Shown: positions 1-64,000, numbered from the stretch's first letter. The stretch: DNA of 64,000 nt from Gammaproteobacteria bacterium (GCA_026995045.1 JALWPK010000106.1:1-64000); one strand, 5' to 3'. The notes: generated by a model not told the origin, from the sequence alone. Numbers and translations are program-made.

Positions 1-1
1 C

Positions 2-97
2 AAGGTGGCCATCACGGCTTGCATGCGCAAGTTGCTGGTGACACTCAACACGATGGTCAAGAACCAAACGCCCTGGCAATATGTGGATGCGGGTTGA
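2..97 (+). mobile_element. IS110-family transposase, C-terminal fragment
   Basis: The reading frame is open from the left edge to a TGA at 95-97 and encodes 31 residues ending ...TPWQYVDAG. The segment ACMRKLLVTLNTMVKN matches the conserved C-terminal end of IS110-type transposases (DEDD-motif N-terminal half plus Transposase_20 C-terminal half). Only the last few percent of the protein is inside the window. Whether the element is complete cannot be judged from here. The following 59 bases up to the end of uvrB should contain the element's right end; IS110 elements generally lack obvious terminal inverted repeats, and none is seen. Confidence 0.75.
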
Positions 98-156
98 CTT
101 TCAACACAACTGCTCTGTGGTGAATAACACCCGAATACAATCACCTGCTCAGACAT

Positions 157-2178
<2,022 letters not shown>

Positions 2179-2229
2179 TGACTACAATACGACCCTTTAC
2201 TTTATTCACCACGCTGCCCGGAAACGACC

Positions 2230-3414
2230 TTGAGCATCAAAACATCTGACCGCATTGCCCGCGTCAAACCTTCCCCCACGCTGGCGGTGACCGCGCTGGC
2301 CAACCAGTTGCGCGCCGAAGGCCGTGATGTGATTGGTCTGGCCGCCGGCGAACCGGATTTCGACACGCCGGATCACATCAAACAGGCAGCGATCGGCGCC
2401 ATCAACGATGGCTTCACCAAATACACCGCTGTCGATGGCACGGCGGGGCTGAAACAGGCCATTATAAACAAGTTCGCGCGTGATAACGGCCTCGACTACC
2501 AGCCGGATCAGATTCTGGTGTCGGTGGGCGGCAAGCAGGCGTTCTACAATATGTGTCAGGCGCTGCTCAACCCCGGCGATGAAGTGATTATCCCGGCGCC
2601 CTACTGGGTGTCGTATCCCGATATCGTGATGCTGGCCGATGGCAAGCCGGTGATTGTCGAAGGCGACCAGAGTCAGGCGTTCAAGATTACCCCGCAGCAG
2701 CTTGATGACGCCATCACCGCCAACACCCGGCTGGTGGTGCTCAACAGCCCGTCCAACCCCACCGGCAAGGCCTACAGCCAGGCCGAACTGGCCGCGCTGG
2801 GCGAGGTGCTGCTGCAATATCCGGACGTGGTCGTCACCACGGATGATATTTACGAACACATTGTGTGGAGCGAGGAAGGTTTCTGCAATATTCTCAACGC
2901 CTGCCCCGAGCTGTACGAACGCACGCTGGTGATGAACGGCGTGTCCAAGGCCTATTCCATGACCGGCTGGCGCATCGGCTACACCGGCGGCCCGGCGGAA
3001 GTGATCAAGGGCATGAAAAAAGTGCAGTCGCAAAGCACCTCCAACCCAACCTCCATCGCCCAGGTGGCGGCGCAGGCGGCGCTGGACGGGCCACAGGATT
3101 TTCTTGCCGAAATGTGCCAGGTGTTCAAACAACGCCACGATTTCGTGCTGCAAAACCTGAACGCCCTGGACGGGGTCGAATGCCTGCCCAGCGATGGCAC
3201 TTTCTACAGCTTCCCGTCATTTCACGCGGTGATCGAGCGGCTGGACGGCATCGATGACGATGTGCAGCTGGCGCAACACCTGCTGGAAAAAGCCGAAGTG
3301 GCGCTAGTGCCCGGCTCTGCCTTCGGTCTCAACGGCCACCTGCGGTTGTCCTACGCCACCGACATGCAAAGCCTGGAAAAAGCGCTGACGCGCATTGCGC
3401 AAGCAATTGGCTGA
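2230..3414 (+). CDS. aspC: Aspartate aminotransferase, class I (PLP-dependent)
   Basis: The product interconverts aspartate and 2-oxoglutarate with oxaloacetate and glutamate, using pyridoxal phosphate in the cytoplasm. The 394 residues and the N-terminus (SDRIARVKPSPTLAVTALA) fit the Ib subgroup of aspartate aminotransferases. Seen motifs are the AGEPDFDTP substrate loop, NSPSNPTG, the D-Y pair in TTDDIYEH, and the PLP lysine K240 in NGVSKAYSMTGWRIGY. The start is TTG at 2230; no ATG near it keeps the conserved N-terminus. Related prephenate or broad-specificity aminotransferases share the fold, so substrate is inferred from subgroup resemblance. Confidence 0.93.
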   Translation: MSIKTSDRIARVKPSPTLAVTALANQLRAEGRDVIGLAAGEPDFDTPDHIKQAAIGAINDGFTKYTAVDGTAGLKQAIINKFARDNGLDYQPDQILVSVGGKQAFYNMCQALLNPGDEVIIPAPYWVSYPDIVMLADGKPVIVEGDQSQAFKITPQQLDDAITANTRLVVLNSPSNPTGKAYSQAELAALGEVLLQYPDVVVTTDDIYEHIVWSEEGFCNILNACPELYERTLVMNGVSKAYSMTGWRIGYTGGPAEVIKGMKKVQSQSTSNPTSIAQVAAQAALDGPQDFLAEMCQVFKQRHDFVLQNLNALDGVECLPSDGTFYSFPSFHAVIERLDGIDDDVQLAQHLLEKAEVALVPGSAFGLNGHLRLSYATDMQSLEKALTRIAQAIG

Positions 3415-3418
3415 CAAA

Positions 3419-3435
3419 GCCGCCGGAATGGCGGC
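3419..3435 (+). terminator. Hairpin after the aminotransferase gene
   Basis: GCCGCC-GGAAT-GGCGGC forms a perfect 6-bp GC stem starting 5 bases after the stop codon. It is followed by AAGGGTG, not by a run of T. It may limit read-through or protect the transcript end, but it does not meet the pattern of a strong intrinsic terminator. Confidence 0.35.
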
Positions 3436-3473
3436 AAGGGTGAAAAAACTGGCTATAATTGCGCTTCAGGGCA

Positions 3474-3502
3474 TTGACCGCAACAGGTCAAATCGGTAGC
3501 AT
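3474..3502 (+). promoter_or_regulatory. Candidate sigma-70 promoter for tRNA-Asn
   Basis: TTGACC at 3474-3479 and TAGCAT at 3497-3502 are separated by exactly 17 bases. The -35 element is one arm of a perfect dyad, TTGACC-N6-GGTCAA (3474-3491). A second possible -10, TATAAT at 3454-3459, lies just upstream but lacks a good -35. Either would give a leader of roughly 70-115 bases before the tRNA. Confidence 0.4.
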
Positions 3503-3580
3503 ACCGGCCTTCGCAAAGTCCTCGCCCCGACCTCCCGTCTGGCTGAACGCTTTGCAACAAGTTGATGTTTTATCTGCCAT

Positions 3581-3656
3581 TCCCCGATAGCTCAGTTGGT
3601 AGAGCAACGGACTGTTAATCCGTTTGTCCCTGGTTCGAGCCCAGGTCGGGGAGCCA
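3581..3656 (+). tRNA. tRNA-Asn (anticodon GTT)
   Basis: A complete 76-base cloverleaf. The acceptor stem TCCCCGA pairs with TCGGGGA (3646-3652), followed by discriminator G and encoded CCA (3654-3656). The D-arm contains AGCTCAGTTGGTAGAGC, the anticodon loop is CTGTTAA with GTT at 3614-3616, and the T-arm is CCTGGTTCGAGCCCAGG with a small inconsistency expected at the stem ends. TTTTTT follows directly (3657-3662) and overlaps the stop codon of the convergent hybrid kinase gene. Confidence 0.97.
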
Positions 3657-3660
3657 TTTT

Positions 3661-5301
3661 TTAGCCAGCCTGCCGGCATTTCTGTATTACCGACTCCAGT
3701 CCTTGCAATGTGTACGGTTTTGGCAAAAAGCCATCCATCCCCGCCTGCCTGCATTTTTCCTCATCCGCCATCATCGCATTGGCGGTGACTGCAATAATCG
3801 GGATAGTTCGTGGCTGGTTGGCGGCATGCTCCAGTTCACGAATTCTGCGCGCCGCTTCATAACCGTCCATTTCCGGCATCTGGCAGTCCATCAACACCAT
3901 GCGATAGTCGTTCTGCCTGACTGCGGTTACCGCCTGCGCGCCGTTGACCACGACATCGACCTCATAACCTAGCTGTGACAGCATTCCGACAGCCACATCG
4001 CGGCTGACAGGGTTGTCTTCCGCGAGCAGGATTTTGTTGCCGCTACGTTTCGACTCCGACCGGGGCGGCGCATGCAGCTCGACTTCCGCCTGCTCGGCTA
4101 ACGGTTCAACAGTCTCCGCATTGATCGTGAACCAGAAGCGCGAGCCTTTCGACTCGACACTGTCCACGCCCACTTCACCGCCCATCATTTTGACCAGGCG
4201 CTGCACAATCGCCAGCCCCAGTCCGGTGCCACCGTACAACCGCGTGGTGGACTGGTCTGCCTGGGTAAACTCATCAAAGATATGTTGCCGTTGCTCCGGC
4301 TTGAGGCCAATGCCTTCATCGATCACCTCAAATTGCAGACAGACCTGATCCGCCGTTTGGGACAGCCGAGCGACATTGAGCTGAATCAGGCCGCTATCGG
4401 TAAACTTCACGGCATTGCCGACCAGATTAACCAGTATCTGACGCAACCGGACCGGATCCGCCACGATTTCATCCGGCGCAGCATCCGCCACGGTTATCAC
4501 CAGCCCCAGGTTTTTCTCGCATAAACGGGTATAGAACAGATCTTTTACCTGATGCAGCAGGAAAGGCAGATCAAACGGTATGGCGTCGAGCTGCAATTTG
4601 CCGGCGTCAATTTTTGAAATATCGAGAATGTCATCAATGATGCGCAGCAGGGCCCGGGCGGATTGTATGACGCAATCCACATAACGTCTCTGTTTTTCGT
4701 CCAGTGGCGTACTCAACAATAATTCAGACATGCCCATCACGCCATTCATCGGGGTGCGAATCTCGTGGCTCATCATGGCGAGAAATTCGGTCTTGCTGCG
4801 GCTGGATTGCTCCGCCTGCTCCTTGGCCAGCAGTAGTTCCTGCTCGATTTGTTTCTGCCGGGTGATATCGGTAGCGCACAAATTGACGGACTGCTGTGAG
4901 GGCGCCAGCATGAAATGCACCAGGTAAACCTTGCCGTCCACACTGATTTCCCGCGTCAACGGAGCGCTATCATGCAGCACCCGATTGATGGCCTCGGCGA
5001 ATTCACCTGTGATCGCCGTATCGGGCTTGACGCCCATCGCCGCCATCATGTCGCCGCCAGCTTCGTTGCAATACACCAACACGCCATCATGATTAAAGCG
5101 CATCACAGGTCCGCTGCTGTTCTCCGGAATACTGGCCAGCTCGGTGAGGTGCTGGATGGCGTCAGGCTCTACTCTGGATTGCTCGTAGTCCTGATTGACA
5201 GCTTGCAAAAAATGACGCCATTGTTCGGCGTTTTGCGGTGGCGTGTCGGCATCAAGCTGGCATTGTTGCAGTTGGCGCAAAAGCGTCCTGTGCATTGTCA
5301 T
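3661..5301 (-). CDS. Soluble PAS-type hybrid histidine kinase with receiver
   Basis: This 546-residue protein has no membrane segment, so it should sense a cytoplasmic signal. Order: helical N-terminus (1-50), a PAS-like domain (about 55-150), HisKA with phospho-acceptor H179 in [12 protein letters not shown], HATPase with N box [14 protein letters not shown] and GGTGLGLAI (about 285-395), and a C-terminal receiver with D472 ([11 protein letters not shown]) and the KPY lysine. There is no Hpt domain, so phosphoryl transfer onward would need a separate Hpt protein; the Hpt-bearing kinase at 16011-18221 is one candidate. The gene ends 4 bases from the tRNA, convergently. The 202 bases upstream (5302-5503) show no clear gene or promoter. 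Confidence 0.93.
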
Positions 5302-5503
5302 TTTCCGGCAATGGGTCAGGTATCAAACGGATATTTATACTGCAAAGCGCAGAGCCAGATTGTTAAATCTATGTTACAAGGCAGAATGCAGCCCAGGCCG
5401 TACTGGGTCACATGTGGACATGCTGGCGGCCAGCGCAATCAGCTGCCAAAACGAGGCGCGCCGTCGCCAAACAATCAATGATACGGCGATAACGCTGATT
5501 GCT

Positions 5504-7198
5504 TCATTGCAATTCACTGGCTGTGCAGCGATTGCGCCCGCCATCCTTGCTCTGATACAGCGCAATGTCCGCCCTTTTCATTACCTCCTCAATGGTTTCA
5601 CCGTCATTGAAAGCAGCAATGCCAACTGACGAGGTAATGACACACTTGTCGCCATCATAATGAAAATCCGCTTCTGACAGCATAATTCGCAGCTTGTCAT
5701 TCAGGGCCAATGCCGGTTCCAGTTCGGTATCCGGCATCAGCAGGACAAATTCTTCCCCGCCGTATCGAGCAAACATGTCGACCTTGCGAATACGCGAGTG
5801 AATCAGATTGGCGACGATTTTCAGTACGCGATCGCCCACATCATGTCCGTAGTTGTCATTAAACTGCTTGAAGTGGTCAATGTCCCACATCGCCACACAC
5901 AACGGCGCGCCAGTGCGCTTCCAGCGGTGATATTCCGCGTTAATGCGTTCGTTGAACGCCATGCGGTTCGGCAAGCCCGTCAGTTCGTCACGCAACAACT
6001 GACTATGGCTTTCTCTCAGCTGTTCCTTCAGCCGTTGCGACTCGCGCCGGGTTGTTGTCAGCTCTTTCATCATTCGCTTGTAGTTGTCTTTTGACTCCTG
6101 CTCCTTCTCCTGCAGCAACTTTTTGTTTTCCTCAACATTCTTGCGGATATTGCTTAGATGGCTCTGCACATCTTTCTTCAGTATGTTGATGTCGTTCGCG
6201 CTGGATACTGTGGATTGAATAATGTCAACATCCGTGTTGACTGACTCGTTTAACTGTGCGGAACGGGAGGCGGTAACCTCGGTTTCCGCCTGCGCTTTCT
6301 GCACATACTCCTCTATATCAGCCAGTTGCTGAATAATCTTGCTGACAAAATTCTGGAGCTCCTGTTTCTCGATATGCAGAGCATTGATGCTGTCATTAAT
6401 TACGTCGACCATGGCGGTGATAATGTTTTTCCAGCCATCCGCACTGTCAACCGGGTAGGACAGCTCCTTGACCAGCGTGTTCTTTTTTGTTTTAACCGAA
6501 TCATGTAATGACAACTGCCGGACAAATTCGACCAGCATCCTGTTAACATCAACATCATCAGACAGGGCTTTCCTGTCATGACTCGCCAGCTGCTGGTTAA
6601 CATATGGAAGCAACTCGTGTGTCAATGCCGCCAGAATATCATCCACCGATTCAGATTCGGTTTCTATCGGACGATCCATTGCGCCCGATATTTTACGCGC
6701 AAAAATTTTGACTGATTCGTGCTGATCCTCGACTTTCTGCCGCCAGGTCTCGGCCTCATCGGCTACCTGCTTGAATAAAGCCACGATGGCGACGGCAAGT
6801 TTTGCCTGATCAAGCTTGCTGTTAACCAGTTTTTTCAGTTTGACCTTGTAGGAATCGAGCTTGTCATTTTCGACGATACCATCGACAGCCTGACCTACGG
6901 TATTCTTGAATGCCTGAAGTTCCGACAACTGGCCGCCATTCTGGTTGGTCAATACAAACAGCTCATCCAGCTTGTTTTCCAGCGCAACAAGATCGATTTT
7001 ATGATTCACCAATATGGCGACATCATCAATAATGGTGTTGATACGCACATCGCAACGTGGGCTCAGGCTTGACAGCCGTATGACCGCTTTTTTGAGAACC
7101 TGTTGCATATGACGCAACTGTGACTGAGAGCTGTCGAGCAGCCTGATTGACTTCTCGTATATACGCTTCATCTCTCGCTGGTCTGGTTTGATACTCAT
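5504..7198 (-). CDS. Diguanylate cyclase with long coiled-coil N-terminus
   Basis: Predicted to make cyclic-di-GMP from two GTP. The C-terminal ~170 residues are a GGDEF domain with active-site GGEEF (residues 480-484 from this start), WDIDHFKQFNDNYGH, and an RKVD inhibitory I-site five residues before GGEEF, so product inhibition is expected. The first ~380 residues are charged and helical with no membrane segment. Start ATG 7198 was chosen over an upstream in-frame codon because GGAG lies 6 bases before it and its ATGA overlaps the stop of the receiver-kinase gene, implying translational coupling. It is the last gene of the partner-switching operon, the position that suggests a role like HsbD, although P. 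aeruginosa HsbD has a different N-terminus. Confidence 0.92.
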   Translation of the reverse strand: MSIKPDQREMKRIYEKSIRLLDSSQSQLRHMQQVLKKAVIRLSSLSPRCDVRINTIIDDVAILVNHKIDLVALENKLDELFVLTNQNGGQLSELQAFKNTVGQAVDGIVENDKLDSYKVKLKKLVNSKLDQAKLAVAIVALFKQVADEAETWRQKVEDQHESVKIFARKISGAMDRPIETESESVDDILAALTHELLPYVNQQLASHDRKALSDDVDVNRMLVEFVRQLSLHDSVKTKKNTLVKELSYPVDSADGWKNIITAMVDVINDSINALHIEKQELQNFVSKIIQQLADIEEYVQKAQAETEVTASRSAQLNESVNTDVDIIQSTVSSANDINILKKDVQSHLSNIRKNVEENKKLLQEKEQESKDNYKRMMKELTTTRRESQRLKEQLRESHSQLLRDELTGLPNRMAFNERINAEYHRWKRTGAPLCVAMWDIDHFKQFNDNYGHDVGDRVLKIVANLIHSRIRKVDMFARYGGEEFVLLMPDTELEPALALNDKLRIMLSEADFHYDGDKCVITSSVGIAAFNDGETIEEVMKRADIALYQSKDGGRNRCTASELQ

Positions 7199-8103
7199 TG
7201 CATGCTCCGGTTGTGCACACTGACGCACACTTCATTACCGACACCGACATAATCAATCGTGTCGAAACTGATTGTATTTGCCATGGCGATACCTCTGCCA
7301 TGACTGTCAAATGCCCGCTCCGGGCTGATTTCGAGATATTGCCGCCAGTCAAACCCCTCGCCCTGGTCACGAATGGTAAACAGCACCTCGTTGGCGTTAC
7401 GCTCGAATTCCACTACCACTTCCCGGTCTTTATAAGTCTCCTGCATGGATCGCCTGCGAATTTCTTCCTCCCATTCACCATTCTGGTTGAGACGGGATTT
7501 TTCCTCATAGCTGATACCCAGATTGCCATGCTCAACCGCATTAATTAACAATTCTGTGAGTCCGAGCACAACACGACTTGAGTCCTCACAGGTATTAGCC
7601 AGCAGCGCCGCCAGGCTTCTCCCCTCTTCAATGGTCTTGAAGCGAAACTCACCGCGCTGCATCAGCATCAGCGAATCAGCCGACTCACGCAGATTTGCCT
7701 GCAATTCATATACATGCTGGTAATCGCGAATCGCTGTTTTTACGATGGTTAACAAGGTTTGCCTGTCATACGGCTTGGTAAGGTAATAATGCGCACCTGC
7801 TTTCAGACCTTCCAGCATATTCTCTTTGCCCACCTTGGCTGTTTGCATGATGACAGGCAGATGGCTAAGCGCCTTGTTAGCCTTGATATGCTTCAGCACC
7901 TCAATACCGTCCATACCCGGCATCATTCTGTCGAGCAACATTGCGCTGTACTTGTCAGGCTCGTTCATCAGCATCTGCAGCGCTTTATCACCCCGGTTGA
8001 CGCACTCTGGCTGAATACCTTCAGACGCAAGATATTCCGATATCAACTCCAGGTTTAACTCTTCATCATCCACCACCATGACACAGGGCGCTATTGCATT
8101 CAT
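7195..8103 (-). CDS. Receiver domain fused to RsbW-type ATPase/kinase domain
   Basis: 302 residues. The N-terminal receiver (about 5-125) looks fully functional: acidic pair VVDDE, D58 in LLDRMMPGMDG, a threonine in QTAK, and lysine in LTKPYD. The C-terminal part (about 160-300) is an HATPase of the anti-sigma-factor kinase type (RsbW/SpoIIAB-like), with N box ELLINAVEHGNLG, G1-like DQGEGFD and GRGIAMA. I infer that phosphorylation of the receiver controls a serine kinase acting on the neighbouring STAS protein. The start overlaps the phosphatase stop by ATGA. The alternative is an ATP-binding output with no kinase activity. Confidence 0.88.
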   Translation of the reverse strand: MNAIAPCVMVVDDEELNLELISEYLASEGIQPECVNRGDKALQMLMNEPDKYSAMLLDRMMPGMDGIEVLKHIKANKALSHLPVIMQTAKVGKENMLEGLKAGAHYYLTKPYDRQTLLTIVKTAIRDYQHVYELQANLRESADSLMLMQRGEFRFKTIEEGRSLAALLANTCEDSSRVVLGLTELLINAVEHGNLGISYEEKSRLNQNGEWEEEIRRRSMQETYKDREVVVEFERNANEVLFTIRDQGEGFDWRQYLEISPERAFDSHGRGIAMANTISFDTIDYVGVGNEVCVSVHNRSMQ

Positions 8104-9827
8104 GAGTCAGGCCCTCTCGACTGTCGGCATGCAATAACTGCCTCAACCGTATTGCCACAACTGTTAAACACCAGCGATTCGCAGGTTTCCATCACCAGTT
8201 TAAGGCCATATCCAATTGCGACATCATTATGCCTGTCCATGACATCACGCATCACGCTTGCATGGTCAAATCCCCTGCCACTGTCCTCAACACGTATCAG
8301 CATGGCCGGAAGATTACGGTAGCGTATTTGTTGCAACTCTATTCTGATGTAACTGCCATCAAACAGGTTGGCATTGGTAATTTCGTCTCGATTACAGCGA
8401 TGCGTCCGCTCCATCTGTTTGCGAACGCTGCGAAAAACGCCATATTCAAGCGCATTTCGATACAGCTCTGTCAGCACGTTGTGAAGCTGCATCATGGGAA
8501 CAGGTTGCGCAGTAAGCTTGTTGTACTCATGTATGACTACCGGCACTGGATCAACATCGTGCAAACTGGCGCCGCTCAGCTCCATCATCCAGCGCCAGCT
8601 GCCATTGTAGTCGTGACTGACATGCTTGCTCATAATATTATTATTGACCGCAGGCTGAACCACTTCATGAACACACGGCACACAAACAATACTGACATCA
8701 TCAACCAGTGGAGTATCACCACAGAATTCATTCAGCTCATCCACCACCAGGTCAAAAACCGAATCTGATTCAGCCGATCGGTTCAGTATTGTTTCAAAAC
8801 GCTCAACGCCAAACATATCGCCATTGGCGTTAACACTGTCAGTCAGACCGTCAGAGTGCAATACAAACTGGTCGCCCAGTTTGACGCTGACATGTGTCTT
8901 GCTGATGTTTTCCAGGTGTTCGCTTATCCCCAGGGGTAGACAGGCCGAGCCAATTCGCTCACGAATACGGCCTGTTGCATAGTCCACCACATAAACATCC
9001 GGCATGCCGGCATTCCATATATTGGCGTACTGCAGCTCACTGTCCAGCTGCAGCATCGATACAGCCATAAACATGCCTGTCGGCAACAAGGTATAGAGCT
9101 TGTTGTTGATTTGCTGAATAATCACATCCGGCTCAAAACCCTTCTCGGTCATGACGCTGAAAGTGTCAGCGACGGGTAATACGCCGATCGCAGCCGACAA
9201 ACCATGTCCGGTAAAGTCAGCGAGCAGAACATGCAGCTTGCCATCCGGCTGGCGCGCCATCAGCGTCAGATCCCCACTGAATACTGCTGCTGAACGGCTA
9301 AGTTTCCGAACCTGCTCGATTTCCAGATTTCTGGCGGACAACGCAGTTGACAGGATGCGCTTGCCGACCACCTGCTCCTCAATCGAGCTTCTGTAGGAAA
9401 ACTGCAATTCACGAAGCTCCTGCATAATAGCTATGCGCATTTGCAGCGCAGCAGGGCTGAATGGGAGTTCCAGGTAATCATCCACGCCGGATTCGGCGCA
9501 TCGCGCCATAACTGAGGCTTCACCCTGTGGTACGACCGCAATGACCGGGGTGAAATTATCGCTGCTAAATGACTTGATTTTCTGCACGACATCGCACGAA
9601 TAACCAGTCAGCGCCATACCGTCGACAAACACCAGACGAATACTGTTCTCCTTGAACAGCTTCAACGATTGTTCACAGTCGTTTGCCGTCAAAACAGCAA
9701 AGTCATAATCCAGCAACTGCTGAGCCAGTAAAGCCTGCGGGCTTTGCTCGCTGTGGATAATTAGCGCTGTACCGCGCTCACCTGCCTTTTCCGCAGAAGA
9801 CAGTTGCAGGCTTGTAGCCGTACTCAT
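8100..9827 (-). CDS. HsbR-like protein: degenerate receiver, PP2C/SpoIIE phosphatase, HATPase
   Basis: 575 residues. Residues ~20-140 have a receiver fold, but the acidic pair is replaced by HSE and the conserved lysine by leucine (ELPFS); D69 remains (VFVDG). The PP2C/SpoIIE phosphatase domain (about 175-385) keeps metal-site motifs FSGDLT, ADFTGHG, LHSDGLTDS and VDDVSIV. A C-terminal HATPase (about 440-565) has ELYRNALEYG and DSGRGFD. This REC-PP2C-HATPase order is that of P. aeruginosa HsbR, which dephosphorylates or phosphorylates the STAS protein HsbA. ATGA overlaps link it to the STAS gene before it and the receiver-kinase gene after it. Confidence 0.9.
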   Translation of the reverse strand: MSTATSLQLSSAEKAGERGTALIIHSEQSPQALLAQQLLDYDFAVLTANDCEQSLKLFKENSIRLVFVDGMALTGYSCDVVQKIKSFSSDNFTPVIAVVPQGEASVMARCAESGVDDYLELPFSPAALQMRIAIMQELRELQFSYRSSIEEQVVGKRILSTALSARNLEIEQVRKLSRSAAVFSGDLTLMARQPDGKLHVLLADFTGHGLSAAIGVLPVADTFSVMTEKGFEPDVIIQQINNKLYTLLPTGMFMAVSMLQLDSELQYANIWNAGMPDVYVVDYATGRIRERIGSACLPLGISEHLENISKTHVSVKLGDQFVLHSDGLTDSVNANGDMFGVERFETILNRSAESDSVFDLVVDELNEFCGDTPLVDDVSIVCVPCVHEVVQPAVNNNIMSKHVSHDYNGSWRWMMELSGASLHDVDPVPVVIHEYNKLTAQPVPMMQLHNVLTELYRNALEYGVFRSVRKQMERTHRCNRDEITNANLFDGSYIRIELQQIRYRNLPAMLIRVEDSGRGFDHASVMRDVMDRHNDVAIGYGLKLVMETCESLVFNSCGNTVEAVIACRQSRGPDS

Positions 9828-10183
9828 GCACCAGCCCCGGCTCCTGACCCTGAATTCACGGATGTATTATCGGTGTAGTTAATGGTAAACAGCTGCTCGA
9901 AATTGGCAACCTTGAGGATGCTGCCAACCTGCTCACTGGGACGCTCGATAAACACCGTGCCACCGCGGCACTTTGCATGCTCGCGCAACAGCAAAAGCAT
10001 GCCCAGGGCTGAACTGTCCATGTAGTCGGTATCGCTCAGGTCAACATAATAGGCGACGCCTTCCTGTCCGGGAATATGGCGATAGGTATCGCGAAACTCC
10101 TGCGACAATTTATAGTCGAAGCGGCCACTGATATTGATCTGCACTTTTTTGCCGTCTTCCAAAACTTCTCTACGAACTGACAT
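9824..10183 (-). CDS. STAS anti-sigma-factor antagonist (HsbA-like)
   Basis: 119 residues from this start. A single STAS domain with the phosphorylation loop MDSSALGML. By alignment with SpoIIAA the acceptor would be S58 (codon at 10010-10012). Unphosphorylated proteins of this type bind an anti-sigma factor; P. aeruginosa HsbA binds FlgM or the cyclase HsbD. The start was moved from an upstream codon to ATG 10183 because AGAGGG precedes it by 6 bases. The tail is rich in Gly, Ala and Ser. It is the first gene of a four-gene coupled operon. A sigma-28-like promoter lies 52 bases upstream. Confidence 0.92.
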   Translation of the reverse strand: MSVRREVLEDGKKVQINISGRFDYKLSQEFRDTYRHIPGQEGVAYYVDLSDTDYMDSSALGMLLLLREHAKCRGGTVFIERPSEQVGSILKVANFEQLFTINYTDNTSVNSGSGAGAGA

Positions 10184-10234
10184 GACAAGCCCTCTGTTAT
10201 TATCAATTAGCAACAATAATGTGTTCTGTCTGTT

Positions 10235-10261
10235 CTATCGGCAGGTTGGCTGATTTTCTTA
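10235..10261 (-). promoter_or_regulatory. Possible sigma-28 (FliA) promoter, partner-switching operon
   Basis: Read on the minus strand: TAAG, 15 bases, then GCCGATAG. It differs from the TAAA-N15-GCCGATAA consensus at one base in each element. The predicted transcription start is about 45 bases before the STAS start codon. The rest of the 10184-10474 gap shows nothing else I can support. Confidence 0.5.
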
Positions 10262-10474
10262 ACAGGTAGTTGAAAAAACCTCACGCGGCGCGATACAGAC
10301 TGGCAGTCAAGGAGGGCTCAGTGCTTGTCAGTATCGACCAACCATTTTTTCATCATCACCAGCAGGCCCGACCAGGTGGCGGGGTGGCCTAAGCAGACAC
10401 GTCGGACATGACTGGCTTTCACCCGGCTGGCGTATTCCATCAACGCCCTGGGAAGTCGACCTTCAAACACGCCA

Positions 10475-10993
10475 TCATATTTTGCCATTGAGAGGTTGCC
10501 TCCTGACGCCGCTGGTTTCAGTATGTCTGACCCATACATCGCCGGTTTCAATCTCAAATACAAGGCGACGATGACCGAACTCTCCGACGTGCGCCACCAG
10601 TATGTCGACATTTTCCTGCATCAACAACTGCATCGCGGTAGCGGCATTTTTCGATCCTATACTGTCTTCTACGTTTTCACCTTCAGATCGCATCATATTG
10701 CCACCACCAAATATCTTGGCTTCGTATTCAGGCAAACGAGTGCCGCATCGTGATGCTTCCCGCCGGAACATTTGCATCACATCATCTGCATAACGTCCGT
10801 CAAGTTTTCTGTCAGGGGACTGTTTGCCGGGATAGCGCGGCAAGGTAAAGTGACACATGCCGCCGATTTTCAGTTTCGGATGCCACAGAGTGATGGAGAC
10901 ACATGAACCCAGCAGGGTGTGAATATGTATTGGCTCCCGTGTAAAACAGAAATCTCCAGGGTGTAAAAATACTTTCTTGCTTGCGTGGTGCAT
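10475..10993 (-). CDS. cheD: Chemoreceptor glutamine deamidase CheD
   Basis: CheD deamidates glutamines in the methylation helices of chemoreceptors and can bind phosphorylated CheY or CheC-type phosphatases in other bacteria. The 172 residues include catalytic C31 in TLLGSCVSITL and H48 (GGMCHFTLP), with the 17-residue spacing known from Thermotoga CheD, plus the conserved KIFGGGNM. It is the last gene of the cheR operon and starts 2 bases after the stop of the GGDEF-EAL gene. Confidence 0.95.
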   Translation of the reverse strand: MHHASKKVFLHPGDFCFTREPIHIHTLLGSCVSITLWHPKLKIGGMCHFTLPRYPGKQSPDRKLDGRYADDVMQMFRREASRCGTRLPEYEAKIFGGGNMMRSEGENVEDSIGSKNAATAMQLLMQENVDILVAHVGEFGHRRLVFEIETGDVWVRHTETSGVRRQPLNGKI

Positions 10994-10995
10994 CG

Positions 10996-12915
10996 TCAGG
11001 CCTTTGCCGAGACCAGCTCAAGCCCATTATGCGCAACCGGTTTTCTGCTGGCTTTATGCAGCAGCGCAAAAAAACGGCTGTCTGATACCGGTTTGCTGTA
11101 ATAGTAGCCCTGTGCGTATCGGCACCTTGCGCGCAGCAGATAATTCAGTTGCGACTTGTGCTCCACGCCTTCTGAAATCACATCGATATCCAGTGATTGC
11201 GCCAATGCAATCACTGCTTTCACCAGGCTTGCGTCCTGTTCATTTTCAAGAATGCTCCTGATAAAACCGCGATCAATCTTGACCGCATCGAATCGATGGC
11301 GTTGCAGACAGGACAATGAAGCATAGCCGGTTCCAAAATCATCAATCAACAGACGGATACCCATATCCGTCAGTTGTTGTATCACGTCAGCAACATTGCG
11401 GTTTTCCTTAATCAGCACATTCTCGTTCAGCTCGATTTGCAGCGCATCCGTTGTCAGGCCGTTCTTCAATAACGCCATTTTAATCACATCAACAATGCTG
11501 GCGTCAGACTGCATCTGACGCGCTGTCACATTGACCGTCACCACGATGTCATCCCAGCCGGCGTCACGCCAGATTTTCACCTGGGAGCAGGCCTGTTCAA
11601 TCGCCCATTGACCAATTTCACTGATGGCGCCGATTTCCTCGGCTATTGGGATAAAATCATTAGGCGAGACCTCGCCAAGTTCAGCGCTTTGCCAGCGAAG
11701 CAACGCCTCGGCCCTGCAGATTTTTCCGGTTTTGATATCCACGATTGGCTGGTACGCCATCTGCATTTCGTTGCGTTCCAGCGCGAGTCGAAGTTGCGAT
11801 TCGACATTCAGTCGCATCTTGGCGTTGGCGGTCATATCCGGCGAATAAAAGCAATACAGATTCTTGCCTTCATTTTTGGAGCGATACATGGATACATCCG
11901 CGTGGCGCATCAATATATCGCCATCCGCGCCATCTTCCGGATAAATTGCAAAACCGATGCTGGGCGTCACACGCACAGACTTGCCTTCCAGCTCAAACGG
12001 CTGTGAAAAACTTTCGATAATGCGATCGCCGACATGCCGTATCGCCAGCTCCCTTTCACTGAGGCGCTCATTGCCTTCATCATCCAGTATCAGCAGGAAC
12101 TCGTCCCCACCAAGTCTGGCGACTGTGTCGCTTTTGCGCGCACAGGATAACAGCCGGCGTGAAGCTTCACGCAGCAACTCGTCGCCCGCTGCATGTCCCA
12201 GGGTATCGTTTACATATTTGAAATTATCCAGATCAACAAATGCCACACAGGGACGCAAGTTCTGGCGTCTGGCCTTGATCAATGTCTGTTTGAGACGGTC
12301 GGTCGCCAGTTGTCTGTTTGGCAAGCCTGTCAGCTGGTCGTAATTGGCCTGTTTCTGTAACCGGTCTTCGATTTGCGCGCGTTCCTTGATTTCCTGTTTA
12401 AGCTTGGCGTTGATGGCGTCAAGCTCTGCGGTGCGCTGCCTGACCTTTTGCTCAAGCCTGGTTTTCGCGGTACGCATGTATTCCGCCGCCTGCTTTTGCA
12501 TAAGCTGGTTGCTGGCGCGCGCCCACATCACATCGAGATCGAGTGGTTTGCTGATGTAATCGTTTGCGCCAAGATCCAGCGCCAGCACATTTTCTCCCGG
12601 TGAATCAGCCGGTGTAACCAATATGACCGGGAGTTCGATTTTAGAATACGAGTTGCGTAGCGCTTTCAGCACTGAAAGGCCACTCATTCCCGGCATGCTC
12701 ACATCGAGAACAATCAGGTCAGGCACTTTTTCGTAAACCGATTGCAGCGCACGCTTGCCGCTGTCAGCTTCTTCCACTTCGATGCCCGCCAGCTCCAGCA
12801 CCTCGCGAACCGAACGCCGCACCGTTGAACTGTCGTCAACCACCAGTACGCGCAAGGAACGCTCAGCGGTGATGTACTCCTGGATTTCAGGCTCGTAGTT
12901 CATCGCATCAACCAC
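10996..12915 (-). CDS. Receiver-GGDEF-EAL cyclic-di-GMP turnover protein
   Basis: 639 residues. Receiver at ~15-135 (VVDDSS, phospho-site in VLDVSMPGMSG), a coiled coil at ~145-190, GGDEF at ~190-355 with intact GGDEF and an RKSD I-site, then EAL at ~370-625 with AEALLRW, ELNEN, IDDFGTGY, KIDRGFI and EGVE. Both catalytic signatures look intact, so it could make or degrade cyclic-di-GMP depending on receiver state. The start is GTG directly after the cheB stop; ATG 12903 is an alternative. Its place between cheB and cheD suggests that receptor adaptation and second-messenger level are expressed together. Confidence 0.93.
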   Translation of the reverse strand: MVDAMNYEPEIQEYITAERSLRVLVVDDSSTVRRSVREVLELAGIEVEEADSGKRALQSVYEKVPDLIVLDVSMPGMSGLSVLKALRNSYSKIELPVILVTPADSPGENVLALDLGANDYISKPLDLDVMWARASNQLMQKQAAEYMRTAKTRLEQKVRQRTAELDAINAKLKQEIKERAQIEDRLQKQANYDQLTGLPNRQLATDRLKQTLIKARRQNLRPCVAFVDLDNFKYVNDTLGHAAGDELLREASRRLLSCARKSDTVARLGGDEFLLILDDEGNERLSERELAIRHVGDRIIESFSQPFELEGKSVRVTPSIGFAIYPEDGADGDILMRHADVSMYRSKNEGKNLYCFYSPDMTANAKMRLNVESQLRLALERNEMQMAYQPIVDIKTGKICRAEALLRWQSAELGEVSPNDFIPIAEEIGAISEIGQWAIEQACSQVKIWRDAGWDDIVVTVNVTARQMQSDASIVDVIKMALLKNGLTTDALQIELNENVLIKENRNVADVIQQLTDMGIRLLIDDFGTGYASLSCLQRHRFDAVKIDRGFIRSILENEQDASLVKAVIALAQSLDIDVISEGVEHKSQLNYLLRARCRYAQGYYYSKPVSDSRFFALLHKASRKPVAHNGLELVSAKA

Positions 12916-14019
12916 TCAGCCACCCACCACCGCTTGCCGGTGTTTGCCACTGGCGGGGCGATTGACCAGCGCCTCCGCAATATCCTGCAATGGCAGTTCA
13001 ATATCCACCCCGCCCTGCTTCACCGCCATTGCCGGCATCCCGTGCACAACACAGGTGTCAGCATCCTGCGCAATGGTAAAGGCGCCGGTATCGTGCATCT
13101 CTTTCATACCGGCGGCGCCATCATCCCCCATGCCGGTCAGAATCGCGGCGACTGCATTTTTGCCTGCATACAATGCGGCTGAGCGGAACAGCACATCAAC
13201 CGACGGACGATGGCGCGAAACCAGCGGGCCATCCTTGACTTCCACGTAATATTTGTCAGCAACGCGCTTGACCAGCGTGTGCTTGCCGCCGGGCGCAATC
13301 AATGCCCGGCCACGCATCACTTCATCACCATCCACCGCCTCCTTGACAGTGATGGCGCAGGTTTCATCCAGTCGTTGCGCAAATGAAGCGGTAAATCCCG
13401 CCGGCATGTGCTGCACAACCACAATACCCGGAACATTGGCCGGCATGCGCGACAATACTTCCTTGATGGCCTCAGTTCCACCCGTGGATGCGCCAATCAC
13501 AATAACCTTATCGGTGGTAACCGTTGTCGGTTTGATGGTAACGGCGGGCAATACAGCATCCGCGGATAACTTGCTGTTAACCGCTTTAGGCTGCGCTGCA
13601 ATCTTGCGCACACGGGCGTGCGCAGCGGCCTTGACCGAATCTGTCAGCATCACACGCGACTCTTGCAAAAACTTTTTGGCGCCAACAGACGGCTTCTGGA
13701 TGATTTCCAGCGCGCCATACTCCAGCGCCTTCAGGGACGCCCTGGATCCCTCCTCTACCAGGGAAGAGCATATAATCACCGGGATCGGGTGCTGGGACAT
13801 GATTTTTTTAAGAAACGTAATACCGTCCATTCTCGGCATTTCGATATCGAGCACCATGACGTCCGGCACCTGTTCACGTATTTTTTGTGCGGCGATAAAC
13901 GGATCCGCACAGGCGTGCGTGACTTCTATTGCCGGATCACTGTTCAATATCTCAGTCAAGGTCTGCCTGACAACGGCAGAATCATCAACCAGCATGACTT
14001 TGATTTTTTCTGACTGCAT
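12916..14019 (-). CDS. cheB: Chemotaxis methylesterase/deamidase CheB
   Basis: CheB removes receptor methyl groups and is activated by phosphorylation from CheA. 367 residues from ATG 14019, chosen because AAGGAG sits 6 bases upstream; the ATG 15 bases earlier overlaps that site. Receiver with D58 ([13 protein letters not shown]), then the esterase domain with catalytic triad S178 (GASTGG), H204 (QHMPAGFT) and D300 (TGMGDDG), at the same spacing as in E. coli CheB. This is the only cheB in the window; the flagellar cheYZA cluster lacks one. Confidence 0.96.
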
Positions 14020-14056
14020 TACATGCTCCTTCATAAATGGCTATTCGCAAACCCGT

Positions 14057-14479
14057 CTAGTGCCGCTCTACCAGCAACTCGCAGGCTGTAACCGGATACA
14101 GTTTGACTTCATCTGAAAAGTCAATAATCAGCGCCATATCGTACTTGCTGCTGGAGAGCGCCAACTGACAACCTTGTATTGTCTGACGGCTGTTGACGCC
14201 AGCCAGACAAACAATAGACACACACCTGTCGAGCACAATGATATCGTGCTCGTCGTGAGACAGGCCTGGAAGCAGACGCTCGCTCTCCAGCATAATGCCA
14301 AGCTCGGCAAGCTGCCTGCACAGCATCAGCTGGTATACGCTTTTTGGCAGTCCACTGCCGAGCAGTTTAAACACGTTTTTAGCGATATCCGAGACGGCGT
14401 CAACCAGCATGCTGGCGCATGGTTTTCTGTCTGCCTGGCGCTGTAAGGTACTGAGATAAATTACGTTTTGCCTGTACAT
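14057..14479 (-). CDS. GxxExxY-type PD-(D/E)XK fold protein, catalytically degenerate
   Basis: About 140 residues. The segment FKLLGSGLPKSVYQLMLCRQ, the following LAELGIMLESE, a conserved aspartate in HDIIVLD, and CQLALSSSKYDMALIIDF match the GxxExxY family (PF13366/TIGR04256). The signature glutamate is lysine here (GLPKSVY), and the usual ELK strand is replaced by VSIVCLAG, so nuclease chemistry is unlikely. Start ATG 14479 follows an AAAGG; a TTG at 14488 would overlap the cheR stop. It lies between cheR and cheB in one operon. I know of no assigned chemotaxis role for this family; a protein-binding role is only a guess. Confidence 0.7.
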   Translation of the reverse strand: MYRQNVIYLSTLQRQADRKPCASMLVDAVSDIAKNVFKLLGSGLPKSVYQLMLCRQLAELGIMLESERLLPGLSHDEHDIIVLDRCVSIVCLAGVNSRQTIQGCQLALSSSKYDMALIIDFSDEVKLYPVTACELLVERH

Positions 14480-14484
14480 GTGAA

Positions 14485-15402
14485 TCAAACCTTTCTGTAA
14501 ACCATGGGCGCGACCTGCTGCAAACTCGTTTTAATTCCGTTTAGCGATTCGGAATGTCCGACAAACAGGTAGCCGCCACTGTGCAGCTGACGTTCAAACC
14601 GGGCAACCAGCTGCTCGCGTATTTCATTATTAAAATAAATCATTACATTGCGGCAGAATATTGCATCCATCAAATGCGGCAGGCTGAAGTTCTCATCCAT
14701 CAGATTAAGTTCCTGAAACTGTATGCGCTGCCGCAGATCAGGCCCCATTTGCACCAGTTCGCTTTTGCGATCCTTGCTGCGCAAAAAATATTTTTTACGG
14801 AGCGCCATCGGCACCGGTTCGATGTTTTTCTCGGTATAGATGCCCCTGCTTCCGATCTGCAGGCAGCTGTGAGAAATATCTGTCGCAAGAATGTGGAAGC
14901 GCAAACCCGGGTAGACAGACATGGCTTCATTCATCACGATGCTCAGGGTGTACGGCTCTTCACCGCTCGAACAACCTGCGCTCCATAATTTCAGATCCTG
15001 ACGCCCGGCGCGGATGCGTTCCCTTTCAAGTTCCGGCAACGCCGCTTTCACCAGATAATCAAAATGTTCAGGCTCACGAAAAAAATCCGTCTTGTTGGTA
15101 GTCAGCGCGTCGACCAGATGCAGACGTTCGCCCTCGCCTTGCGGCGTATCCAGAACAAAATCCAGATAATTCTTGAAACAGTCATAACCCAGCCTGCGCA
15201 AACGGCGGCGCAAGCGGCCTTCCACCAGTGTTTTTTTGCTCAGCGGCAACTGAATTCCTACTGTGTTGCCGATAAAATCCGCCACCCTTTTCATTTCGCG
15301 CTCAGACAACGTTGCGCTGCTGTCAGCCAGCGTTTCCGGCGTCATTTTTTTGGCTGCCCCACCCTGCATGGTCATTGGTCTTGTTACCTGCTTGAGCATC
15401 AT
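14485..15402 (-). CDS. cheR: Chemoreceptor methyltransferase CheR
   Basis: CheR methylates receptor glutamates with S-adenosylmethionine. 305 residues: a 40-residue extension, the helical CheR_N domain (about 35-85), then the methyltransferase domain with the SAM-site GCSSGEEPY, ILATDIS, and the conserved FCRNVMIYF and FVGHSE. The beta-subdomain stretch after KKYF is the same length as I recall for E. coli CheR, which docks on receptor C-terminal pentapeptides. Two ATGs overlap at the start (15402 and 15399) just after AGAGG. It is the first gene of the operon cheR-GxxExxY-cheB-GGDEF/EAL-cheD. Confidence 0.95.
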   Translation of the reverse strand: MMLKQVTRPMTMQGGAAKKMTPETLADSSATLSEREMKRVADFIGNTVGIQLPLSKKTLVEGRLRRRLRRLGYDCFKNYLDFVLDTPQGEGERLHLVDALTTNKTDFFREPEHFDYLVKAALPELERERIRAGRQDLKLWSAGCSSGEEPYTLSIVMNEAMSVYPGLRFHILATDISHSCLQIGSRGIYTEKNIEPVPMALRKKYFLRSKDRKSELVQMGPDLRQRIQFQELNLMDENFSLPHLMDAIFCRNVMIYFNNEIREQLVARFERQLHSGGYLFVGHSESLNGIKTSLQQVAPMVYRKV

Positions 15403-15442
15403 TCCCTCTGCCTCTCGTTATCGTCAATGAATTGTGTTGTTG

Positions 15443-15469
15443 TTATCGGGCCTGTCCGCTTCAGCTTTA
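15443..15469 (-). promoter_or_regulatory. Sigma-28 (FliA) promoter of the cheR operon
   Basis: On the minus strand: TAAA, exactly 15 bases, then CCCGATAA. This differs from the FliA consensus by one base. The predicted start of transcription is about 35 bases before cheR. Confidence 0.75.
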
Positions 15470-15562
15470 GTGGATTGGACAGAAAACCGTCTTTGCAGTG
15501 TTAAAAGCAATTTACGTGCCAATAGCGGCCGGCAGATGAGACTTGTTCAACAACGCAGTCAC

Positions 15563-15589
15563 TAAAGAATGAAAATACGGGGCCGACAG
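15563..15589 (+). promoter_or_regulatory. Sigma-28 (FliA) promoter of the second STAS gene
   Basis: On the plus strand: TAAA, 15 bases, then GCCGACAG. It points away from the cheR promoter 94 bases earlier, so the two operons are divergent and probably share one sigma factor. The predicted start is about 35 bases before ATG 15631. Confidence 0.65.
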
Positions 15590-15630
15590 ATACGGTATCC
15601 GCCAATTCAGCCATAAGCATGAGGTTAATC

Positions 15631-15966
15631 ATGTCAGTAACCAGCTCGATCAGCAGTGATGGCAAGCGAATTGATATCAAAATTACCGGACGCTTCAACT
15701 ACACCCTGTCACAGGCGTTTCGCGACGCCTATCGCGGCGTCAGCACAGCGGATGATGTCCGCTACCATGTTGATTTGTCAGAAACAGAATATATGGATAG
15801 CGCAGCGCTGGGAATGCTGCTTCTGCTGCGCGAGTACGCCAAGGCGCATGGCGCGCCGGTTGTGATTGAACGCCCGAGCGAACAGGCTGAACTGATTCTG
15901 AAGGGCGCCAATTTTGAACAGCTGTTTCGGTTTCGGCACGACAAAAACAGCAGCATGGCCGCCTGA
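15631..15966 (+). CDS. STAS protein with Ala at the phosphorylation site
   Basis: 111 residues, a paralogue of the STAS protein at 9824-10183, sharing ITGRF, MDS.ALGMLLLLRE.AK, IERPSEQ and ANFEQLF. Where the paralogue has MDSSALG this one has MDSAALG, so the SpoIIAA S58 position is A58 (codon 15802-15804). It should therefore be unable to be phosphorylated there and would behave as permanently unphosphorylated. ATG 15631 was chosen because GAGG lies 6 bases upstream; the ATG at 15619 lacks this. It stands alone between the divergent cheR operon and the convergent Hpt kinase. Confidence 0.9.
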   Translation: MSVTSSISSDGKRIDIKITGRFNYTLSQAFRDAYRGVSTADDVRYHVDLSETEYMDSAALGMLLLLREYAKAHGAPVVIERPSEQAELILKGANFEQLFRFRHDKNSSMAA

Positions 15967-16010
15967 CTTTGCTGTTGCAGCCCTCCAGCCCGTTTTTCGC
16001 CCGCCTCTGC

Positions 16011-18221
16011 TCAGGCGGGTATGGAGTCAGCCTGTAGCAGGTTGTGCAATGCCTCTTCAGCAGCCAGATAGTCCTGTCGAATTTGTGAGCACAAATTCGC
16101 ATCGACGTCACCCTGCTGGCACCCGGCTTCAATTTGCCGGCACATTTCCGCCACCCTGACCGCGCCGACCGTGAGACTGGATGACTTGAATGTGTGAACG
16201 ATATTGGAGAGCATTTCATAATCCGGGACGGCTATCGCATCATCAATCGCATTGAGCACATCAGGTGATTGCTCAAGATACAACTGCACCACACGGTTGA
16301 CCAGGCTGGCGCGGCGCGTCCTGAGGCGGCTTATCGCTGACATGTCCAGTATTTGCTCGCTGTCAGCATCGCTTGACTGATGCGACGCCTCCGGTTCCGA
16401 CTCCGTCTGGTCGGGCAACGCCACCCAGTTTGCCAGGACATTCCGCAGATCGCTGTTGCTGAAAGGCTTGCTGAGAAAATCATCCATGCCGCTGGCCAGA
16501 CATTTTTCCCGGGCGCCATGTATGGCGTGTGCGGTAAGCGCAATCACAGGCGTGGGTTGCAGACGCCTCTCCTGTTCCATCCGCCGCAAATGGCGGGTAG
16601 CAGTCAGTCCATCCATTACCGGCATTTCACAATCCATCAGAATCAGGCTGTAAGCATTGTCCTGAAACAGCTGCAGGGCTTCTTCACCGTTGTCCGCCAC
16701 ATCCACACTGAAGCCATAGCCCTGCAACATTTCCAGAGCGACTTCCTGATTGACAAGATTATCCTCCACCAGCAGCAACCTGCGTCCGCGTTTGACGGGG
16801 TTGGCGGCGCTGGCCTCATCGCCGGCGGCGACGCGCAATCGTGCAACTTTATGTCCGGTCTGAACTACCGGTTCAGCCGCAGGCATTTCCACCCAGAAGC
16901 AACTGCCTTCGCCAACCCGGCTGTCTACGCCAATTTCACCATGCATGATTTCCACCAGTTGTTTGCTGAAACTGAGCCCGATGCCGGCGCCATCGATACT
17001 GCTTCGATTTTGATCCAGCCGGGCAAAGGGCTTGAACAATTCAGACATGTCCTGTTGGGCGATGCCGTAACCGGTATCCACCACCGACAGGCGCCAACTG
17101 TCGCCACGACCCGATGACAAGCCAATCGTCACGCTGCCGCCCACCCGGTTATATTTCACTGCATTATCCAGCAGATTGACGACAACCTGCTTGAGACGCT
17201 GCGCATCCGCGCGCACCCAGACAGGTTCGGGCAAGGCTTCAAAACCGATTGTTACGCTTTGCTCGGCGGCCCGGGTTTCAACCAGCTTGCAGGCATCGCG
17301 GATAGTCTGTTGCAAATCAACCGGCTCCAGCCTCACCACCAGACTGCCCGCCTCGATACGCGACAGATCCAGTACATCGTTCACCAGCGACAGCAGATGC
17401 TTGCCGGCCTCATTGATTTTTTCTGCGCGTTCCCGCTGTTGTTGCGACAACGGCTCATGCTTGTCCAGCATTTGCAGTTCATTCATTCCCAGCACCGCAT
17501 TAAGCGGTGTGCGCAGTTCATGACTCATGCGCGACAGAAATTCCGACTTCGCCTGATTGGCCAGACTGGCCTGTTCCCGCTGCAGCAATAATTTGTGTTC
17601 CCGGCTGATTGATTCTTCCTGCAAATACAACATGGCGGTAAAACCGTTATAAGACGCGTTTGCTGTACGCATTACGAATACAAGATGGATCACCAGCAAC
17701 AACATAATGGCGACCGGATAGGAAAAATCAGCGTGGTAAACCACATACACTGCTGGCAGCGCCAACAACAGCGTGTAACACAAATAAGGCAGGCGACGAT
17801 AGCCCATGGTGTTATGACTGACGCTGACAAAACCCTGCACGGTCAGCAACAGCAAGATTTGAGAGTCCGAATCCAGTCTGGGAAACAGATTAATCATCAT
17901 CAAGCCCCAGCTGGCGCCGGTAAGCGCCACGCCGGCAAAATAAAGCTTTTCAGCCAGCCCGCTTTCCAGCGGATGATGGCTGCGTTTTTTGTACTGATAC
18001 AACCAAGTCGCCAGCATGCGCGTTGACAGCACCATGGCGAACATCCCCGCCCACGGAAACAGATCAGACCAGGGCACGGACAGGTTCAGAAAAAACATCA
18101 ACAGGAAAACAGCGGCGGCGGTTGACACGACCGCCAGGGTCTGGTTGTTGTAAAGCAGGTCAATCTGGCGGTGATAAACCCGCTCGCTAATCTGCTCGGC
18201 GCTGTTTTCGAGTTCGGGCAC
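16011..18221 (-). CDS. Membrane hybrid histidine kinase with receiver and Hpt
   Basis: 736 residues. Six or so hydrophobic segments within residues 28-190 have only short loops, so the signal may be in or at the membrane. Next come HisKA with H234 (RMSHELRTPLN), HATPase (LLDNAVKYN, DTGYGIA, GAGIGLSFS; about 345-445), receiver with D530 (LMDCEMPVMDG), and a C-terminal Hpt with H676 (VHTFKSSS). It can run a complete internal phosphorelay and hand phosphate to an outside receiver. The receiver-kinase at 7195-8103 is a plausible but unproven partner. GTG start. A GC hairpin (16000-16019) overlaps its stop codon but has no T-run. Confidence 0.93.
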   Translation of the reverse strand: MPELENSAEQISERVYHRQIDLLYNNQTLAVVSTAAAVFLLMFFLNLSVPWSDLFPWAGMFAMVLSTRMLATWLYQYKKRSHHPLESGLAEKLYFAGVALTGASWGLMMINLFPRLDSDSQILLLLTVQGFVSVSHNTMGYRRLPYLCYTLLLALPAVYVVYHADFSYPVAIMLLLVIHLVFVMRTANASYNGFTAMLYLQEESISREHKLLLQREQASLANQAKSEFLSRMSHELRTPLNAVLGMNELQMLDKHEPLSQQQRERAEKINEAGKHLLSLVNDVLDLSRIEAGSLVVRLEPVDLQQTIRDACKLVETRAAEQSVTIGFEALPEPVWVRADAQRLKQVVVNLLDNAVKYNRVGGSVTIGLSSGRGDSWRLSVVDTGYGIAQQDMSELFKPFARLDQNRSSIDGAGIGLSFSKQLVEIMHGEIGVDSRVGEGSCFWVEMPAAEPVVQTGHKVARLRVAAGDEASAANPVKRGRRLLLVEDNLVNQEVALEMLQGYGFSVDVADNGEEALQLFQDNAYSLILMDCEMPVMDGLTATRHLRRMEQERRLQPTPVIALTAHAIHGAREKCLASGMDDFLSKPFSNSDLRNVLANWVALPDQTESEPEASHQSSDADSEQILDMSAISRLRTRRASLVNRVVQLYLEQSPDVLNAIDDAIAVPDYEMLSNIVHTFKSSSLTVGAVRVAEMCRQIEAGCQQGDVDANLCSQIRQDYLAAEEALHNLLQADSIPA

Positions 18222-18756
18222 GGCTACTGGCTTGTTATTGCCAACAGATGTAAAAACACGGTTTTCATTCCCTGACTATAGAACATTCAGTGTAAAGATT
18301 TCAGCCTGATTGCCGACTGTCATGGCATTAGGCTTATGCCCGTTCCGGTGAGTTCTGCTTCATGCAGGACATTTGCAGCACATGGAAAGGCTGCTGTTTT
18401 GGGCGTATAACCCGTTGTTTTGAGGCTGTATCCACAAATAACCCTGCATGCGCGCCATGCCTTAACCCGGCCTGACCGAGCGCATTTGCGCATACCCGGA
18501 CGCTTCGCCGGCGTTTTCATCAATTGAGACAGATCAAATTTTCATCGATTAACCCGGTTGCGCGGGAAATACCCATACGTTTTCCCGTTGTCCCGTTGGC
18601 CACCTGAAAATTTTTCCGATTAGGTTAAACAATGGCGCATCCGTGCCGAAAACATGCATAACGGGCTTGCGCGTAATGTGCGCAGACTGCAACGCATGAC
18701 GCCGGTCCGTCCGTATTGCAAACCGCCAGCAACCGAACACAAGCGAGAGAACAAAA
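18222..18756. other. Intergenic region between Hpt kinase and nhaD
   Basis: 535 bases between divergent genes with no credible coding sequence on either strand. It contains an inverted repeat CGGGAAA-N11-TTTCCCG (18563-18587) followed by a partial direct copy of TCCCGTTG, which might be an operator or RNA stem for nhaD. I see no confident -35/-10 pair and no sigma-28-like site. Confidence 0.5.
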
Positions 18757-20184
18757 ATGAACAAAATACTGAAAGGACTGGGCTATTTGACTGGTATGAC
18801 CCTGCTTGCGCCGAGCATGGCGCTGGCCTCGGCTGCGGCAGGCGACCGTATCGACCTGACTGGCCACCCGGTTGGCTATCTGGCGCTGGGGCTGTTTGTT
18901 CTCGCCTTTGTGTTTGTGATGGCGGAAGAATACACCCACATGCGCAAATCCAAACCGGTAATGCTGGCGGCGGGCGTTATCTGGGCCAGCATCGCCTGGA
19001 TGTACATCGGCCACGGTGACCAGCAGATGGTGGAACATGCGGCGCGGCACAATCTGCTGGAATATGCCGAACTGATGCTGTTTTTGCTGGTGGCGATGAC
19101 CTATGTCACCACCATGACCGAGCGCCGCGTGTTCGACGCCCTGCGTATCTGGCTGATACAAAAAGGCTTCAGCTTTCGCAAGCTGTTCTGGCTTACCGGC
19201 GTCCTGTCATTTATGCTGTCGCCAATCGCCGACAATCTGACAACAGCATTATTGATGTGCACCATCATCATGGCGGTCGGCGGCGGCAACAGCCGCTTCA
19301 TCAGCATCGGCTGCGTCAATGTCGTGGTCGCCGCCAATGCCGGTGGCGCATTCAGTCCATTTGGCGATATCACCACACTGATGGTATGGCAGAAAGGGCT
19401 GGTTGAGTTCTGGACCTTTTTCTCGCTGTTTATCCCGTCCGCAGTCAACTTCCTTGTGCCTGCCGCCATCATGCATTTCTTTGTGCCCGATGAAAACCCG
19501 GCCGCCAGCGGCGCGGAAGAAACCATCGCCACGTTGCCCGGCGCCAAACGTGTTGTCGCCCTGTTCCTGGTGACGATTGCGCTGGCCGTCAGTTTTCACA
19601 GTGTGCTGCACCTGCCGCCGGTATTCGGCATGCTGACCGGTTTCAGCCTGCTGCAACTGTTCGGCTATTACCTCAAGCGCTGCGGCGTACACATGCGTGA
19701 AAAGGATCCTTTCGGCGCAGAGGACATCCCCAACGATCGTCGTTTTGATATCTTCCGCAAGGTGGAAAAAGCCGAGTGGGACACTCTGTTCTTTTTCTAC
19801 GGCGTGGTCATGTGCGTCGGCGGTCTTGGTTTCATCGGCTACCTCAGCATGGCGTCAGAAGTCATGTATCAACAATGGGATCCGGTGTGGGCCAACACGG
19901 CAGTCGGCTTCCTGTCGGCTATCGTCGACAACATTCCGGTGATGTTTGCGGTGCTGGCGATGGACCCCGATATGAGCACCGGCCAGTGGCTGCTGGTCAC
20001 GCTCACCGCCGGCGTCGGCGGCAGCATGCTGTCCATTGGCTCGGCTGCCGGTGTCGCGGTGATGGGACAGGCGCGCGGCCACTACACCTTTTTTTCGCAT
20101 CTGAAATGGACGCCGGTCATCATCCTCGGCTACGCCGCCAGCATCGGGGTTCACCTGTGGCTTAACGCCAGCCTGTTCAACTGA
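18757..20184 (+). CDS. nhaD: Sodium/proton antiporter NhaD
   Basis: A 475-residue inner-membrane protein of the NhaD/ion-transporter superfamily. It exports Na+ (and Li+) in exchange for protons, typically at alkaline pH in marine and halophilic gammaproteobacteria. It has an N-terminal hydrophobic stretch resembling a signal peptide, then about a dozen hydrophobic segments. Conserved motifs include SPIADNLTTALL, ANAGGAFSPFGDITTLMVW and SAIVDNIPVMFA, the two inverted halves with DN pairs characteristic of the family. GAGAG lies upstream of the ATG. Its presence fits the PomAB stators further on: both depend on a sodium gradient. Confidence 0.95.
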   Translation: MNKILKGLGYLTGMTLLAPSMALASAAAGDRIDLTGHPVGYLALGLFVLAFVFVMAEEYTHMRKSKPVMLAAGVIWASIAWMYIGHGDQQMVEHAARHNLLEYAELMLFLLVAMTYVTTMTERRVFDALRIWLIQKGFSFRKLFWLTGVLSFMLSPIADNLTTALLMCTIIMAVGGGNSRFISIGCVNVVVAANAGGAFSPFGDITTLMVWQKGLVEFWTFFSLFIPSAVNFLVPAAIMHFFVPDENPAASGAEETIATLPGAKRVVALFLVTIALAVSFHSVLHLPPVFGMLTGFSLLQLFGYYLKRCGVHMREKDPFGAEDIPNDRRFDIFRKVEKAEWDTLFFFYGVVMCVGGLGFIGYLSMASEVMYQQWDPVWANTAVGFLSAIVDNIPVMFAVLAMDPDMSTGQWLLVTLTAGVGGSMLSIGSAAGVAVMGQARGHYTFFSHLKWTPVIILGYAASIGVHLWLNASLFN

Positions 20185-20295
20185 GTCTGGCTGGCTGCGT
20201 CATTCGGTTGACAACGGCAAACCCCTGCAATGCTTTCTTGATACTGCCCGGCAGATGCCGGATACTACAGGCTTTCCCAGCAGCGGTATCCAGCA

Positions 20296-22764
20296 GTGCC
20301 AGGCCAGCTACCCGAACATATCCGGTATACCAGCGATACACCAATACGCATCCTGATCGTCGATGACGACGCCACCATGCGTCTGCTGATGAAGGAAACC
20401 CTGCAGGAAGAAGGTTACATCATCGACGAAGCTGACAACGGCATTGACGCGCTGCAAATGATCAACGCCGTGCCGCCGGATCTGGTGCTGCTGGATGTGC
20501 GCATGCCGGGCATGAGCGGCTTTGACGTGTGCGCTGAAATTCGTCAATATTCCGGCGAAACCAATATCGCCATCGTCATGGTCACCGGCCTGGAAGATGC
20601 TGAATCCATCGAAAAAGCATTTGAGCTGGGCGCCACCGCCTTTATCAGCAAACCGATAAACTGGGTGACCTTCCCCTACCGCATCCAGTATATCCTCAAG
20701 GCCAAAAGCGCATTCGCCGAGTTGCAACAAAGAGAAATGCACCTGCGTCATCTCGACCGGATTTCACGCATTGTTGTCCAGAACAAGCATATCGACATCA
20801 TCCTGCAACAGCTGCTGCTGGCCATGCTTGACATCTTCAACTGCGACCGCGCCTTCATTATCAAAAAAGTGGCTGATTCGCCGGAGCACATGAGCATCGA
20901 CTATGAAGTCGCGCGCAAAAACACTCCGACCGCCAGGGACAACATTCCCCGCCTGCTAAGTGAAATGGGCGCCAATGTTTTTTACCGCGCCGACAACAGC
21001 GAGTACCCGATTGTCAATCATTTCAGTGAAGCTCGTGCTGAAAGTGGCGGCGCTCAGCTGACCATTCACCAGCAAATCGTTCATGCGCTGCAACTCAACC
21101 AGCCGGAACAATGGTACCTGGTTATCCAGCAGCACCAGCCGGGCAAACCCTGGAACGCCACCGATCTGGAAACCTTTTATCGCGCCTGCCTGCGCCTGAG
21201 CGGCATGCTGGCCAGCCACCTGCTGCTGGAAAAACTGCACGACAGCGAGCAGTTGCTGCAGCAGGCGCAGCGCATCGGCAAGCTGGGCAACTGGCGTTGG
21301 GACAAGGCCAGCGGCCAACTGACCTGGTCCGAGGAAATGTACCGCATTTTCGGTTATGAGGAACACAGCTTTACCGCTGATTTTGACGCCTGTTACCGCG
21401 TTGCCTTTGAGGAAGACAGAGTCCGCCTCGAACAATACCGCAAGCTGGCAAAACAGCAGGGCAAGGCCTACAGCATTGAATACCGTATTCGCCTGCCGGA
21501 TGACAGTATCGAATGGTTGCACGAACAGGGCATCGGCAGCCATGACAGGAACGGCAAGGTCACCAGCGTCAACGGCACCGTACAAAATATTACCGACCGC
21601 CGAAAAAAACAGGAGCAGGAACTGCACGACCAGAAGATGGAAGCCATCGGCCAGCTCACCAGCGGCGTGGCGCATGACTTTGGCAACCTGATGACAGTCG
21701 CCAAAGGCAATCTCGATCTGCTCAGGGACATTCTGAACAAAGAGTTCACACTCAGCCAGGATGCAAAAGAAATTCTTGACGACGCCAGCTCTGCAATTCA
21801 TGACGGCGTTGAGCTGACGCGTCAGTTGTTGGCGATTTCACGCAAGAAATCCATCGCGCCGGAGTATGTCAATGTCAAACAGCATCTTGAAAAGTTTTTC
21901 AACCTGCTCAAGCACACTCTGAGCGACAATATCAGACTGTCACTGCATGTTGAAGACAACTTGCCCGATATCCTGGTTGACCCGATTCAACTGGAAACCT
22001 CGCTGCTTAACCTGTGCATCAACTCACGAAACGCCATGCCGAACGGGGGTGAGCTGGCGATACGCGCCTGTCAGTATTTCTGCGACGCTGACGATGAGCA
22101 ACAACACAGTTGCGACATTCACAATCACTGCGTCGATATAAGCATTCAGGACAACGGCACAGGAATGGATGAAACCACCATTGAGCGCGCCATTGAACCT
22201 TTCTTTACCACCAACAAAAGCGAAGGCACCGGCCTGGGGCTGAGCATGGTATACGGCTTCATGCGGCAGTCGAAAGGCGATTTGCAGATACAAAGCGAGC
22301 CTGACAAAGGCGCCACCATACACTTGCGCTTTCCCGTGTACGGCGGTTCGGTCGAACAGGCCAGCGCAGACAACATCACCGATATCAGTCCGATCAAGCA
22401 TTCCACCATTTTAATCGTGGAAGACCGCGACACCGTGCGCCAGTTTGCCGTTCGCTGTCTGTCACAACTCAGCGCCAACCTGCTGCTGGCGAGCAATGCC
22501 GCCGAGGCGCAGAGCCTGCTGAAGCAAAATGGCAATATCGACCTGCTGTTTACCGACATCATCATGCCTGGTGAACTGAATGGCCGTGAGCTGGCCAGAT
22601 GGACCCACCGCCATTACCCCGGCGTCAAAATTTTGCTGACCACTGCGTCAGAAAAACAGCTGCACTATCAACCCGCCAATGATGAACCGGCGCACCCGCT
22701 GATACCCAAGCCCTATAGCAAGCAGGAATTGATCAAGGCCATCCATTCCGCACTTTGCGTCTAG
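20296..22764 (+). CDS. Receiver-GAF-PAS hybrid histidine kinase with second receiver
   Basis: 822 residues, no membrane segments. Receiver 1 (about 15-135) with IVDDD, D67 (LLDVRMPGMSG) and SKP; a GAF-like domain (about 150-310); PAS (about 325-435, GNWRWD...EEMYRIFGYEE, then YRIRLPDDSIEW); a HisKA-type helix with H460 in SGVAHDFGNLM; HATPase (LNLCINSRNAM, DNGTGMD, GTGLGLSMVYG); receiver 2 (about 700-815, VEDRD, FTDIIMPGELNG, PKPY). The HDFGN form of the phospho-acceptor helix is that of NtrB-like kinases with a C-terminal receiver. The start is GTG 20296 with a poor ribosome site; no ATG nearby preserves receiver 1. Confidence 0.9.
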   Translation: MPGQLPEHIRYTSDTPIRILIVDDDATMRLLMKETLQEEGYIIDEADNGIDALQMINAVPPDLVLLDVRMPGMSGFDVCAEIRQYSGETNIAIVMVTGLEDAESIEKAFELGATAFISKPINWVTFPYRIQYILKAKSAFAELQQREMHLRHLDRISRIVVQNKHIDIILQQLLLAMLDIFNCDRAFIIKKVADSPEHMSIDYEVARKNTPTARDNIPRLLSEMGANVFYRADNSEYPIVNHFSEARAESGGAQLTIHQQIVHALQLNQPEQWYLVIQQHQPGKPWNATDLETFYRACLRLSGMLASHLLLEKLHDSEQLLQQAQRIGKLGNWRWDKASGQLTWSEEMYRIFGYEEHSFTADFDACYRVAFEEDRVRLEQYRKLAKQQGKAYSIEYRIRLPDDSIEWLHEQGIGSHDRNGKVTSVNGTVQNITDRRKKQEQELHDQKMEAIGQLTSGVAHDFGNLMTVAKGNLDLLRDILNKEFTLSQDAKEILDDASSAIHDGVELTRQLLAISRKKSIAPEYVNVKQHLEKFFNLLKHTLSDNIRLSLHVEDNLPDILVDPIQLETSLLNLCINSRNAMPNGGELAIRACQYFCDADDEQQHSCDIHNHCVDISIQDNGTGMDETTIERAIEPFFTTNKSEGTGLGLSMVYGFMRQSKGDLQIQSEPDKGATIHLRFPVYGGSVEQASADNITDISPIKHSTILIVEDRDTVRQFAVRCLSQLSANLLLASNAAEAQSLLKQNGNIDLLFTDIIMPGELNGRELARWTHRHYPGVKILLTTASEKQLHYQPANDEPAHPLIPKPYSKQELIKAIHSALCV

Positions 22765-22787
22765 CAGGCTTGTCTTTTTGTATTATC

Positions 22788-22856
22788 AAGGAAGCTCTGA
22801 TTTATTCATCCCCGAATTATCAGAGCGCGAAACCCTGAATAAATCAGAGTTTCCTT
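22788..22856. repeat. 69-bp near-perfect palindrome, MITE-like
   Basis: Left arm 22788-22808 (AAGGAAGCTCTGATTTATTC plus A) and right arm 22836-22856 are reverse complements at 20 of 21 positions, with a 27-base centre that repeats TCAGAG. Pairing stops exactly at the arm ends. There is no T-run after it, so it is not a standard terminator of the kinase gene, though a transcript could fold into a long stem. It resembles a tiny nonautonomous insertion; no flanking target duplication is obvious. Confidence 0.75.
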
Positions 22857-23056
22857 AAGTCGGCAATGTTTATTACCAGGTTAATAACCTGTTTACCAGA
22901 CTTGCTTGCAGTATCAGCTGCTTTGCCCCGATTTACATATCTTTACACAAGCCTTTTCCGGATTTCGACAAATATTTGACTCACTGACTAATCTAGGCGT
23001 CAAGGAAGCAGCACTCAGGACAAATGATTCAAACACCGATTAGTGAGGTATGACAG

Positions 23057-24139
23057 TTGGACACTCTAGCTGGAACAAAACAGAGCAAAATCCTATTCCG
23101 CAGCCTGGTTGGCCAGAGCGCGGCAATGCAAGCTGTCAGGAACGACATTGAACAGGTCGCCAATACCGACGCCAATGTGCTGATTACCGGCGAGTCCGGC
23201 ACTGGCAAAGAGGTCGTTGCACGCAATATTCACTATCATTCCGGTCGCCGCCACAAACCATTTGTGCCGGTTAACTGCGGCGCCATCCCTCACGACCTGC
23301 TTGAGTCTGAATTATTCGGCCATGAGAAAGGCGCTTTCACCGGCGCGATTACATCACGCCAGGGTCGCTTCTCCATGGCTGAAGGCGGCACACTGTTTCT
23401 GGACGAAATCGGCGAGATGACCATGGCAATGCAGGTCAAGCTGTTGCGCGTACTGGAAGAACGCGTGTTTGAACGCGTCGGCGGCACAACAACCATTCAC
23501 GCCGATGTGCGCATCGTCGCCGCCACCAACCGCAATCTGCAGGAAATGGTGGAACAGGGAAAATTTCGCGAAGACCTGTATTTTCGCCTTGATGTCTTCC
23601 CGATTCGCCTGCCCAACCTGCGCGAACGCATCGAGGATTTACCGCTGTTGATAAAGGAACTGATTTCCCGGCTGGAACAGACCAAACGCAATTCGGTTCG
23701 CTTTACACAGGAAGCCATTGTCGCCATGTCAAAGTACAGCTGGCCCGGCAACGTGCGCGAACTGGCCAACCAGATAGAACGCATGGCGATTCGGCATCCC
23801 AACGGCCTGGTGCAGGCCAGCGACCTGCCCGACCGTATTCTCAACAGCGCCGATGACGGTATCGGCCTCAAGCTGGAGGATATCGACAGCATTATCGACA
23901 GTGATGAAAAACGTAAAACCGGCGCCCTGGTTCCGCCGATAAACTTCCCGGTGGAAGGCTTTGATCTGAAAAGCTATATTGCCAGCATTGAAGTCGGCAT
24001 TATTGAAAATGCGCTGGACAATTCAGGCGGCGTGATTGCGCATGCCGCCAAGTCACTGGGACTGCGTCGCACCACGCTGGCGGAAAAAATGCGCAAATAT
24101 CATATCGAGCGGCCAACTGACAGCGCCACCGCCGCATAA
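23057..24139 (+). CDS. FleQ/FlrA-like sigma-54 activator lacking the receiver domain
   Basis: 360 residues against about 490 for FleQ. The N-terminal regulatory domain is absent and an in-frame stop lies just before the TTG start (GTGAGG 8 bases upstream). AAA+ domain: Walker A GESGTGKE (45-52), sigma-54 contact GAFTGA (92-97), Walker B LFLDEIGE; Fis-type HTH at the C-terminus ([19 protein letters not shown]). Residues that contact cyclic-di-GMP in P. aeruginosa FleQ are kept: LFRS (13-16), R56-N57 in VVARN, and E201/R205 in ELISR. Predicted to activate sigma-54 flagellar genes, with FleN (54945-55826) as its likely antagonist. Confidence 0.92.
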
Positions 24140-24167
24140 ACGGTTTTGTTCCATGCCCGGAGCAAAC

Positions 24168-24224
24168 GATAGTACTGACGCTACTCCCCCCCTCTTCCCG
24201 GCGTCAGTGCTATCACTTTTTATT
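24168..24224 (+). terminator. Intrinsic terminator of the fleQ-like gene
   Basis: A 14-bp stem (24168-24181 with 24201-24214, one G-T wobble) with a pyrimidine-rich loop, followed by ACTTTTTATTCTTTT. The T-run overlaps the stop codon of the convergent PilZ gene. Confidence 0.9.
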
Positions 24225-24837
24225 CTTTTGAGGACGCGCTCGCCTTTTTCTGCTGCAGCAAACTCTGCTCCTTGAACAGTACGTGCCGCGTAATCAGGTC
24301 ACGCACATCATCTTCCATGTTGACGAATTCAAGCGCAATACGATACTGGTGACAGTCGTCGGTCTTTTTATCCAGTTTTGAACAGGTCACCACGCGCGCA
24401 TAGGTAAAAATACCGGTGCTTTCGGGCAGCAATACCATACGCAGCTCCAGCATCGCGCCAACCATCACCGGACACGGCGAGGTAAATGAAATGCCCCCAG
24501 CGCCAATATTGATATGCTGCGGCTCAATATTCATGTCTTCCATTTCACACTCAATCACATACTCGCTCAGCAAGTTGAGCTTTCTGTCCAGTGCTTCCAA
24601 GTAGCTGGCTATTTTACTGTGTGAGCGGTCAATCACCTTGAGCAGCGGCTGCATTTCACGCGACATGCTCTCAAACCGCGCCTTCAGAGTCAGCTTGTTG
24701 ACCCGAGCCTGCTCATGACGGTAAGCCTCGGAAGTAACATGCTCCTCACTGATCTGACGATGCTTGATGATGGCGACATCGTCGATGCGGAAAAAACTGC
24801 GTTTTTCAGTGTCGGATAGTACGTGCGCCTGTTTCAT
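24220..24837 (-). CDS. PilZ-domain protein with helical insertion
   Basis: 205 residues, cytoplasmic. The two PilZ signature elements are RxxxR at R13-R17 (KRSFFRIDD) and a variant of [D/N]xSxxG, N110-I-G-A-G-G115, in which serine is glycine. About 90 residues separate them instead of the usual 25-30, the extra part being a charged helix. That layout recalls the tetrameric PilZ type (XC_6012 of Xanthomonas), which does not bind cyclic-di-GMP. It overlaps pomB by ATGA and so is co-expressed with the stator, which suggests a motor-speed or stator-assembly role like YcgR/FlgZ. Ligand binding is uncertain. Confidence 0.8.
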   Translation of the reverse strand: MKQAHVLSDTEKRSFFRIDDVAIIKHRQISEEHVTSEAYRHEQARVNKLTLKARFESMSREMQPLLKVIDRSHSKIASYLEALDRKLNLLSEYVIECEMEDMNIEPQHINIGAGGISFTSPCPVMVGAMLELRMVLLPESTGIFTYARVVTCSKLDKKTDDCHQYRIALEFVNMEDDVRDLITRHVLFKEQSLLQQKKASASSKE

Positions 24838-25919
24838 GGTTTGTCTCCGGTTAACAGGGTTGTGCTGTCTGCCGTTGCTCCGCTTTGTGGCGGCGGTTCG
24901 GCTGAGGAGTTAGCGTCCTCGATTTTATCCGCTTTGGCCTTGAGCACCTTGTCGAGCAGTATCCTGTTGAATTCATATTCCCCTGTCTCGGGGTTCAGCA
25001 TCGGAATGGCGGACGGGTTCTGACTGTAGTCCAGTATAATCTCGACGCGACGGTTCTTGGCTCGCCCGGCAAAGGTGTCGTTGCTTTCCACCGGCTGCGT
25101 GTCGGCATAGGCTTCGATTTCAAAGCGCTTGTCGCTGAGTTTGGCATTCCACTTCAGCGCATGAATCACACTGACCGCGCGCGAGGCCGACAGCTCCCAG
25201 TTGGAGCGATAGCGTGAGGTGTGAATGGGAATGTTGTCAGTGTGGCCGGCAACCACAATCTTACCATCAAATTCACCGAATACCTTGCCGATTTTTCCTG
25301 TAATGGCATTGAACGGCTGGATAATATCGGCGCTGCCAGACGGGAAAGCGCCTTTCTCCCGGATGCGCAGGATTATGCGCTTGTCCTTGACCTCGACATC
25401 AATAATGCCACTGTTGATTTCTTTCGCCAGTTCCTTTTTGATTGCTTCAGCGTCTTTTTTGATTTGCGCCAGCGTGACCTTTTCCAGCAGGGCCAATTTT
25501 TTCATCAATTCCTTGTCTGCCAGGGCATTGTAGTTTTTGTCATCCGCCTCATCGGCTTTTTTGTCCATGTTCTCCTGCCCTTCCTCGGACGGATCGGTAA
25601 ACACAGGAAACTGCTTGCTTTCTTCCGTCGTCATCTGCCGCACTTCATTCAACGGCGTAGGCATGGGCCGACCCGGACTAAATTCACGCGCAATAATATT
25701 GATGCCGCGCGGCGATTCCTTGGCCTTGATTTCACGCTGCACGCCAAAGGCGTCTTTCAGGGAACCAGCCAGCTCCTTGTAGATGTTCTTGTCCATTTCC
25801 GAGAATGAAAACAGCAGCACAAAAAACGCCAGCAACAGCGACATCAGATCGGCAAAGGTCATCACCCATGCTGGTATGCCCTCCGGGCACTTGGTTTCAA
25901 CGCATTCACAATCGCTCAT
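24834..25919 (-). CDS. pomB: Flagellar stator protein PomB/MotB
   Basis: 361 residues. One N-terminal membrane helix (about 17-37) carries the ion-binding aspartate D24 (VMTFADLMSLLLAFFVLLFSF), the same number as in Vibrio PomB. A long periplasmic linker (about 60-190) is followed by an OmpA-type peptidoglycan-binding domain with VAGHTDNIPI and AGRAKNRRVEI. PomB anchors the stator to the cell wall and forms the ion channel with PomA. Sodium use is inferred from PomA/PomB-like features and the nearby nhaD, not proven by a single residue. Confidence 0.93.
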   Translation of the reverse strand: MSDCECVETKCPEGIPAWVMTFADLMSLLLAFFVLLFSFSEMDKNIYKELAGSLKDAFGVQREIKAKESPRGINIIAREFSPGRPMPTPLNEVRQMTTEESKQFPVFTDPSEEGQENMDKKADEADDKNYNALADKELMKKLALLEKVTLAQIKKDAEAIKKELAKEINSGIIDVEVKDKRIILRIREKGAFPSGSADIIQPFNAITGKIGKVFGEFDGKIVVAGHTDNIPIHTSRYRSNWELSASRAVSVIHALKWNAKLSDKRFEIEAYADTQPVESNDTFAGRAKNRRVEIILDYSQNPSAIPMLNPETGEYEFNRILLDKVLKAKADKIEDANSSAEPPPQSGATADSTTLLTGDKP

Positions 25920-25931
25920 CCTGCACCTGCC

Positions 25932-26699
25932 CTATGCGGCCTTGTCTTCCGACTTGGATTTTTGGTTATCCGGCAGATAGACATTGAGCAGGCCCTCAAT
26001 CATGCGCGGGTTGAGGCCCTCCTGAATTGCGCTGATGCTTTCCAGAATCATGGATTTGGTGAGGCGCTCTTCGTTACTGCGCAGCGCCAGCTTGTCGGCA
26101 ATTGGCAGCGCCAGCACATTGGCGACAACCGCGCCATACAAGGTGGTAAGCAGCGCGACCGCCATTGCCGGGCCGATGGACTTGGGGTCGCTCATGTTGG
26201 ACATCATTTGCACCAGGCCAATCAGGGTGCCTATCATGCCCATCGCCGGCGCGACATCGCCAAGCGCCTTGAAGATGCTCAGGCCGGTTTCATTACGCTC
26301 GATGGATAAACTAATATCTTTCGACAGGATTTTGCTGACCAGCTCCGGGTCGTTGCCGTCGACCACCATGGTAATGCCCTTGGCCAGAAACTCATTTTCG
26401 ACCTCAACGCTTTCCAGTCCCAGCAGGCCTTCCTTGCGCGCCACGTTGGCCAGCTCGATGCTTTGCTCGATAATTTCGCTGGGCGACTGGCTCTTGTGCA
26501 AAAACGCTTTCATCGCCACCCCCACCGAACCGATCATATCGCTGAGGGAGAATTTCATCATCACCACCGCAAGACTGCCGGCGACAACAATCATGATACT
26601 CGGGCCGTTGACAAACATGCCCATTTCCCCGCCCATCAGAATCGCTGCAACAATGCAGCCGACGGCGCCTACAAATCCGATCAGAGTCGCTAGATCCAC
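25932..26699 (-). CDS. pomA: Flagellar stator protein PomA/MotA
   Basis: 255 residues with four membrane helices (about 2-22, 30-50, 148-168, 180-200) and a large cytoplasmic loop that contacts FliG. The motifs MGGEMGMFVNGPSIMIVVAG and APAMGMIGTLIGLVQM are those of PomA, which is shorter than E. coli MotA. The start is GTG 26699, supported by AGGGGA 7 bases upstream. First gene of the operon pomA-pomB-pilZ, with a sigma-28 promoter about 100 bases upstream. Confidence 0.94.
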   Translation of the reverse strand: MDLATLIGFVGAVGCIVAAILMGGEMGMFVNGPSIMIVVAGSLAVVMMKFSLSDMIGSVGVAMKAFLHKSQSPSEIIEQSIELANVARKEGLLGLESVEVENEFLAKGITMVVDGNDPELVSKILSKDISLSIERNETGLSIFKALGDVAPAMGMIGTLIGLVQMMSNMSDPKSIGPAMAVALLTTLYGAVVANVLALPIADKLALRSNEERLTKSMILESISAIQEGLNPRMIEGLLNVYLPDNQKSKSEDKAA

Positions 26700-26796
26700 C
26701 TGATATTCCCCTGTGCTTGTGCCGTTTAAAGCATTTCAGTCAATCAACAATAAGCATGCCGCCTGGTGGGCAGAAAGACTTATCAACCTGTAGTTA

Positions 26797-26823
26797 ACAT
26801 CGGCGCGACAGCAAGATTCTTTA
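26797..26823 (-). promoter_or_regulatory. Sigma-28 (FliA) promoter of pomA-pomB-pilZ
   Basis: Minus strand: TAAA, exactly 15 bases, then GCCGATGT (consensus GCCGATAA). The first T of TAAA is followed by AG, also as in the extended consensus TAAAG. Predicted start about 90 bases before the pomA GTG. Confidence 0.75.
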
Positions 26824-27216
26824 GTGCGTGGCGCAGACGGCGCCGATGCGCGCACAGGCTTTGAAAGTGCAGAAAACACATGATTTTCTGAAAATTTTTT
26901 ATAAAATCCCGCCAGGGAAATTCTGGATTATTCCGCATTTCCCCGGCGCCCGAGCGCGCCGCCACGGCCGGTAGCGGATAAACTGTTGAAAATGCAGAAA
27001 AAGCGAATATCGTTATTTGCTTTTTTGAACCCTGACAGTTCAGGGGAAAATTAACCGGATCTTGCTTAAATTTATACTTTTGGCCATGTAAAATGGTAGT
27101 TACACTGTCACTTTTTTACTATAAATTGGGATGACGGTTTTTGAAGAACTCCAACGATTGTCCATCCGCCCGGCGCGCGACAGATTGCCTGCGCCGGGTT
27201 CAAATCAAGGGAAACA
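26824..27216. other. Intergenic region upstream of the OmpR-family regulator
   Basis: Together with 26700-26823 this is a 517-base gap without a convincing gene. It is AT-rich toward the right. An inverted repeat CCCTGA-CAGT-TCAGGG (27030-27045) could be an operator. A TATAAA at about 27120-27126 is a weak -10 candidate for the regulator, with a poorly spaced TTACAC before it. Nothing else can be supported. Confidence 0.4.
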
Positions 27217-27939
27217 ATGGAAAATAACAAGATTCTGTTCGTTGATGACGACCAGCGCCTGTGCCGACTGATCAAACGTTATCTGGAACATGGAGGGTTC
27301 AACGTCAGCTGCGCTTCCTGCGGGGAGGAACTGCATGCGCTGATGGAAAAAGAACATTTCGATCTGCTGCTGCTGGATATTATGCTGCCGGGCAAGGACG
27401 GCCTGACGCTGGCGCACGAAATCCGCACCCGCTCCAGTATCCCAATCATTTTTCTCACCGCCAAAGCCGACATCGACGACAAGGTCAACGGCCTGGAAGT
27501 AGGCGCGGATGACTACATCACCAAACCGTTTGAAGAGAAAGAACTGCTGGCTCGGGTGCAATCCGTGCTGCGGCGAGCCGCCGCCAGCAAAACCAGCAGC
27601 GTGTTGCGCACCGAGGCCCATTTTGCCGGCTGGAAACTGAATCTGCTGAATCAAACCCTGATCTCACCACAGGGCGAACGCGTCGATATCACCAGCAACG
27701 AATACCGCCTGCTGTCGACCATGGTCAGCCGCCCCAATGTCACCATCCGGCGTGAAGAAATCCTGAATATGCTGTCAGGGCGTGAATGGTCGCCGCTTGA
27801 CCGTTCGGCTGACATGGCCATTTCCAAACTGCGCAAGAAAATCGAACAGAACCCTAACAAGCCGGAAATCATTCGCACCATACGCAACAAGGGTTACCAA
27901 CTCACAGCCGCGGTCGAATTTGTTGAAACCTCTGCCTGA
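27217..27939 (+). CDS. OmpR/PhoB-family response regulator
   Basis: 240 residues. Receiver with FVDDD, D54 (LLLLDIMLPGKDG), a threonine in FLTAK and TKPFE, followed by a winged-helix DNA-binding domain (about 130-232; EYRLLSTMVSRPN, KLRKKIEQNP, RTIRNKGYQL). It precedes a periplasmic binding protein and a membrane hybrid kinase on the same strand; the three probably form one sensory system, although the 248-base gap after it may hold a separate promoter. The regulated genes are not apparent. Confidence 0.93.
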   Translation: MENNKILFVDDDQRLCRLIKRYLEHGGFNVSCASCGEELHALMEKEHFDLLLLDIMLPGKDGLTLAHEIRTRSSIPIIFLTAKADIDDKVNGLEVGADDYITKPFEEKELLARVQSVLRRAAASKTSSVLRTEAHFAGWKLNLLNQTLISPQGERVDITSNEYRLLSTMVSRPNVTIRREEILNMLSGREWSPLDRSADMAISKLRKKIEQNPNKPEIIRTIRNKGYQLTAAVEFVETSA

Positions 27940-28129
27940 ATGACAGTTTTGACTGCCTGTTCCTGGCGGTCGAATATTACGCAAGCTGTCCAAATCCTGG
28001 TGGGAGTCCGCCCGGAATCAAACCGGCATGACACTCTATAATATGCGCGACCGGGATTGACGCTGGCCCAGACCTGGACTTTAGTATATATTCTGTCTGG
28101 CTTGCTGGATGCCGCCGCGGCCTTGAGCC

Positions 28130-28169
28130 GGGCCGCCCAGACTGATAACGGGCCGCCCAGACTGATAAC
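28130..28169 (+). repeat. Perfect tandem repeat, 2 x 20 bp
   Basis: GGGCCGCCCAGACTGATAAC occurs twice back to back, ending 18 bases before the ATG of the binding-protein gene. It covers the region where a ribosome site or operator would be expected. It may be a recent slippage duplication. Confidence 0.9.
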
Positions 28170-28187
28170 AAGAACAAGAGAGCGAAG

Positions 28188-29162
28188 ATGTTTCAATCCG
28201 CCCGCACCTTCAGCCAGTTGCTTCTGTCCTGCCTGCTGCTGTGTACTGCTTCCTCACACGCCGCCCCCTCTCCCCGCTACAAGTGCCTGTATGTTTCCTC
28301 TTACCATAAAGGTTACGCCTGGTCAGACGGTGTTGAGAAGGGTTTGCGCTCGGTGCTATCCGGTCAATGCAAGATCAGGCAATATGATATGGACACCAAA
28401 CGCAACAAGTCCGAAGCATCCAAACAACAGGCTGCGCTTGCGGCCCGCTCATTGATCGAACAATGGCGGCCGGATATCGTCATTACCGCGGATGACAATG
28501 CTGTGCGCTATCTGCTGCAACAATATTACAAAAACAGCAGCCTGCCATTTGTGTTTTGCGGGGTAAACTGGACGGCCAGTGAATATGGCCTGCCCTATGA
28601 CAACGCCACTGGCATTATCGAAGTGGCGCCCATCCGCCCCCTGCTGCGTCAGGTAAAAATGCTGCTTGGCAATGTCAAAAAAGGCGTGTATATCGGCGCC
28701 GATACGGTGACCGAACACAAGAATTTTCATCGCTTTGCCGAAATGGCGCAAAGCGAGAGCATCAGCTTGAAAGCATCGCTGGTTTCCACCGCCGCGGCGT
28801 GGCTGGATGCCTATCAACAGGCGCAACAGGCGGATTTTATCGTGATTGGCAGCAACGCCGGCATTGAAGACTGGGACCCGGACGCCATCAGCCGGAAAAT
28901 AGCAAACCATTCCTCCACGCTGACTGTCACCAACCATGACTGGATGATGCCCTACAGCATGCTCGGTTTCACCAAAGTGCCCGAGGAACAGGGCGAGCTG
29001 GCCGCGCGCGCGGCGCTGAGCATTCTCGAGGGGGCCAAGCCCGAAAGTATCGCCATTGTACCCAATCGCAAATGGGACATGTGGACTCATTCACGTTTGC
29101 TGAAGACTGCCGGGATTACCCTGCCTGAATTGTTGCTGAGAAAATCAAAACAGATACGCTAA
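28188..29162 (+). CDS. Periplasmic ABC-type substrate-binding protein, probable kinase partner
   Basis: 324 residues with a signal peptide (cleavage likely near SSHA-A, about residue 25). The mature part begins YKCLYVSSYHKGYAWSDGV and contains PDIVITADDNAV, PFVFCGVNW and an alternating alpha/beta pattern typical of the ABC_sub_bind group (PF04392-like) of binding proteins. No permease or ATPase gene is nearby. Its TAA is followed at once by the ATG of a hybrid kinase with a periplasmic domain, so I infer a sensory role like LuxP with LuxQ. The ligand is unknown. Confidence 0.82.
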   Translation: MFQSARTFSQLLLSCLLLCTASSHAAPSPRYKCLYVSSYHKGYAWSDGVEKGLRSVLSGQCKIRQYDMDTKRNKSEASKQQAALAARSLIEQWRPDIVITADDNAVRYLLQQYYKNSSLPFVFCGVNWTASEYGLPYDNATGIIEVAPIRPLLRQVKMLLGNVKKGVYIGADTVTEHKNFHRFAEMAQSESISLKASLVSTAAAWLDAYQQAQQADFIVIGSNAGIEDWDPDAISRKIANHSSTLTVTNHDWMMPYSMLGFTKVPEEQGELAARAALSILEGAKPESIAIVPNRKWDMWTHSRLLKTAGITLPELLLRKSKQIR

Positions 29163-31727
29163 ATGTCAGATAGCAAACACCATTCAACGGATTTAAGCCG
29201 CGCCCAACGCGTTGCTGTATGGCTGGTCGGTATTATCCTGTGCCCGCTGGTGGCCCTGGTGACGCTCAATATGAGCCTTTCACAACTTGAAGCCGATTTC
29301 AAAAACCAGGCCTCGCTTGTGCATGATGAGCTCACACGGCGTTACAGCACGCTGGAAGCCGTGCTGACATCGCTCGCTGGTTTTCATCAGGCCAGTGACT
29401 ATGTGAGCGATGTGCAGTTTTCCACTTTTGCGCATGAACTGCTCAGCGCCTATCCCTATATCCGGCACGCCCTGTCATTGCGCAAGCTGGAACATGCTGA
29501 GCGCAATACGCTTGAGCAGGAAATGCTGGATGCCGGCTATTACCAGTTCAAGATCAGCGAGCTGACCGCCGATGGCCGACTGACGCCGGCGGCAAAACGC
29601 GACCAGTATCTGATTATCAACATCATGGAGCCGCTGCCGCCGCAGATGGGCGTTTTGCTGGGTTACAACGTGATGTCCAATCCCGGCCTGGCCAAAGCGG
29701 TTGAACAGGCATTGAAAACGGGCCAGGGGGTCGCCTCGCCGGTGACGCGCGTATTGCACAGCAATGGCGGCATGATGATTTTCAAGGCGGTGTATCAGGG
29801 ACGCTACACCCCGTCATCAGAACAGGACAGGCGCGAGTTGTTTGATGGCGCTATCGCAATCGAAATTGGCGCGGAAAGCCTGCTCAACCAGCTTGGCGTC
29901 GATGGCTACCCGCTGGAGGTGCAATTCAGGCAACCGCTGGGTGAGGCAGGCAAATTTACCGAATACAACCTGCACTTGCATGACAGGCAACACAATCTTT
30001 CCCATGAACACCATGCAGATAACTCCCTGCTGCCATCATTCAGTCAGACCTATGCAATGAACCTGTACGGCCAGCCGACAGCATTGCAGGTGCGCTATCA
30101 ACTGCGACCGGCTGATTTATATTCCAGCGGCGCCATTATTGCGATTCTCAGCTGTCTGGCGATATACATCGCAATAGTCAATATATGGCGACACCGGCGC
30201 ATCGAGCGCATCCACGAAGCCGAATTGCAGGATTACGCCGCCCGCGCGGCCTTTTCCGAAGAAAATACCGATCCGGTGCTGCGCATCAATGATAAAGGCG
30301 CGGTGCTGTACAGCAACAAACCTGGCAAAAAAATCCTGAAACGCTGGCAAACCCATACTGGTGGAAAAGTGCCGGAAGAAATCCATCACTTTGTCGGCCA
30401 GGTGCTGCGTGGCGACAATTATCAGGAAATTGAAGTCAGCACCGACAACACGCACTACACCCTGCGCTTTGTCGCCAGCCACTCACACCATTACGTTAAT
30501 GTCTATGGCCGCGATGATACCGAGCAAATGCGTTACGAACGCAACCTGATGCTGGCGAAACAGCAGGCAGAAGCCGCGAGTATCGCCAAAAGCCGCTTTA
30601 TGGCCACCATCAGCCATGAAGTACGCACGCCGCTGAACGGCGTGCTGGGCATGCTTGATCTGCTGCTGTCGACAGAACTCAGCGAGCGCCAGCACAAACT
30701 GACAGAAACCGCGCAGCGATCGGGCAGAATTTTGCTGGGCTTGATCAACGACATTCTCGATTTCTCCAAGCTGGATTCCGAAAAACTGCATCTCGATCCT
30801 GTTCCTTTCAAATTGCAGGAACTCATTGATGATGTGATTCAGATCGTCGCCGAACCGGCGCGCATCAAGAGACTGATGTTGTCCACTGACTTGCCTGATC
30901 AGCCATATTACCTGATTGGCGACGACAAGCGCTTGCGGCAGGTGCTGATTAATCTGGTGGGCAACGCCGTCAAATTCACCGAGCATGGTGAAGTCACCCT
31001 GCGGGTAATCATCTGCGATGAAACGTCCAATGAGGTACAGCTGCAATTCGAGGTGGAAGATACCGGCATCGGTATTGCTGAAGATGCCCTACCCACCATT
31101 TTTGATGACTTCACCCAGCAGGACGCCTCGACAACACGCCGCTTCGGTGGCACCGGCCTGGGGCTGGCTATCTGCCGGCAGTTGGTGGACTTGATGGACG
31201 GTGACATCCATGTCGCCAGTGAACAGGGAAAAGGCTCGGTCTTCACGGTATCGCTGCGCTTGCCAAAACAGAATGAAAAACAGATTTCCACCCCGGAAGC
31301 CGGGGTCAGACAGACGATCCAGGACGCATTGACATCGGCATCCACACTGGAAGACCAGGTCAGAATGAAAATCCTGCTGGCGGAGGATAACGAAATCAAT
31401 CAGGAAGTCGCCACCGCCATGCTTGAAGCTTTCGGCTATGAGGTGACAATAGTCGAAGATGGCCAGCTGGCTATCGAAGCGCTGAAAAACAGCCACTACG
31501 ATCTGGTGTTAATGGACTGCCAGATGCCGCGCATGGATGGTTTTGAGGCAACTACTGAGATTCGAAAACAGCAGGCGGAGTTTTCACACATCCCGATTAT
31601 TGCGCTGACAGCGGATGTGCAGGCGGAGGCCAGGGAACAATGTCGCAAAGCCGGCATGAACGACTATCTCAGCAAACCGTTTTCCAGCGAAGAATTGCAG
31701 GAAGTCATTCTCAAATGGTCGCCGTAA
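29163..31727 (+). CDS. CHASE-type membrane hybrid histidine kinase
   Basis: 854 residues. Membrane helix 1 (about 17-37), a ~280-residue periplasmic CHASE-like domain (YPYIRHALSLRKLEH, PLPPQMGVLLGYN), membrane helix 2 (about 321-341), a PAS-like linker, HisKA with H485 (TISHEVRTPLNG), HATPase ([24 protein letters not shown]), receiver with D785 (LMDCQMPRMDG) and SKPF. No Hpt. The start codon abuts the stop of the binding-protein gene, implying co-translation. The preceding OmpR-family protein could be its final target only through an Hpt intermediate. Confidence 0.93.
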   Translation: MSDSKHHSTDLSRAQRVAVWLVGIILCPLVALVTLNMSLSQLEADFKNQASLVHDELTRRYSTLEAVLTSLAGFHQASDYVSDVQFSTFAHELLSAYPYIRHALSLRKLEHAERNTLEQEMLDAGYYQFKISELTADGRLTPAAKRDQYLIINIMEPLPPQMGVLLGYNVMSNPGLAKAVEQALKTGQGVASPVTRVLHSNGGMMIFKAVYQGRYTPSSEQDRRELFDGAIAIEIGAESLLNQLGVDGYPLEVQFRQPLGEAGKFTEYNLHLHDRQHNLSHEHHADNSLLPSFSQTYAMNLYGQPTALQVRYQLRPADLYSSGAIIAILSCLAIYIAIVNIWRHRRIERIHEAELQDYAARAAFSEENTDPVLRINDKGAVLYSNKPGKKILKRWQTHTGGKVPEEIHHFVGQVLRGDNYQEIEVSTDNTHYTLRFVASHSHHYVNVYGRDDTEQMRYERNLMLAKQQAEAASIAKSRFMATISHEVRTPLNGVLGMLDLLLSTELSERQHKLTETAQRSGRILLGLINDILDFSKLDSEKLHLDPVPFKLQELIDDVIQIVAEPARIKRLMLSTDLPDQPYYLIGDDKRLRQVLINLVGNAVKFTEHGEVTLRVIICDETSNEVQLQFEVEDTGIGIAEDALPTIFDDFTQQDASTTRRFGGTGLGLAICRQLVDLMDGDIHVASEQGKGSVFTVSLRLPKQNEKQISTPEAGVRQTIQDALTSASTLEDQVRMKILLAEDNEINQEVATAMLEAFGYEVTIVEDGQLAIEALKNSHYDLVLMDCQMPRMDGFEATTEIRKQQAEFSHIPIIALTADVQAEAREQCRKAGMNDYLSKPFSSEELQEVILKWSP

Positions 31728-31776
31728 CCGATGCTGGCAAGCGCAACCTTATTAAGCCGGCGATAAACCTGCCCAC

Positions 31777-32622
31777 TTAATGATTACACAGCTTTACGCC
31801 AGCGCCATCACGCTTGGCGCTGATAATGCGGGACAATACCGACTGCTTGCGTATCAAACCGGAATCCCTGGCGACGGTATAGCGATTCAGGTACACCTCA
31901 ATCGTGTCACAGCCACCGCTATAGGATGGATAAAGCCTGGCTACCCGCATCTCGTGCACCCAGGCTTCATCCCTGTCAAAGCTTGCTGATGTCAGCACCG
32001 CATTGCCATAGTTGTTCTCATTGCTGAACAGCCACAAATATTCCATTATTTGTCCAACCTGATCGACAGTGATCGTGGGAAACGTAATCCGGCCAACATA
32101 GGTTTCCGACGCGCCTTGGCGGTCAAGCACCGATGCCTTGAACACGCGTTTGTACTCGACCAACTGCGGGTTGGCCGGATCGACCCGGGTAAACTGGTAA
32201 TACAAAAAGGTTTCGCTGCTGTCGACCAGTTGGCGGTAGCCCGGCTGGTTATTTGCGGCCTGTTCCGACCAAGACAACGCCTCGTCTGCGCTGTCGGTAG
32301 ACAGTTCATACACTGGCATATCCCCCCGGTTGGCGGCAACCACCAGATCGGTGCTTTTGATATGTCCCACGCTGACGTAGAGCGCGTCATCGATACTTTC
32401 ACGGTAGAAATGCTCTGGCGTGCGCTTGTCGAAATACAAGGCTGCGGCAATATCCACATCTCGCATCTCGCCAGTGGCGGCAATATTGCTATTGGATGCC
32501 GGCGTCGGCGAACTGCCGCCGCAGGCGGAAAGTGAAAACGCCAGCAAACCGGCGACAAGCCACCGCCAGCAACGATAACAGGCGGGCGGAACCGGTTTTA
32601 TCCATTTGATTCTGCCCCGCAT
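31777..32622 (-). CDS. Predicted lipoprotein of unknown function
   Basis: 281 residues from ATG 32622, preferred because AGGAG lies 10 bases upstream. The N-terminus has a basic region, a hydrophobic segment (LVAGLLAFSL) and lipobox LSAC with C34 (counting from this start), so it should be lipid-anchored. The mature protein is mostly beta-rich with no family I recognise; two cysteines near the C-terminus (in GGCDT and KLCNH) could form a disulfide. It lies downstream of the MCP array on the same strand and converges with the CHASE kinase. Confidence 0.75.
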   Translation of the reverse strand: MRGRIKWIKPVPPACYRCWRWLVAGLLAFSLSACGGSSPTPASNSNIAATGEMRDVDIAAALYFDKRTPEHFYRESIDDALYVSVGHIKSTDLVVAANRGDMPVYELSTDSADEALSWSEQAANNQPGYRQLVDSSETFLYYQFTRVDPANPQLVEYKRVFKASVLDRQGASETYVGRITFPTITVDQVGQIMEYLWLFSNENNYGNAVLTSASFDRDEAWVHEMRVARLYPSYSGGCDTIEVYLNRYTVARDSGLIRKQSVLSRIISAKRDGAGVKLCNH

Positions 32623-32676
32623 ACCAGCATGTCTCCTGTTGGGTGTCATTACTCACCCTATCGACACACTGAAGTC

Positions 32677-32690
32677 CGGGCTTTAGCCCG
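32677..32690 (-). other. CGGGC-TAAA-GCCCG hairpin after the last MCP
   Basis: A 5-bp GC stem with a TAAA loop, 26 bases after the MCP stop on the minus strand. No T-run follows, so it may be an extragenic repetitive hairpin or an inefficient terminator separating the receptor operon from the lipoprotein gene. Confidence 0.4.
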
Positions 32691-32715
32691 AAGAGCAACC
32701 GTTCGTCAGTTAAAC

Positions 32716-34983
32716 TCAACTCGCCTTGCGCAGGCGCGTCCCGGCGGGCGGCTGCATCTTGAAAAATCCCAACGCCTTGCGCTGGCTGCTGACCTGATCA
32801 GACAAGCCATCGGCATAGCTGACCAGTTCTATAGCTGCGCTGGCTGACTGCTGCACGGTTTGTTCGAGCTGTTTCAGCGACTGATTGATTTCGTTGGCGC
32901 CAACATCCTGCTCGGTGGAAGCCGAGCTGATTTCATGGATCAATTCAGATGTTTTCCGGATTTGCGGCACCAGGTGGGCAATTTTCTCACCCGCCTGCAC
33001 GGCCACGCTCACTGTGGCGTCTGACAGCTCGCCGATTTCCGTTGCCGCCTGCTGACTATGCTCGGCAAGTTTGCGCACTTCCGCCGCCACTACAGCGAAG
33101 CCCTTGCCATGTTCACCGGCTCGCGCCGCCTCAATCGCGGCATTCAGCGCCAGCAAATTGGTTTGCCTGGCGATTTCTTCCACCACGGAAATTTTTTCGG
33201 CAATGGTCTGCATGGCGCCCACCGCCTGGTTCACCGTGTTGCCGCTTTCATCCGCATCCTGCGCGGCCTGCTCGGCGATCTGTGTGGTGCGGCGCGCATT
33301 GTCGGCGCTCTGGCTGATATTGCGCGTCATCGCCTGCATCGACTCGGCGATTCGTTCAATCGAACCGGATTGCAACTGTGCGCCGTTTTCAAATCCATGC
33401 GCCGTCTGGTTAAGCTTGTCAGCCGTGGTGGCGCTGATATCCACGTCATGACAAAGTGACGCCATGATATTGCGAAGCTGATCGACAGTCGCGTTGACAT
33501 CCTGCTTCAAGGTCGCAAACACGCCCTCATATTCATTTTCAATCCTGTTTGTCAGATCGCCGTGGGCAAGGCTGTGCATTACACGCATCACATCATTGAT
33601 ACTGGAGCCTGTTGTCTGCATAACACGGTTGATGCCAGACGCCATCACTCTGACAAAACCCTGCTTGTCATCTTCACTGACAGACTGGCTGAAATCACCG
33701 CGCGAAACCGCATCAACAACTGTCGCCACCTCATTCTCAAGCTGGAGCTCAGCGGTATGATTTACCCACTCTATCACCATGCCAGCACGCTGCTCACCGT
33801 CGAAAACGGGCGTGACCGTCACTTTCAGCGTCAACTGACCGATTTCCAGTGTGGCGCAGTACACGGTGTCAACCGATTCGAGCAACTGACGATTAAACTG
33901 CTCATGATGATCGAACAAATCGATATTGCAGCCTTGCAGAGTGGAGGCGCTGAAACCTGGCAATACCTGGCGGATTGCCGGTTCGATATCATCAAACATG
34001 GCCTGCGCCGAGCGGTTGATGTACATAATATTGTAATGCGAGTCCACCACCATGATATTGACATCGGCATTGTCCAGCGCTGTTTTGATACGCAGGGTTT
34101 CCTGCGCCAGTTCCCGCTCCTGTTGCAATTGCCTTTGCTGGTGTTCAATCGCAGCCAGCTCATCAGTGCGGTCGCGCCACTCGGTAACAATACCGGCATA
34201 GCGGCCGGTCTCATCATGAACGGCGGTTGAACGCACAAGAAACTGGCGGCCGCCGAGCAACAACTCGACTGTTTCACCTTGTAATAAAGGCTCAATAAAT
34301 GGCTGTGCATTGTCCTGCTGAAAACTATGCAGCTTTTTTCCCAGCAATCGTGAAGCGCTGAAATTAATCATGTCCTGCTGGATATCGTCTTCCAGCGCAG
34401 CAAAGGTTTCCTGAAGCGCATTATTGATATAGACAATATTATTGTCGGCATCACTCAGCATAATGTTGCTGATAGCGCCGTCCAGCGCTGTTTTGATTTG
34501 CGCAAGCTCGACAATGCGCAGTTTTTCCATGTGAAAAGCCGTTTCAAGCTTAACCTGCATAATATTCAGCGCCGCTTGCAGTTTGCCGAGCTCGTCTTTT
34601 GATGAGTGCGCGATGTCATGGTCAAAGTGGCCATCAGCAATACGCGCAGACAGCCTGGTCATGCACTGCACTCTGCTGGCGACGCCCTTCAATATCAACC
34701 AGGCCATCACGACCAGTAAAATGAATGCCGCAACCATGATAACGCCATCCATGAACATACGCGCTGTAAATTGATGATGCGCCGCCATGACGTCAGTCAG
34801 GAAGAGCAACTGTTGCGAATCGATGGCCGCCTGCAAGTCACGGTAGCTGACTGAAAGGTCGTACAGTGTGAGCAGGCATGCCATTACCGGCAATATAAAC
34901 GCCAGCAGGAATTTACGAAATAATGGCATATCCGCATATTGATTGCGTACATACCCGGCTATACCATTGCGCAAGTCAGGCAT
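32716..34983 (-). CDS. Methyl-accepting chemotaxis protein, two PAS domains
   Basis: 755 residues from ATG 34983 (GGAG 8 bases upstream). Two membrane helices (about 24-44 and 78-102) enclose a periplasmic loop of only ~35 residues, so sensing is likely intracellular. HAMP, then two similar PAS domains (each begins IKTALD...NIM..D...NI.YIN), a second HAMP-like pair, and the signalling hairpin with tip [20 protein letters not shown]. It ends TRLRKAS and, unlike three relatives here, lacks the LRG motif and aromatic C-terminal tail. Last receptor of the second chemosensory operon. Confidence 0.93.
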   Translation of the reverse strand: MPDLRNGIAGYVRNQYADMPLFRKFLLAFILPVMACLLTLYDLSVSYRDLQAAIDSQQLLFLTDVMAAHHQFTARMFMDGVIMVAAFILLVVMAWLILKGVASRVQCMTRLSARIADGHFDHDIAHSSKDELGKLQAALNIMQVKLETAFHMEKLRIVELAQIKTALDGAISNIMLSDADNNIVYINNALQETFAALEDDIQQDMINFSASRLLGKKLHSFQQDNAQPFIEPLLQGETVELLLGGRQFLVRSTAVHDETGRYAGIVTEWRDRTDELAAIEHQQRQLQQERELAQETLRIKTALDNADVNIMVVDSHYNIMYINRSAQAMFDDIEPAIRQVLPGFSASTLQGCNIDLFDHHEQFNRQLLESVDTVYCATLEIGQLTLKVTVTPVFDGEQRAGMVIEWVNHTAELQLENEVATVVDAVSRGDFSQSVSEDDKQGFVRVMASGINRVMQTTGSSINDVMRVMHSLAHGDLTNRIENEYEGVFATLKQDVNATVDQLRNIMASLCHDVDISATTADKLNQTAHGFENGAQLQSGSIERIAESMQAMTRNISQSADNARRTTQIAEQAAQDADESGNTVNQAVGAMQTIAEKISVVEEIARQTNLLALNAAIEAARAGEHGKGFAVVAAEVRKLAEHSQQAATEIGELSDATVSVAVQAGEKIAHLVPQIRKTSELIHEISSASTEQDVGANEINQSLKQLEQTVQQSASAAIELVSYADGLSDQVSSQRKALGFFKMQPPAGTRLRKAS

Positions 34984-35040
34984 AAAACATCTCCATTTAT
35001 TTGACATCAGCCTGTGTAATTGATGAATTAATCAGCTTCC

Positions 35041-38000
35041 TTAATATTTAACAAACTGACCATCGTCATTGCCCATATCCAGATCAAAGCCGCCATTGGG
35101 GTTGATATCATGTTGATCACGTATCACGCCGCCGCGTAAGGGTGCGCCAGGTGAATTTTCATCCCGCCGCTCAACTGCAGGTGGCGCATCGGACGGCGTG
35201 TGTGGCGATGCGTGTTCTGCTGATAAAAAGTCTGGCGTGACAAGCTTGCTGTGTGACGTGGCATGCAAGGCAATAGCGGATTCATCCAGCTTGAAAAAGC
35301 TCATGGCGTCACGCTGTTCTTCTACCTGTGCTGACAGTTCCTGAGCAGAACTCGCCAGTTCTTCTGCTGCAGCGGCAGACTGCTGCACCACCTGGTCAAG
35401 TTGTTGCAGCGCGCGATTGATTTCATCCGAACCGACATCCTGCTCCCGGGCCGCAACACTGATTTCCTGCACCAGCTCGGCCGTTTTCTGAATATCCGGC
35501 ACCAGCTGTGATAAACGCTCGCCGGCCTGTTCGGCGACTTCCACGGTATTGCTTGAAAGCTCACCGATTTCCCCTGCCGCTTTCTGTGAACGTTCGGCCA
35601 ACTTGCGCACTTCCGATGCGACCACAGCAAAGCCCTTGCCATGTTCACCGGCGCGCGCCGCCTCAATCGCCGCGTTCAGCGCCAGCAGATTAGTCTGCCG
35701 CGCAATTTCCTCAATAATCGAAATTTTCTCGGCGATAGACTTCATCGCCGTGACCGCTTCAAGAACGGTGCGGCCGCTTTCATCGGCGTCGTTTGCCGCT
35801 TTCTGCGCAATTTTTTCAGTCTGGCCGGCATTGTTCGCGCTTTGGCGGATATTGGCTGACATTTGCTCCATTGCCGATGAAATCTGCTCCAGCGACGCCG
35901 CCTGTGTAGACGAGCCATCTCCCAGATCCTGTGCCGTGCCGCTGACCTGTGTTGCCGTATTAGCGCTGGCTTCCGCGCTGCCATGTACTGTTGCCAGCAC
36001 ATCGGTGAGGCGGTCAACCGTTGTGTTCACGTCATCCTTGAGTTGAGCGAATACGCCCATATATTCTTTGTCAATTTTCTGCGTCAGATCACCCGAAGCC
36101 AGCCCGCGAAGCACTCTGACGACATCTTCGATACTGGTGTCAGTGGTAGACAGAATTTGATTGATACCCTGAGCCAGCTTAAGGAAGAAGCCCTGCTTGC
36201 CGTCTTCACAGACCTGCTGGCTGAAATCACCCTGTGCCGCCGCTGCGACGATGTTAGCCACTTCATTTTCGACTTCGACTTCGGCTGTCCGATCCTGCCA
36301 TTCAACAACCGTTCCCAGTCGTTCACCATCTTCATCAAACACGGGTGTCGCGATAATATGAAGCGTTAAACCATTGACCTCAACAGTGGATCGATAGGTT
36401 GTCTGCAGATTTTCAAGAATCTCCCGCTGGTGAGATGGGTCACGATGGAATATATCGATGTTTTTTCCTATCAGCTCATAGCGGTTGAAGTCCGGTATCA
36501 CTTCTTTCAGCTTGTCTTCAATATCAGCAAACATCGACTCTACAGCCTTGTTTATATAGATGATGTCAAGATTGATGTCAGCCATCATGATATTAACTTC
36601 AGCACTGTCCAGCGCTGCCTTAACGCGTGTATTTTCGCGGGCAATGATGCGCTCTGACTCAATTCGCTCTTCTTCAACGCGTCTTGCGCGCAATTCTTCT
36701 GTACGGTCATCCCATTCTGTCACCACACCAATCTTGTCGCCCGCATCATCAAATACCGGGCTTGCCATAATACGGAACTCACGCTCGCCGAATGTCATAT
36801 CAAAACGTGTTGGTTCTAACAGGCCATCCAGTACGGCTGCGGCTTCAGTATTGCCTGCCAGCAAAGCGCGCATATCTTCACCAACCAGACCATTTTCGCC
36901 AAAGCCTGTGACAACAGTCTGGACATCCCGCCTCACCGTCTCAAACATTTTCTGACCGGCTTCATTGACATAAATAATAGTGTTGTCAGCATCAGAAAGC
37001 GTGATACAGGTGCTCGCGCTATCCAGGGCGGCATTAATACGTCGGCTTTCAATGGCCTGCTTCCGGGCGGTTTCAATATCATCCTTGAGCCGGGTCTGCA
37101 TTTTGTCGAGTTCATTCATTAATAACCCCATTTCATCCCTGGATTCCACCTGGATATCGGTATCATAAATGCCGGAGCCTATGTAGTTAAAGATATCCAC
37201 AACCTTAGAAACAGACCGTACGATATTGACGATCACCATGATTGCAATAAAAATAGCAAGCATGATCACTACAACTGATGCGCCAATTTCCTGCATCAAT
37301 GACGTACGCAGACTGGCAATGCGCGTCTCCAGTAATTTCCGTACTTTTTCTGACGAGGAAAACAACAATGCCGAGGCGCTATGAATAGCCTTGTCGCCAT
37401 CATCGTATATATCATCTGCCATCAGGTAGAGCGATTCCGAGGTCAGCTCTTCCATAGTTGTGGCTGCATCTTCCACGTTTTCAAGCAGTTCAGTTCCCGT
37501 TTTCATAAATGCATTGACAGGCTCTTCAAGCACCGGCTTGATCAGTGCATCGGCGGATATTGCTGCCGCCACTCCTTTATTAACGGCATCAATAAGATGC
37601 TGCGCATTCCTCGCGCTGCTGATCAGGCTGATTTGCTCATCGAAATCCACCTCACCTGACAACAGCATGGCCTGTGCTGTACTGCGTATCATGCTGAGCT
37701 CATTGATAATATATGGCAACCTGTTGGCAATTACCTCAATCAACGGCGAGCTGTCCGCGCCAGCATCCAAAGCGAGATTGCTTTTTGATGCGACTTCCTG
37801 AATCAATCCAATAACACTTTCAATCACAGTCGTATGCAACTTGTAGCTGTCTTCAGGGTCATCCATGGATACAGCCCTGTCTCCCAGACCCGCCCATCCG
37901 GTTTTGATAGCCCGCCAGAGTTCACCAGTATCAAAATCATCACCATATTTCTCATGAACCATCTCAACATTGTCAACTGCAGAGGATACTGCTTCCTGTG

Positions 38001-38295
38001 CCGCATTAATTTCATCAGAGAGCGAATCTGCACCATTCAGCAACGCATTCACCAGATCGCGGTGTCTGGCAAGGTTTTCAAGCAAGATTGTAACTGGCTC
38101 AATATACTCAATACCTTTATATTCCATTTTGGCATAGTCGATTGACTTGCTAGCATCCAGCACCAGTAGCGTCAGTAGCATAATAACCGGCAACAGCAGC
38201 ATGACTATCACAGCGCCCAGTTTTCGGGATAAACGAACATTTTTCAGAAAGTTCAGTTTTGAGCCGACTGAATTGAATTGACCGAGAATTTTCAT
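35041..38295 (-). CDS. Methyl-accepting chemotaxis protein, large periplasmic domain and two PAS domains
   Basis: 1084 residues, the longest receptor here. Membrane helices at about 28-48 and 345-368 flank a ~295-residue all-helical periplasmic domain (four-helix or NIT-like; ligand unknown). Then HAMP, PAS 1 ([16 protein letters not shown]), PAS 2 ([16 protein letters not shown]), a di-HAMP segment, and the signalling hairpin ([20 protein letters not shown]). A ~75-residue flexible tail contains [10 protein letters not shown] and ends QFVKY, a pattern expected for a CheR/CheB-docking pentapeptide. It follows cheW in the operon. Confidence 0.94.
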
Positions 38296-38364
38296 ATTTC
38301 TTTCCTGACACTTTTCATGGTAATGGTTTATGGCGATAGATTCATTCAGATCTGACAGTTTATT

Positions 38365-38904
38365 TCAGGCGGCCTCGTCATCATTCGCGCAGCCGCCTGC
38401 AACACTGGTGTTCTCAACCTGGTGTATCTGCTCAAGGCTGAAAACATTATCCATATCCAGAACAATTATGAATCGGTCGTCATGGGTTTTCCCCATAGCC
38501 TGTATAAACTTATTGCTGACGCGGGTGCCCAGTGTCGGCGCCGGCTCCATCTGATCCTTACGCAACTCGATAACTTCCTGAACCGAGTCAGCCAACGCGC
38601 CCAGCACTGTTGTATGACCATCAATATTAACTTCAATAATGATGATGCAGGTGTCGACGGTGTTTTCACACACACTCATGCCAAATTGCAATCTCAGGTC
38701 AATTACCGGCACGACATTGCCGCGGAGGTTGATGACGCCCTGCATAAAATCAGGCGTACGCGGCACTCTCGTCACCTCTGTATATTCAAGCACCTCACGC
38801 ACTTTGGTGATTTCGGTTGCAAACGCCTCACCATCCAGTGTAAAGGTGAGGTACTGGACTGGCTGACTCATTTCAGTTGCATCCTGTTGTTGTTCATTGC
38901 TCAT
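38365..38904 (-). CDS. cheW: Chemotaxis coupling protein CheW
   Basis: 179 residues, a single CheW domain (VQYLTFTLDGEAFATEITKV, GVINLRGNVVPVIDLR) that bridges receptors and CheA. A ~20-residue acidic C-terminal extension follows the domain. It is surrounded by receptor genes and belongs with the cheA at 44182-46290. Distinct from the CheW of the flagellar cluster. Confidence 0.95.
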   Translation of the reverse strand: MSNEQQQDATEMSQPVQYLTFTLDGEAFATEITKVREVLEYTEVTRVPRTPDFMQGVINLRGNVVPVIDLRLQFGMSVCENTVDTCIIIIEVNIDGHTTVLGALADSVQEVIELRKDQMEPAPTLGTRVSNKFIQAMGKTHDDRFIIVLDMDNVFSLEQIHQVENTSVAGGCANDDEAA

Positions 38905-38944
38905 AACATCGACCCTGTTAGTTTGTTCTTAAACAAGAATAATT

Positions 38945-38975
38945 ATGGAAGCCTTGTTATGGGCTGAGCTTCCAT
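38945..38975 (-). other. Intercistronic hairpin between MCP and cheW
   Basis: ATGGAAGC and GCTTCCAT form an 8-bp stem with a 15-base loop in the 90-base gap, followed on the minus strand by AATTATTCTTG and a smaller TTGTT-TAAG-AACAA stem. It might mark an mRNA processing or partial termination point that sets receptor-to-CheW ratio. Confidence 0.4.
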
Positions 38976-38994
38976 ATATTTGTGATATTTGTAC

Positions 38995-41346
38995 TCAATA
39001 GCGTACATATTCTGTATCATCAAGCATGAGATCAAAGCCTGCAAAGTCATCTTCTCCACATCTGGACTCATCTCCTCTAAGTGCAGCGCCGGGAGAGTCT
39101 GGCCTGCGCCTGTCCACATGCGCATACATCATGGCGCCACCCGCCTCATTACCCAGGTTAAAATAACGCATTGCATCCCGCTGCTGCTCCGCCTTGCCTG
39201 TCAATTCGGCGGCGGAGCTGGCCAACTGTTCAGCTGCAGCAGCTGATTGTTGCACCACCTGATCCAGTTGTTGCAATGCACGGTTTATTTCATCTGCACC
39301 CACATCCTGTTCGCGTGACGCAATACTGATTTCCTTCACCAATTCGGCTGTTTTCTGGATATTGGGCGCCAAGGCGGTGATTTTCTTGCCCGCCTGCTCC
39401 GCTACCGATACGGTTTCAGCAGACAACTCACCGATTTCTGCAGCCGCAGACTGGGATCGCTCAGCCAGTTTGCGCACTTCTGATGCAACCACGGCAAATC
39501 CCTTACCATGCTCACCGGCTCGCGCAGCCTCAATCGCTGCGTTCAGCGCCAGCAAGTTGGTCTGTCTGGCAATTTCCTCAATGATGAAGATTTTTTCAGC
39601 AATGTGATTCATCGCTGTGACCGCCTGTTTCACTGTTTCACCGCTTTCAGCAGCATCAGCTGACGCCTGCTGGGCGATTTTTTCAGTCTGGCTGGCGTTA
39701 TCTGCGCTTTGACGAATATTGGATGACATTTCCTCCATGGCTGACGAAATCTGTTCAAGTGACGCCGCTTGCTCGGACGCACCCTGTCCCATATCGGTTG
39801 CCGTGCTACTCAACTCGGATGCGGTACTGGCATTACTGATGCTATCATTATTGATATCTGTTATGACTTTCCGAAGACTGTCTACCGTTTTGTTTATATC
39901 GTGTTTGACTTGCGCAAATATCCCTTCATATTCAGATTCCACCTTCCGTGTCAGATCGCCTTTTGCCAGACACTGCAACACATGTGCAACGTCATTGATA
40001 CTGGCGTTGGTAATATCCAGCATATTGTTGATTGCTCTGGAGGCCATCAGGAAGAAACCGTGTTTGCCATGCTCATCAATTCTCGCATCAAGCTTGCCTC
40101 TGGCCGCCTCTTCGACAATCCGGCTCATTTCATTTTCACACCTGATATTTTCGGTACGATCGACCCATTCAACAACCATGCCGATATTGTCACCATCGGC
40201 CATAACAGGCGATATCGTGGCCTGCAGGAATCTGCCACCAACCTGCAAGTCAACTGTTTCAGTTGAGTTTATATTTTTCAGTTGTATTTCATCTCGTAAC
40301 AGTGCCTGCAAATCAAGACCGATCAGGTTTTCAGGATCAAACTGCTCACATCTTTCCTTCAGATCTGATGCAACCCGGATAAATATATGAATTGCTGATT
40401 TATTGACATAGGTGATTTCATGGCGATCATTACAAATTGTAACACCTGTGCTTGATACGCTGATTGCGCTGGCAATGCGTTTTCCGTCTTCTGCGGCATA
40501 CCTTGCGTCGTATACTTCATAGCCAATCTTGGTTTGCATGATTTTAAGATTACGAAGCAGATTTCCAACCTCGTCGTTACCACTGATATCAATATGGTTC
40601 ATAAATTTATTATCTGTAACACACAGCATAATGTCTGAAGCAGCCTTTATCTTTTTGACAACCAACGTATATAAAAGTACTCCTGTTACCATCATACAGA
40701 CTATTACTGCCAGCAATGTATTTGCGACGTATGAATAGGCAAAGGATGATGCAGCTTCGGATTCAACATTCCACCCTTGTGCGCTGATGTCTCCAATATT
40801 TGCAGACATCAGCATCGCCGGTACCAGCGCCACCAGCAAACCAGCCAGCGATGCAGGCGTCAGGATTCTTGCCATAAGCCCCCGTTTGTTGAATGGATTC
40901 AGTTCGCCCAAGCGTGCGACCACACCTTTTTTTTCGCCGTGCAGCTTCAGCTCACGATACCGGTTCTCCGCTTGAATTACCTGCTCGCGCGAAGGCTTGC
41001 GGCGCAGTGAAACATACTCACAGACTTCACCACCCTTCAGTAATGGAACCACACTGGCTTCCACCCAATAATAATTGCCGTCTTTCGTCCGGTTTTTTAC
41101 CATGCCCACCCAGGGCCGTCCCGACTTGACAGTCGACCACAAATCCTCGAATGCTTCTGACGGCATATCGGGATGTCTCACAATATTATGGCTTTTCCCC
41201 ATAAGCTCATTGCGGCTGAAGCCACTTATTTCGACAAAATCCTCGTTACAGTATGTAATGCGGCCTTTCAGATCAGTTCTTGAAACAAGAAAACTATCGT
41301 CACGCATCTCGATTTCTACGTCATTTACCGGTAGATTAGCTTTCAT
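38995..41346 (-). CDS. Aer-like PAS chemoreceptor
   Basis: 783 residues. The N-terminal PAS (about 15-115) closely resembles E. coli Aer: [11 protein letters not shown], a tryptophan in PWVGMVKNR and [11 protein letters not shown], so FAD-based redox or oxygen sensing is likely. Two membrane helices (about 165-185, 205-225) have a short loop, then HAMP, a second PAS ([16 protein letters not shown]), di-HAMP and the signalling hairpin. The tail contains SPGAALRG and ends EYVRY. GGAG precedes the ATG. Confidence 0.94.
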
Positions 41347-41388
41347 TGTGTGACTCCAGTCTTATATTAATAGCGGGAAAAGGCATTA

Positions 41389-44151
41389 TCAGTATTTGGT
41401 AAAACTGGCGTTAACCTTGTCTGTATATTGCCAGTCAGTTCTGGCGCCGGACAGGGTTTCCGCACCGCCACGCAGCGCGGCGCCACGTGACGCCGGGTCA
41501 CGCTGATCGTTGATCTTGGCATCCTGTTTGTTCGACTTAAATACGCTTGATAACTGAAAAAAGCCCATAACTTCCCGCTGCTCACTTGCTCGCTCTGACA
41601 GTTCACTTGCTGATACAGTCAGCCCCTGAGTGGTTTCATTTGAATCCTTGACCGCCATATCAAGCTGCTGCAGGGAACGGTTTATTTCATCTGCGCCAAC
41701 ATCCTGCTCACGTGATGCGATACTGATTTCTTGCACCAGCTCGGCGGTTTTTTGAATATCCGGCACCAGTTTTGCGAGACGGCTTCCAGCCTGCTCAGCC
41801 ACCAGCATGGTTGTGCTCGATAGTTCACCGATTTCGGCTGCAGATTTTTGTGAACGCTCGGCTAACTTTCTCACCTCGGAAGCAACCACGGCAAAGCCCT
41901 TGCCGTGCTTGCCTGCCCTGGCCGCTTCAATTGCGGCATTCAGAGCAAGCAGGTTAGTCTGCCGCGCAATATCCTCGACAATAGAAATCCTGTCAGCAAT
42001 ATCCTTCATCGCCTTGACGGCGTCAGTCACCGTTGCGCCACTCTCCCTGGCGTCGATGGCAGCCTGTTGCGCGATGCGCCCTGTCAGCGCAGCGTTATCA
42101 GCGCTCTGCCGAATATTCGCGGACATTTGCTCCATAGCTGACGAGATTTCATCCAGAGCCTGCGACTGACTCCGCGAGCCTGCGCCTAGCTCCTGAGCTG
42201 CAGCATTGACCTGCGAAGCCGTGTTCACCGTACTGTCATTGCTCATCCGTACAGTTGTAATCACGTCAGTCAGCCTGTCTACAGTACTATTCACATCATC
42301 CTTGAGTTGTGCGAAAACACCTTTATAATCAGATTCGATTTTCGCAGATAAATCGCCCTGCGCCAGTCTTTGCATGACGCGAACCACATCTGTAATGCTT
42401 GACTCGGTTGAGTCCAGCATTTTATTCAGACTTTGTGACAGGTTTTTGAAAAACCCTGTTTTGCTGCTTTCATCTATGCGATGATCAAATTCGCCATTGG
42501 CGGCTGCTTCAACAATTTCACCCACTTCACGTTCGGTATTCACCAGTGATGTGCGGTCATGCCACTCAAGCACCGTACCCAGTCTCTCATCTCCTTCACC
42601 ATGTACAGGTGTGGCGCTGATTTGCAGATGCAAGCGCCCCATTTCAAACTGATATACCTCGGTTGACTCAAGCGAATCCAGTGTGTTCCTATCAAGACAG
42701 GCATACTTTAAAAGTGTTTCCGCCTGCGCCCCCATCATGGCATTAATATCAAACTCGCCAAGCTGTTGCCCGAATTCACTTTCCAGGTTCGCGAACATAT
42801 TCTCAAGTGTCTGATTGAGATAGATAATCTTCACGTCCGCATCCACCATCATCATACTGGTGCTGGCGCGATCAAGCGCAGTACGTATACGACTGGATTC
42901 AACTGCCTGTTTGCTAATACTGTCAAATGCGGATTTCAGTTCGTTTTGCATTTTTTTCAATGCAGACAGCACTTTTCCGATTTCATCTCTGGATCTGTCA
43001 TTGATTTGATTGTTAAAGTTTTTGTGCGCAATATTTTGCGACAATCCGATGACCTCCTTCAGTGACACAGAGATATTGCGGAACAACCACCAGATAATCG
43101 CCACGAGCATAACTATTGACGCCAGGGTAATGATTATCGAGGTTTTAATGTTGTTGGCAAATTCAGCGTTAATATTTTCAGACACCTGTTTTTGAACCTG
43201 CAACTGATCATCCAACATTTGTTTTACCAACGCCAAGGCCGTATTCAGATCCGGGCCAAATTGCTCACGTATCGTATAGGCGTCCATCCGCCATTTATCA
43301 GAACTGTGCAGTCGGACAAGCTCATCAACATTGTTATTGTATTGCTCGACAAGCGGCAGCAGTTGCTCCAGTGCGTCATACTCTTCAAGCGTGAGCATGT
43401 CTTCGTTATCCTGCAAGTACTTTAGTTCTTTATCAATTTGCTCCCTGTAGTACCCCATGTTTTTGACAGCTGCTGGCGTGCGGAATGCAAGATACGAACG
43501 CAATTCGCTCATTACCTTGCTCGTCAGTTTCCGCATTTCAAACATCGTCAGCAATATCTGCTTGCGCTCCTCGCCCAATTCTTCCTCAACTTCTGCTCCA
43601 ACCATCAGCTCAACATCCTGTGCTATGAGGCGCATCAAATTATTGACGTTTTCAGTAGCAAACTTCATGGCAGGGTAGTTTTCTGAATTATCAACGGCGT
43701 ACTTCAGAAACCTGTCTTTGTAGGCAAGCACTTTTTGCAGACCGCCCTGGATCTCACTCATATTATAGTGATTATAATATTGCTCACTGATTTCCTGCTT
43801 CAGTTTCTCACTATATCCGGCCACCTTATCCATTGAAGCGATATAGTTGTCGCGATGCCCCTGTTCCTTGCTCAGCAAATAAAACCCAAGCGCCTTAGCG
43901 CCATTCTCCAGCGCATTGTCAACATTCTGCAGATAAGTAATTGCGAGATTATTATCCGGGTTACCTTTGGCGAGATTCTCATCCAGACTGTTAAACTCAT
44001 CGACTACTGTAAACCCCGCATACACCATCATTATTGCCGGCAGAGTAAAACCCGCCAGAAACTTTCTGAACACCGGCAAATCACGCCAGAGCGCAATTAC
44101 AGCCGAAATGCTTTGCTTTCTATCGCCTTCTTTTTTTAATTTTGACAACAT
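41389..44151 (-). CDS. Methyl-accepting chemotaxis protein, helical periplasmic domain and PAS
   Basis: 920 residues. Membrane helices at about 32-52 and 338-360 enclose a ~285-residue helical periplasmic domain of unknown ligand. HAMP, one PAS ([16 protein letters not shown]), di-HAMP and a signalling hairpin ([23 protein letters not shown]) follow. The tail carries SRGAALRGG and ends SFTKY. The start lies 42 bases after the cheA stop on the same strand. Confidence 0.94.
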
Positions 44152-44181
44152 CTGTTATCTTTCTCCTTTCTGTCTGACGAT

Positions 44182-46290
44182 TCAGTGCATGCTGCTGCTT
44201 TCATCTGTCGCCAGTTTGATTAAGGCAGGCGCATCCAGTATCAGCGCCACGGCGCCATCACCAAGTATGGTTGCTCCAGCCAGACCCTTGATGCCCTCAT
44301 ACATCTTGCCCAGTCCCTTGATAACCGTCTGATGCTGCCCAACAACGCCATCTACGGTAAAGCCAAAGCGCTGTTCGCCATTACGAATAATGACGATTTG
44401 CTCGATTTCAGGCGGCTCGCCGCTTGTGGCGAAACACTCTCGCAAGCGCAGATAGGGAACCAGTTCACCGCGGATTTCTATCAGTCTGTTGCCATTTGCC
44501 TGCGCCACTTCATCCGAACTCAGTTCGATACACTCCTCTACCAGAGACAGCGGGATAACATAGTTGTCTTCACCAACTGCTATCAACAAACCTTCGATAA
44601 TCGCCAGCGTCAACGGTAGCTCAACTGTAACGACACTGCCTTCTCCAAGTTTGCTGTCGATACTGACCTTGCCACGAAGCCCCTCGATAGAGCGTTTGAC
44701 CACATCCATTCCGACACCGCGACCAGACACGTTGGAGATGGTTTTGGCTGTTGAGAACCCCGCCTGGAAAACCAGATTGAAAAGCTCATGATCTGACAGG
44801 TTGGCTTCCTCCGTGATCAGGCCACGCTCGATTCCCTTTTCACGCAAAATATCGGGATTCATCCCGGCGCCGTCATCCTCGATTTTGATGACCACATGCG
44901 ATTCGGAATGGATTGCAGACAGGCGCACCACGCCCTTTTTGGATTTGCCCGCCGCTTCGCGCGCCTCTGGCGATTCAATGCCATGGTCGATACTGTTGCG
45001 TATCAGATGCACCAGCGGATCGCCCAGTTTGTCGATTACCGTTTTGTCGAGTTCGGTTTCCGCGCCCTCAGTAATCAGTTCGATTTCCTTGCCAAGCTCA
45101 TTCGACAAATCCCGCACCAACCGCCGGAAACGCGCAAATGTTGTGCCAATGGGCAACATGCGCAGACCTAGCGTGTTGTCACGCAGCTCGGTGGTCAGCC
45201 TTTCCATATCTTCTGCGATACTGGTCAGGGCGGCGTTACGTATCGTGCTGGCTGACTGGTTAAGCCGCGCCTGGGCAATGACCAGCTCGCCCACCAGATC
45301 CATCAGCGTATCCAGCTTGTCGGCGGGCACCTTGACGTTGGCGACGCTCTTTTTTTCCTGGCGCTCGTTGCGCACCTGTTTGACGACTTTCTGTTCTTCC
45401 AGCGCCGCCTTCACCTTGTCGGCTTCGATCTGCTCCTGCTCACTCAGCACTTCACCGATGCGCTTCTGGTTGGCGTGCGCATGCTCGACCTGCTCAGGCG
45501 TGGCGTCGCCTTTTTCAACCAGAATCTGCCCCAGCGGCTTGTCGGCCGAGGTGTCTGACCAGTCATTGCCATCATCAATCACATCGACGCGAATATCCCA
45601 ATCGCCGCTGACAAAAATGAAGACATCATCTATCGCGGATTTCTGTTGATCCGTGGTCAATACAATGTCCCACGACAGATAACACTGTTCGGGCTCAAGC
45701 AATTCAATCTCGGGCAAATCGCACAACAAGGTGGTGACATGACAAGGTCCAAGGGTATGCAGCTCTCGCAGTATCGGCAGCGGATCCATGCCATTTGTCA
45801 ACGTATCTTTTGAGGGTTTGATGCGAATCCTGAAGGTAACATCAACCTTGTCAGCCTCGGTTTGCTGCGCATTGTCAGCTCCCTGTTGCGCCGACTCGGC
45901 CTTGCCCGCCACCTCGCCAACAGCCGGTATCAATGCGCCCAGGCGCTCCAGCAGGCTGGCGCCCTGCTGTTCCAGATCCGCATCCGGATCCTTGTTTTCC
46001 AGCATGGCGCGAATATGGTCGCCGGAATCGAGACCGATATTGATCAGATCCCTGGTGATGCTGAGTTCGCCGCTGCGCACCAGATCAAAGGCGTTTTCGA
46101 GATGATGGGTAAATTCGGCCAGCTTATCGAAACCGAACATGGCGCCTGACCCCTTGATAGTGTGCATGGCGCGAAATGCTCGATCCACGCAGTCGCCGTC
46201 GTCCGGCGACTCTTCCAGTTCGAGCATGGCGGCTTCAAGATCGACCAGCAGTTCGTCCGCTTCCTCACGAAAGGTATCTTCCAGACTCAT
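44182..46290 (-). CDS. cheA: Chemotaxis histidine kinase CheA of the second chemosensory system
   Basis: 702 residues. P1/Hpt with H43 (AMHTIKGSG); a P2-like domain (about 150-245, with FRIRIKPSKDTL and GMDPLPILREL); a linker; dimerisation P3 (VPADKLDTLMDLVGELV); ATP-binding P4 (HLIRNSIDHGIE, DDGAGM, GRGVGMDVV) and the CheW-like P5. It differs clearly from the flagellar-cluster CheA and keeps the P2 domain that the other lacks. Its ATG overlaps the STAS stop by ATGA. Confidence 0.95.
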   Translation of the reverse strand: MSLEDTFREEADELLVDLEAAMLELEESPDDGDCVDRAFRAMHTIKGSGAMFGFDKLAEFTHHLENAFDLVRSGELSITRDLINIGLDSGDHIRAMLENKDPDADLEQQGASLLERLGALIPAVGEVAGKAESAQQGADNAQQTEADKVDVTFRIRIKPSKDTLTNGMDPLPILRELHTLGPCHVTTLLCDLPEIELLEPEQCYLSWDIVLTTDQQKSAIDDVFIFVSGDWDIRVDVIDDGNDWSDTSADKPLGQILVEKGDATPEQVEHAHANQKRIGEVLSEQEQIEADKVKAALEEQKVVKQVRNERQEKKSVANVKVPADKLDTLMDLVGELVIAQARLNQSASTIRNAALTSIAEDMERLTTELRDNTLGLRMLPIGTTFARFRRLVRDLSNELGKEIELITEGAETELDKTVIDKLGDPLVHLIRNSIDHGIESPEAREAAGKSKKGVVRLSAIHSESHVVIKIEDDGAGMNPDILREKGIERGLITEEANLSDHELFNLVFQAGFSTAKTISNVSGRGVGMDVVKRSIEGLRGKVSIDSKLGEGSVVTVELPLTLAIIEGLLIAVGEDNYVIPLSLVEECIELSSDEVAQANGNRLIEIRGELVPYLRLRECFATSGEPPEIEQIVIIRNGEQRFGFTVDGVVGQHQTVIKGLGKMYEGIKGLAGATILGDGAVALILDAPALIKLATDESSSMH

Positions 46291-46604
46291 GACGCCGCCT
46301 CCTTCGGCTCACAACCCAGTGCATGCAGCAAGCGGCTGTTGTGCACCGCCTCATCCACTTCATCGCTCATGGCGATAAAACGTATATCGGCGCCATTGCC
46401 ACTCGCCTGCTTGCATACCGCGGTAATCAGCTGCAATCCGCTGGTGTCCAGTTCCTCGACTCCGCTCAAATCCAGCTCGACCGTTTTATCCATCATCAAG
46501 GTCTGCTTGAGCGTATCCAGATAGTCAGCCACCTCATAAATGGTCAGGTCGCCGTCTATGCGTATCTGGTTGATGTTGTTTTTGGTTTCAATTTTTAATG
46601 CCAT
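46287..46604 (-). CDS. STAS-domain protein in the chemosensory operon
   Basis: 105 residues, one STAS domain of a subtype different from the two STAS proteins at 9824 and 15631. It keeps a serine at the phosphorylation loop (LDTSGLQ, S55). STAS genes beside cheA and cheY occur in some gammaproteobacterial second chemosensory clusters; their partner is not established. It is translationally coupled to cheA. Confidence 0.88.
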   Translation of the reverse strand: MALKIETKNNINQIRIDGDLTIYEVADYLDTLKQTLMMDKTVELDLSGVEELDTSGLQLITAVCKQASGNGADIRFIAMSDEVDEAVHNSRLLHALGCEPKEAAS

Positions 46605-46630
46605 TTCGTTTCGCCCCTGTTACTTGCCGG

Positions 46631-46993
46631 TCATGCCAGCTTGGCCACCGCCGAGAGCAATGCCGGTGGCTGGAACGGTTTGACCAGCCAGGCCTTGGCG
46701 CCGGCGTCCTTGCCCGCCTGTTTCTTGTCGTCACCGGATTCGGTGGTCAACATCATAATCGGGGTAAATTTGTATTTCGGATGCTGCTTCACTTCTTTCA
46801 CCAGTGTGATGCCATCCATGTTTGGCATGTTGACATCACTGACGATGAGGTGAATTTTCTGGCCTGTCATTTTCGCCAGCGCATCCTTGCCGTCGCAGGC
46901 CTCGATCACGTCATAACCCGCGCCTTTTAATGCGATGCTGACTACCTGTCTGATCGATGCTGAATCATCAACAACCATGATTGTTTTCGCCAT
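46631..46993 (-). CDS. cheY: CheY-like response regulator of the second chemosensory system
   Basis: 120 residues, a stand-alone receiver with VVDDS, phospho-aspartate in LIVSDVNMPNMDG, MLTTES and lysine in VKPF. It is encoded next to cheA, so it is the probable acceptor of CheA phosphate. Whether it contacts the flagellar motor, or steers another output such as the c-di-GMP enzymes, cannot be told from sequence. Confidence 0.93.
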   Translation of the reverse strand: MAKTIMVVDDSASIRQVVSIALKGAGYDVIEACDGKDALAKMTGQKIHLIVSDVNMPNMDGITLVKEVKQHPKYKFTPIMMLTTESGDDKKQAGKDAGAKAWLVKPFQPPALLSAVAKLA

Positions 46994-47005
46994 GCTGTTT
47001 CCCCG

Positions 47006-48250
47006 TTAGAATAAGGTAAAGTCTGACTCATCGGCCTGCGGGCCGGGGTGGACAGAATTGCTGGTATGGTTATGGCGTTGCTCATCCGTGGTGTAGCCTT
47101 CACTCATTTCCTGCTGGTGCACTTCATAATCAATGGGCGCAATGGCATTGCCGCTGGCGCGTTGCGCTTGCGCGGTTTCCACGGTCTGCACAACGCCATG
47201 AATATCCGCCGTGGTGCGATTCAATATCTGTGACACCCGGTCCTGGAATTGCAGGCTGACAATCACATTGGATATTTCATCGCGAATCTCTTCGCTGGTG
47301 TGACGCAGGGAGGAAGAATCGTCCTGCAGGGTCTCAATGGTGTCCTGTAAACGCGAGAACACCGACTCGATTGTCTGCTTGCCTTCCTCGACAGCGGTGC
47401 TGTTGTGCTCGATGGAATATTCCGCCTGCTTCAGGGTTTCACTCACCGCCGCGCCAATATTGCTGACTTTTTCCATCATCTGCTGACCGGTTTCGGCAGA
47501 CATGGAAGCAAGCTTGCGCACTTCGTCTGCAACAACGGCAAAACCGCGGCCGTGTTCGCCGGCGCGCGCCGCCTCAATCGCAGCGTTCAGCGCCAGCAGG
47601 TTAATCTGGTCGGCAATCTGGCCAACATCGCCCGCCATTTCGTTGAGTTCTTCGGCCTGGGTGGAAAGCCCGCGCACTTCATCGTGCAGCCGGTTTTCCA
47701 GATCCAGCGACGATTCCAGCGAATCAATGACGGTTTGCAGCGCGCTGCGGCTTTCTTCAAACAGCGTTAACATGCCATTGCCATCGCCAAGACTGTCGCT
47801 GCGGCTCTGCGAGGTGCTGACCACATCGTTCAAGCGGGTGGTCAGAGTGGAAAACTCCTGCGACAGGTCGGTAATACTACGCTCGGTTTGCGTGTTGGAG
47901 CTTTCGATGTTGCGCGCGATAATCGGCAGTGAGGTTCGGCACAGGTTTTCCAGTGATTCGGTATAGTCCTGCAGCATGCGATATTCGCGCTGACAGGCTT
48001 CGGATGCCAGATAGCGGGTTTTTTCCGCAGACTTTTTCAGGAACATGCCGGCGCCGACGCCAACGATCAGCAACGCCGCACCAATGCCGGCCAGCATCAT
48101 GTCGCCGGTTGCGCCCAATGCGATTGCGGCGATCAGGCCCGTCGCCGCGGGCGCAGCCAGATGCAGCCAGTCATCACCAGCGCGTTTGCCGGCTACCGTA
48201 TTTACCGTCATGGCGGGTTCCAGCGCCATTGCCTCACCTGAGTAACTCAT
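47006..48250 (-). CDS. Short methyl-accepting chemotaxis protein without sensor domain
   Basis: 414 residues. A membrane hairpin (about 30-50 and 53-70) has almost no periplasmic loop and there is no HAMP. A helical segment leads to the signalling hairpin with tip [23 protein letters not shown]. The protein ends SDFTLF, whose last five residues fit the x-aromatic-x-x-aromatic pentapeptide pattern. A small two-helix membrane protein is encoded 3 bases upstream and may be its sensory partner. Confidence 0.92.
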
Positions 48251-48253
48251 TTG

Positions 48254-48541
48254 TTATTCTCCACTGTTCGTATATTCATTAAATATTTCCGCCAGACTCG
48301 TAATCAGCCAGACTGTTGCGCCAAGCGTAACCGTCAGCGCCACGCCAATCAGTACGGCATAAGGATCCAGCACCGAGGCCATCGTCAGCACCAGAATCAC
48401 GCACACGGCGACATAGTGCATAAAGAATGTCATGCCATCGTCGCGCGTTTCGTGAATATCACTCTCCACAGCGCGGCTGAGCAGCACGGCCTTTGCGTCC
48501 GCATGCTGTTCCACTGTCAGGTTCTGTCTGCCTTGCGTCAT
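48254..48541 (-). CDS. Small two-helix membrane protein, first gene of chemosensory operon
   Basis: 95 residues with a charged N-terminal region (1-36) and two hydrophobic helices (about 38-58 and 62-84). GAGG lies 6 bases before the ATG, and the stop is 3 bases from the MCP start with the MCP's GGAG inside its last codons. I recognise no family. Position and topology suggest a sensor or assembly partner of the neighbouring sensor-less MCP. Confidence 0.8.
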   Translation of the reverse strand: MTQGRQNLTVEQHADAKAVLLSRAVESDIHETRDDGMTFFMHYVAVCVILVLTMASVLDPYAVLIGVALTVTLGATVWLITSLAEIFNEYTNSGE

Positions 48542-48588
48542 CGCTTACCTCAATGTTGTGCTGTTCCACGGATAGGTAGTCATACTGG

Positions 48589-48615
48589 TTATCGGTTTGT
48601 CATGCCAAACCTTTA
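48589..48615 (-). promoter_or_regulatory. Sigma-28 (FliA) promoter of the second chemosensory operon
   Basis: Minus strand: TAAA, exactly 15 bases, then ACCGATAA, one mismatch to consensus; TAAAGG also fits the extended -35. Predicted start about 40 bases before the small membrane protein gene, first of nine or ten same-strand genes. Confidence 0.8.
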
Positions 48616-48790
48616 GCTGTAAGTTGTCGTGTTGATACGAATTGACGTGATATTTGCAGCAATATCCGCGCCAACCTGGCTCCATCACAGAGGTATATTT
48701 CCAGGCCCTGAATAATCAGTCACATAGGGATAAAATTCACAGGGGTTCCAGGTTCAGTGACGGCTTCGTCAGAAAATTGCCGGGCGGCGA

Positions 48791-48833
48791 CAAAAGCATG
48801 AGACCGGGAGGCAAACGCCTGCCGCACTCCCGG
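48791..48833 (-). terminator. Probable terminator of the flagellar-chemotaxis operon
   Basis: On the minus strand CCGGGAG (48833-48827) pairs with CTCCCGG (48810-48804), with an inner GGCA/TGCC pairing, followed after 8 bases by TTTTG. It lies about 40 bases after the cheW stop. The T-run is short and offset, so strength is uncertain. Nothing else is seen in the 48616-48790 interval. Confidence 0.5.
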
Positions 48834-48871
48834 GTACGGCGACAGCAATCACGCGCAGGTTTGGCAGGCTG

Positions 48872-49393
48872 TCAGAAACCCGCTACTGCATCCATCGCAT
48901 CATCGGTGATAAAGGTTTCAACCTTGAGCAGAATAATCAGCCCCTTGTCGTCTGTGACCACGCCACTGATATAGGGCGAATCATCACGCGCGTTCATTTT
49001 GGGATTGCTTTCCACCTGTGAGCGCGGCACATCAATCACATCCGACACGCTGTCAACCAGCACCGCTGCTATTTCATCATTGGCTTCCAGCACCACCATG
49101 CGCGCCAGCTCGGTGTACTCCGCCGGAGCCAGATTGAAACGCCGGCGACCATCAATGATGGTGACGACACTGCCGCGTATATTGGTGATGCCGACCACAT
49201 AGTCAGGCGCGCCGGGTACAGGAAATATCTGGTTGATGCGAAGTATCTCGCGCACCTGACCGACCTCGACGCCATAGCGCTCGTCGGCAAGGTCAAACGT
49301 GATCAGGCGTATCATCGGCTCATGCTGCTGCTCGGTTTCATCATACTGATCATATCCGGCAGCATCATGTTGGCTCATTGCAAATTCGTTCAT
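48872..49393 (-). CDS. cheW: Chemotaxis coupling protein CheW (flagellar cluster)
   Basis: 173 residues from ATG 49393, chosen because GGAG precedes it by 6 bases; a GTG at 49408 would overlap the previous gene. An acidic, glutamine-rich 25-residue N-terminus is followed by a CheW domain (MIRLITFDLADERYGVEV, GITNIRGSVVTIIDGR). It closes the operon fliM...cheA-parC-parP-cheW and couples polar receptors to the CheA at 50824-52932. Confidence 0.95.
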   Translation of the reverse strand: MNEFAMSQHDAAGYDQYDETEQQHEPMIRLITFDLADERYGVEVGQVREILRINQIFPVPGAPDYVVGITNIRGSVVTIIDGRRRFNLAPAEYTELARMVVLEANDEIAAVLVDSVSDVIDVPRSQVESNPKMNARDDSPYISGVVTDDKGLIILLKVETFITDDAMDAVAGF

Positions 49394-49404
49394 CGTTGTC
49401 TCCG

Positions 49405-50016
49405 TCACTGTTTCTGTAACAATTGCGCAATACCGTCCAGATCAAGCACTGCAATATGTTTTGACCCGACAGTGCCCGCCAGCCAGATACGGTTGCTGAT
49501 TTCACTACGCCTGCACATGGCCGCCGGCTCAATCGTCTCCATGCCCAGCAACTCGCCGCAGGCAATGGCGTAGCCATGAGCAGCAATCAGCAAATAATGT
49601 TCAACAACTTCAGTACGCCGGTTATTGTCGATAAAGCGCGCAATATCAACCACGGCGTAGTCGCCATCCATTGTGCGCAGGCGGTCGCCATCAATACAGG
49701 ACAGACTGCCCGGCTCCACCCGGTGAATGGCTGTTACCGGCGCCGCCAGTTTCAGCCCGGCTACAGCAATCAACTGATACAGATTATCCAGGCTGACATC
49801 ATCAGCTGTTTCCCCTTCAGCTGCGTCGCCGGAAACCGCGGCGTCAGTCGTCATCAGCGACGCTGTTTCTGTTGCGCCTGCGGACGACTCGCTCACCATG
49901 GCCGGCGCAGTTGCTTGCGCGCACAAAATCTGATTATCCTCAACGTTTGCTGACGGCTGTCCCAGCATGCTGTCAATATATTGCTGTTCGGCCTGCTGAC
50001 TGGATAACACGCTCAT
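49405..50016 (-). CDS. parP: ParP-like CheW-domain protein
   Basis: 203 residues from ATG 50016, which follows the parC stop by 1 base. A low-complexity Ala/Ser/Glu-rich region (about 20-75) precedes a divergent CheW-like domain (LYQLIAVAGLKLAAPVTAI...VLDLDGIAQLL). Position between parC and cheW and this layout match ParP of Vibrio and Pseudomonas, which tethers ParC to CheA and receptors at the pole. The assignment rests mainly on gene order; domain similarity is moderate. Confidence 0.8.
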   Translation of the reverse strand: MSVLSSQQAEQQYIDSMLGQPSANVEDNQILCAQATAPAMVSESSAGATETASLMTTDAAVSGDAAEGETADDVSLDNLYQLIAVAGLKLAAPVTAIHRVEPGSLSCIDGDRLRTMDGDYAVVDIARFIDNNRRTEVVEHYLLIAAHGYAIACGELLGMETIEPAAMCRRSEISNRIWLAGTVGSKHIAVLDLDGIAQLLQKQ

Positions 50017-50017
50017 A

Positions 50018-50815
50018 TCAGGCAACCTCTCTGGCGTCATTTTGCCGGCGTCCCGACAACAGACTGACGAAGCGTTGATACGCCTGCAGTCCCTGTGAAT
50101 CACCCCGCAGATAGTTAATCGGTTTACCCTGATGGCTGGCGTCACGCAGCCGGGTATCAATCGGAATCACCACTCTCGTCATCTTGCTGCGATGGTCATT
50201 CTGCAAACGTTGCAGGCTCTGACGACAAGCCACCGTCCGCTGGTCATACATGGTGGGCACGATGGTGTAGGCGATATCGGCATTGAGCGATTGCTGAATC
50301 ATTTGCATGGTGCGCAGCATGCGCTCCATTCCCTTGATAGCCAGGTGCTCGGTTTGCACAGGAATAATCACGCGCTTGCACGCCGCCAGCGCATTGACCA
50401 TCAACAAACCCAGCATGGGCGGACAGTCAATCAGGACATTATCGTATACATCATAAAGCGACGACAGAACGCGCTTCAGCACCAGCCCCATGCCGTTTTT
50501 GGCGCCATACTGTTTTTCCAGCGTCGCCATCGCGGTCGACGCCGGAATAACGCCAAGTCCGTCAAACTCTGTTGTATGTATCATCGCCTGTGGCTGCACT
50601 TCATCACCAGAGGCAATTTGCTGGAACAAGGGATACATGCTGCGCTCAACCGTTTCCGGATCAATGCCCAGATAACTGCTGAGCGAACCGTGCGGATCAA
50701 GATCAATCAGCAGCACGCGCTTGCCCGCCTGCGCCAGAATGCCGCCCATGCTTACCGTGGTCGTGGTTTTGCCGACGCCGCCTTTCTGATTCGCTATTGC
50801 CCAGATTCGCATCAT
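50018..50815 (-). CDS. parC: ParA-type ATPase ParC for polar chemotaxis arrays
   Basis: 265 residues with deviant Walker A KGGVGKTTT, LLIDLDPHGS and LIDCPPMLG, i.e. the ParA/Soj ATPase family. ParA genes directly after cheA encode ParC, which places chemoreceptor arrays at the old pole and ensures each daughter inherits one. It is distinct from FleN, which is also in this operon but is MinD-like. The adjacent parP-like gene supports the assignment. Confidence 0.9.
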   Translation of the reverse strand: MMRIWAIANQKGGVGKTTTTVSMGGILAQAGKRVLLIDLDPHGSLSSYLGIDPETVERSMYPLFQQIASGDEVQPQAMIHTTEFDGLGVIPASTAMATLEKQYGAKNGMGLVLKRVLSSLYDVYDNVLIDCPPMLGLLMVNALAACKRVIIPVQTEHLAIKGMERMLRTMQMIQQSLNADIAYTIVPTMYDQRTVACRQSLQRLQNDHRSKMTRVVIPIDTRLRDASHQGKPINYLRGDSQGLQAYQRFVSLLSGRRQNDAREVA

Positions 50816-50823
50816 TCTGTTCC

Positions 50824-52932
50824 CTAATACACGGCGCTGTTGGCGGCATACGCGCCCATCAAACTGGAAATGTCCAGTATCAGCGCGATACTGCCATCAC
50901 CGGTGATGGTGGCGCCGGCAAAGCCGGGCGTGTTCACCAGCATATTGCCCAGCGGTTTGATGACGACTTCTTCCTGACCGGCAATATGATCCACCACCAG
51001 ACAAAAACGCTGGTTGCCCATTTGCACCACGATAACCTTTTGCGTCAGTTGCGGTCCGCCGAATTCAGCGTCACGCACCAGCCAGGGGTGCAGATAAAAC
51101 AGCGGCAAGGGTTTGTCACGCACACGAATCACTTCCTGGCCGTCAATCACATTGATGCTTTGCGGCTCCATGTTAAAAGCCTCCAGCACATTGGTGAGCG
51201 GCAAGGCAAACTGATAACGATCAAGATTCACCATCAATGTTGGCAATATCGCCAGCGTCAGCGGCAAATGAATCATGATGACGGAGCCTTCGCCAGGGCT
51301 GGAATCAATTTCAATCGTGCCGTTGAGTTCGTTGATGCGGGTTTTGACAACATCCATGCCGACGCCGCGGCCGGAGACATCGGAAATTTCGTCCTTGGTG
51401 GAAAAGCCCGGCGCAAAAATCAGATTGTAGGCTTCCTTGTTGGTCAGCGCGCGGGCGGCGTCTTCCGACATCATGCCCTTTTCCACCGCCTTGCGTCGCA
51501 ACACATTATGATCCATGCCCTTGCCGTCGTCACTGACTGTCAGCAGGATCTGGTCGCCTTCCTGCTGTGCGCTCAAGGTCACCTTGCCCTGACGCGGCTT
51601 GCCGGCTGCAAAACGTTCTTCCGGGGGCTCGATACCGTGATCAGCGGCATTGCGCACCAGATGAATCAGCGGATCCGCCAATGCTTCAACCAGACTTTTA
51701 TCGAGATCGGTTTCCTCGCCAATCAGTTCGAGATTGATGTCTTTTTTCAGCTTGCGCGCAAGGTCGCGTATCACGCGCGGAAAACGGCTGAATACCTTTT
51801 TGATGGGCTGCATGCGGGTTTTCATCACCGACGCCTGCAGGTCGGAGGTCACCAGATCCAGCGTTGAAATCGCATCACACACACTCGGGTTGTGAACAGA
51901 CTGTTTCAGCGTCGACAACCGGTTTCGCACCAACACCAGCTCGCCGACCAGATTCATGATGTTGTCCAGCCTGGCGGTATCGACGCGCACACTGGTTTCA
52001 GCAGGCGGCGCAGGTTTTTTGGCAGGCGTTTTTTTGGCGGGCGCATTAGCCGGCGGCTCATCCGGCTTCACCACATTATCAGCAGCCTGGTCGACTGCAG
52101 ACACCGGGACAGCCGCCGTTGCAGCCGGTTCCGTAGCTGGCGCTTCTGCCTGTCGCGTCTGCGATGAAACCCCGGCGTGCGCCGTTGACGGCCCCTTGCC
52201 CTTGCCATGCAACTCATCCAGCACGGCTTCAAATTCTTCATCGGTTATCAGATCGGCGTCGCCGCCGGTTGCCGGCGAATCATCACTGACCGGCGCCGCT
52301 GGCCCCCTGCCCTTGCCGTGCAACTCATCCAGCACGGCTTCAAATTCTTCGTCGGTAATCAGGTCATCCGCATCGCCGCCTGGCGGTAACGCGGATTGCT
52401 TGTCCTGCTGCGCAGATTGCAACATGGCTTCAAATTCAGCATCCATCGGGTCTTTTGCCGTGGTTGCTTCAGCTGTGGCCGCTTGCGCGTCTGGCTGGCT
52501 TGCCGCTTCCCCAGGCGGTTCGTTTTGTGGCTCGTCCGGCGCGTCGCCGCGCTGCGCCAGCAAGGCGTCGAGCTTCTGCAACAAGTCCGCATCTGCATCC
52601 GGCAAGGCTTCTGCGGCGCGCACCGCTGCGAACATGCCATCCAGCTCGTCCAGCGCCTGAAACATTACATCAATCAGTTCGGCCCCAACCTGCAATTCAT
52701 TCTGCCGCACCAGATTGATTACATCCTCGGCGCGGTGACACACTTCCACCATCGGCGTCAGTTTCATGAAACCGGCGCCGCCCTTGATGGTGTGGTAGGC
52801 GCGGAATATCGCGTTCAGCAGCTCGCTGTCGTCGGGATTCTGCTCCAGTTCAACAAACTGGTCATTGAGCTGCTCGAACAGCTCGCCCGCCTCCACCAGA
52901 AATTCCTGCATGATTTCATTGTCGATGCTCAT
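50824..52932 (-). CDS. cheA: Chemotaxis histidine kinase CheA (flagellar cluster)
   Basis: 702 residues from ATG 52932 (AGGA 7 bases upstream; an upstream GTG lacks a site). P1/Hpt with H47 (YHTIKGGAGF); a long Ala/Pro/Asp-rich linker (about 125-325) in place of a normal P2; P3 (VDTARLDNIMNLVGELV); P4 (HLVRNAADHGIE, DDGKGMD, GRGVGMDVV); P5. The linker holds two almost identical copies of LITDEEFEAVLDELHGKG (residues 191-208 and 228-245) and a degenerate third (MDAEFEAML, 163-171). Its parC neighbour indicates the polar array. Confidence 0.95.
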   Translation of the reverse strand: MSIDNEIMQEFLVEAGELFEQLNDQFVELEQNPDDSELLNAIFRAYHTIKGGAGFMKLTPMVEVCHRAEDVINLVRQNELQVGAELIDVMFQALDELDGMFAAVRAAEALPDADADLLQKLDALLAQRGDAPDEPQNEPPGEAASQPDAQAATAEATTAKDPMDAEFEAMLQSAQQDKQSALPPGGDADDLITDEEFEAVLDELHGKGRGPAAPVSDDSPATGGDADLITDEEFEAVLDELHGKGKGPSTAHAGVSSQTRQAEAPATEPAATAAVPVSAVDQAADNVVKPDEPPANAPAKKTPAKKPAPPAETSVRVDTARLDNIMNLVGELVLVRNRLSTLKQSVHNPSVCDAISTLDLVTSDLQASVMKTRMQPIKKVFSRFPRVIRDLARKLKKDINLELIGEETDLDKSLVEALADPLIHLVRNAADHGIEPPEERFAAGKPRQGKVTLSAQQEGDQILLTVSDDGKGMDHNVLRRKAVEKGMMSEDAARALTNKEAYNLIFAPGFSTKDEISDVSGRGVGMDVVKTRINELNGTIEIDSSPGEGSVIMIHLPLTLAILPTLMVNLDRYQFALPLTNVLEAFNMEPQSINVIDGQEVIRVRDKPLPLFYLHPWLVRDAEFGGPQLTQKVIVVQMGNQRFCLVVDHIAGQEEVVIKPLGNMLVNTPGFAGATITGDGSIALILDISSLMGAYAANSAVY
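52198..52365 (-). repeat. Internal tandem repeat in cheA linker, 111-bp period
   Basis: Two 57-base copies (52309-52365 and 52198-52254) encode DLITDEEFEAVLDELHGKG with only a few synonymous differences. A third, diverged copy is at about 52420-52452. Protein-level conservation with silent changes suggests selection on the peptide. Confidence 0.85.
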
Positions 52933-52970
52933 ATACCTGTCCTGATCCACATGATTGGTTTCGCCACGGT

Positions 52971-53756
52971 TTAAAATCCGAGTGTTGACAGCAGGTCATC
53001 CACTTCGTCCTGTGACTCGCAACGCTCGTTGTTGCCGGATGCTCCCGGTATTGACGGGCCATGACCAACCCGGTTGGCTTCTGCCGCGTCGCCGACAGTT
53101 TCCGTCTGCAAGCCGGTTTCAATACCCAGCTGCAGCAAGCTGACCAGATTCTGTTCAACATCCTGCACCAGAGTGATAACGCGCTGAATAATCTGGCCGG
53201 TCAGATCCTGATAACCCTGCGCCATCATGATGTCATTCAGGTCGCTGCCGATTTTCCCGGCGTCATCTGTTACGCTTGCAAGAAACGCATCGAGTTCTTC
53301 TGTCAAATACACAGGCGTTGTTGTCAAATCATCGCCTGCTGTTGTCACCCGATGCAATTCCTTGCGCAATTCCGCCGCGCGTTTTTGCAACAGCTCGATT
53401 AACGGCGCGCTGTGTTCGATTGACGCCAGGGTGTCATGCGCGGACTGCTCAGTCAGTTCGATAACATGGTTGAGCCGTTGACGCGCATCGGGCATGTCTT
53501 CCCGCATCAGGTTCATTATTTGCGAGTCCTGCATGAAATCTTTCATGCTGTCATGCAGTTCGCGCGTCAGTTGCCCAACCTGCTGAAACAGCACGCTGTC
53601 CGTATCCTGCAGCGACTCGCTCTGCATCCGGTTGATTTGCGCAAGCGTCCGCACTGCCTCGTCGTTGCCGGCTTCGAGCTGCCTCACATAATCCTGCGCG
53701 AGTGTCAGCAGACGGTTTTGGCTGTCGGCCTGCCTGGCCAGATTGGCGCCGTTCAT
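52971..53756 (-). CDS. cheZ: CheY phosphatase CheZ
   Basis: 261 residues. CheZ dephosphorylates CheY-P. The long helical core carries the catalytic motif YQDLTGQ; its Asp and Gln correspond to E. coli D143 and Q147. After a variable linker the C-terminal peptide DDLLSTLGF docks on CheY. The start ATG overlaps the cheY stop by one base (TGATG). Confidence 0.95.
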   Translation of the reverse strand: MNGANLARQADSQNRLLTLAQDYVRQLEAGNDEAVRTLAQINRMQSESLQDTDSVLFQQVGQLTRELHDSMKDFMQDSQIMNLMREDMPDARQRLNHVIELTEQSAHDTLASIEHSAPLIELLQKRAAELRKELHRVTTAGDDLTTTPVYLTEELDAFLASVTDDAGKIGSDLNDIMMAQGYQDLTGQIIQRVITLVQDVEQNLVSLLQLGIETGLQTETVGDAAEANRVGHGPSIPGASGNNERCESQDEVDDLLSTLGF

Positions 53757-54151
53757 CAGCTTGCTCCCAGACGCTCGAACACCTTGTCGACTTTTTCTTT
53801 CAGGGTTTCGGCTGTAAACGGTTTGACCACATAGCCGTTCACCCCGGCCTGCGCCGCTTCCATAATCTGCTCGCGCTTGGCTTCCGCGGTCACCATCAAT
53901 ACCGGCAGCGACGCCAGCTTGGGGTTGGAATGGTTCCGCACCGCCTTGAGCAAATCAATGCCGGGCATGCCAGGCATGTTCCAGTCGGTCACCAGAAAAT
54001 CGATGCCGCCCTGTTCCAGTATCGGCAAGGCGGTATTGCCGTCATCCGCTTCGGTGATATTGGTAAAACCCAGTTCTGTCAGCAGGTTTTTAACAATGCG
54101 CCGCATCGTTGAAAAATCGTCGACCACCAGTATGTTCATATTCTTGTCCAT
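53756..54151 (-). CDS. cheY: Chemotaxis response regulator CheY (motor-binding type)
   Basis: 131 residues. [18 protein letters not shown], phospho-aspartate in [18 protein letters not shown] and VVKPF match motor-binding CheY proteins of the E. coli type much better than the CheY at 46631. It carries the signal from CheA to FliM, also encoded in this operon, and is switched off by CheZ next door. GGGG precedes the ATG. Confidence 0.97.
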
Positions 54152-54198
54152 GTGACCCCCATTACAAATCTTTGATAAAACGTTTCATTTTTCTTTGT

Positions 54199-54948
54199 CT
54201 AGTCCCTGTCCTCGACCCATTCCGCCATGCGCGCTTTCAGCCGAAGCAACGCCTGGCTGTGTATCTGGCAAACCCGGCCTTCGGACACGCCGATAATTTC
54301 GCCGATTTCACGCAGATTGAATTCCTCGTCGTAATACAGCGACATCACCAAACGTTCGCGCTCCGGCAAGCTGGCAATCCGGTTAATCAGTCCCTGCCGG
54401 AATTCTTCATCCTGCAACTGGTGATACGGCTCCTCGTAATCACCGGAGGCCGATTCATGTTTGCCGCCGCCGTTGATGGCGATGTCTTCATAACTGATCA
54501 ACTGGCAGCCAGCCGCTTCCTGCACCAGCGCATAGTATTCGTCCATATCCATTTCCAGCGCGGCGGCGATTTCGCTATCCTTGGCGTCGCGGTTCTTTTC
54601 GCGCTCCACTTCGCGAATCGCTTCGGATAGCTGACGCGACTTTTTGTAGACCGAACGCGGCGTCCAGTCGCCGCGCCGCACTTCGTCTATCATGGCGCCC
54701 TGTATGCGAATGCGCGCATAGGTTTCAAAGCTGGCGCCCTTGGTCATGTCATACCCTTTCAGCGCCTCAAACAGACCAATCATGCCGGCCTGCACCATGT
54801 CTTCGAGCTGAACTGTGGAGGGCAGGCGTCCCATCATGTGATAGGCGACGCGTTTCACCAGTGGCGCATATTGCGTCATCAGCTCATCGTAATTGGGCGC
54901 ACCGTTACCCAGCGCGCCGACATCGGCGTAACTGTTTACGGCTGTCAT
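54199..54948 (-). CDS. fliA: Flagellar sigma factor sigma-28 (FliA)
   Basis: 249 residues. It has sigma-70 family regions 2, 3 and 4 in short form: YAPLVKRVAYHMMGRLPS, LEDMVQAGMIGLFEAL, YARIRIQGAMIDEVRR, and region 4 helix-turn-helix LREIGEIIGVSEGRVCQIHS. FliA directs late flagellar and chemotaxis genes and is restrained by the anti-sigma factor FlgM (not in this window). Five candidate FliA promoters occur here. The start overlaps the fleN stop by ATGA. Confidence 0.97.
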   Translation of the reverse strand: MTAVNSYADVGALGNGAPNYDELMTQYAPLVKRVAYHMMGRLPSTVQLEDMVQAGMIGLFEALKGYDMTKGASFETYARIRIQGAMIDEVRRGDWTPRSVYKKSRQLSEAIREVEREKNRDAKDSEIAAALEMDMDEYYALVQEAAGCQLISYEDIAINGGGKHESASGDYEEPYHQLQDEEFRQGLINRIASLPERERLVMSLYYDEEFNLREIGEIIGVSEGRVCQIHSQALLRLKARMAEWVEDRD

Positions 54949-55826
54949 GAAACCACCTCTGCATTATGCGTATCCGCCTGAATCAGGCGTTCAATAAAAA
55001 ATTCCAGATGACCGTGGGTGCGCACGTTGGATGAAGACTCGCCAAGCTGTCTGGCGACGCGTTTGATCGCCAATGCGGACGGGCTGCGTGGGAACGCCTC
55101 GACCACCGCGCGCTGATGCTGCACCGCCTTGCGCAACTTGGCGTCATAGGGAATGGCGCCGGCAAAGGTCAGCATCACATCGAGAAAACGGTCAGTGGCT
55201 TTCGACAGTTTCTGAAACAGCTCGCGGCCCTCGTGTGCGGTGTGCGCCATGTTGGCCACCACCTGAAAACGCTTGATATTGTGTTCGCGGCTCATCACCT
55301 TGATAAAGGCATACGCATCAGTGATAGACGCCGGTTCATCGCACACCACCACAAGAATCTCCTGCGAGGCGCTGCAAAATTTCATTACACTGTTGGCGAT
55401 GCCGGCGCCGGTGTCGACAATCAGCACATCGATAATGTTGCCAAGCTCGCTGAACGCCATAATCAGGCCCGCCTGCTCGGTCGGGCTGAGATTGGCCATG
55501 CGGCTGATGCCGGATGACGCCGGAATAATTTTCAACCCGGACGGGCCTTCCACAATCACTTCTTCCAGCGAACGCTGGCCGCTGATGACATGCGACAGAT
55601 CATATTCCGGGCTCAGGCCCAGCAACACATCGACATTGGCCAGTCCCAGGTCAGCGTCCAGCAACATCACCTCCTTGCCTTCACGCGCCAGCGACACGGC
55701 AAGATTCACCGAGACATTGGTCTTGCCCACGCCCCCCTTGCCGCTGCTGACAGCGATTACCTTGACCGGCGCCGGATTAACGACGCGTCGTAAACTTTCT
55801 GCTTGATCAGTCATCACTTCAGACAT
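54945..55826 (-). CDS. fleN: MinD-like flagellar number regulator FleN/FlhG
   Basis: 293 residues from ATG 55826, inside the flhF 3' end. It has the N-terminal DQAESLR motif that stimulates the FlhF GTPase, deviant Walker A SGKGGVGKTN, LLDADLGLANVD and a C-terminal amphipathic membrane-targeting region (FFIERLIQA). FleN limits polar flagellum number and in Pseudomonas inhibits the ATPase of FleQ. The FleQ-like protein at 23057-24139 is its probable target. Confidence 0.95.
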   Translation of the reverse strand: MSEVMTDQAESLRRVVNPAPVKVIAVSSGKGGVGKTNVSVNLAVSLAREGKEVMLLDADLGLANVDVLLGLSPEYDLSHVISGQRSLEEVIVEGPSGLKIIPASSGISRMANLSPTEQAGLIMAFSELGNIIDVLIVDTGAGIANSVMKFCSASQEILVVVCDEPASITDAYAFIKVMSREHNIKRFQVVANMAHTAHEGRELFQKLSKATDRFLDVMLTFAGAIPYDAKLRKAVQHQRAVVEAFPRSPSALAIKRVARQLGESSSNVRTHGHLEFFIERLIQADTHNAEVVS

Positions 55827-57102
55827 TTGCATTGCTCACCATCCCGCCAAATGTGTAAGCCAGTTCTTCCTGGCTGGGTATATGTTTTGTTTTTTGCATC
55901 AGTTTTACCGCCGTTTTCACCAGCAGCTTGCCGCGCGCCTGATGAAAATCATCCGGCACTTTCTGCCCGTCGCACACATAGGCGACCGGCAGCGAATGTT
56001 GAATCAGCACCGACAGCACTTCGCCCAGGCTGGCGGTTTCGTCCAGCTTGGTGACAATACAGCCATGCAAGCCGGCCTTGCCGAATGAGGTCACCACATC
56101 GTCCTGCAACATCATTTGTCCGGTGGCGGACAGCACCAGATAATTTTTGATATTGGCGCCGCTGATTTGCAGGGTGGAAAGCTGCTCCGCCAGACGGATA
56201 TCGCTCTGGCTGACGCCGGCGGTATCAATCAGGGTTAAATGCGGTTCATCAAACTGCCCGGCATTGATATGCGCCAGCGCGTTTTGCAATTCATCGGCGT
56301 CGCTGGCGACCTGCACCGGCACGCCGAGAATGCGGCCATAGGTGCGCAGTTGTTCGTGCGCGCCGATGCGATAGCTGTCAGTGGTAATCAGGGAAACATT
56401 GCGGCGGCCGTGACGCAGGGCAAATTTTGCCGCCAGCTTGGCAATGGTTGTCGTTTTGCCGACGCCGGTGGGGCCGACCAGCGACACCACGCCGCCCTGT
56501 TTAATCAGGTCATCGCCGGCAACCGGAATAATGTTGGCCAGCAGTTTCAGCGCATCCGGCCAGCTGTGCTTGCCGAGGCCGGTTTCCGCAATCTTGCGCG
56601 CCAGCATTTCGCTGAGGTCGGCGCTGAGACCCAGCGTCATCAACTGTTTCAGCAGGCTGGCGTACAGGGGTTTGACTTTGGTGGTCTCGCCCCAGGCGAA
56701 TTGCATCAGCGGCGCTTCCATGATGTCGCGCAGGCTTTGCAGCTCGGCGCGAATTTTTGCCAGCGCCGGATCGGTCGCATCATTGTCACGGGCTTGCTGC
56801 GCCGCCAGTTTTTGCCTGAGTTCAAACGCATTGATTTGCGACGGCGCGGCCGGCTCTATGTCGTCTTCATAATCCTCTACGTCATCCCGCCACGCCGGTT
56901 GCTGTGCAACGCCGTCATGTTGCGCCGCCGGGTTGCCCAGCGAACTGTTTTCCAGCGAGTCTTCATAATCCAGCGCGGCAATGATTTCGACGCCGCCATC
57001 AACCTGACGGTTGGAAAGAATCACCGCTTCCTCGCCCTGGTCTTCGCGCAGCATGTTGAGCGCGGTGCGGGCGTCAGCTGCAAAATATCGTTTCATCTTC
57101 AT
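55819..57102 (-). CDS. flhF: Flagellar placement GTPase FlhF
   Basis: 427 residues. The B domain starts MKMKRYFAADARTALNMLRE, followed by an acidic variable linker, and the SRP-type NG GTPase domain has LVGPTGVGKTTTIAKLA, TTDSYRIGAHEQLR, DTAGVSQSD and TKLDE. FlhF marks the cell pole for flagellar assembly. It sits between flhA and fleN, the usual order in polarly flagellated gammaproteobacteria. Confidence 0.96.
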   Translation of the reverse strand: MKMKRYFAADARTALNMLREDQGEEAVILSNRQVDGGVEIIAALDYEDSLENSSLGNPAAQHDGVAQQPAWRDDVEDYEDDIEPAAPSQINAFELRQKLAAQQARDNDATDPALAKIRAELQSLRDIMEAPLMQFAWGETTKVKPLYASLLKQLMTLGLSADLSEMLARKIAETGLGKHSWPDALKLLANIIPVAGDDLIKQGGVVSLVGPTGVGKTTTIAKLAAKFALRHGRRNVSLITTDSYRIGAHEQLRTYGRILGVPVQVASDADELQNALAHINAGQFDEPHLTLIDTAGVSQSDIRLAEQLSTLQISGANIKNYLVLSATGQMMLQDDVVTSFGKAGLHGCIVTKLDETASLGEVLSVLIQHSLPVAYVCDGQKVPDDFHQARGKLLVKTAVKLMQKTKHIPSQEELAYTFGGMVSNANV

Positions 57103-57136
57103 CGCGGTTTCCTGTGTTCAATCCGGCATGCTTGCG

Positions 57137-59242
57137 TCATGCCGCCTGGGTGTTCTGGCCGCCGACAGCCGCCACAATCTTGATCTGTTTGCTGTCGGGA
57201 ACTTCGTTATATGCGAGTACATGCAGGTTTGGCGCCAGACTTCTCAGCAGCCTCGCCAGCGTGGCGCGAATGCCCGGCTGCACCAGCAAAACCGCCGCCT
57301 TGCCGTTGGCTTCCTGCTGCTGCACGCACTGGTTCAACTCACGAATCATTTGCTCGGCCAGCCCCGGTTCAATGCCTAAACCCTGCTCCGGCGCGGTTTG
57401 CGCGGACTGCATCAGAATCTGTTCGAGTTCAGGGTTGAGCGTGATGACCGCCAGCTCCTGATCCATGCCGTTGATGTGCTGGTAAATCTGGCGGCGCAGC
57501 GCGGTGCGCACATGCGCGGTCAAAACGTCAGTGTTTTGACTGTTGACGCCATGCTCCGCCAAAGTTTCGGCGATGGTGCGCATGTCGCGTATCGGAATGC
57601 CTTCTTCAAGAATGTTCTGCAGCACCTTGACCACCACGCCCAGCGGCAACAGTTTCGGCACCAGATCTTCCACCAGCTTGGGCGAGGACTTGGCCAAGAG
57701 GTCGAGCAGTTGCTGCACTTCTTCATGCCCCAGCAGCTCATGGGCGTGCTGGTGCAACAGATGACTCATGTGGGTGGCGATAACCGTGCTGCTGTCGACC
57801 ACGGTGTAACCCAGGGTTTGGGCTTCGTCGCGCAGCGCCGGATCAATCCACACGGCCGGCAGGCCAAAGGTGGGATCCTTGGTGTCGATGCCCTGCAGTT
57901 CGCCGTAGACCTGACCAGGGTTGATCGCCAGTTCTTTATCCGGATGCACTTCGCTTTCGCCCAGCGGCACGCCCATCATGGTGATGCGGTAGGCGTTGGG
58001 CGCAAGCTCCAGGTTGTCGCGAATGTGCACCGGCTGAATCAAAAAGCCCAGTTCCTGAGACAGTTTGCGGCGCACGCCCTTGACGCGGGACATCAGCATG
58101 CCGCCCTGATCCTTGTCGACCAGCGGAATCAGGCGATAACCAACTTCGAGGCCAATCACATCCACCATTGGCACATCGTCCCAGCTGAGGTCGGTTTGTT
58201 GCGGCTCGGGTTCGGGTTCCGGCTGCTGCTCCTGTTGCAGTTCGGCCAGACGTTGCTGTTCCTGTTTCTGCGCAATCAGCCAGGCGGCGCCGCCGAATAT
58301 CAGACCAAGCGTGATGAACACCAGATTCGGCATGCCGGGAATCAGCCCCAGCGAACCGATGATGCCAGCGGTAATGGCAATCGGACGCGGCTTGCCCATC
58401 ATCTGGCCAATCACCTGCTGGCCCATGTCTCTGGCGGCGGACACACGGGTCACCGCCACCGCCGCGGCGGTTGACAGCACCAGTGACGGAATCTGCGCCA
58501 CCAGTCCGTCGCCTATGGTTAGCAAAGTGTAATTCTGCAGCGCCGAATCAAAATCCAGGTCGTGCTGCACCATGCCAATCGCAAGACCAAAAATAATATT
58601 GATAAACAGAATCATGATGCCGGCCACGGCGTCCCCGCGAATAAACTTGCTGGCGCCATCCATTGAGCCGTAAAAATCCGCCTCGCCCGCAATTTCCTGG
58701 CGCCGCGCGCGCGCTTCTTCCTGGGTAATCAAACCGGAATTCAAATCGGCGTCCACCGCCATCTGCTTGCCGGGCATGGCGTCCAGGGTGAAGCGCGCAT
58801 TCACTTCCGAAATACGCCCGGCGCCCTTGGTGACCACCACAAAGTTGATGATGGTGAGCACGGCGAACACCACCAGTCCCACCGCGTAATTGCCGCCAAC
58901 AACAAATTCGCCGAATGACTGAATCACGTTACCCGCCGCGCTGGTTCCGGTGTGCCCTTCAAGCAGCACCACGCGGGTGGAGGCCACGTTCATCGCCAGC
59001 CGCAACAGGGTCGCCGCCAGCAACACGGTGGGAAACACATCGAAATCCAGCGGCCGCGTGGTGTAAATCACCACCAGCAACACCACAATCGACAGCGCGA
59101 TGTTGAAGGTAAAAAACATATCCAGCAGGAATGGCGGCAACGGCAATACCATCATCGCCAGCATCGACACCAGCAATACCGGAATACCGAGGCCGGACAT
59201 CAACTGAAAACGGCTGTTGGCTATGGCGGCGCTGTAGCTCAT
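57137..59242 (-). CDS. flhA: Flagellar type III export gate protein FlhA
   Basis: 701 residues, the family's typical size. About eight membrane helices lie in residues 15-325, with the conserved cytoplasmic loop containing MPGKQMAVDADLNSGLI. The C-terminal cytoplasmic half (about 355-695) forms the ring that docks substrate-chaperone complexes. Preceded by flhB and followed by flhF. Confidence 0.97.
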   Translation of the reverse strand: MSYSAAIANSRFQLMSGLGIPVLLVSMLAMMVLPLPPFLLDMFFTFNIALSIVVLLVVIYTTRPLDFDVFPTVLLAATLLRLAMNVASTRVVLLEGHTGTSAAGNVIQSFGEFVVGGNYAVGLVVFAVLTIINFVVVTKGAGRISEVNARFTLDAMPGKQMAVDADLNSGLITQEEARARRQEIAGEADFYGSMDGASKFIRGDAVAGIMILFINIIFGLAIGMVQHDLDFDSALQNYTLLTIGDGLVAQIPSLVLSTAAAVAVTRVSAARDMGQQVIGQMMGKPRPIAITAGIIGSLGLIPGMPNLVFITLGLIFGGAAWLIAQKQEQQRLAELQQEQQPEPEPEPQQTDLSWDDVPMVDVIGLEVGYRLIPLVDKDQGGMLMSRVKGVRRKLSQELGFLIQPVHIRDNLELAPNAYRITMMGVPLGESEVHPDKELAINPGQVYGELQGIDTKDPTFGLPAVWIDPALRDEAQTLGYTVVDSSTVIATHMSHLLHQHAHELLGHEEVQQLLDLLAKSSPKLVEDLVPKLLPLGVVVKVLQNILEEGIPIRDMRTIAETLAEHGVNSQNTDVLTAHVRTALRRQIYQHINGMDQELAVITLNPELEQILMQSAQTAPEQGLGIEPGLAEQMIRELNQCVQQQEANGKAAVLLVQPGIRATLARLLRSLAPNLHVLAYNEVPDSKQIKIVAAVGGQNTQAA

Positions 59243-59269
59243 GCGTCACTCCTTATATAAGGTCTGGCG

Positions 59270-60427
59270 TCAGGGTTCATGGTTGTCATCATCCGGTTTC
59301 AGCAAATCGGTAAATTCTTCCGGAATCTGCAGGTCTTCCGGCAACTCGGGTTCAACATCGCTGTAGACAGCAGCCTTCAACTGGTAGACATACGACAGGA
59401 TGGTGGCGACCGCGATATACAGGCCGGCCGGGATTTCCTGATCCAGTTCGGTGGTGGCGTAAATGGCGCGCGCCAGCGGCGGCGCTTCGACGATGGCGAC
59501 ATCGTGTTCCTGCGCCACGCTGCGAATTTGCGCCGCAATCAGGTCAGCGCCCTTGGCGACCACGATCGGCGCCTGCATTTCAAACTGGTCATATTTCAGC
59601 GCAACGGCATAGTGCGTCGGGTTGGTGATAATTACATCCGCCTCCGGCACTTTTTCCATCATGCGGCGGCGCGACATTTCCTGCTGGATGGCGCGGATTT
59701 TCATTTTCACTTCCGGACGGCCATCGGTTTCCTTGGACTCGTCCTTCACTTCCTGCTTGGTCATGCGCAACTGCTTGTTGTGCTGCCACAACTGAAACGG
59801 CACATCGATGGCGGCGACCACAATCAGCGCGCAACTGCAGGCCAGAAATGTCCAGCCGCACATCTGCGCCAGATGCGTCATCGCCTGTTTCAGGGATTCG
59901 CCATGCAGGCCAATCAGCTCATCCATCACCGACCAAATAATCAGCCCCGACACCGAAGCGACCAGCGCAAACTTGGCCAGCACTTTCATCAATTCCATCA
60001 GACCGCGCCAGGCGAAGATTCGGCCCAGCCCTTTTACCGGATTCAGTTTTTCCGCCTTGAAACTGAACGCCTTGGCGCTGAATGACCAGCCGCCGATGCC
60101 GAGCGGGGTCAAAAACGCCACCACGATAAGCAAAACAAAAAGCGGAGACACTGTCAGCAAACTGTCCGCCATGCTGTGCATTAACGTGCTGACCAACTCC
60201 ATGCTGTTGATGTCGCGATTAAACTGGAATGACAACCCTTGACGCATCAACTGACGCAAGTCGGCAAGCATGCCGTCGCCCATCATCAGCATGCCGCCTG
60301 CCGACGCCATTAACAGCGCCATGGTGTTGAATTCACGCGAGCGCGCGACCTGGCCCTTGTCGCGTGATTCGCGCAGCCGTTTCGGGGTGGGTTGTTCGGT
60401 GTGTTCCTGTGCGGTATCGACAGCCAT
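59270..60427 (-). CDS. flhB: Flagellar export switch protein FlhB
   Basis: 385 residues, four membrane helices in about 35-215, and a cytoplasmic domain with the autocleavage site N269-P-T-H that switches export from hook to filament substrates. The N-terminus EHTEQPTPKRLRESRDKGQVARS is typical. The C-terminal extension after the switch domain is short and acidic. Confidence 0.97.
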   Translation of the reverse strand: MAVDTAQEHTEQPTPKRLRESRDKGQVARSREFNTMALLMASAGGMLMMGDGMLADLRQLMRQGLSFQFNRDINSMELVSTLMHSMADSLLTVSPLFVLLIVVAFLTPLGIGGWSFSAKAFSFKAEKLNPVKGLGRIFAWRGLMELMKVLAKFALVASVSGLIIWSVMDELIGLHGESLKQAMTHLAQMCGWTFLACSCALIVVAAIDVPFQLWQHNKQLRMTKQEVKDESKETDGRPEVKMKIRAIQQEMSRRRMMEKVPEADVIITNPTHYAVALKYDQFEMQAPIVVAKGADLIAAQIRSVAQEHDVAIVEAPPLARAIYATTELDQEIPAGLYIAVATILSYVYQLKAAVYSDVEPELPEDLQIPEEFTDLLKPDDDNHEP

Positions 60428-60430
60428 GAC

Positions 60431-61198
60431 TTACACCACCTTGTTAACCAGGGCGAACCCCTGCAACATCAGTTTGCCGAGGTGATCGGCGATGCCCGGC
60501 AGAGTGATAATGATGAAAACCAGCCCGATCATAATCATCACCGGGAAGCCAACCGCAAAAATATTGAGCTGCGGCGCCGCGCGCGAAGTCACGCCAAACG
60601 CCAGATTCACCAGCAGCAGCGCCGCCACCGCAGGCAGCGCCACCAGCACGCCGCCGGCAAACATGCTGCCGCCCCAGGTCACCAGTTGCCACAGGCCGTC
60701 GCGCGATGGCAAAAACAGTCCCACCGGCAAGTGATGAAAACTTTTCGCCAGCACATCAATCAATAACAAATGCCCATTCAGCGCCAGAAAAATCAGTGTT
60801 ACCATAATCAGAAACGCCTGACTGACCACTGGCACCTGGGCGCCGTTTTGCGGATCAATCATGGAGGCAAAGCCCAACCCCATCGCCATCGCAATGCTCT
60901 GCCCGGCGATAATGAATGCGCCGAACACCATCTGAAATATAAAGCCCATGGCGACGCCAATCAGCACCTGATAGCCGCCAATCAGGGCCGCTTCGAAACT
61001 GAGCAAATCGATGGTCGGCGGCGCGGGCAATACCGGAACCAGAATCCACGCCAGCAACATGGCCAGAATAATGCGAATGCGCACCGGGATGCTGCGCGCG
61101 GAAAAAATCGGCGTGGCCGCAAACATCGCGCTGATGCGCATGAACGGCCACAACAAACTTGCCAGCCAGGTAGTGATTTCCGCGCCAGTGAAATGCAT
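60431..61198 (-). CDS. fliR: Flagellar export apparatus protein FliR
   Basis: 255 residues and about six hydrophobic helices; FliR forms the export gate core with FliP and FliQ. Motifs such as RISAMFAATPIFSARSIPVRIR and AMGLGFASMIDPQNG are characteristic. Three bases separate it from flhB. Confidence 0.96.
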   Translation of the reverse strand: MHFTGAEITTWLASLLWPFMRISAMFAATPIFSARSIPVRIRIILAMLLAWILVPVLPAPPTIDLLSFEAALIGGYQVLIGVAMGFIFQMVFGAFIIAGQSIAMAMGLGFASMIDPQNGAQVPVVSQAFLIMVTLIFLALNGHLLLIDVLAKSFHHLPVGLFLPSRDGLWQLVTWGGSMFAGGVLVALPAVAALLLVNLAFGVTSRAAPQLNIFAVGFPVMIMIGLVFIIITLPGIADHLGKLMLQGFALVNKVV

Positions 61199-61202
61199 GG
61201 CC

Positions 61203-61472
61203 CTACCCGATTAACTCCGGAATGCTTTCAATCAGATTGGTGGTGAAATCGGTCATCAAACCGAGCATCCACGAACCGGCAATCATCAAGGCCAGCGCCA
61301 GCACAATCAGTTTGGGAATGAATGTCAGGGTCATTTCCTGAATCTGGGTGGCGGCCTGCACCATGCCCACCAGCAAACCCACCGCCAACGCCGACAGCAA
61401 CATCGGCGCGGACAGCAATGCCGCCACCCACAGGGCTTCGCGTCCCACATCCAATACCATTTCAGGCGTCAT
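61203..61472 (-). CDS. fliQ: Flagellar export apparatus protein FliQ
   Basis: 89 residues, two membrane helices, with VGLLVGMVQAATQIQEMTLTF characteristic of FliQ. Lies between fliP and fliR with only 4 bases before fliR. Confidence 0.96.
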   Translation of the reverse strand: MTPEMVLDVGREALWVAALLSAPMLLSALAVGLLVGMVQAATQIQEMTLTFIPKLIVLALALMIAGSWMLGLMTDFTTNLIESIPELIG

Positions 61473-61493
61473 GCGCTTTCCTCATTAATAAAG

Positions 61494-62237
61494 CTATACA
61501 TAAAAACTGCTCGCCATTGTGCCCATCACCAGCGACCAGCCGTCGATTAACACAAACAGCATCAGCTTGAACGGCAACGAGATAATCATCGGCGACAACA
61601 TCATCATGCCCATCGACATGAGCACGCTGGCGACCACCAGGTCAATAACCAAAAACGGAATAAAAATCAGAAAGCCAATCTGGAAAGCGGTTTTCAGTTC
61701 GCTGGTGACAAACGATGGCAGCAACAGCGAGAAAGGCACTTTTTTCGCCGGATCCAGCTTGCCGTAGCCTGCAATGTCCGCAAACATGGCCAGATCCGAC
61801 TCACGGGTTTGCGCCAGCATAAAGTCGTAAAACGGTTCAGAGGCTTTTTCCAGCGCCACCTCGGATGAAATGGTTTCATCCAGATAAGGCTTTACCGCCG
61901 TGGCGTACGCGCTGTTAAACACCGGCGCCATGATAAAAAAGGTAAGAAACAGCGACAGCCCCAGCAAAATCTGGTTGGAAGGCGTTTGCGCCGTGCCCAG
62001 CGCCTGCCGCAGAATCGACAGCACGATAATTACGCGGGTAAACGACGTGGTCATAATCAGCGCCGCTGGCAGCAGGCTGAGCACCGTCATCAGCGCCAAT
62101 ATCTGAATGGTGACGCTGTAGGTTTCGCCGCCGCCCTGCGCGGGGGTGACAGTAAAGGCCGTCAGGCCGGGCGCGGCTATCGCCTGTTCGGCAACCAGCG
62201 CCAGCATTACAAATACAAAAACAACCAGCGCCTTCAT
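61494..62237 (-). CDS. fliP: Flagellar export apparatus protein FliP
   Basis: 247 residues with an N-terminal signal peptide (cleavage near AIAAPG), then four membrane helices. Signature stretches include MTSFTRVIIVLSILRQALG, QTPSNQILLGLSLFLTFFIM and GMMMLSPMIISLPFK. The start overlaps fliO by ATGA. Confidence 0.97.
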   Translation of the reverse strand: MKALVVFVFVMLALVAEQAIAAPGLTAFTVTPAQGGGETYSVTIQILALMTVLSLLPAALIMTTSFTRVIIVLSILRQALGTAQTPSNQILLGLSLFLTFFIMAPVFNSAYATAVKPYLDETISSEVALEKASEPFYDFMLAQTRESDLAMFADIAGYGKLDPAKKVPFSLLLPSFVTSELKTAFQIGFLIFIPFLVIDLVVASVLMSMGMMMLSPMIISLPFKLMLFVLIDGWSLVMGTMASSFYV

Positions 62238-62818
62238 TTCGCGCCCGCCCTGAGAAAACGCCGGCCCTGTGCGTTCCTGCCCGCGGTCATATTGCAGGTT
62301 TTCTCAACCACAGCCTGCAACTTGTCAGCAAAACCGGAGGAGCCGGCGCCATCCGCCGCAGTGTGGGCGCCGGCTTTTGCATTCAGCACATGCAGGGCAT
62401 TGATGCGGCCGGGCGACACGCCGAGCAAAATTTGTTCGTCACCCGCCCGCACCAGCACTACCCGCTCGCGCGCGCCCATGCTGATGCCGCCGATGATTTG
62501 CAGGCTGCCGTCTGATGAGGTTTGCAGGCGATTAAACCGTTTCGCAAACCAGGCCAGCACCACAATACTGACCAGCACCACCAGCAGGCCGCCGACCAGT
62601 TGCATCAGATAACCGCTGTTTACCGAGCCGGCATTGTTGTTTTTTATGCTGGCGACCGCCTGTGCGCCTGCCGTTGCATGCGCAACGGGTTGTGACGCGT
62701 CTACGGCTGTTTCCGGCGCCGCGTCCGCGGTTTGGGTTGACAGCAAGAACAGGCCGGCCGCCATCAATACAATGGACAACAGGCAACGCAACTTGCAGCA
62801 AAAGGTGCAAACCGGCAT
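62234..62818 (-). CDS. fliO: Flagellar assembly protein FliO
   Basis: 194 residues. A hydrophobic N-terminal helix (about 12-30), an Ala-rich periplasmic region, one clear membrane helix (about 68-90), and a cytoplasmic FliO domain (LQIIGGISMGARERVVLVRAG, ILLGVSPGRINALH). FliO supports FliP assembly. Its start overlaps the fliN stop (TAATG). Confidence 0.93.
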   Translation of the reverse strand: MPVCTFCCKLRCLLSIVLMAAGLFLLSTQTADAAPETAVDASQPVAHATAGAQAVASIKNNNAGSVNSGYLMQLVGGLLVVLVSIVVLAWFAKRFNRLQTSSDGSLQIIGGISMGARERVVLVRAGDEQILLGVSPGRINALHVLNAKAGAHTAADGAGSSGFADKLQAVVEKTCNMTAGRNAQGRRFLRAGAK

Positions 62819-63270
62819 TACTGCAACTTCCTCACACGTTCAGCCGGGCTGATCACATCGGTGAGGCGAATGCCAAATTTTTCATTCACCACCACCACTT
62901 CGCCATGCGCAATCAGCGTGCCGTTAATCAACACGTCCATCGGCTCGCCTGCAAGGCGATCAAGTTCAACCACCGAGCCCTGATTGAGTTGCAGCAAATT
63001 GTGTATCGGAATTTCAGTGCGACCGATTTCCATTGACAACGTGACCGGGATATCCAGAATCACATCCAGATTGGTTTCAGCGCCCGCGCCCCCCTGGTTT
63101 TGCAGACTTTGAAACGAAGCCTTTTCGTAATCGTCTTCCGCAGAGGCATCTGCCGCGCTATCGTCCGCCGCCTTTGCCTGCGCTTCCGCCTCGCTCTGCT
63201 CCGCCATGGCCGCGGCCCAGTCGTCCGCGGCGTTGGCCTCATCTTCTTGCGGGGTATTTTCTTCACTCAT
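62818..63270 (-). CDS. fliN: Flagellar motor switch protein FliN
   Basis: 150 residues from ATG 63270 (GAGGAG 6 bases upstream). A long acidic Ala/Glu/Asp-rich N-terminus (about 1-65) precedes the SpoA domain (VILDIPVTLSMEIGRTEI, LNQGSVVELDRLAGEP, VNEKFGIRLTDVI). It forms the C-ring with FliM and FliG and is the lower CheY contact. Confidence 0.97.
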   Translation of the reverse strand: MSEENTPQEDEANAADDWAAAMAEQSEAEAQAKAADDSAADASAEDDYEKASFQSLQNQGGAGAETNLDVILDIPVTLSMEIGRTEIPIHNLLQLNQGSVVELDRLAGEPMDVLINGTLIAHGEVVVVNEKFGIRLTDVISPAERVRKLQ

Positions 63271-63311
63271 GTTTGACTCCTCACAGGTTACGTCCGGCTG
63301 CAACCGGCTGT

Positions 63312-64000
63312 TTATTCATTACCGTCCAGCAAATGCTTGCAGTTATCGGGACGACGAATCGGTTCAATGTATTGCACGGCGTTCTTGCCGTTGGATATGC
63401 CAAAACTGCCACGGAATATCGGCGTATTGGCTGCGCGCACGGTTACCGTTTCGGGCAGCTCAACCGGAATCACATCGCCTTCCTTGAGATTCAGCACATC
63501 CCCCAGTGACAGTTTGACGTGAGTCAGAAAGCTGTCGATTTTCACCGGCGCCTGTTTCATTTCTTCCTGCAGCGCGCAAATCCAGCGATTGTCCACTTCG
63601 GTCTGGTCACTCTGCATGCCGCCGTCCAGCAGTTCGCGCACCGGCTCCAGCATGGCGTAAGGCATCACCAGATGAAATTCACCGCCGCCGCCTTCCAGCT
63701 CCATTTTGAACGTCGACACCACCACCACTTCGGTCGGGCTGACGATATTGGCAAACTGTGGGTTCACTTCCGAATTCAGGAATTTGAATTCGAGTTTCAT
63801 CACCGGCTTCCAGGCTTTCACCAAATCCGCAAACGCCTGATCCAGAAACAGTTGAATCACACGGTTCTCGGTCGGGGTGAACTCGCGCCCCTCAATGCGC
63901 GTGTGATAACGGCCATCGCCGCCAAAAAAATTATCAACGGTGGCAAACACCAGATTGGGGTCGATGACAAACAGGCCGGTGCCGCGCAATGGCTTGATGT
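63312..64000 (-). CDS. fliM: Flagellar motor switch protein FliM, C-terminal part
   Basis: The frame is open through the right edge (residues IKPLRGTGLFVIDPNLVF at the edge), so the gene is cut by the window. About 229 residues are visible, covering the end of the CheC-like middle domain (VDNFFGGDGRYHTRIEGREFT) and the C-terminal SpoA domain (LNLKEGDVIPVELPETV). The N-terminal CheY-P-binding peptide is outside. It is the first gene of this operon visible in the window, 41 bases upstream of fliN. Confidence 0.97.
   Translation of the reverse strand, partial: IKPLRGTGLFVIDPNLVFATVDNFFGGDGRYHTRIEGREFTPTENRVIQLFLDQAFADLVKAWKPVMKLEFKFLNSEVNPQFANIVSPTEVVVVSTFKMELEGGGGEFHLVMPYAMLEPVRELLDGGMQSDQTEVDNRWICALQEEMKQAPVKIDSFLTHVKLSLGDVLNLKEGDVIPVELPETVTVRAANTPIFRGSFGISNGKNAVQYIEPIRRPDNCKHLLDGNE

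Follow-up and report, generated by a model that had tools for sequence, protein, structure and literature searches.

Which of the receptor C-termini encoded at this locus are docking peptides for CheR or CheB? The stretch of DNA that we analysed, 64,000 nucleotides long and referred to below as the window, encodes five receptors on its minus strand. A sequence-only reading had proposed that four of them end in x-aromatic-x-x-aromatic tails, together a divergent CheR/CheB docking set. Re-calling the open reading frames (ORFs) confirmed the C-termini given there: QFVKY (minus-strand ORF end at 35041), EYVRY (38995), SFTKY (41389), DFTLF (47006) and TRLRKAS (32716). From the comparisons described below, we infer that QFVKY, EYVRY and SFTKY are very probably CheR-tethering pentapeptides of receptor class 34H, with the binding, tethering and methylation that this would entail, and that DFTLF is not one of them. 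The receptors and their terminal peptides are:

32716-35007, minus strand: class-34H receptor without a pentapeptide, ending AGTRLRKAS, with GxxLR of the linker motif retained (ORF, alignment, heptad test)
35041-38295, minus strand: class-34H receptor, HAMP-PAS-PAS-HAMP-MCPsignal, with a tail given as 17 residues (ORF, domains, heptad test)
35044-35058, minus strand: pentapeptide QFVKY, putative CheR tether (sequence; conserved in relatives)
38995-41346, minus strand: class-34H receptor, PAS-PAS-HAMP-MCPsignal, tail EYVRY (ORF, domains, heptad test)
38998-39012, minus strand: pentapeptide EYVRY, putative CheR tether (sequence and tails of relatives)
41389-44151, minus strand: class-34H receptor, HAMP-PAS-HAMP-MCPsignal, tail SFTKY (ORF, domains, heptad test)
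41392-41406, minus strand: pentapeptide SFTKY, putative CheR tether (sequence and tails of relatives)
47006-48250, minus strand: McpA-like short receptor of 414 amino acids, tail DESDFTLF, in which only the signalling domain was recognised (ORF, domains, tail family)
47009-47023, minus strand: DFTLF, apparently a McpA-type tail [DE][IVL]x[LF]F and not a CheR pentapeptide (tails of relatives, position-2 counts)

The aromatic tail motif is not explained by chance, because x-[FWY]-x-x-[FWY] terminates none of 699 other ORFs (non-overlapping, non-receptor, at least 250 amino acids long, taken from the fetched loci and the window). If the rate of such endings is assumed to be 0.8%, the probability that three of the seven receptors of the genome would be tailed by chance is approximately 2e-5. 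These seven PF00015 receptors come from an assembly that is 83% complete and 6.5% contaminated; five lie within the window, and the two elsewhere lack an x-[FWY]-x-x-[FWY] tail. The seven comprise five 34H receptors, one McpA-like and, judged by eye, one PilJ-like receptor.

In an alignment with Tsr, a 36H receptor, a window receptor is seven residues shorter to either side of the hairpin tip, corresponding to one heptad per arm. The same -7/-7 result was obtained for all four PAS/HAMP receptors of the window and for all 11 other receptors compared that have Phe or Tyr at position 2 of the pentapeptide (F/Y2), and a 0/0 result for all three receptors with Trp at this position (W2). Being one heptad per arm short of 36H Tsr, the four PAS/HAMP receptors of the window, including the one without a tail, are of class 34H. 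This class has been linked to x[FY]xx[FY] tails and class 36H to xWxxF tails, the Geobacter consensus being EFEKF with a separate group of CheR (PMC2577667); 34H receptors have also been tied to F8 chemosensory systems (PMC11253619). An NWETF tether of the E. coli 36H type is ruled out by Phe or Tyr at position 2 together with the -7/-7 count. Gene order and NCBIfam matches had suggested an Aer2 receptor (NF041847) or an Aer2-like 36H F7 system; we rejected this candidate because the best score, 375.6 bits, falls far short of the curated cut-off (1200) and because the heptad count is that of 34H. The three tails had struck the sequence-only reading as divergent, with Tyr following a basic residue. 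They turn out to be ordinary for 34H receptors, since Lys or Arg occupies position 4 in 67 of 83 sampled F/Y2 tails and Tyr is the last residue in 37 of the 83.

If the pentapeptides tether CheR, they might be expected at the end of a linker, and the tails do have this appearance. In the three tailed receptors, 53-82 poorly conserved residues, putatively a flexible linker, lie between the signalling domain, with its FF/YF end, and the peptide. The following elements were recognised in these tails:

35059-35094, minus strand: acidic stretch of 12 residues preceding the QFVKY peptide, comparable to GGVxLDMG...DDEFEKF in the tails of other 34H receptors
35134-35169, minus strand: linker motif of 12 residues (alignment of tails)
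39076-39111, minus strand: linker motif of 12 residues (alignment of tails)
41470-41502, minus strand: linker motif of 11 residues (alignment of tails)

The pre-peptide stretch is similar to the GGVxLDMG...DD segment of other 34H receptors. The linker motif, RRxxxSxGAxLR, was seen only in 34H receptors of the family to which the window receptors belong (eight of 188). Tails of the xFVKY type recur in relatives. Ten tails were compared across four genomes of the lineage; all of them close with [FY][VT][KR][YF], whereas the linker varies in both length and sequence. There are exceptions among relatives: a close one (L239) ends in RYEQY, and another (G008) has a tail on just one of its three receptors. 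In a further relative (L230 in G255, 8023-8559 and 8520-11471), a tailed receptor contains a frameshift near the hairpin, due to either a sequencing error or a pseudogene. The pentapeptide is not always strictly terminal; F/Y2 receptors of six loci (L083, L084, L085, L222, L175 and L166) carry one to four extra residues, ending in DFERFGS, DFERFS, EFQRFS or DFERYTEVV. The exceptions bear on whether the aromatic ends are vestiges of 34H ancestors that have lost their function in this lineage. The missing tails of the fifth window receptor and of two of the three G008 receptors would fit such a loss, as would RYEQY in L239, but within tails that otherwise drift, conservation is highest in the final four residues, which are kept in five receptors of the relative G397 and in the three of the window. 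We therefore regard vestigial tails as very improbable and retain tethering as the preferred reading.

The DFTLF receptor stands apart. Its relatives end in DLTLF (G397), EVTFF (G008), EITFF and EIEFF, and an [IVLF]x[LF]F ending is present on 65 of the 77 short receptors that the fetched loci contain. A conserved aromatic residue at position 2 was not found in the DFTLF orthologues: position 2 of the 65 tails is Ile in 32, Val in 26 and Leu in five (63 of 65), and Phe in only two. NFDLF (L291), the second case with Phe, stands alone among FGDNVDLF tails. A [DE][IV]x[LF]F C-terminus is conserved on short receptors of both Proteobacteria and Nitrospirota, and some Nitrospirota copies have a CEIWDEPS-like end in its place. 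Ortega and colleagues found the McpA C-terminus to be strongly conserved, with no match to the pentapeptide pattern in 40 sequences, and the P. aeruginosa McpA tail, which has Val at position 2, reportedly interacts with none of four CheRs (PMC7184735). DFTLF thus meets the aromatic pattern by a single change from Val, Ile or Leu to Phe and, judged by its sequence relatives, is a conserved McpA-like tail that belongs outside the pentapeptide set. The McpA-like assignment rests on the short length of the receptor, its position beside a che cluster, the tail family and published descriptions of P. aeruginosa McpA.

In view of this, we consider it unlikely that all four tails, DFTLF included, make up one CheR/CheB docking set. 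The pattern x-[FWY]-x-x-[FWY] does fit all four, and Phe at position 2 of DFTLF is the very aromatic missing from P. aeruginosa McpA (PMC7184735). However, DFTLF is found on another receptor family whose members have Leu, Val or Ile at this position, the other Phe-containing case is likewise an isolated exception, position 4 is Leu rather than Lys or Arg, and McpA-like receptors have been reported in the F6 array (PMC9855816). The earlier proposal of four docking tails thus holds with respect to CheR for QFVKY, EYVRY and SFTKY, given their conservation, 34H class, matching CheR clade and the intact β-subdomain of CheR (see below), but not for the McpA-like DFTLF. In Shewanella, and reportedly also in Pseudomonas, McpA-like receptors are part of the F6 array (PMC9855816; PMC7534058); going by this literature, the window copy is probably in the flagellar F6 array, where its tail would meet a partner other than CheR. 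No 40H flagellar-type receptor was recognised among the seven receptors of the 83% complete assembly, which would make the McpA-like receptor a candidate for the main input into the F6 array.

The putative partner of the three pentapeptides is also encoded in the window:

14485-15402, minus strand: CheR of the 34H-type clade (domains, alignment, tree, model)
14731-14844, minus strand: CheR β-subdomain, the putative peptide site, with predicted strands at residues 188-190, 206-208 and 216-219 (alignment, model)

That this CheR has no deletion in its β-subdomain had been noted before and was borne out: the β-subdomain aligns with that of Salmonella CheR without gaps, and the counted stretch is 22 residues long in both, compared with 19 in the pentapeptide-independent CheR1 of P. 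aeruginosa. The window CheR therefore has the three-residue insertion that is a feature of pentapeptide-type CheR proteins. Its predicted structure (pLDDT 87) contains the three strands of the β-subdomain, and the top structural match of the model is peptide-bound CheR, 1bc5 (Z 32.8, r.m.s. deviation 2.5, 269 residues). The description of this protein as the single CheR is correct for the che cluster but not for the genome; a second CheR-domain protein, encoded on contig C192, no longer has the CRNV motif, and its β-subdomain is one residue shorter. Of the six residues that contact the peptide in Salmonella CheR, as listed in PMC2577667, five are changed in the window CheR (Q182K, G188S, G190D, G194E and R197Q) and only R187 is kept. 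Ser188 and Asp/Asn190 are typical of the wider 34H CheR clade, and Gln197 is peculiar to part of the lineage of the window.

In a scan of named genomes, the nearest CheR proteins (~45-52% identity), besides those of two gammaproteobacterial MAGs, came mostly from Geobacter and other Desulfuromonadia, Nitrospirota and Desulfobacterota. The receptors adjoining the non-gammaproteobacterial ones mostly end in DEFEKF, DEFERF or DEFEKY. The window CheR lies within a gammaproteobacterial clade of eight rows (support 98), which includes Colwellia, Thiorhodococcus and Terasakiispira and in which the tails are mostly FVRY or FVKY. A tree of 139 CheR/tail pairs, computed without the β-subdomain columns of CheR, requires one single change between W2 and F/Y2: the type of tail is co-inherited with the CheR clade. 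We also looked for covariation of CheR and peptide, in the form of a charge swap between Arg197 or position 190 of CheR and tail position 3 or 4. The raw tables looked convincing, but the well-supported branches provided only two to four independent pairs (p about 1 in a sign test), and covarying single positions in independent lineages were not shown on the tree of 139 pairs.

Could the tails have a different partner from CheR, for example CheB, CheD or a polar-localisation factor? The strongly altered contact residues of CheR could be read in this way, and the stretch around cheR and cheB also encodes CheD and a GxxExxY protein:

10475-10993, minus strand: CheD (domain search)
12916-14034, minus strand: CheB, the sole CheB found in the genome (domains, genome search)

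The GxxExxY protein (14057-14488, minus strand) has 143 amino acids, is PD-(D/E)XK_3-like and is located between cheR and cheB, in the place of cheD in related clusters. A different partner is nevertheless quite improbable, as the 139 pairs show tail type to be inherited with the CheR clade and 34H tails have been paired with a distinct CheR group (PMC2577667). The window CheB can be aligned to 1A2O along almost its full length. In enteric bacteria, much of the binding to CheB comes from the Trp of the pentapeptide (PMC8609364), which the window tails lack, and there is one enteric CheB that does not bind pentapeptides at all (PMC7698151). Given the absence of this Trp, docking of CheB to these tails in the E. 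coli form appears unlikely.

With CheR as the preferred partner, the peptide would bind as an added strand to the three-stranded β-subdomain, as NWETF does in Salmonella CheR, and by analogy with that complex tethering on the linker would raise the local concentration of CheR. A tethered CheR would then methylate the receptor that holds it as well as adjacent receptors of the same 34H array, among them the tail-less fifth receptor. The ORF of this receptor has an alternative upstream start at 35007 (minus strand). It looks like it carries a shortened tail, because its AGTRLRKAS end aligns with the RRxxxSxGAxLR linker motif; inspection by eye of the 66 bases between its 3' end and the next gene revealed no remnant of a pentapeptide. 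Methylation by CheR tethered on neighbouring receptors is plausible, given that the fifth receptor is also of class 34H.

The remaining genes of the receptor region encode signalling proteins:

38365-38904, minus strand: CheW-like protein between receptor genes (sequence, by inspection)
44182-46290, minus strand: CheA, more similar to the CheAs of 34H than of 36H loci (bit scores)
46287-46604, minus strand: STAS-domain anti-sigma factor antagonist (domain search)
46631-46993, minus strand: CheY-like receiver (sequence, by inspection)

The median score of the window CheA was 603 bits against the CheAs of 34H loci and 438 bits against those of 36H loci. A possible F8 system would fit these scores and the 34H receptors, but McpA-like genes have been reported beside F7 systems only.

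The finding is mostly an ordinary one, in that the three tails of the window belong to the already known 34H tether class. In addition, two distinct receptor tails are lumped together by the generic pentapeptide pattern, and published counts based on the pattern alone may contain a small error from McpA-like receptors. A more speculative possibility, which we regard as somewhat doubtful, is that FVKY/FVRY tails and a CheR with Ser188, Asn/Asp190 and Gln197 make up a docking pair that is orthogonal to that of the WEEF tail with its own CheR. If true, such pairs would keep two adaptation systems apart within one cell. F/Y2 and W2 pairs occur together in single relatives, both with the CheR type of the window (G008, G255) and with another F/Y2 type (G005, G012, G020); genomes with both WEEF and F/Y2 pairs are natural material for studying whether tail type insulates adaptation pathways.

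Among known systems, the 34H receptors of Geobacter, with their x[FY]xx[FY] or EFEKF tails and group B CheR (PMC2577667), share with the window the 34H class, Phe or Tyr at position 2, Lys or Arg at position 4 and Phe or Tyr at position 5. The CheR of Geobacter and relatives is of the same clade as that of the window (45-52% identity), but the window lineage has Val or Thr instead of Glu at position 3, mostly Tyr at the end, and Gln197 in place of Arg in CheR. Tar and Tsr of E. coli and Salmonella (NWETF with CheR, 1BC5) have in common with the window receptors a terminal aromatic pentapeptide on a linker, the CheR fold and an uninterrupted β-subdomain; they differ in being 36H, in Trp at position 2, in an acidic or neutral peptide, and in the CheR contacts, unlike at five of six positions. 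The F8 system of P. syringae (PSPTO_0912 and CheR PSPTO_0910, PMC11253619) likewise places a pentapeptide-tailed 34H receptor beside a CheR with the three-residue insertion, but has one such receptor, whereas the window has three tailed 34H receptors and one without a tail. The closest match for DFTLF is the McpA/CttP-like family (PMC7184735, PMC9855816), short receptors that have a strongly conserved tail and lie next to a cheA cluster; position 2 is Ile or Val in the family and Phe in the window copy.
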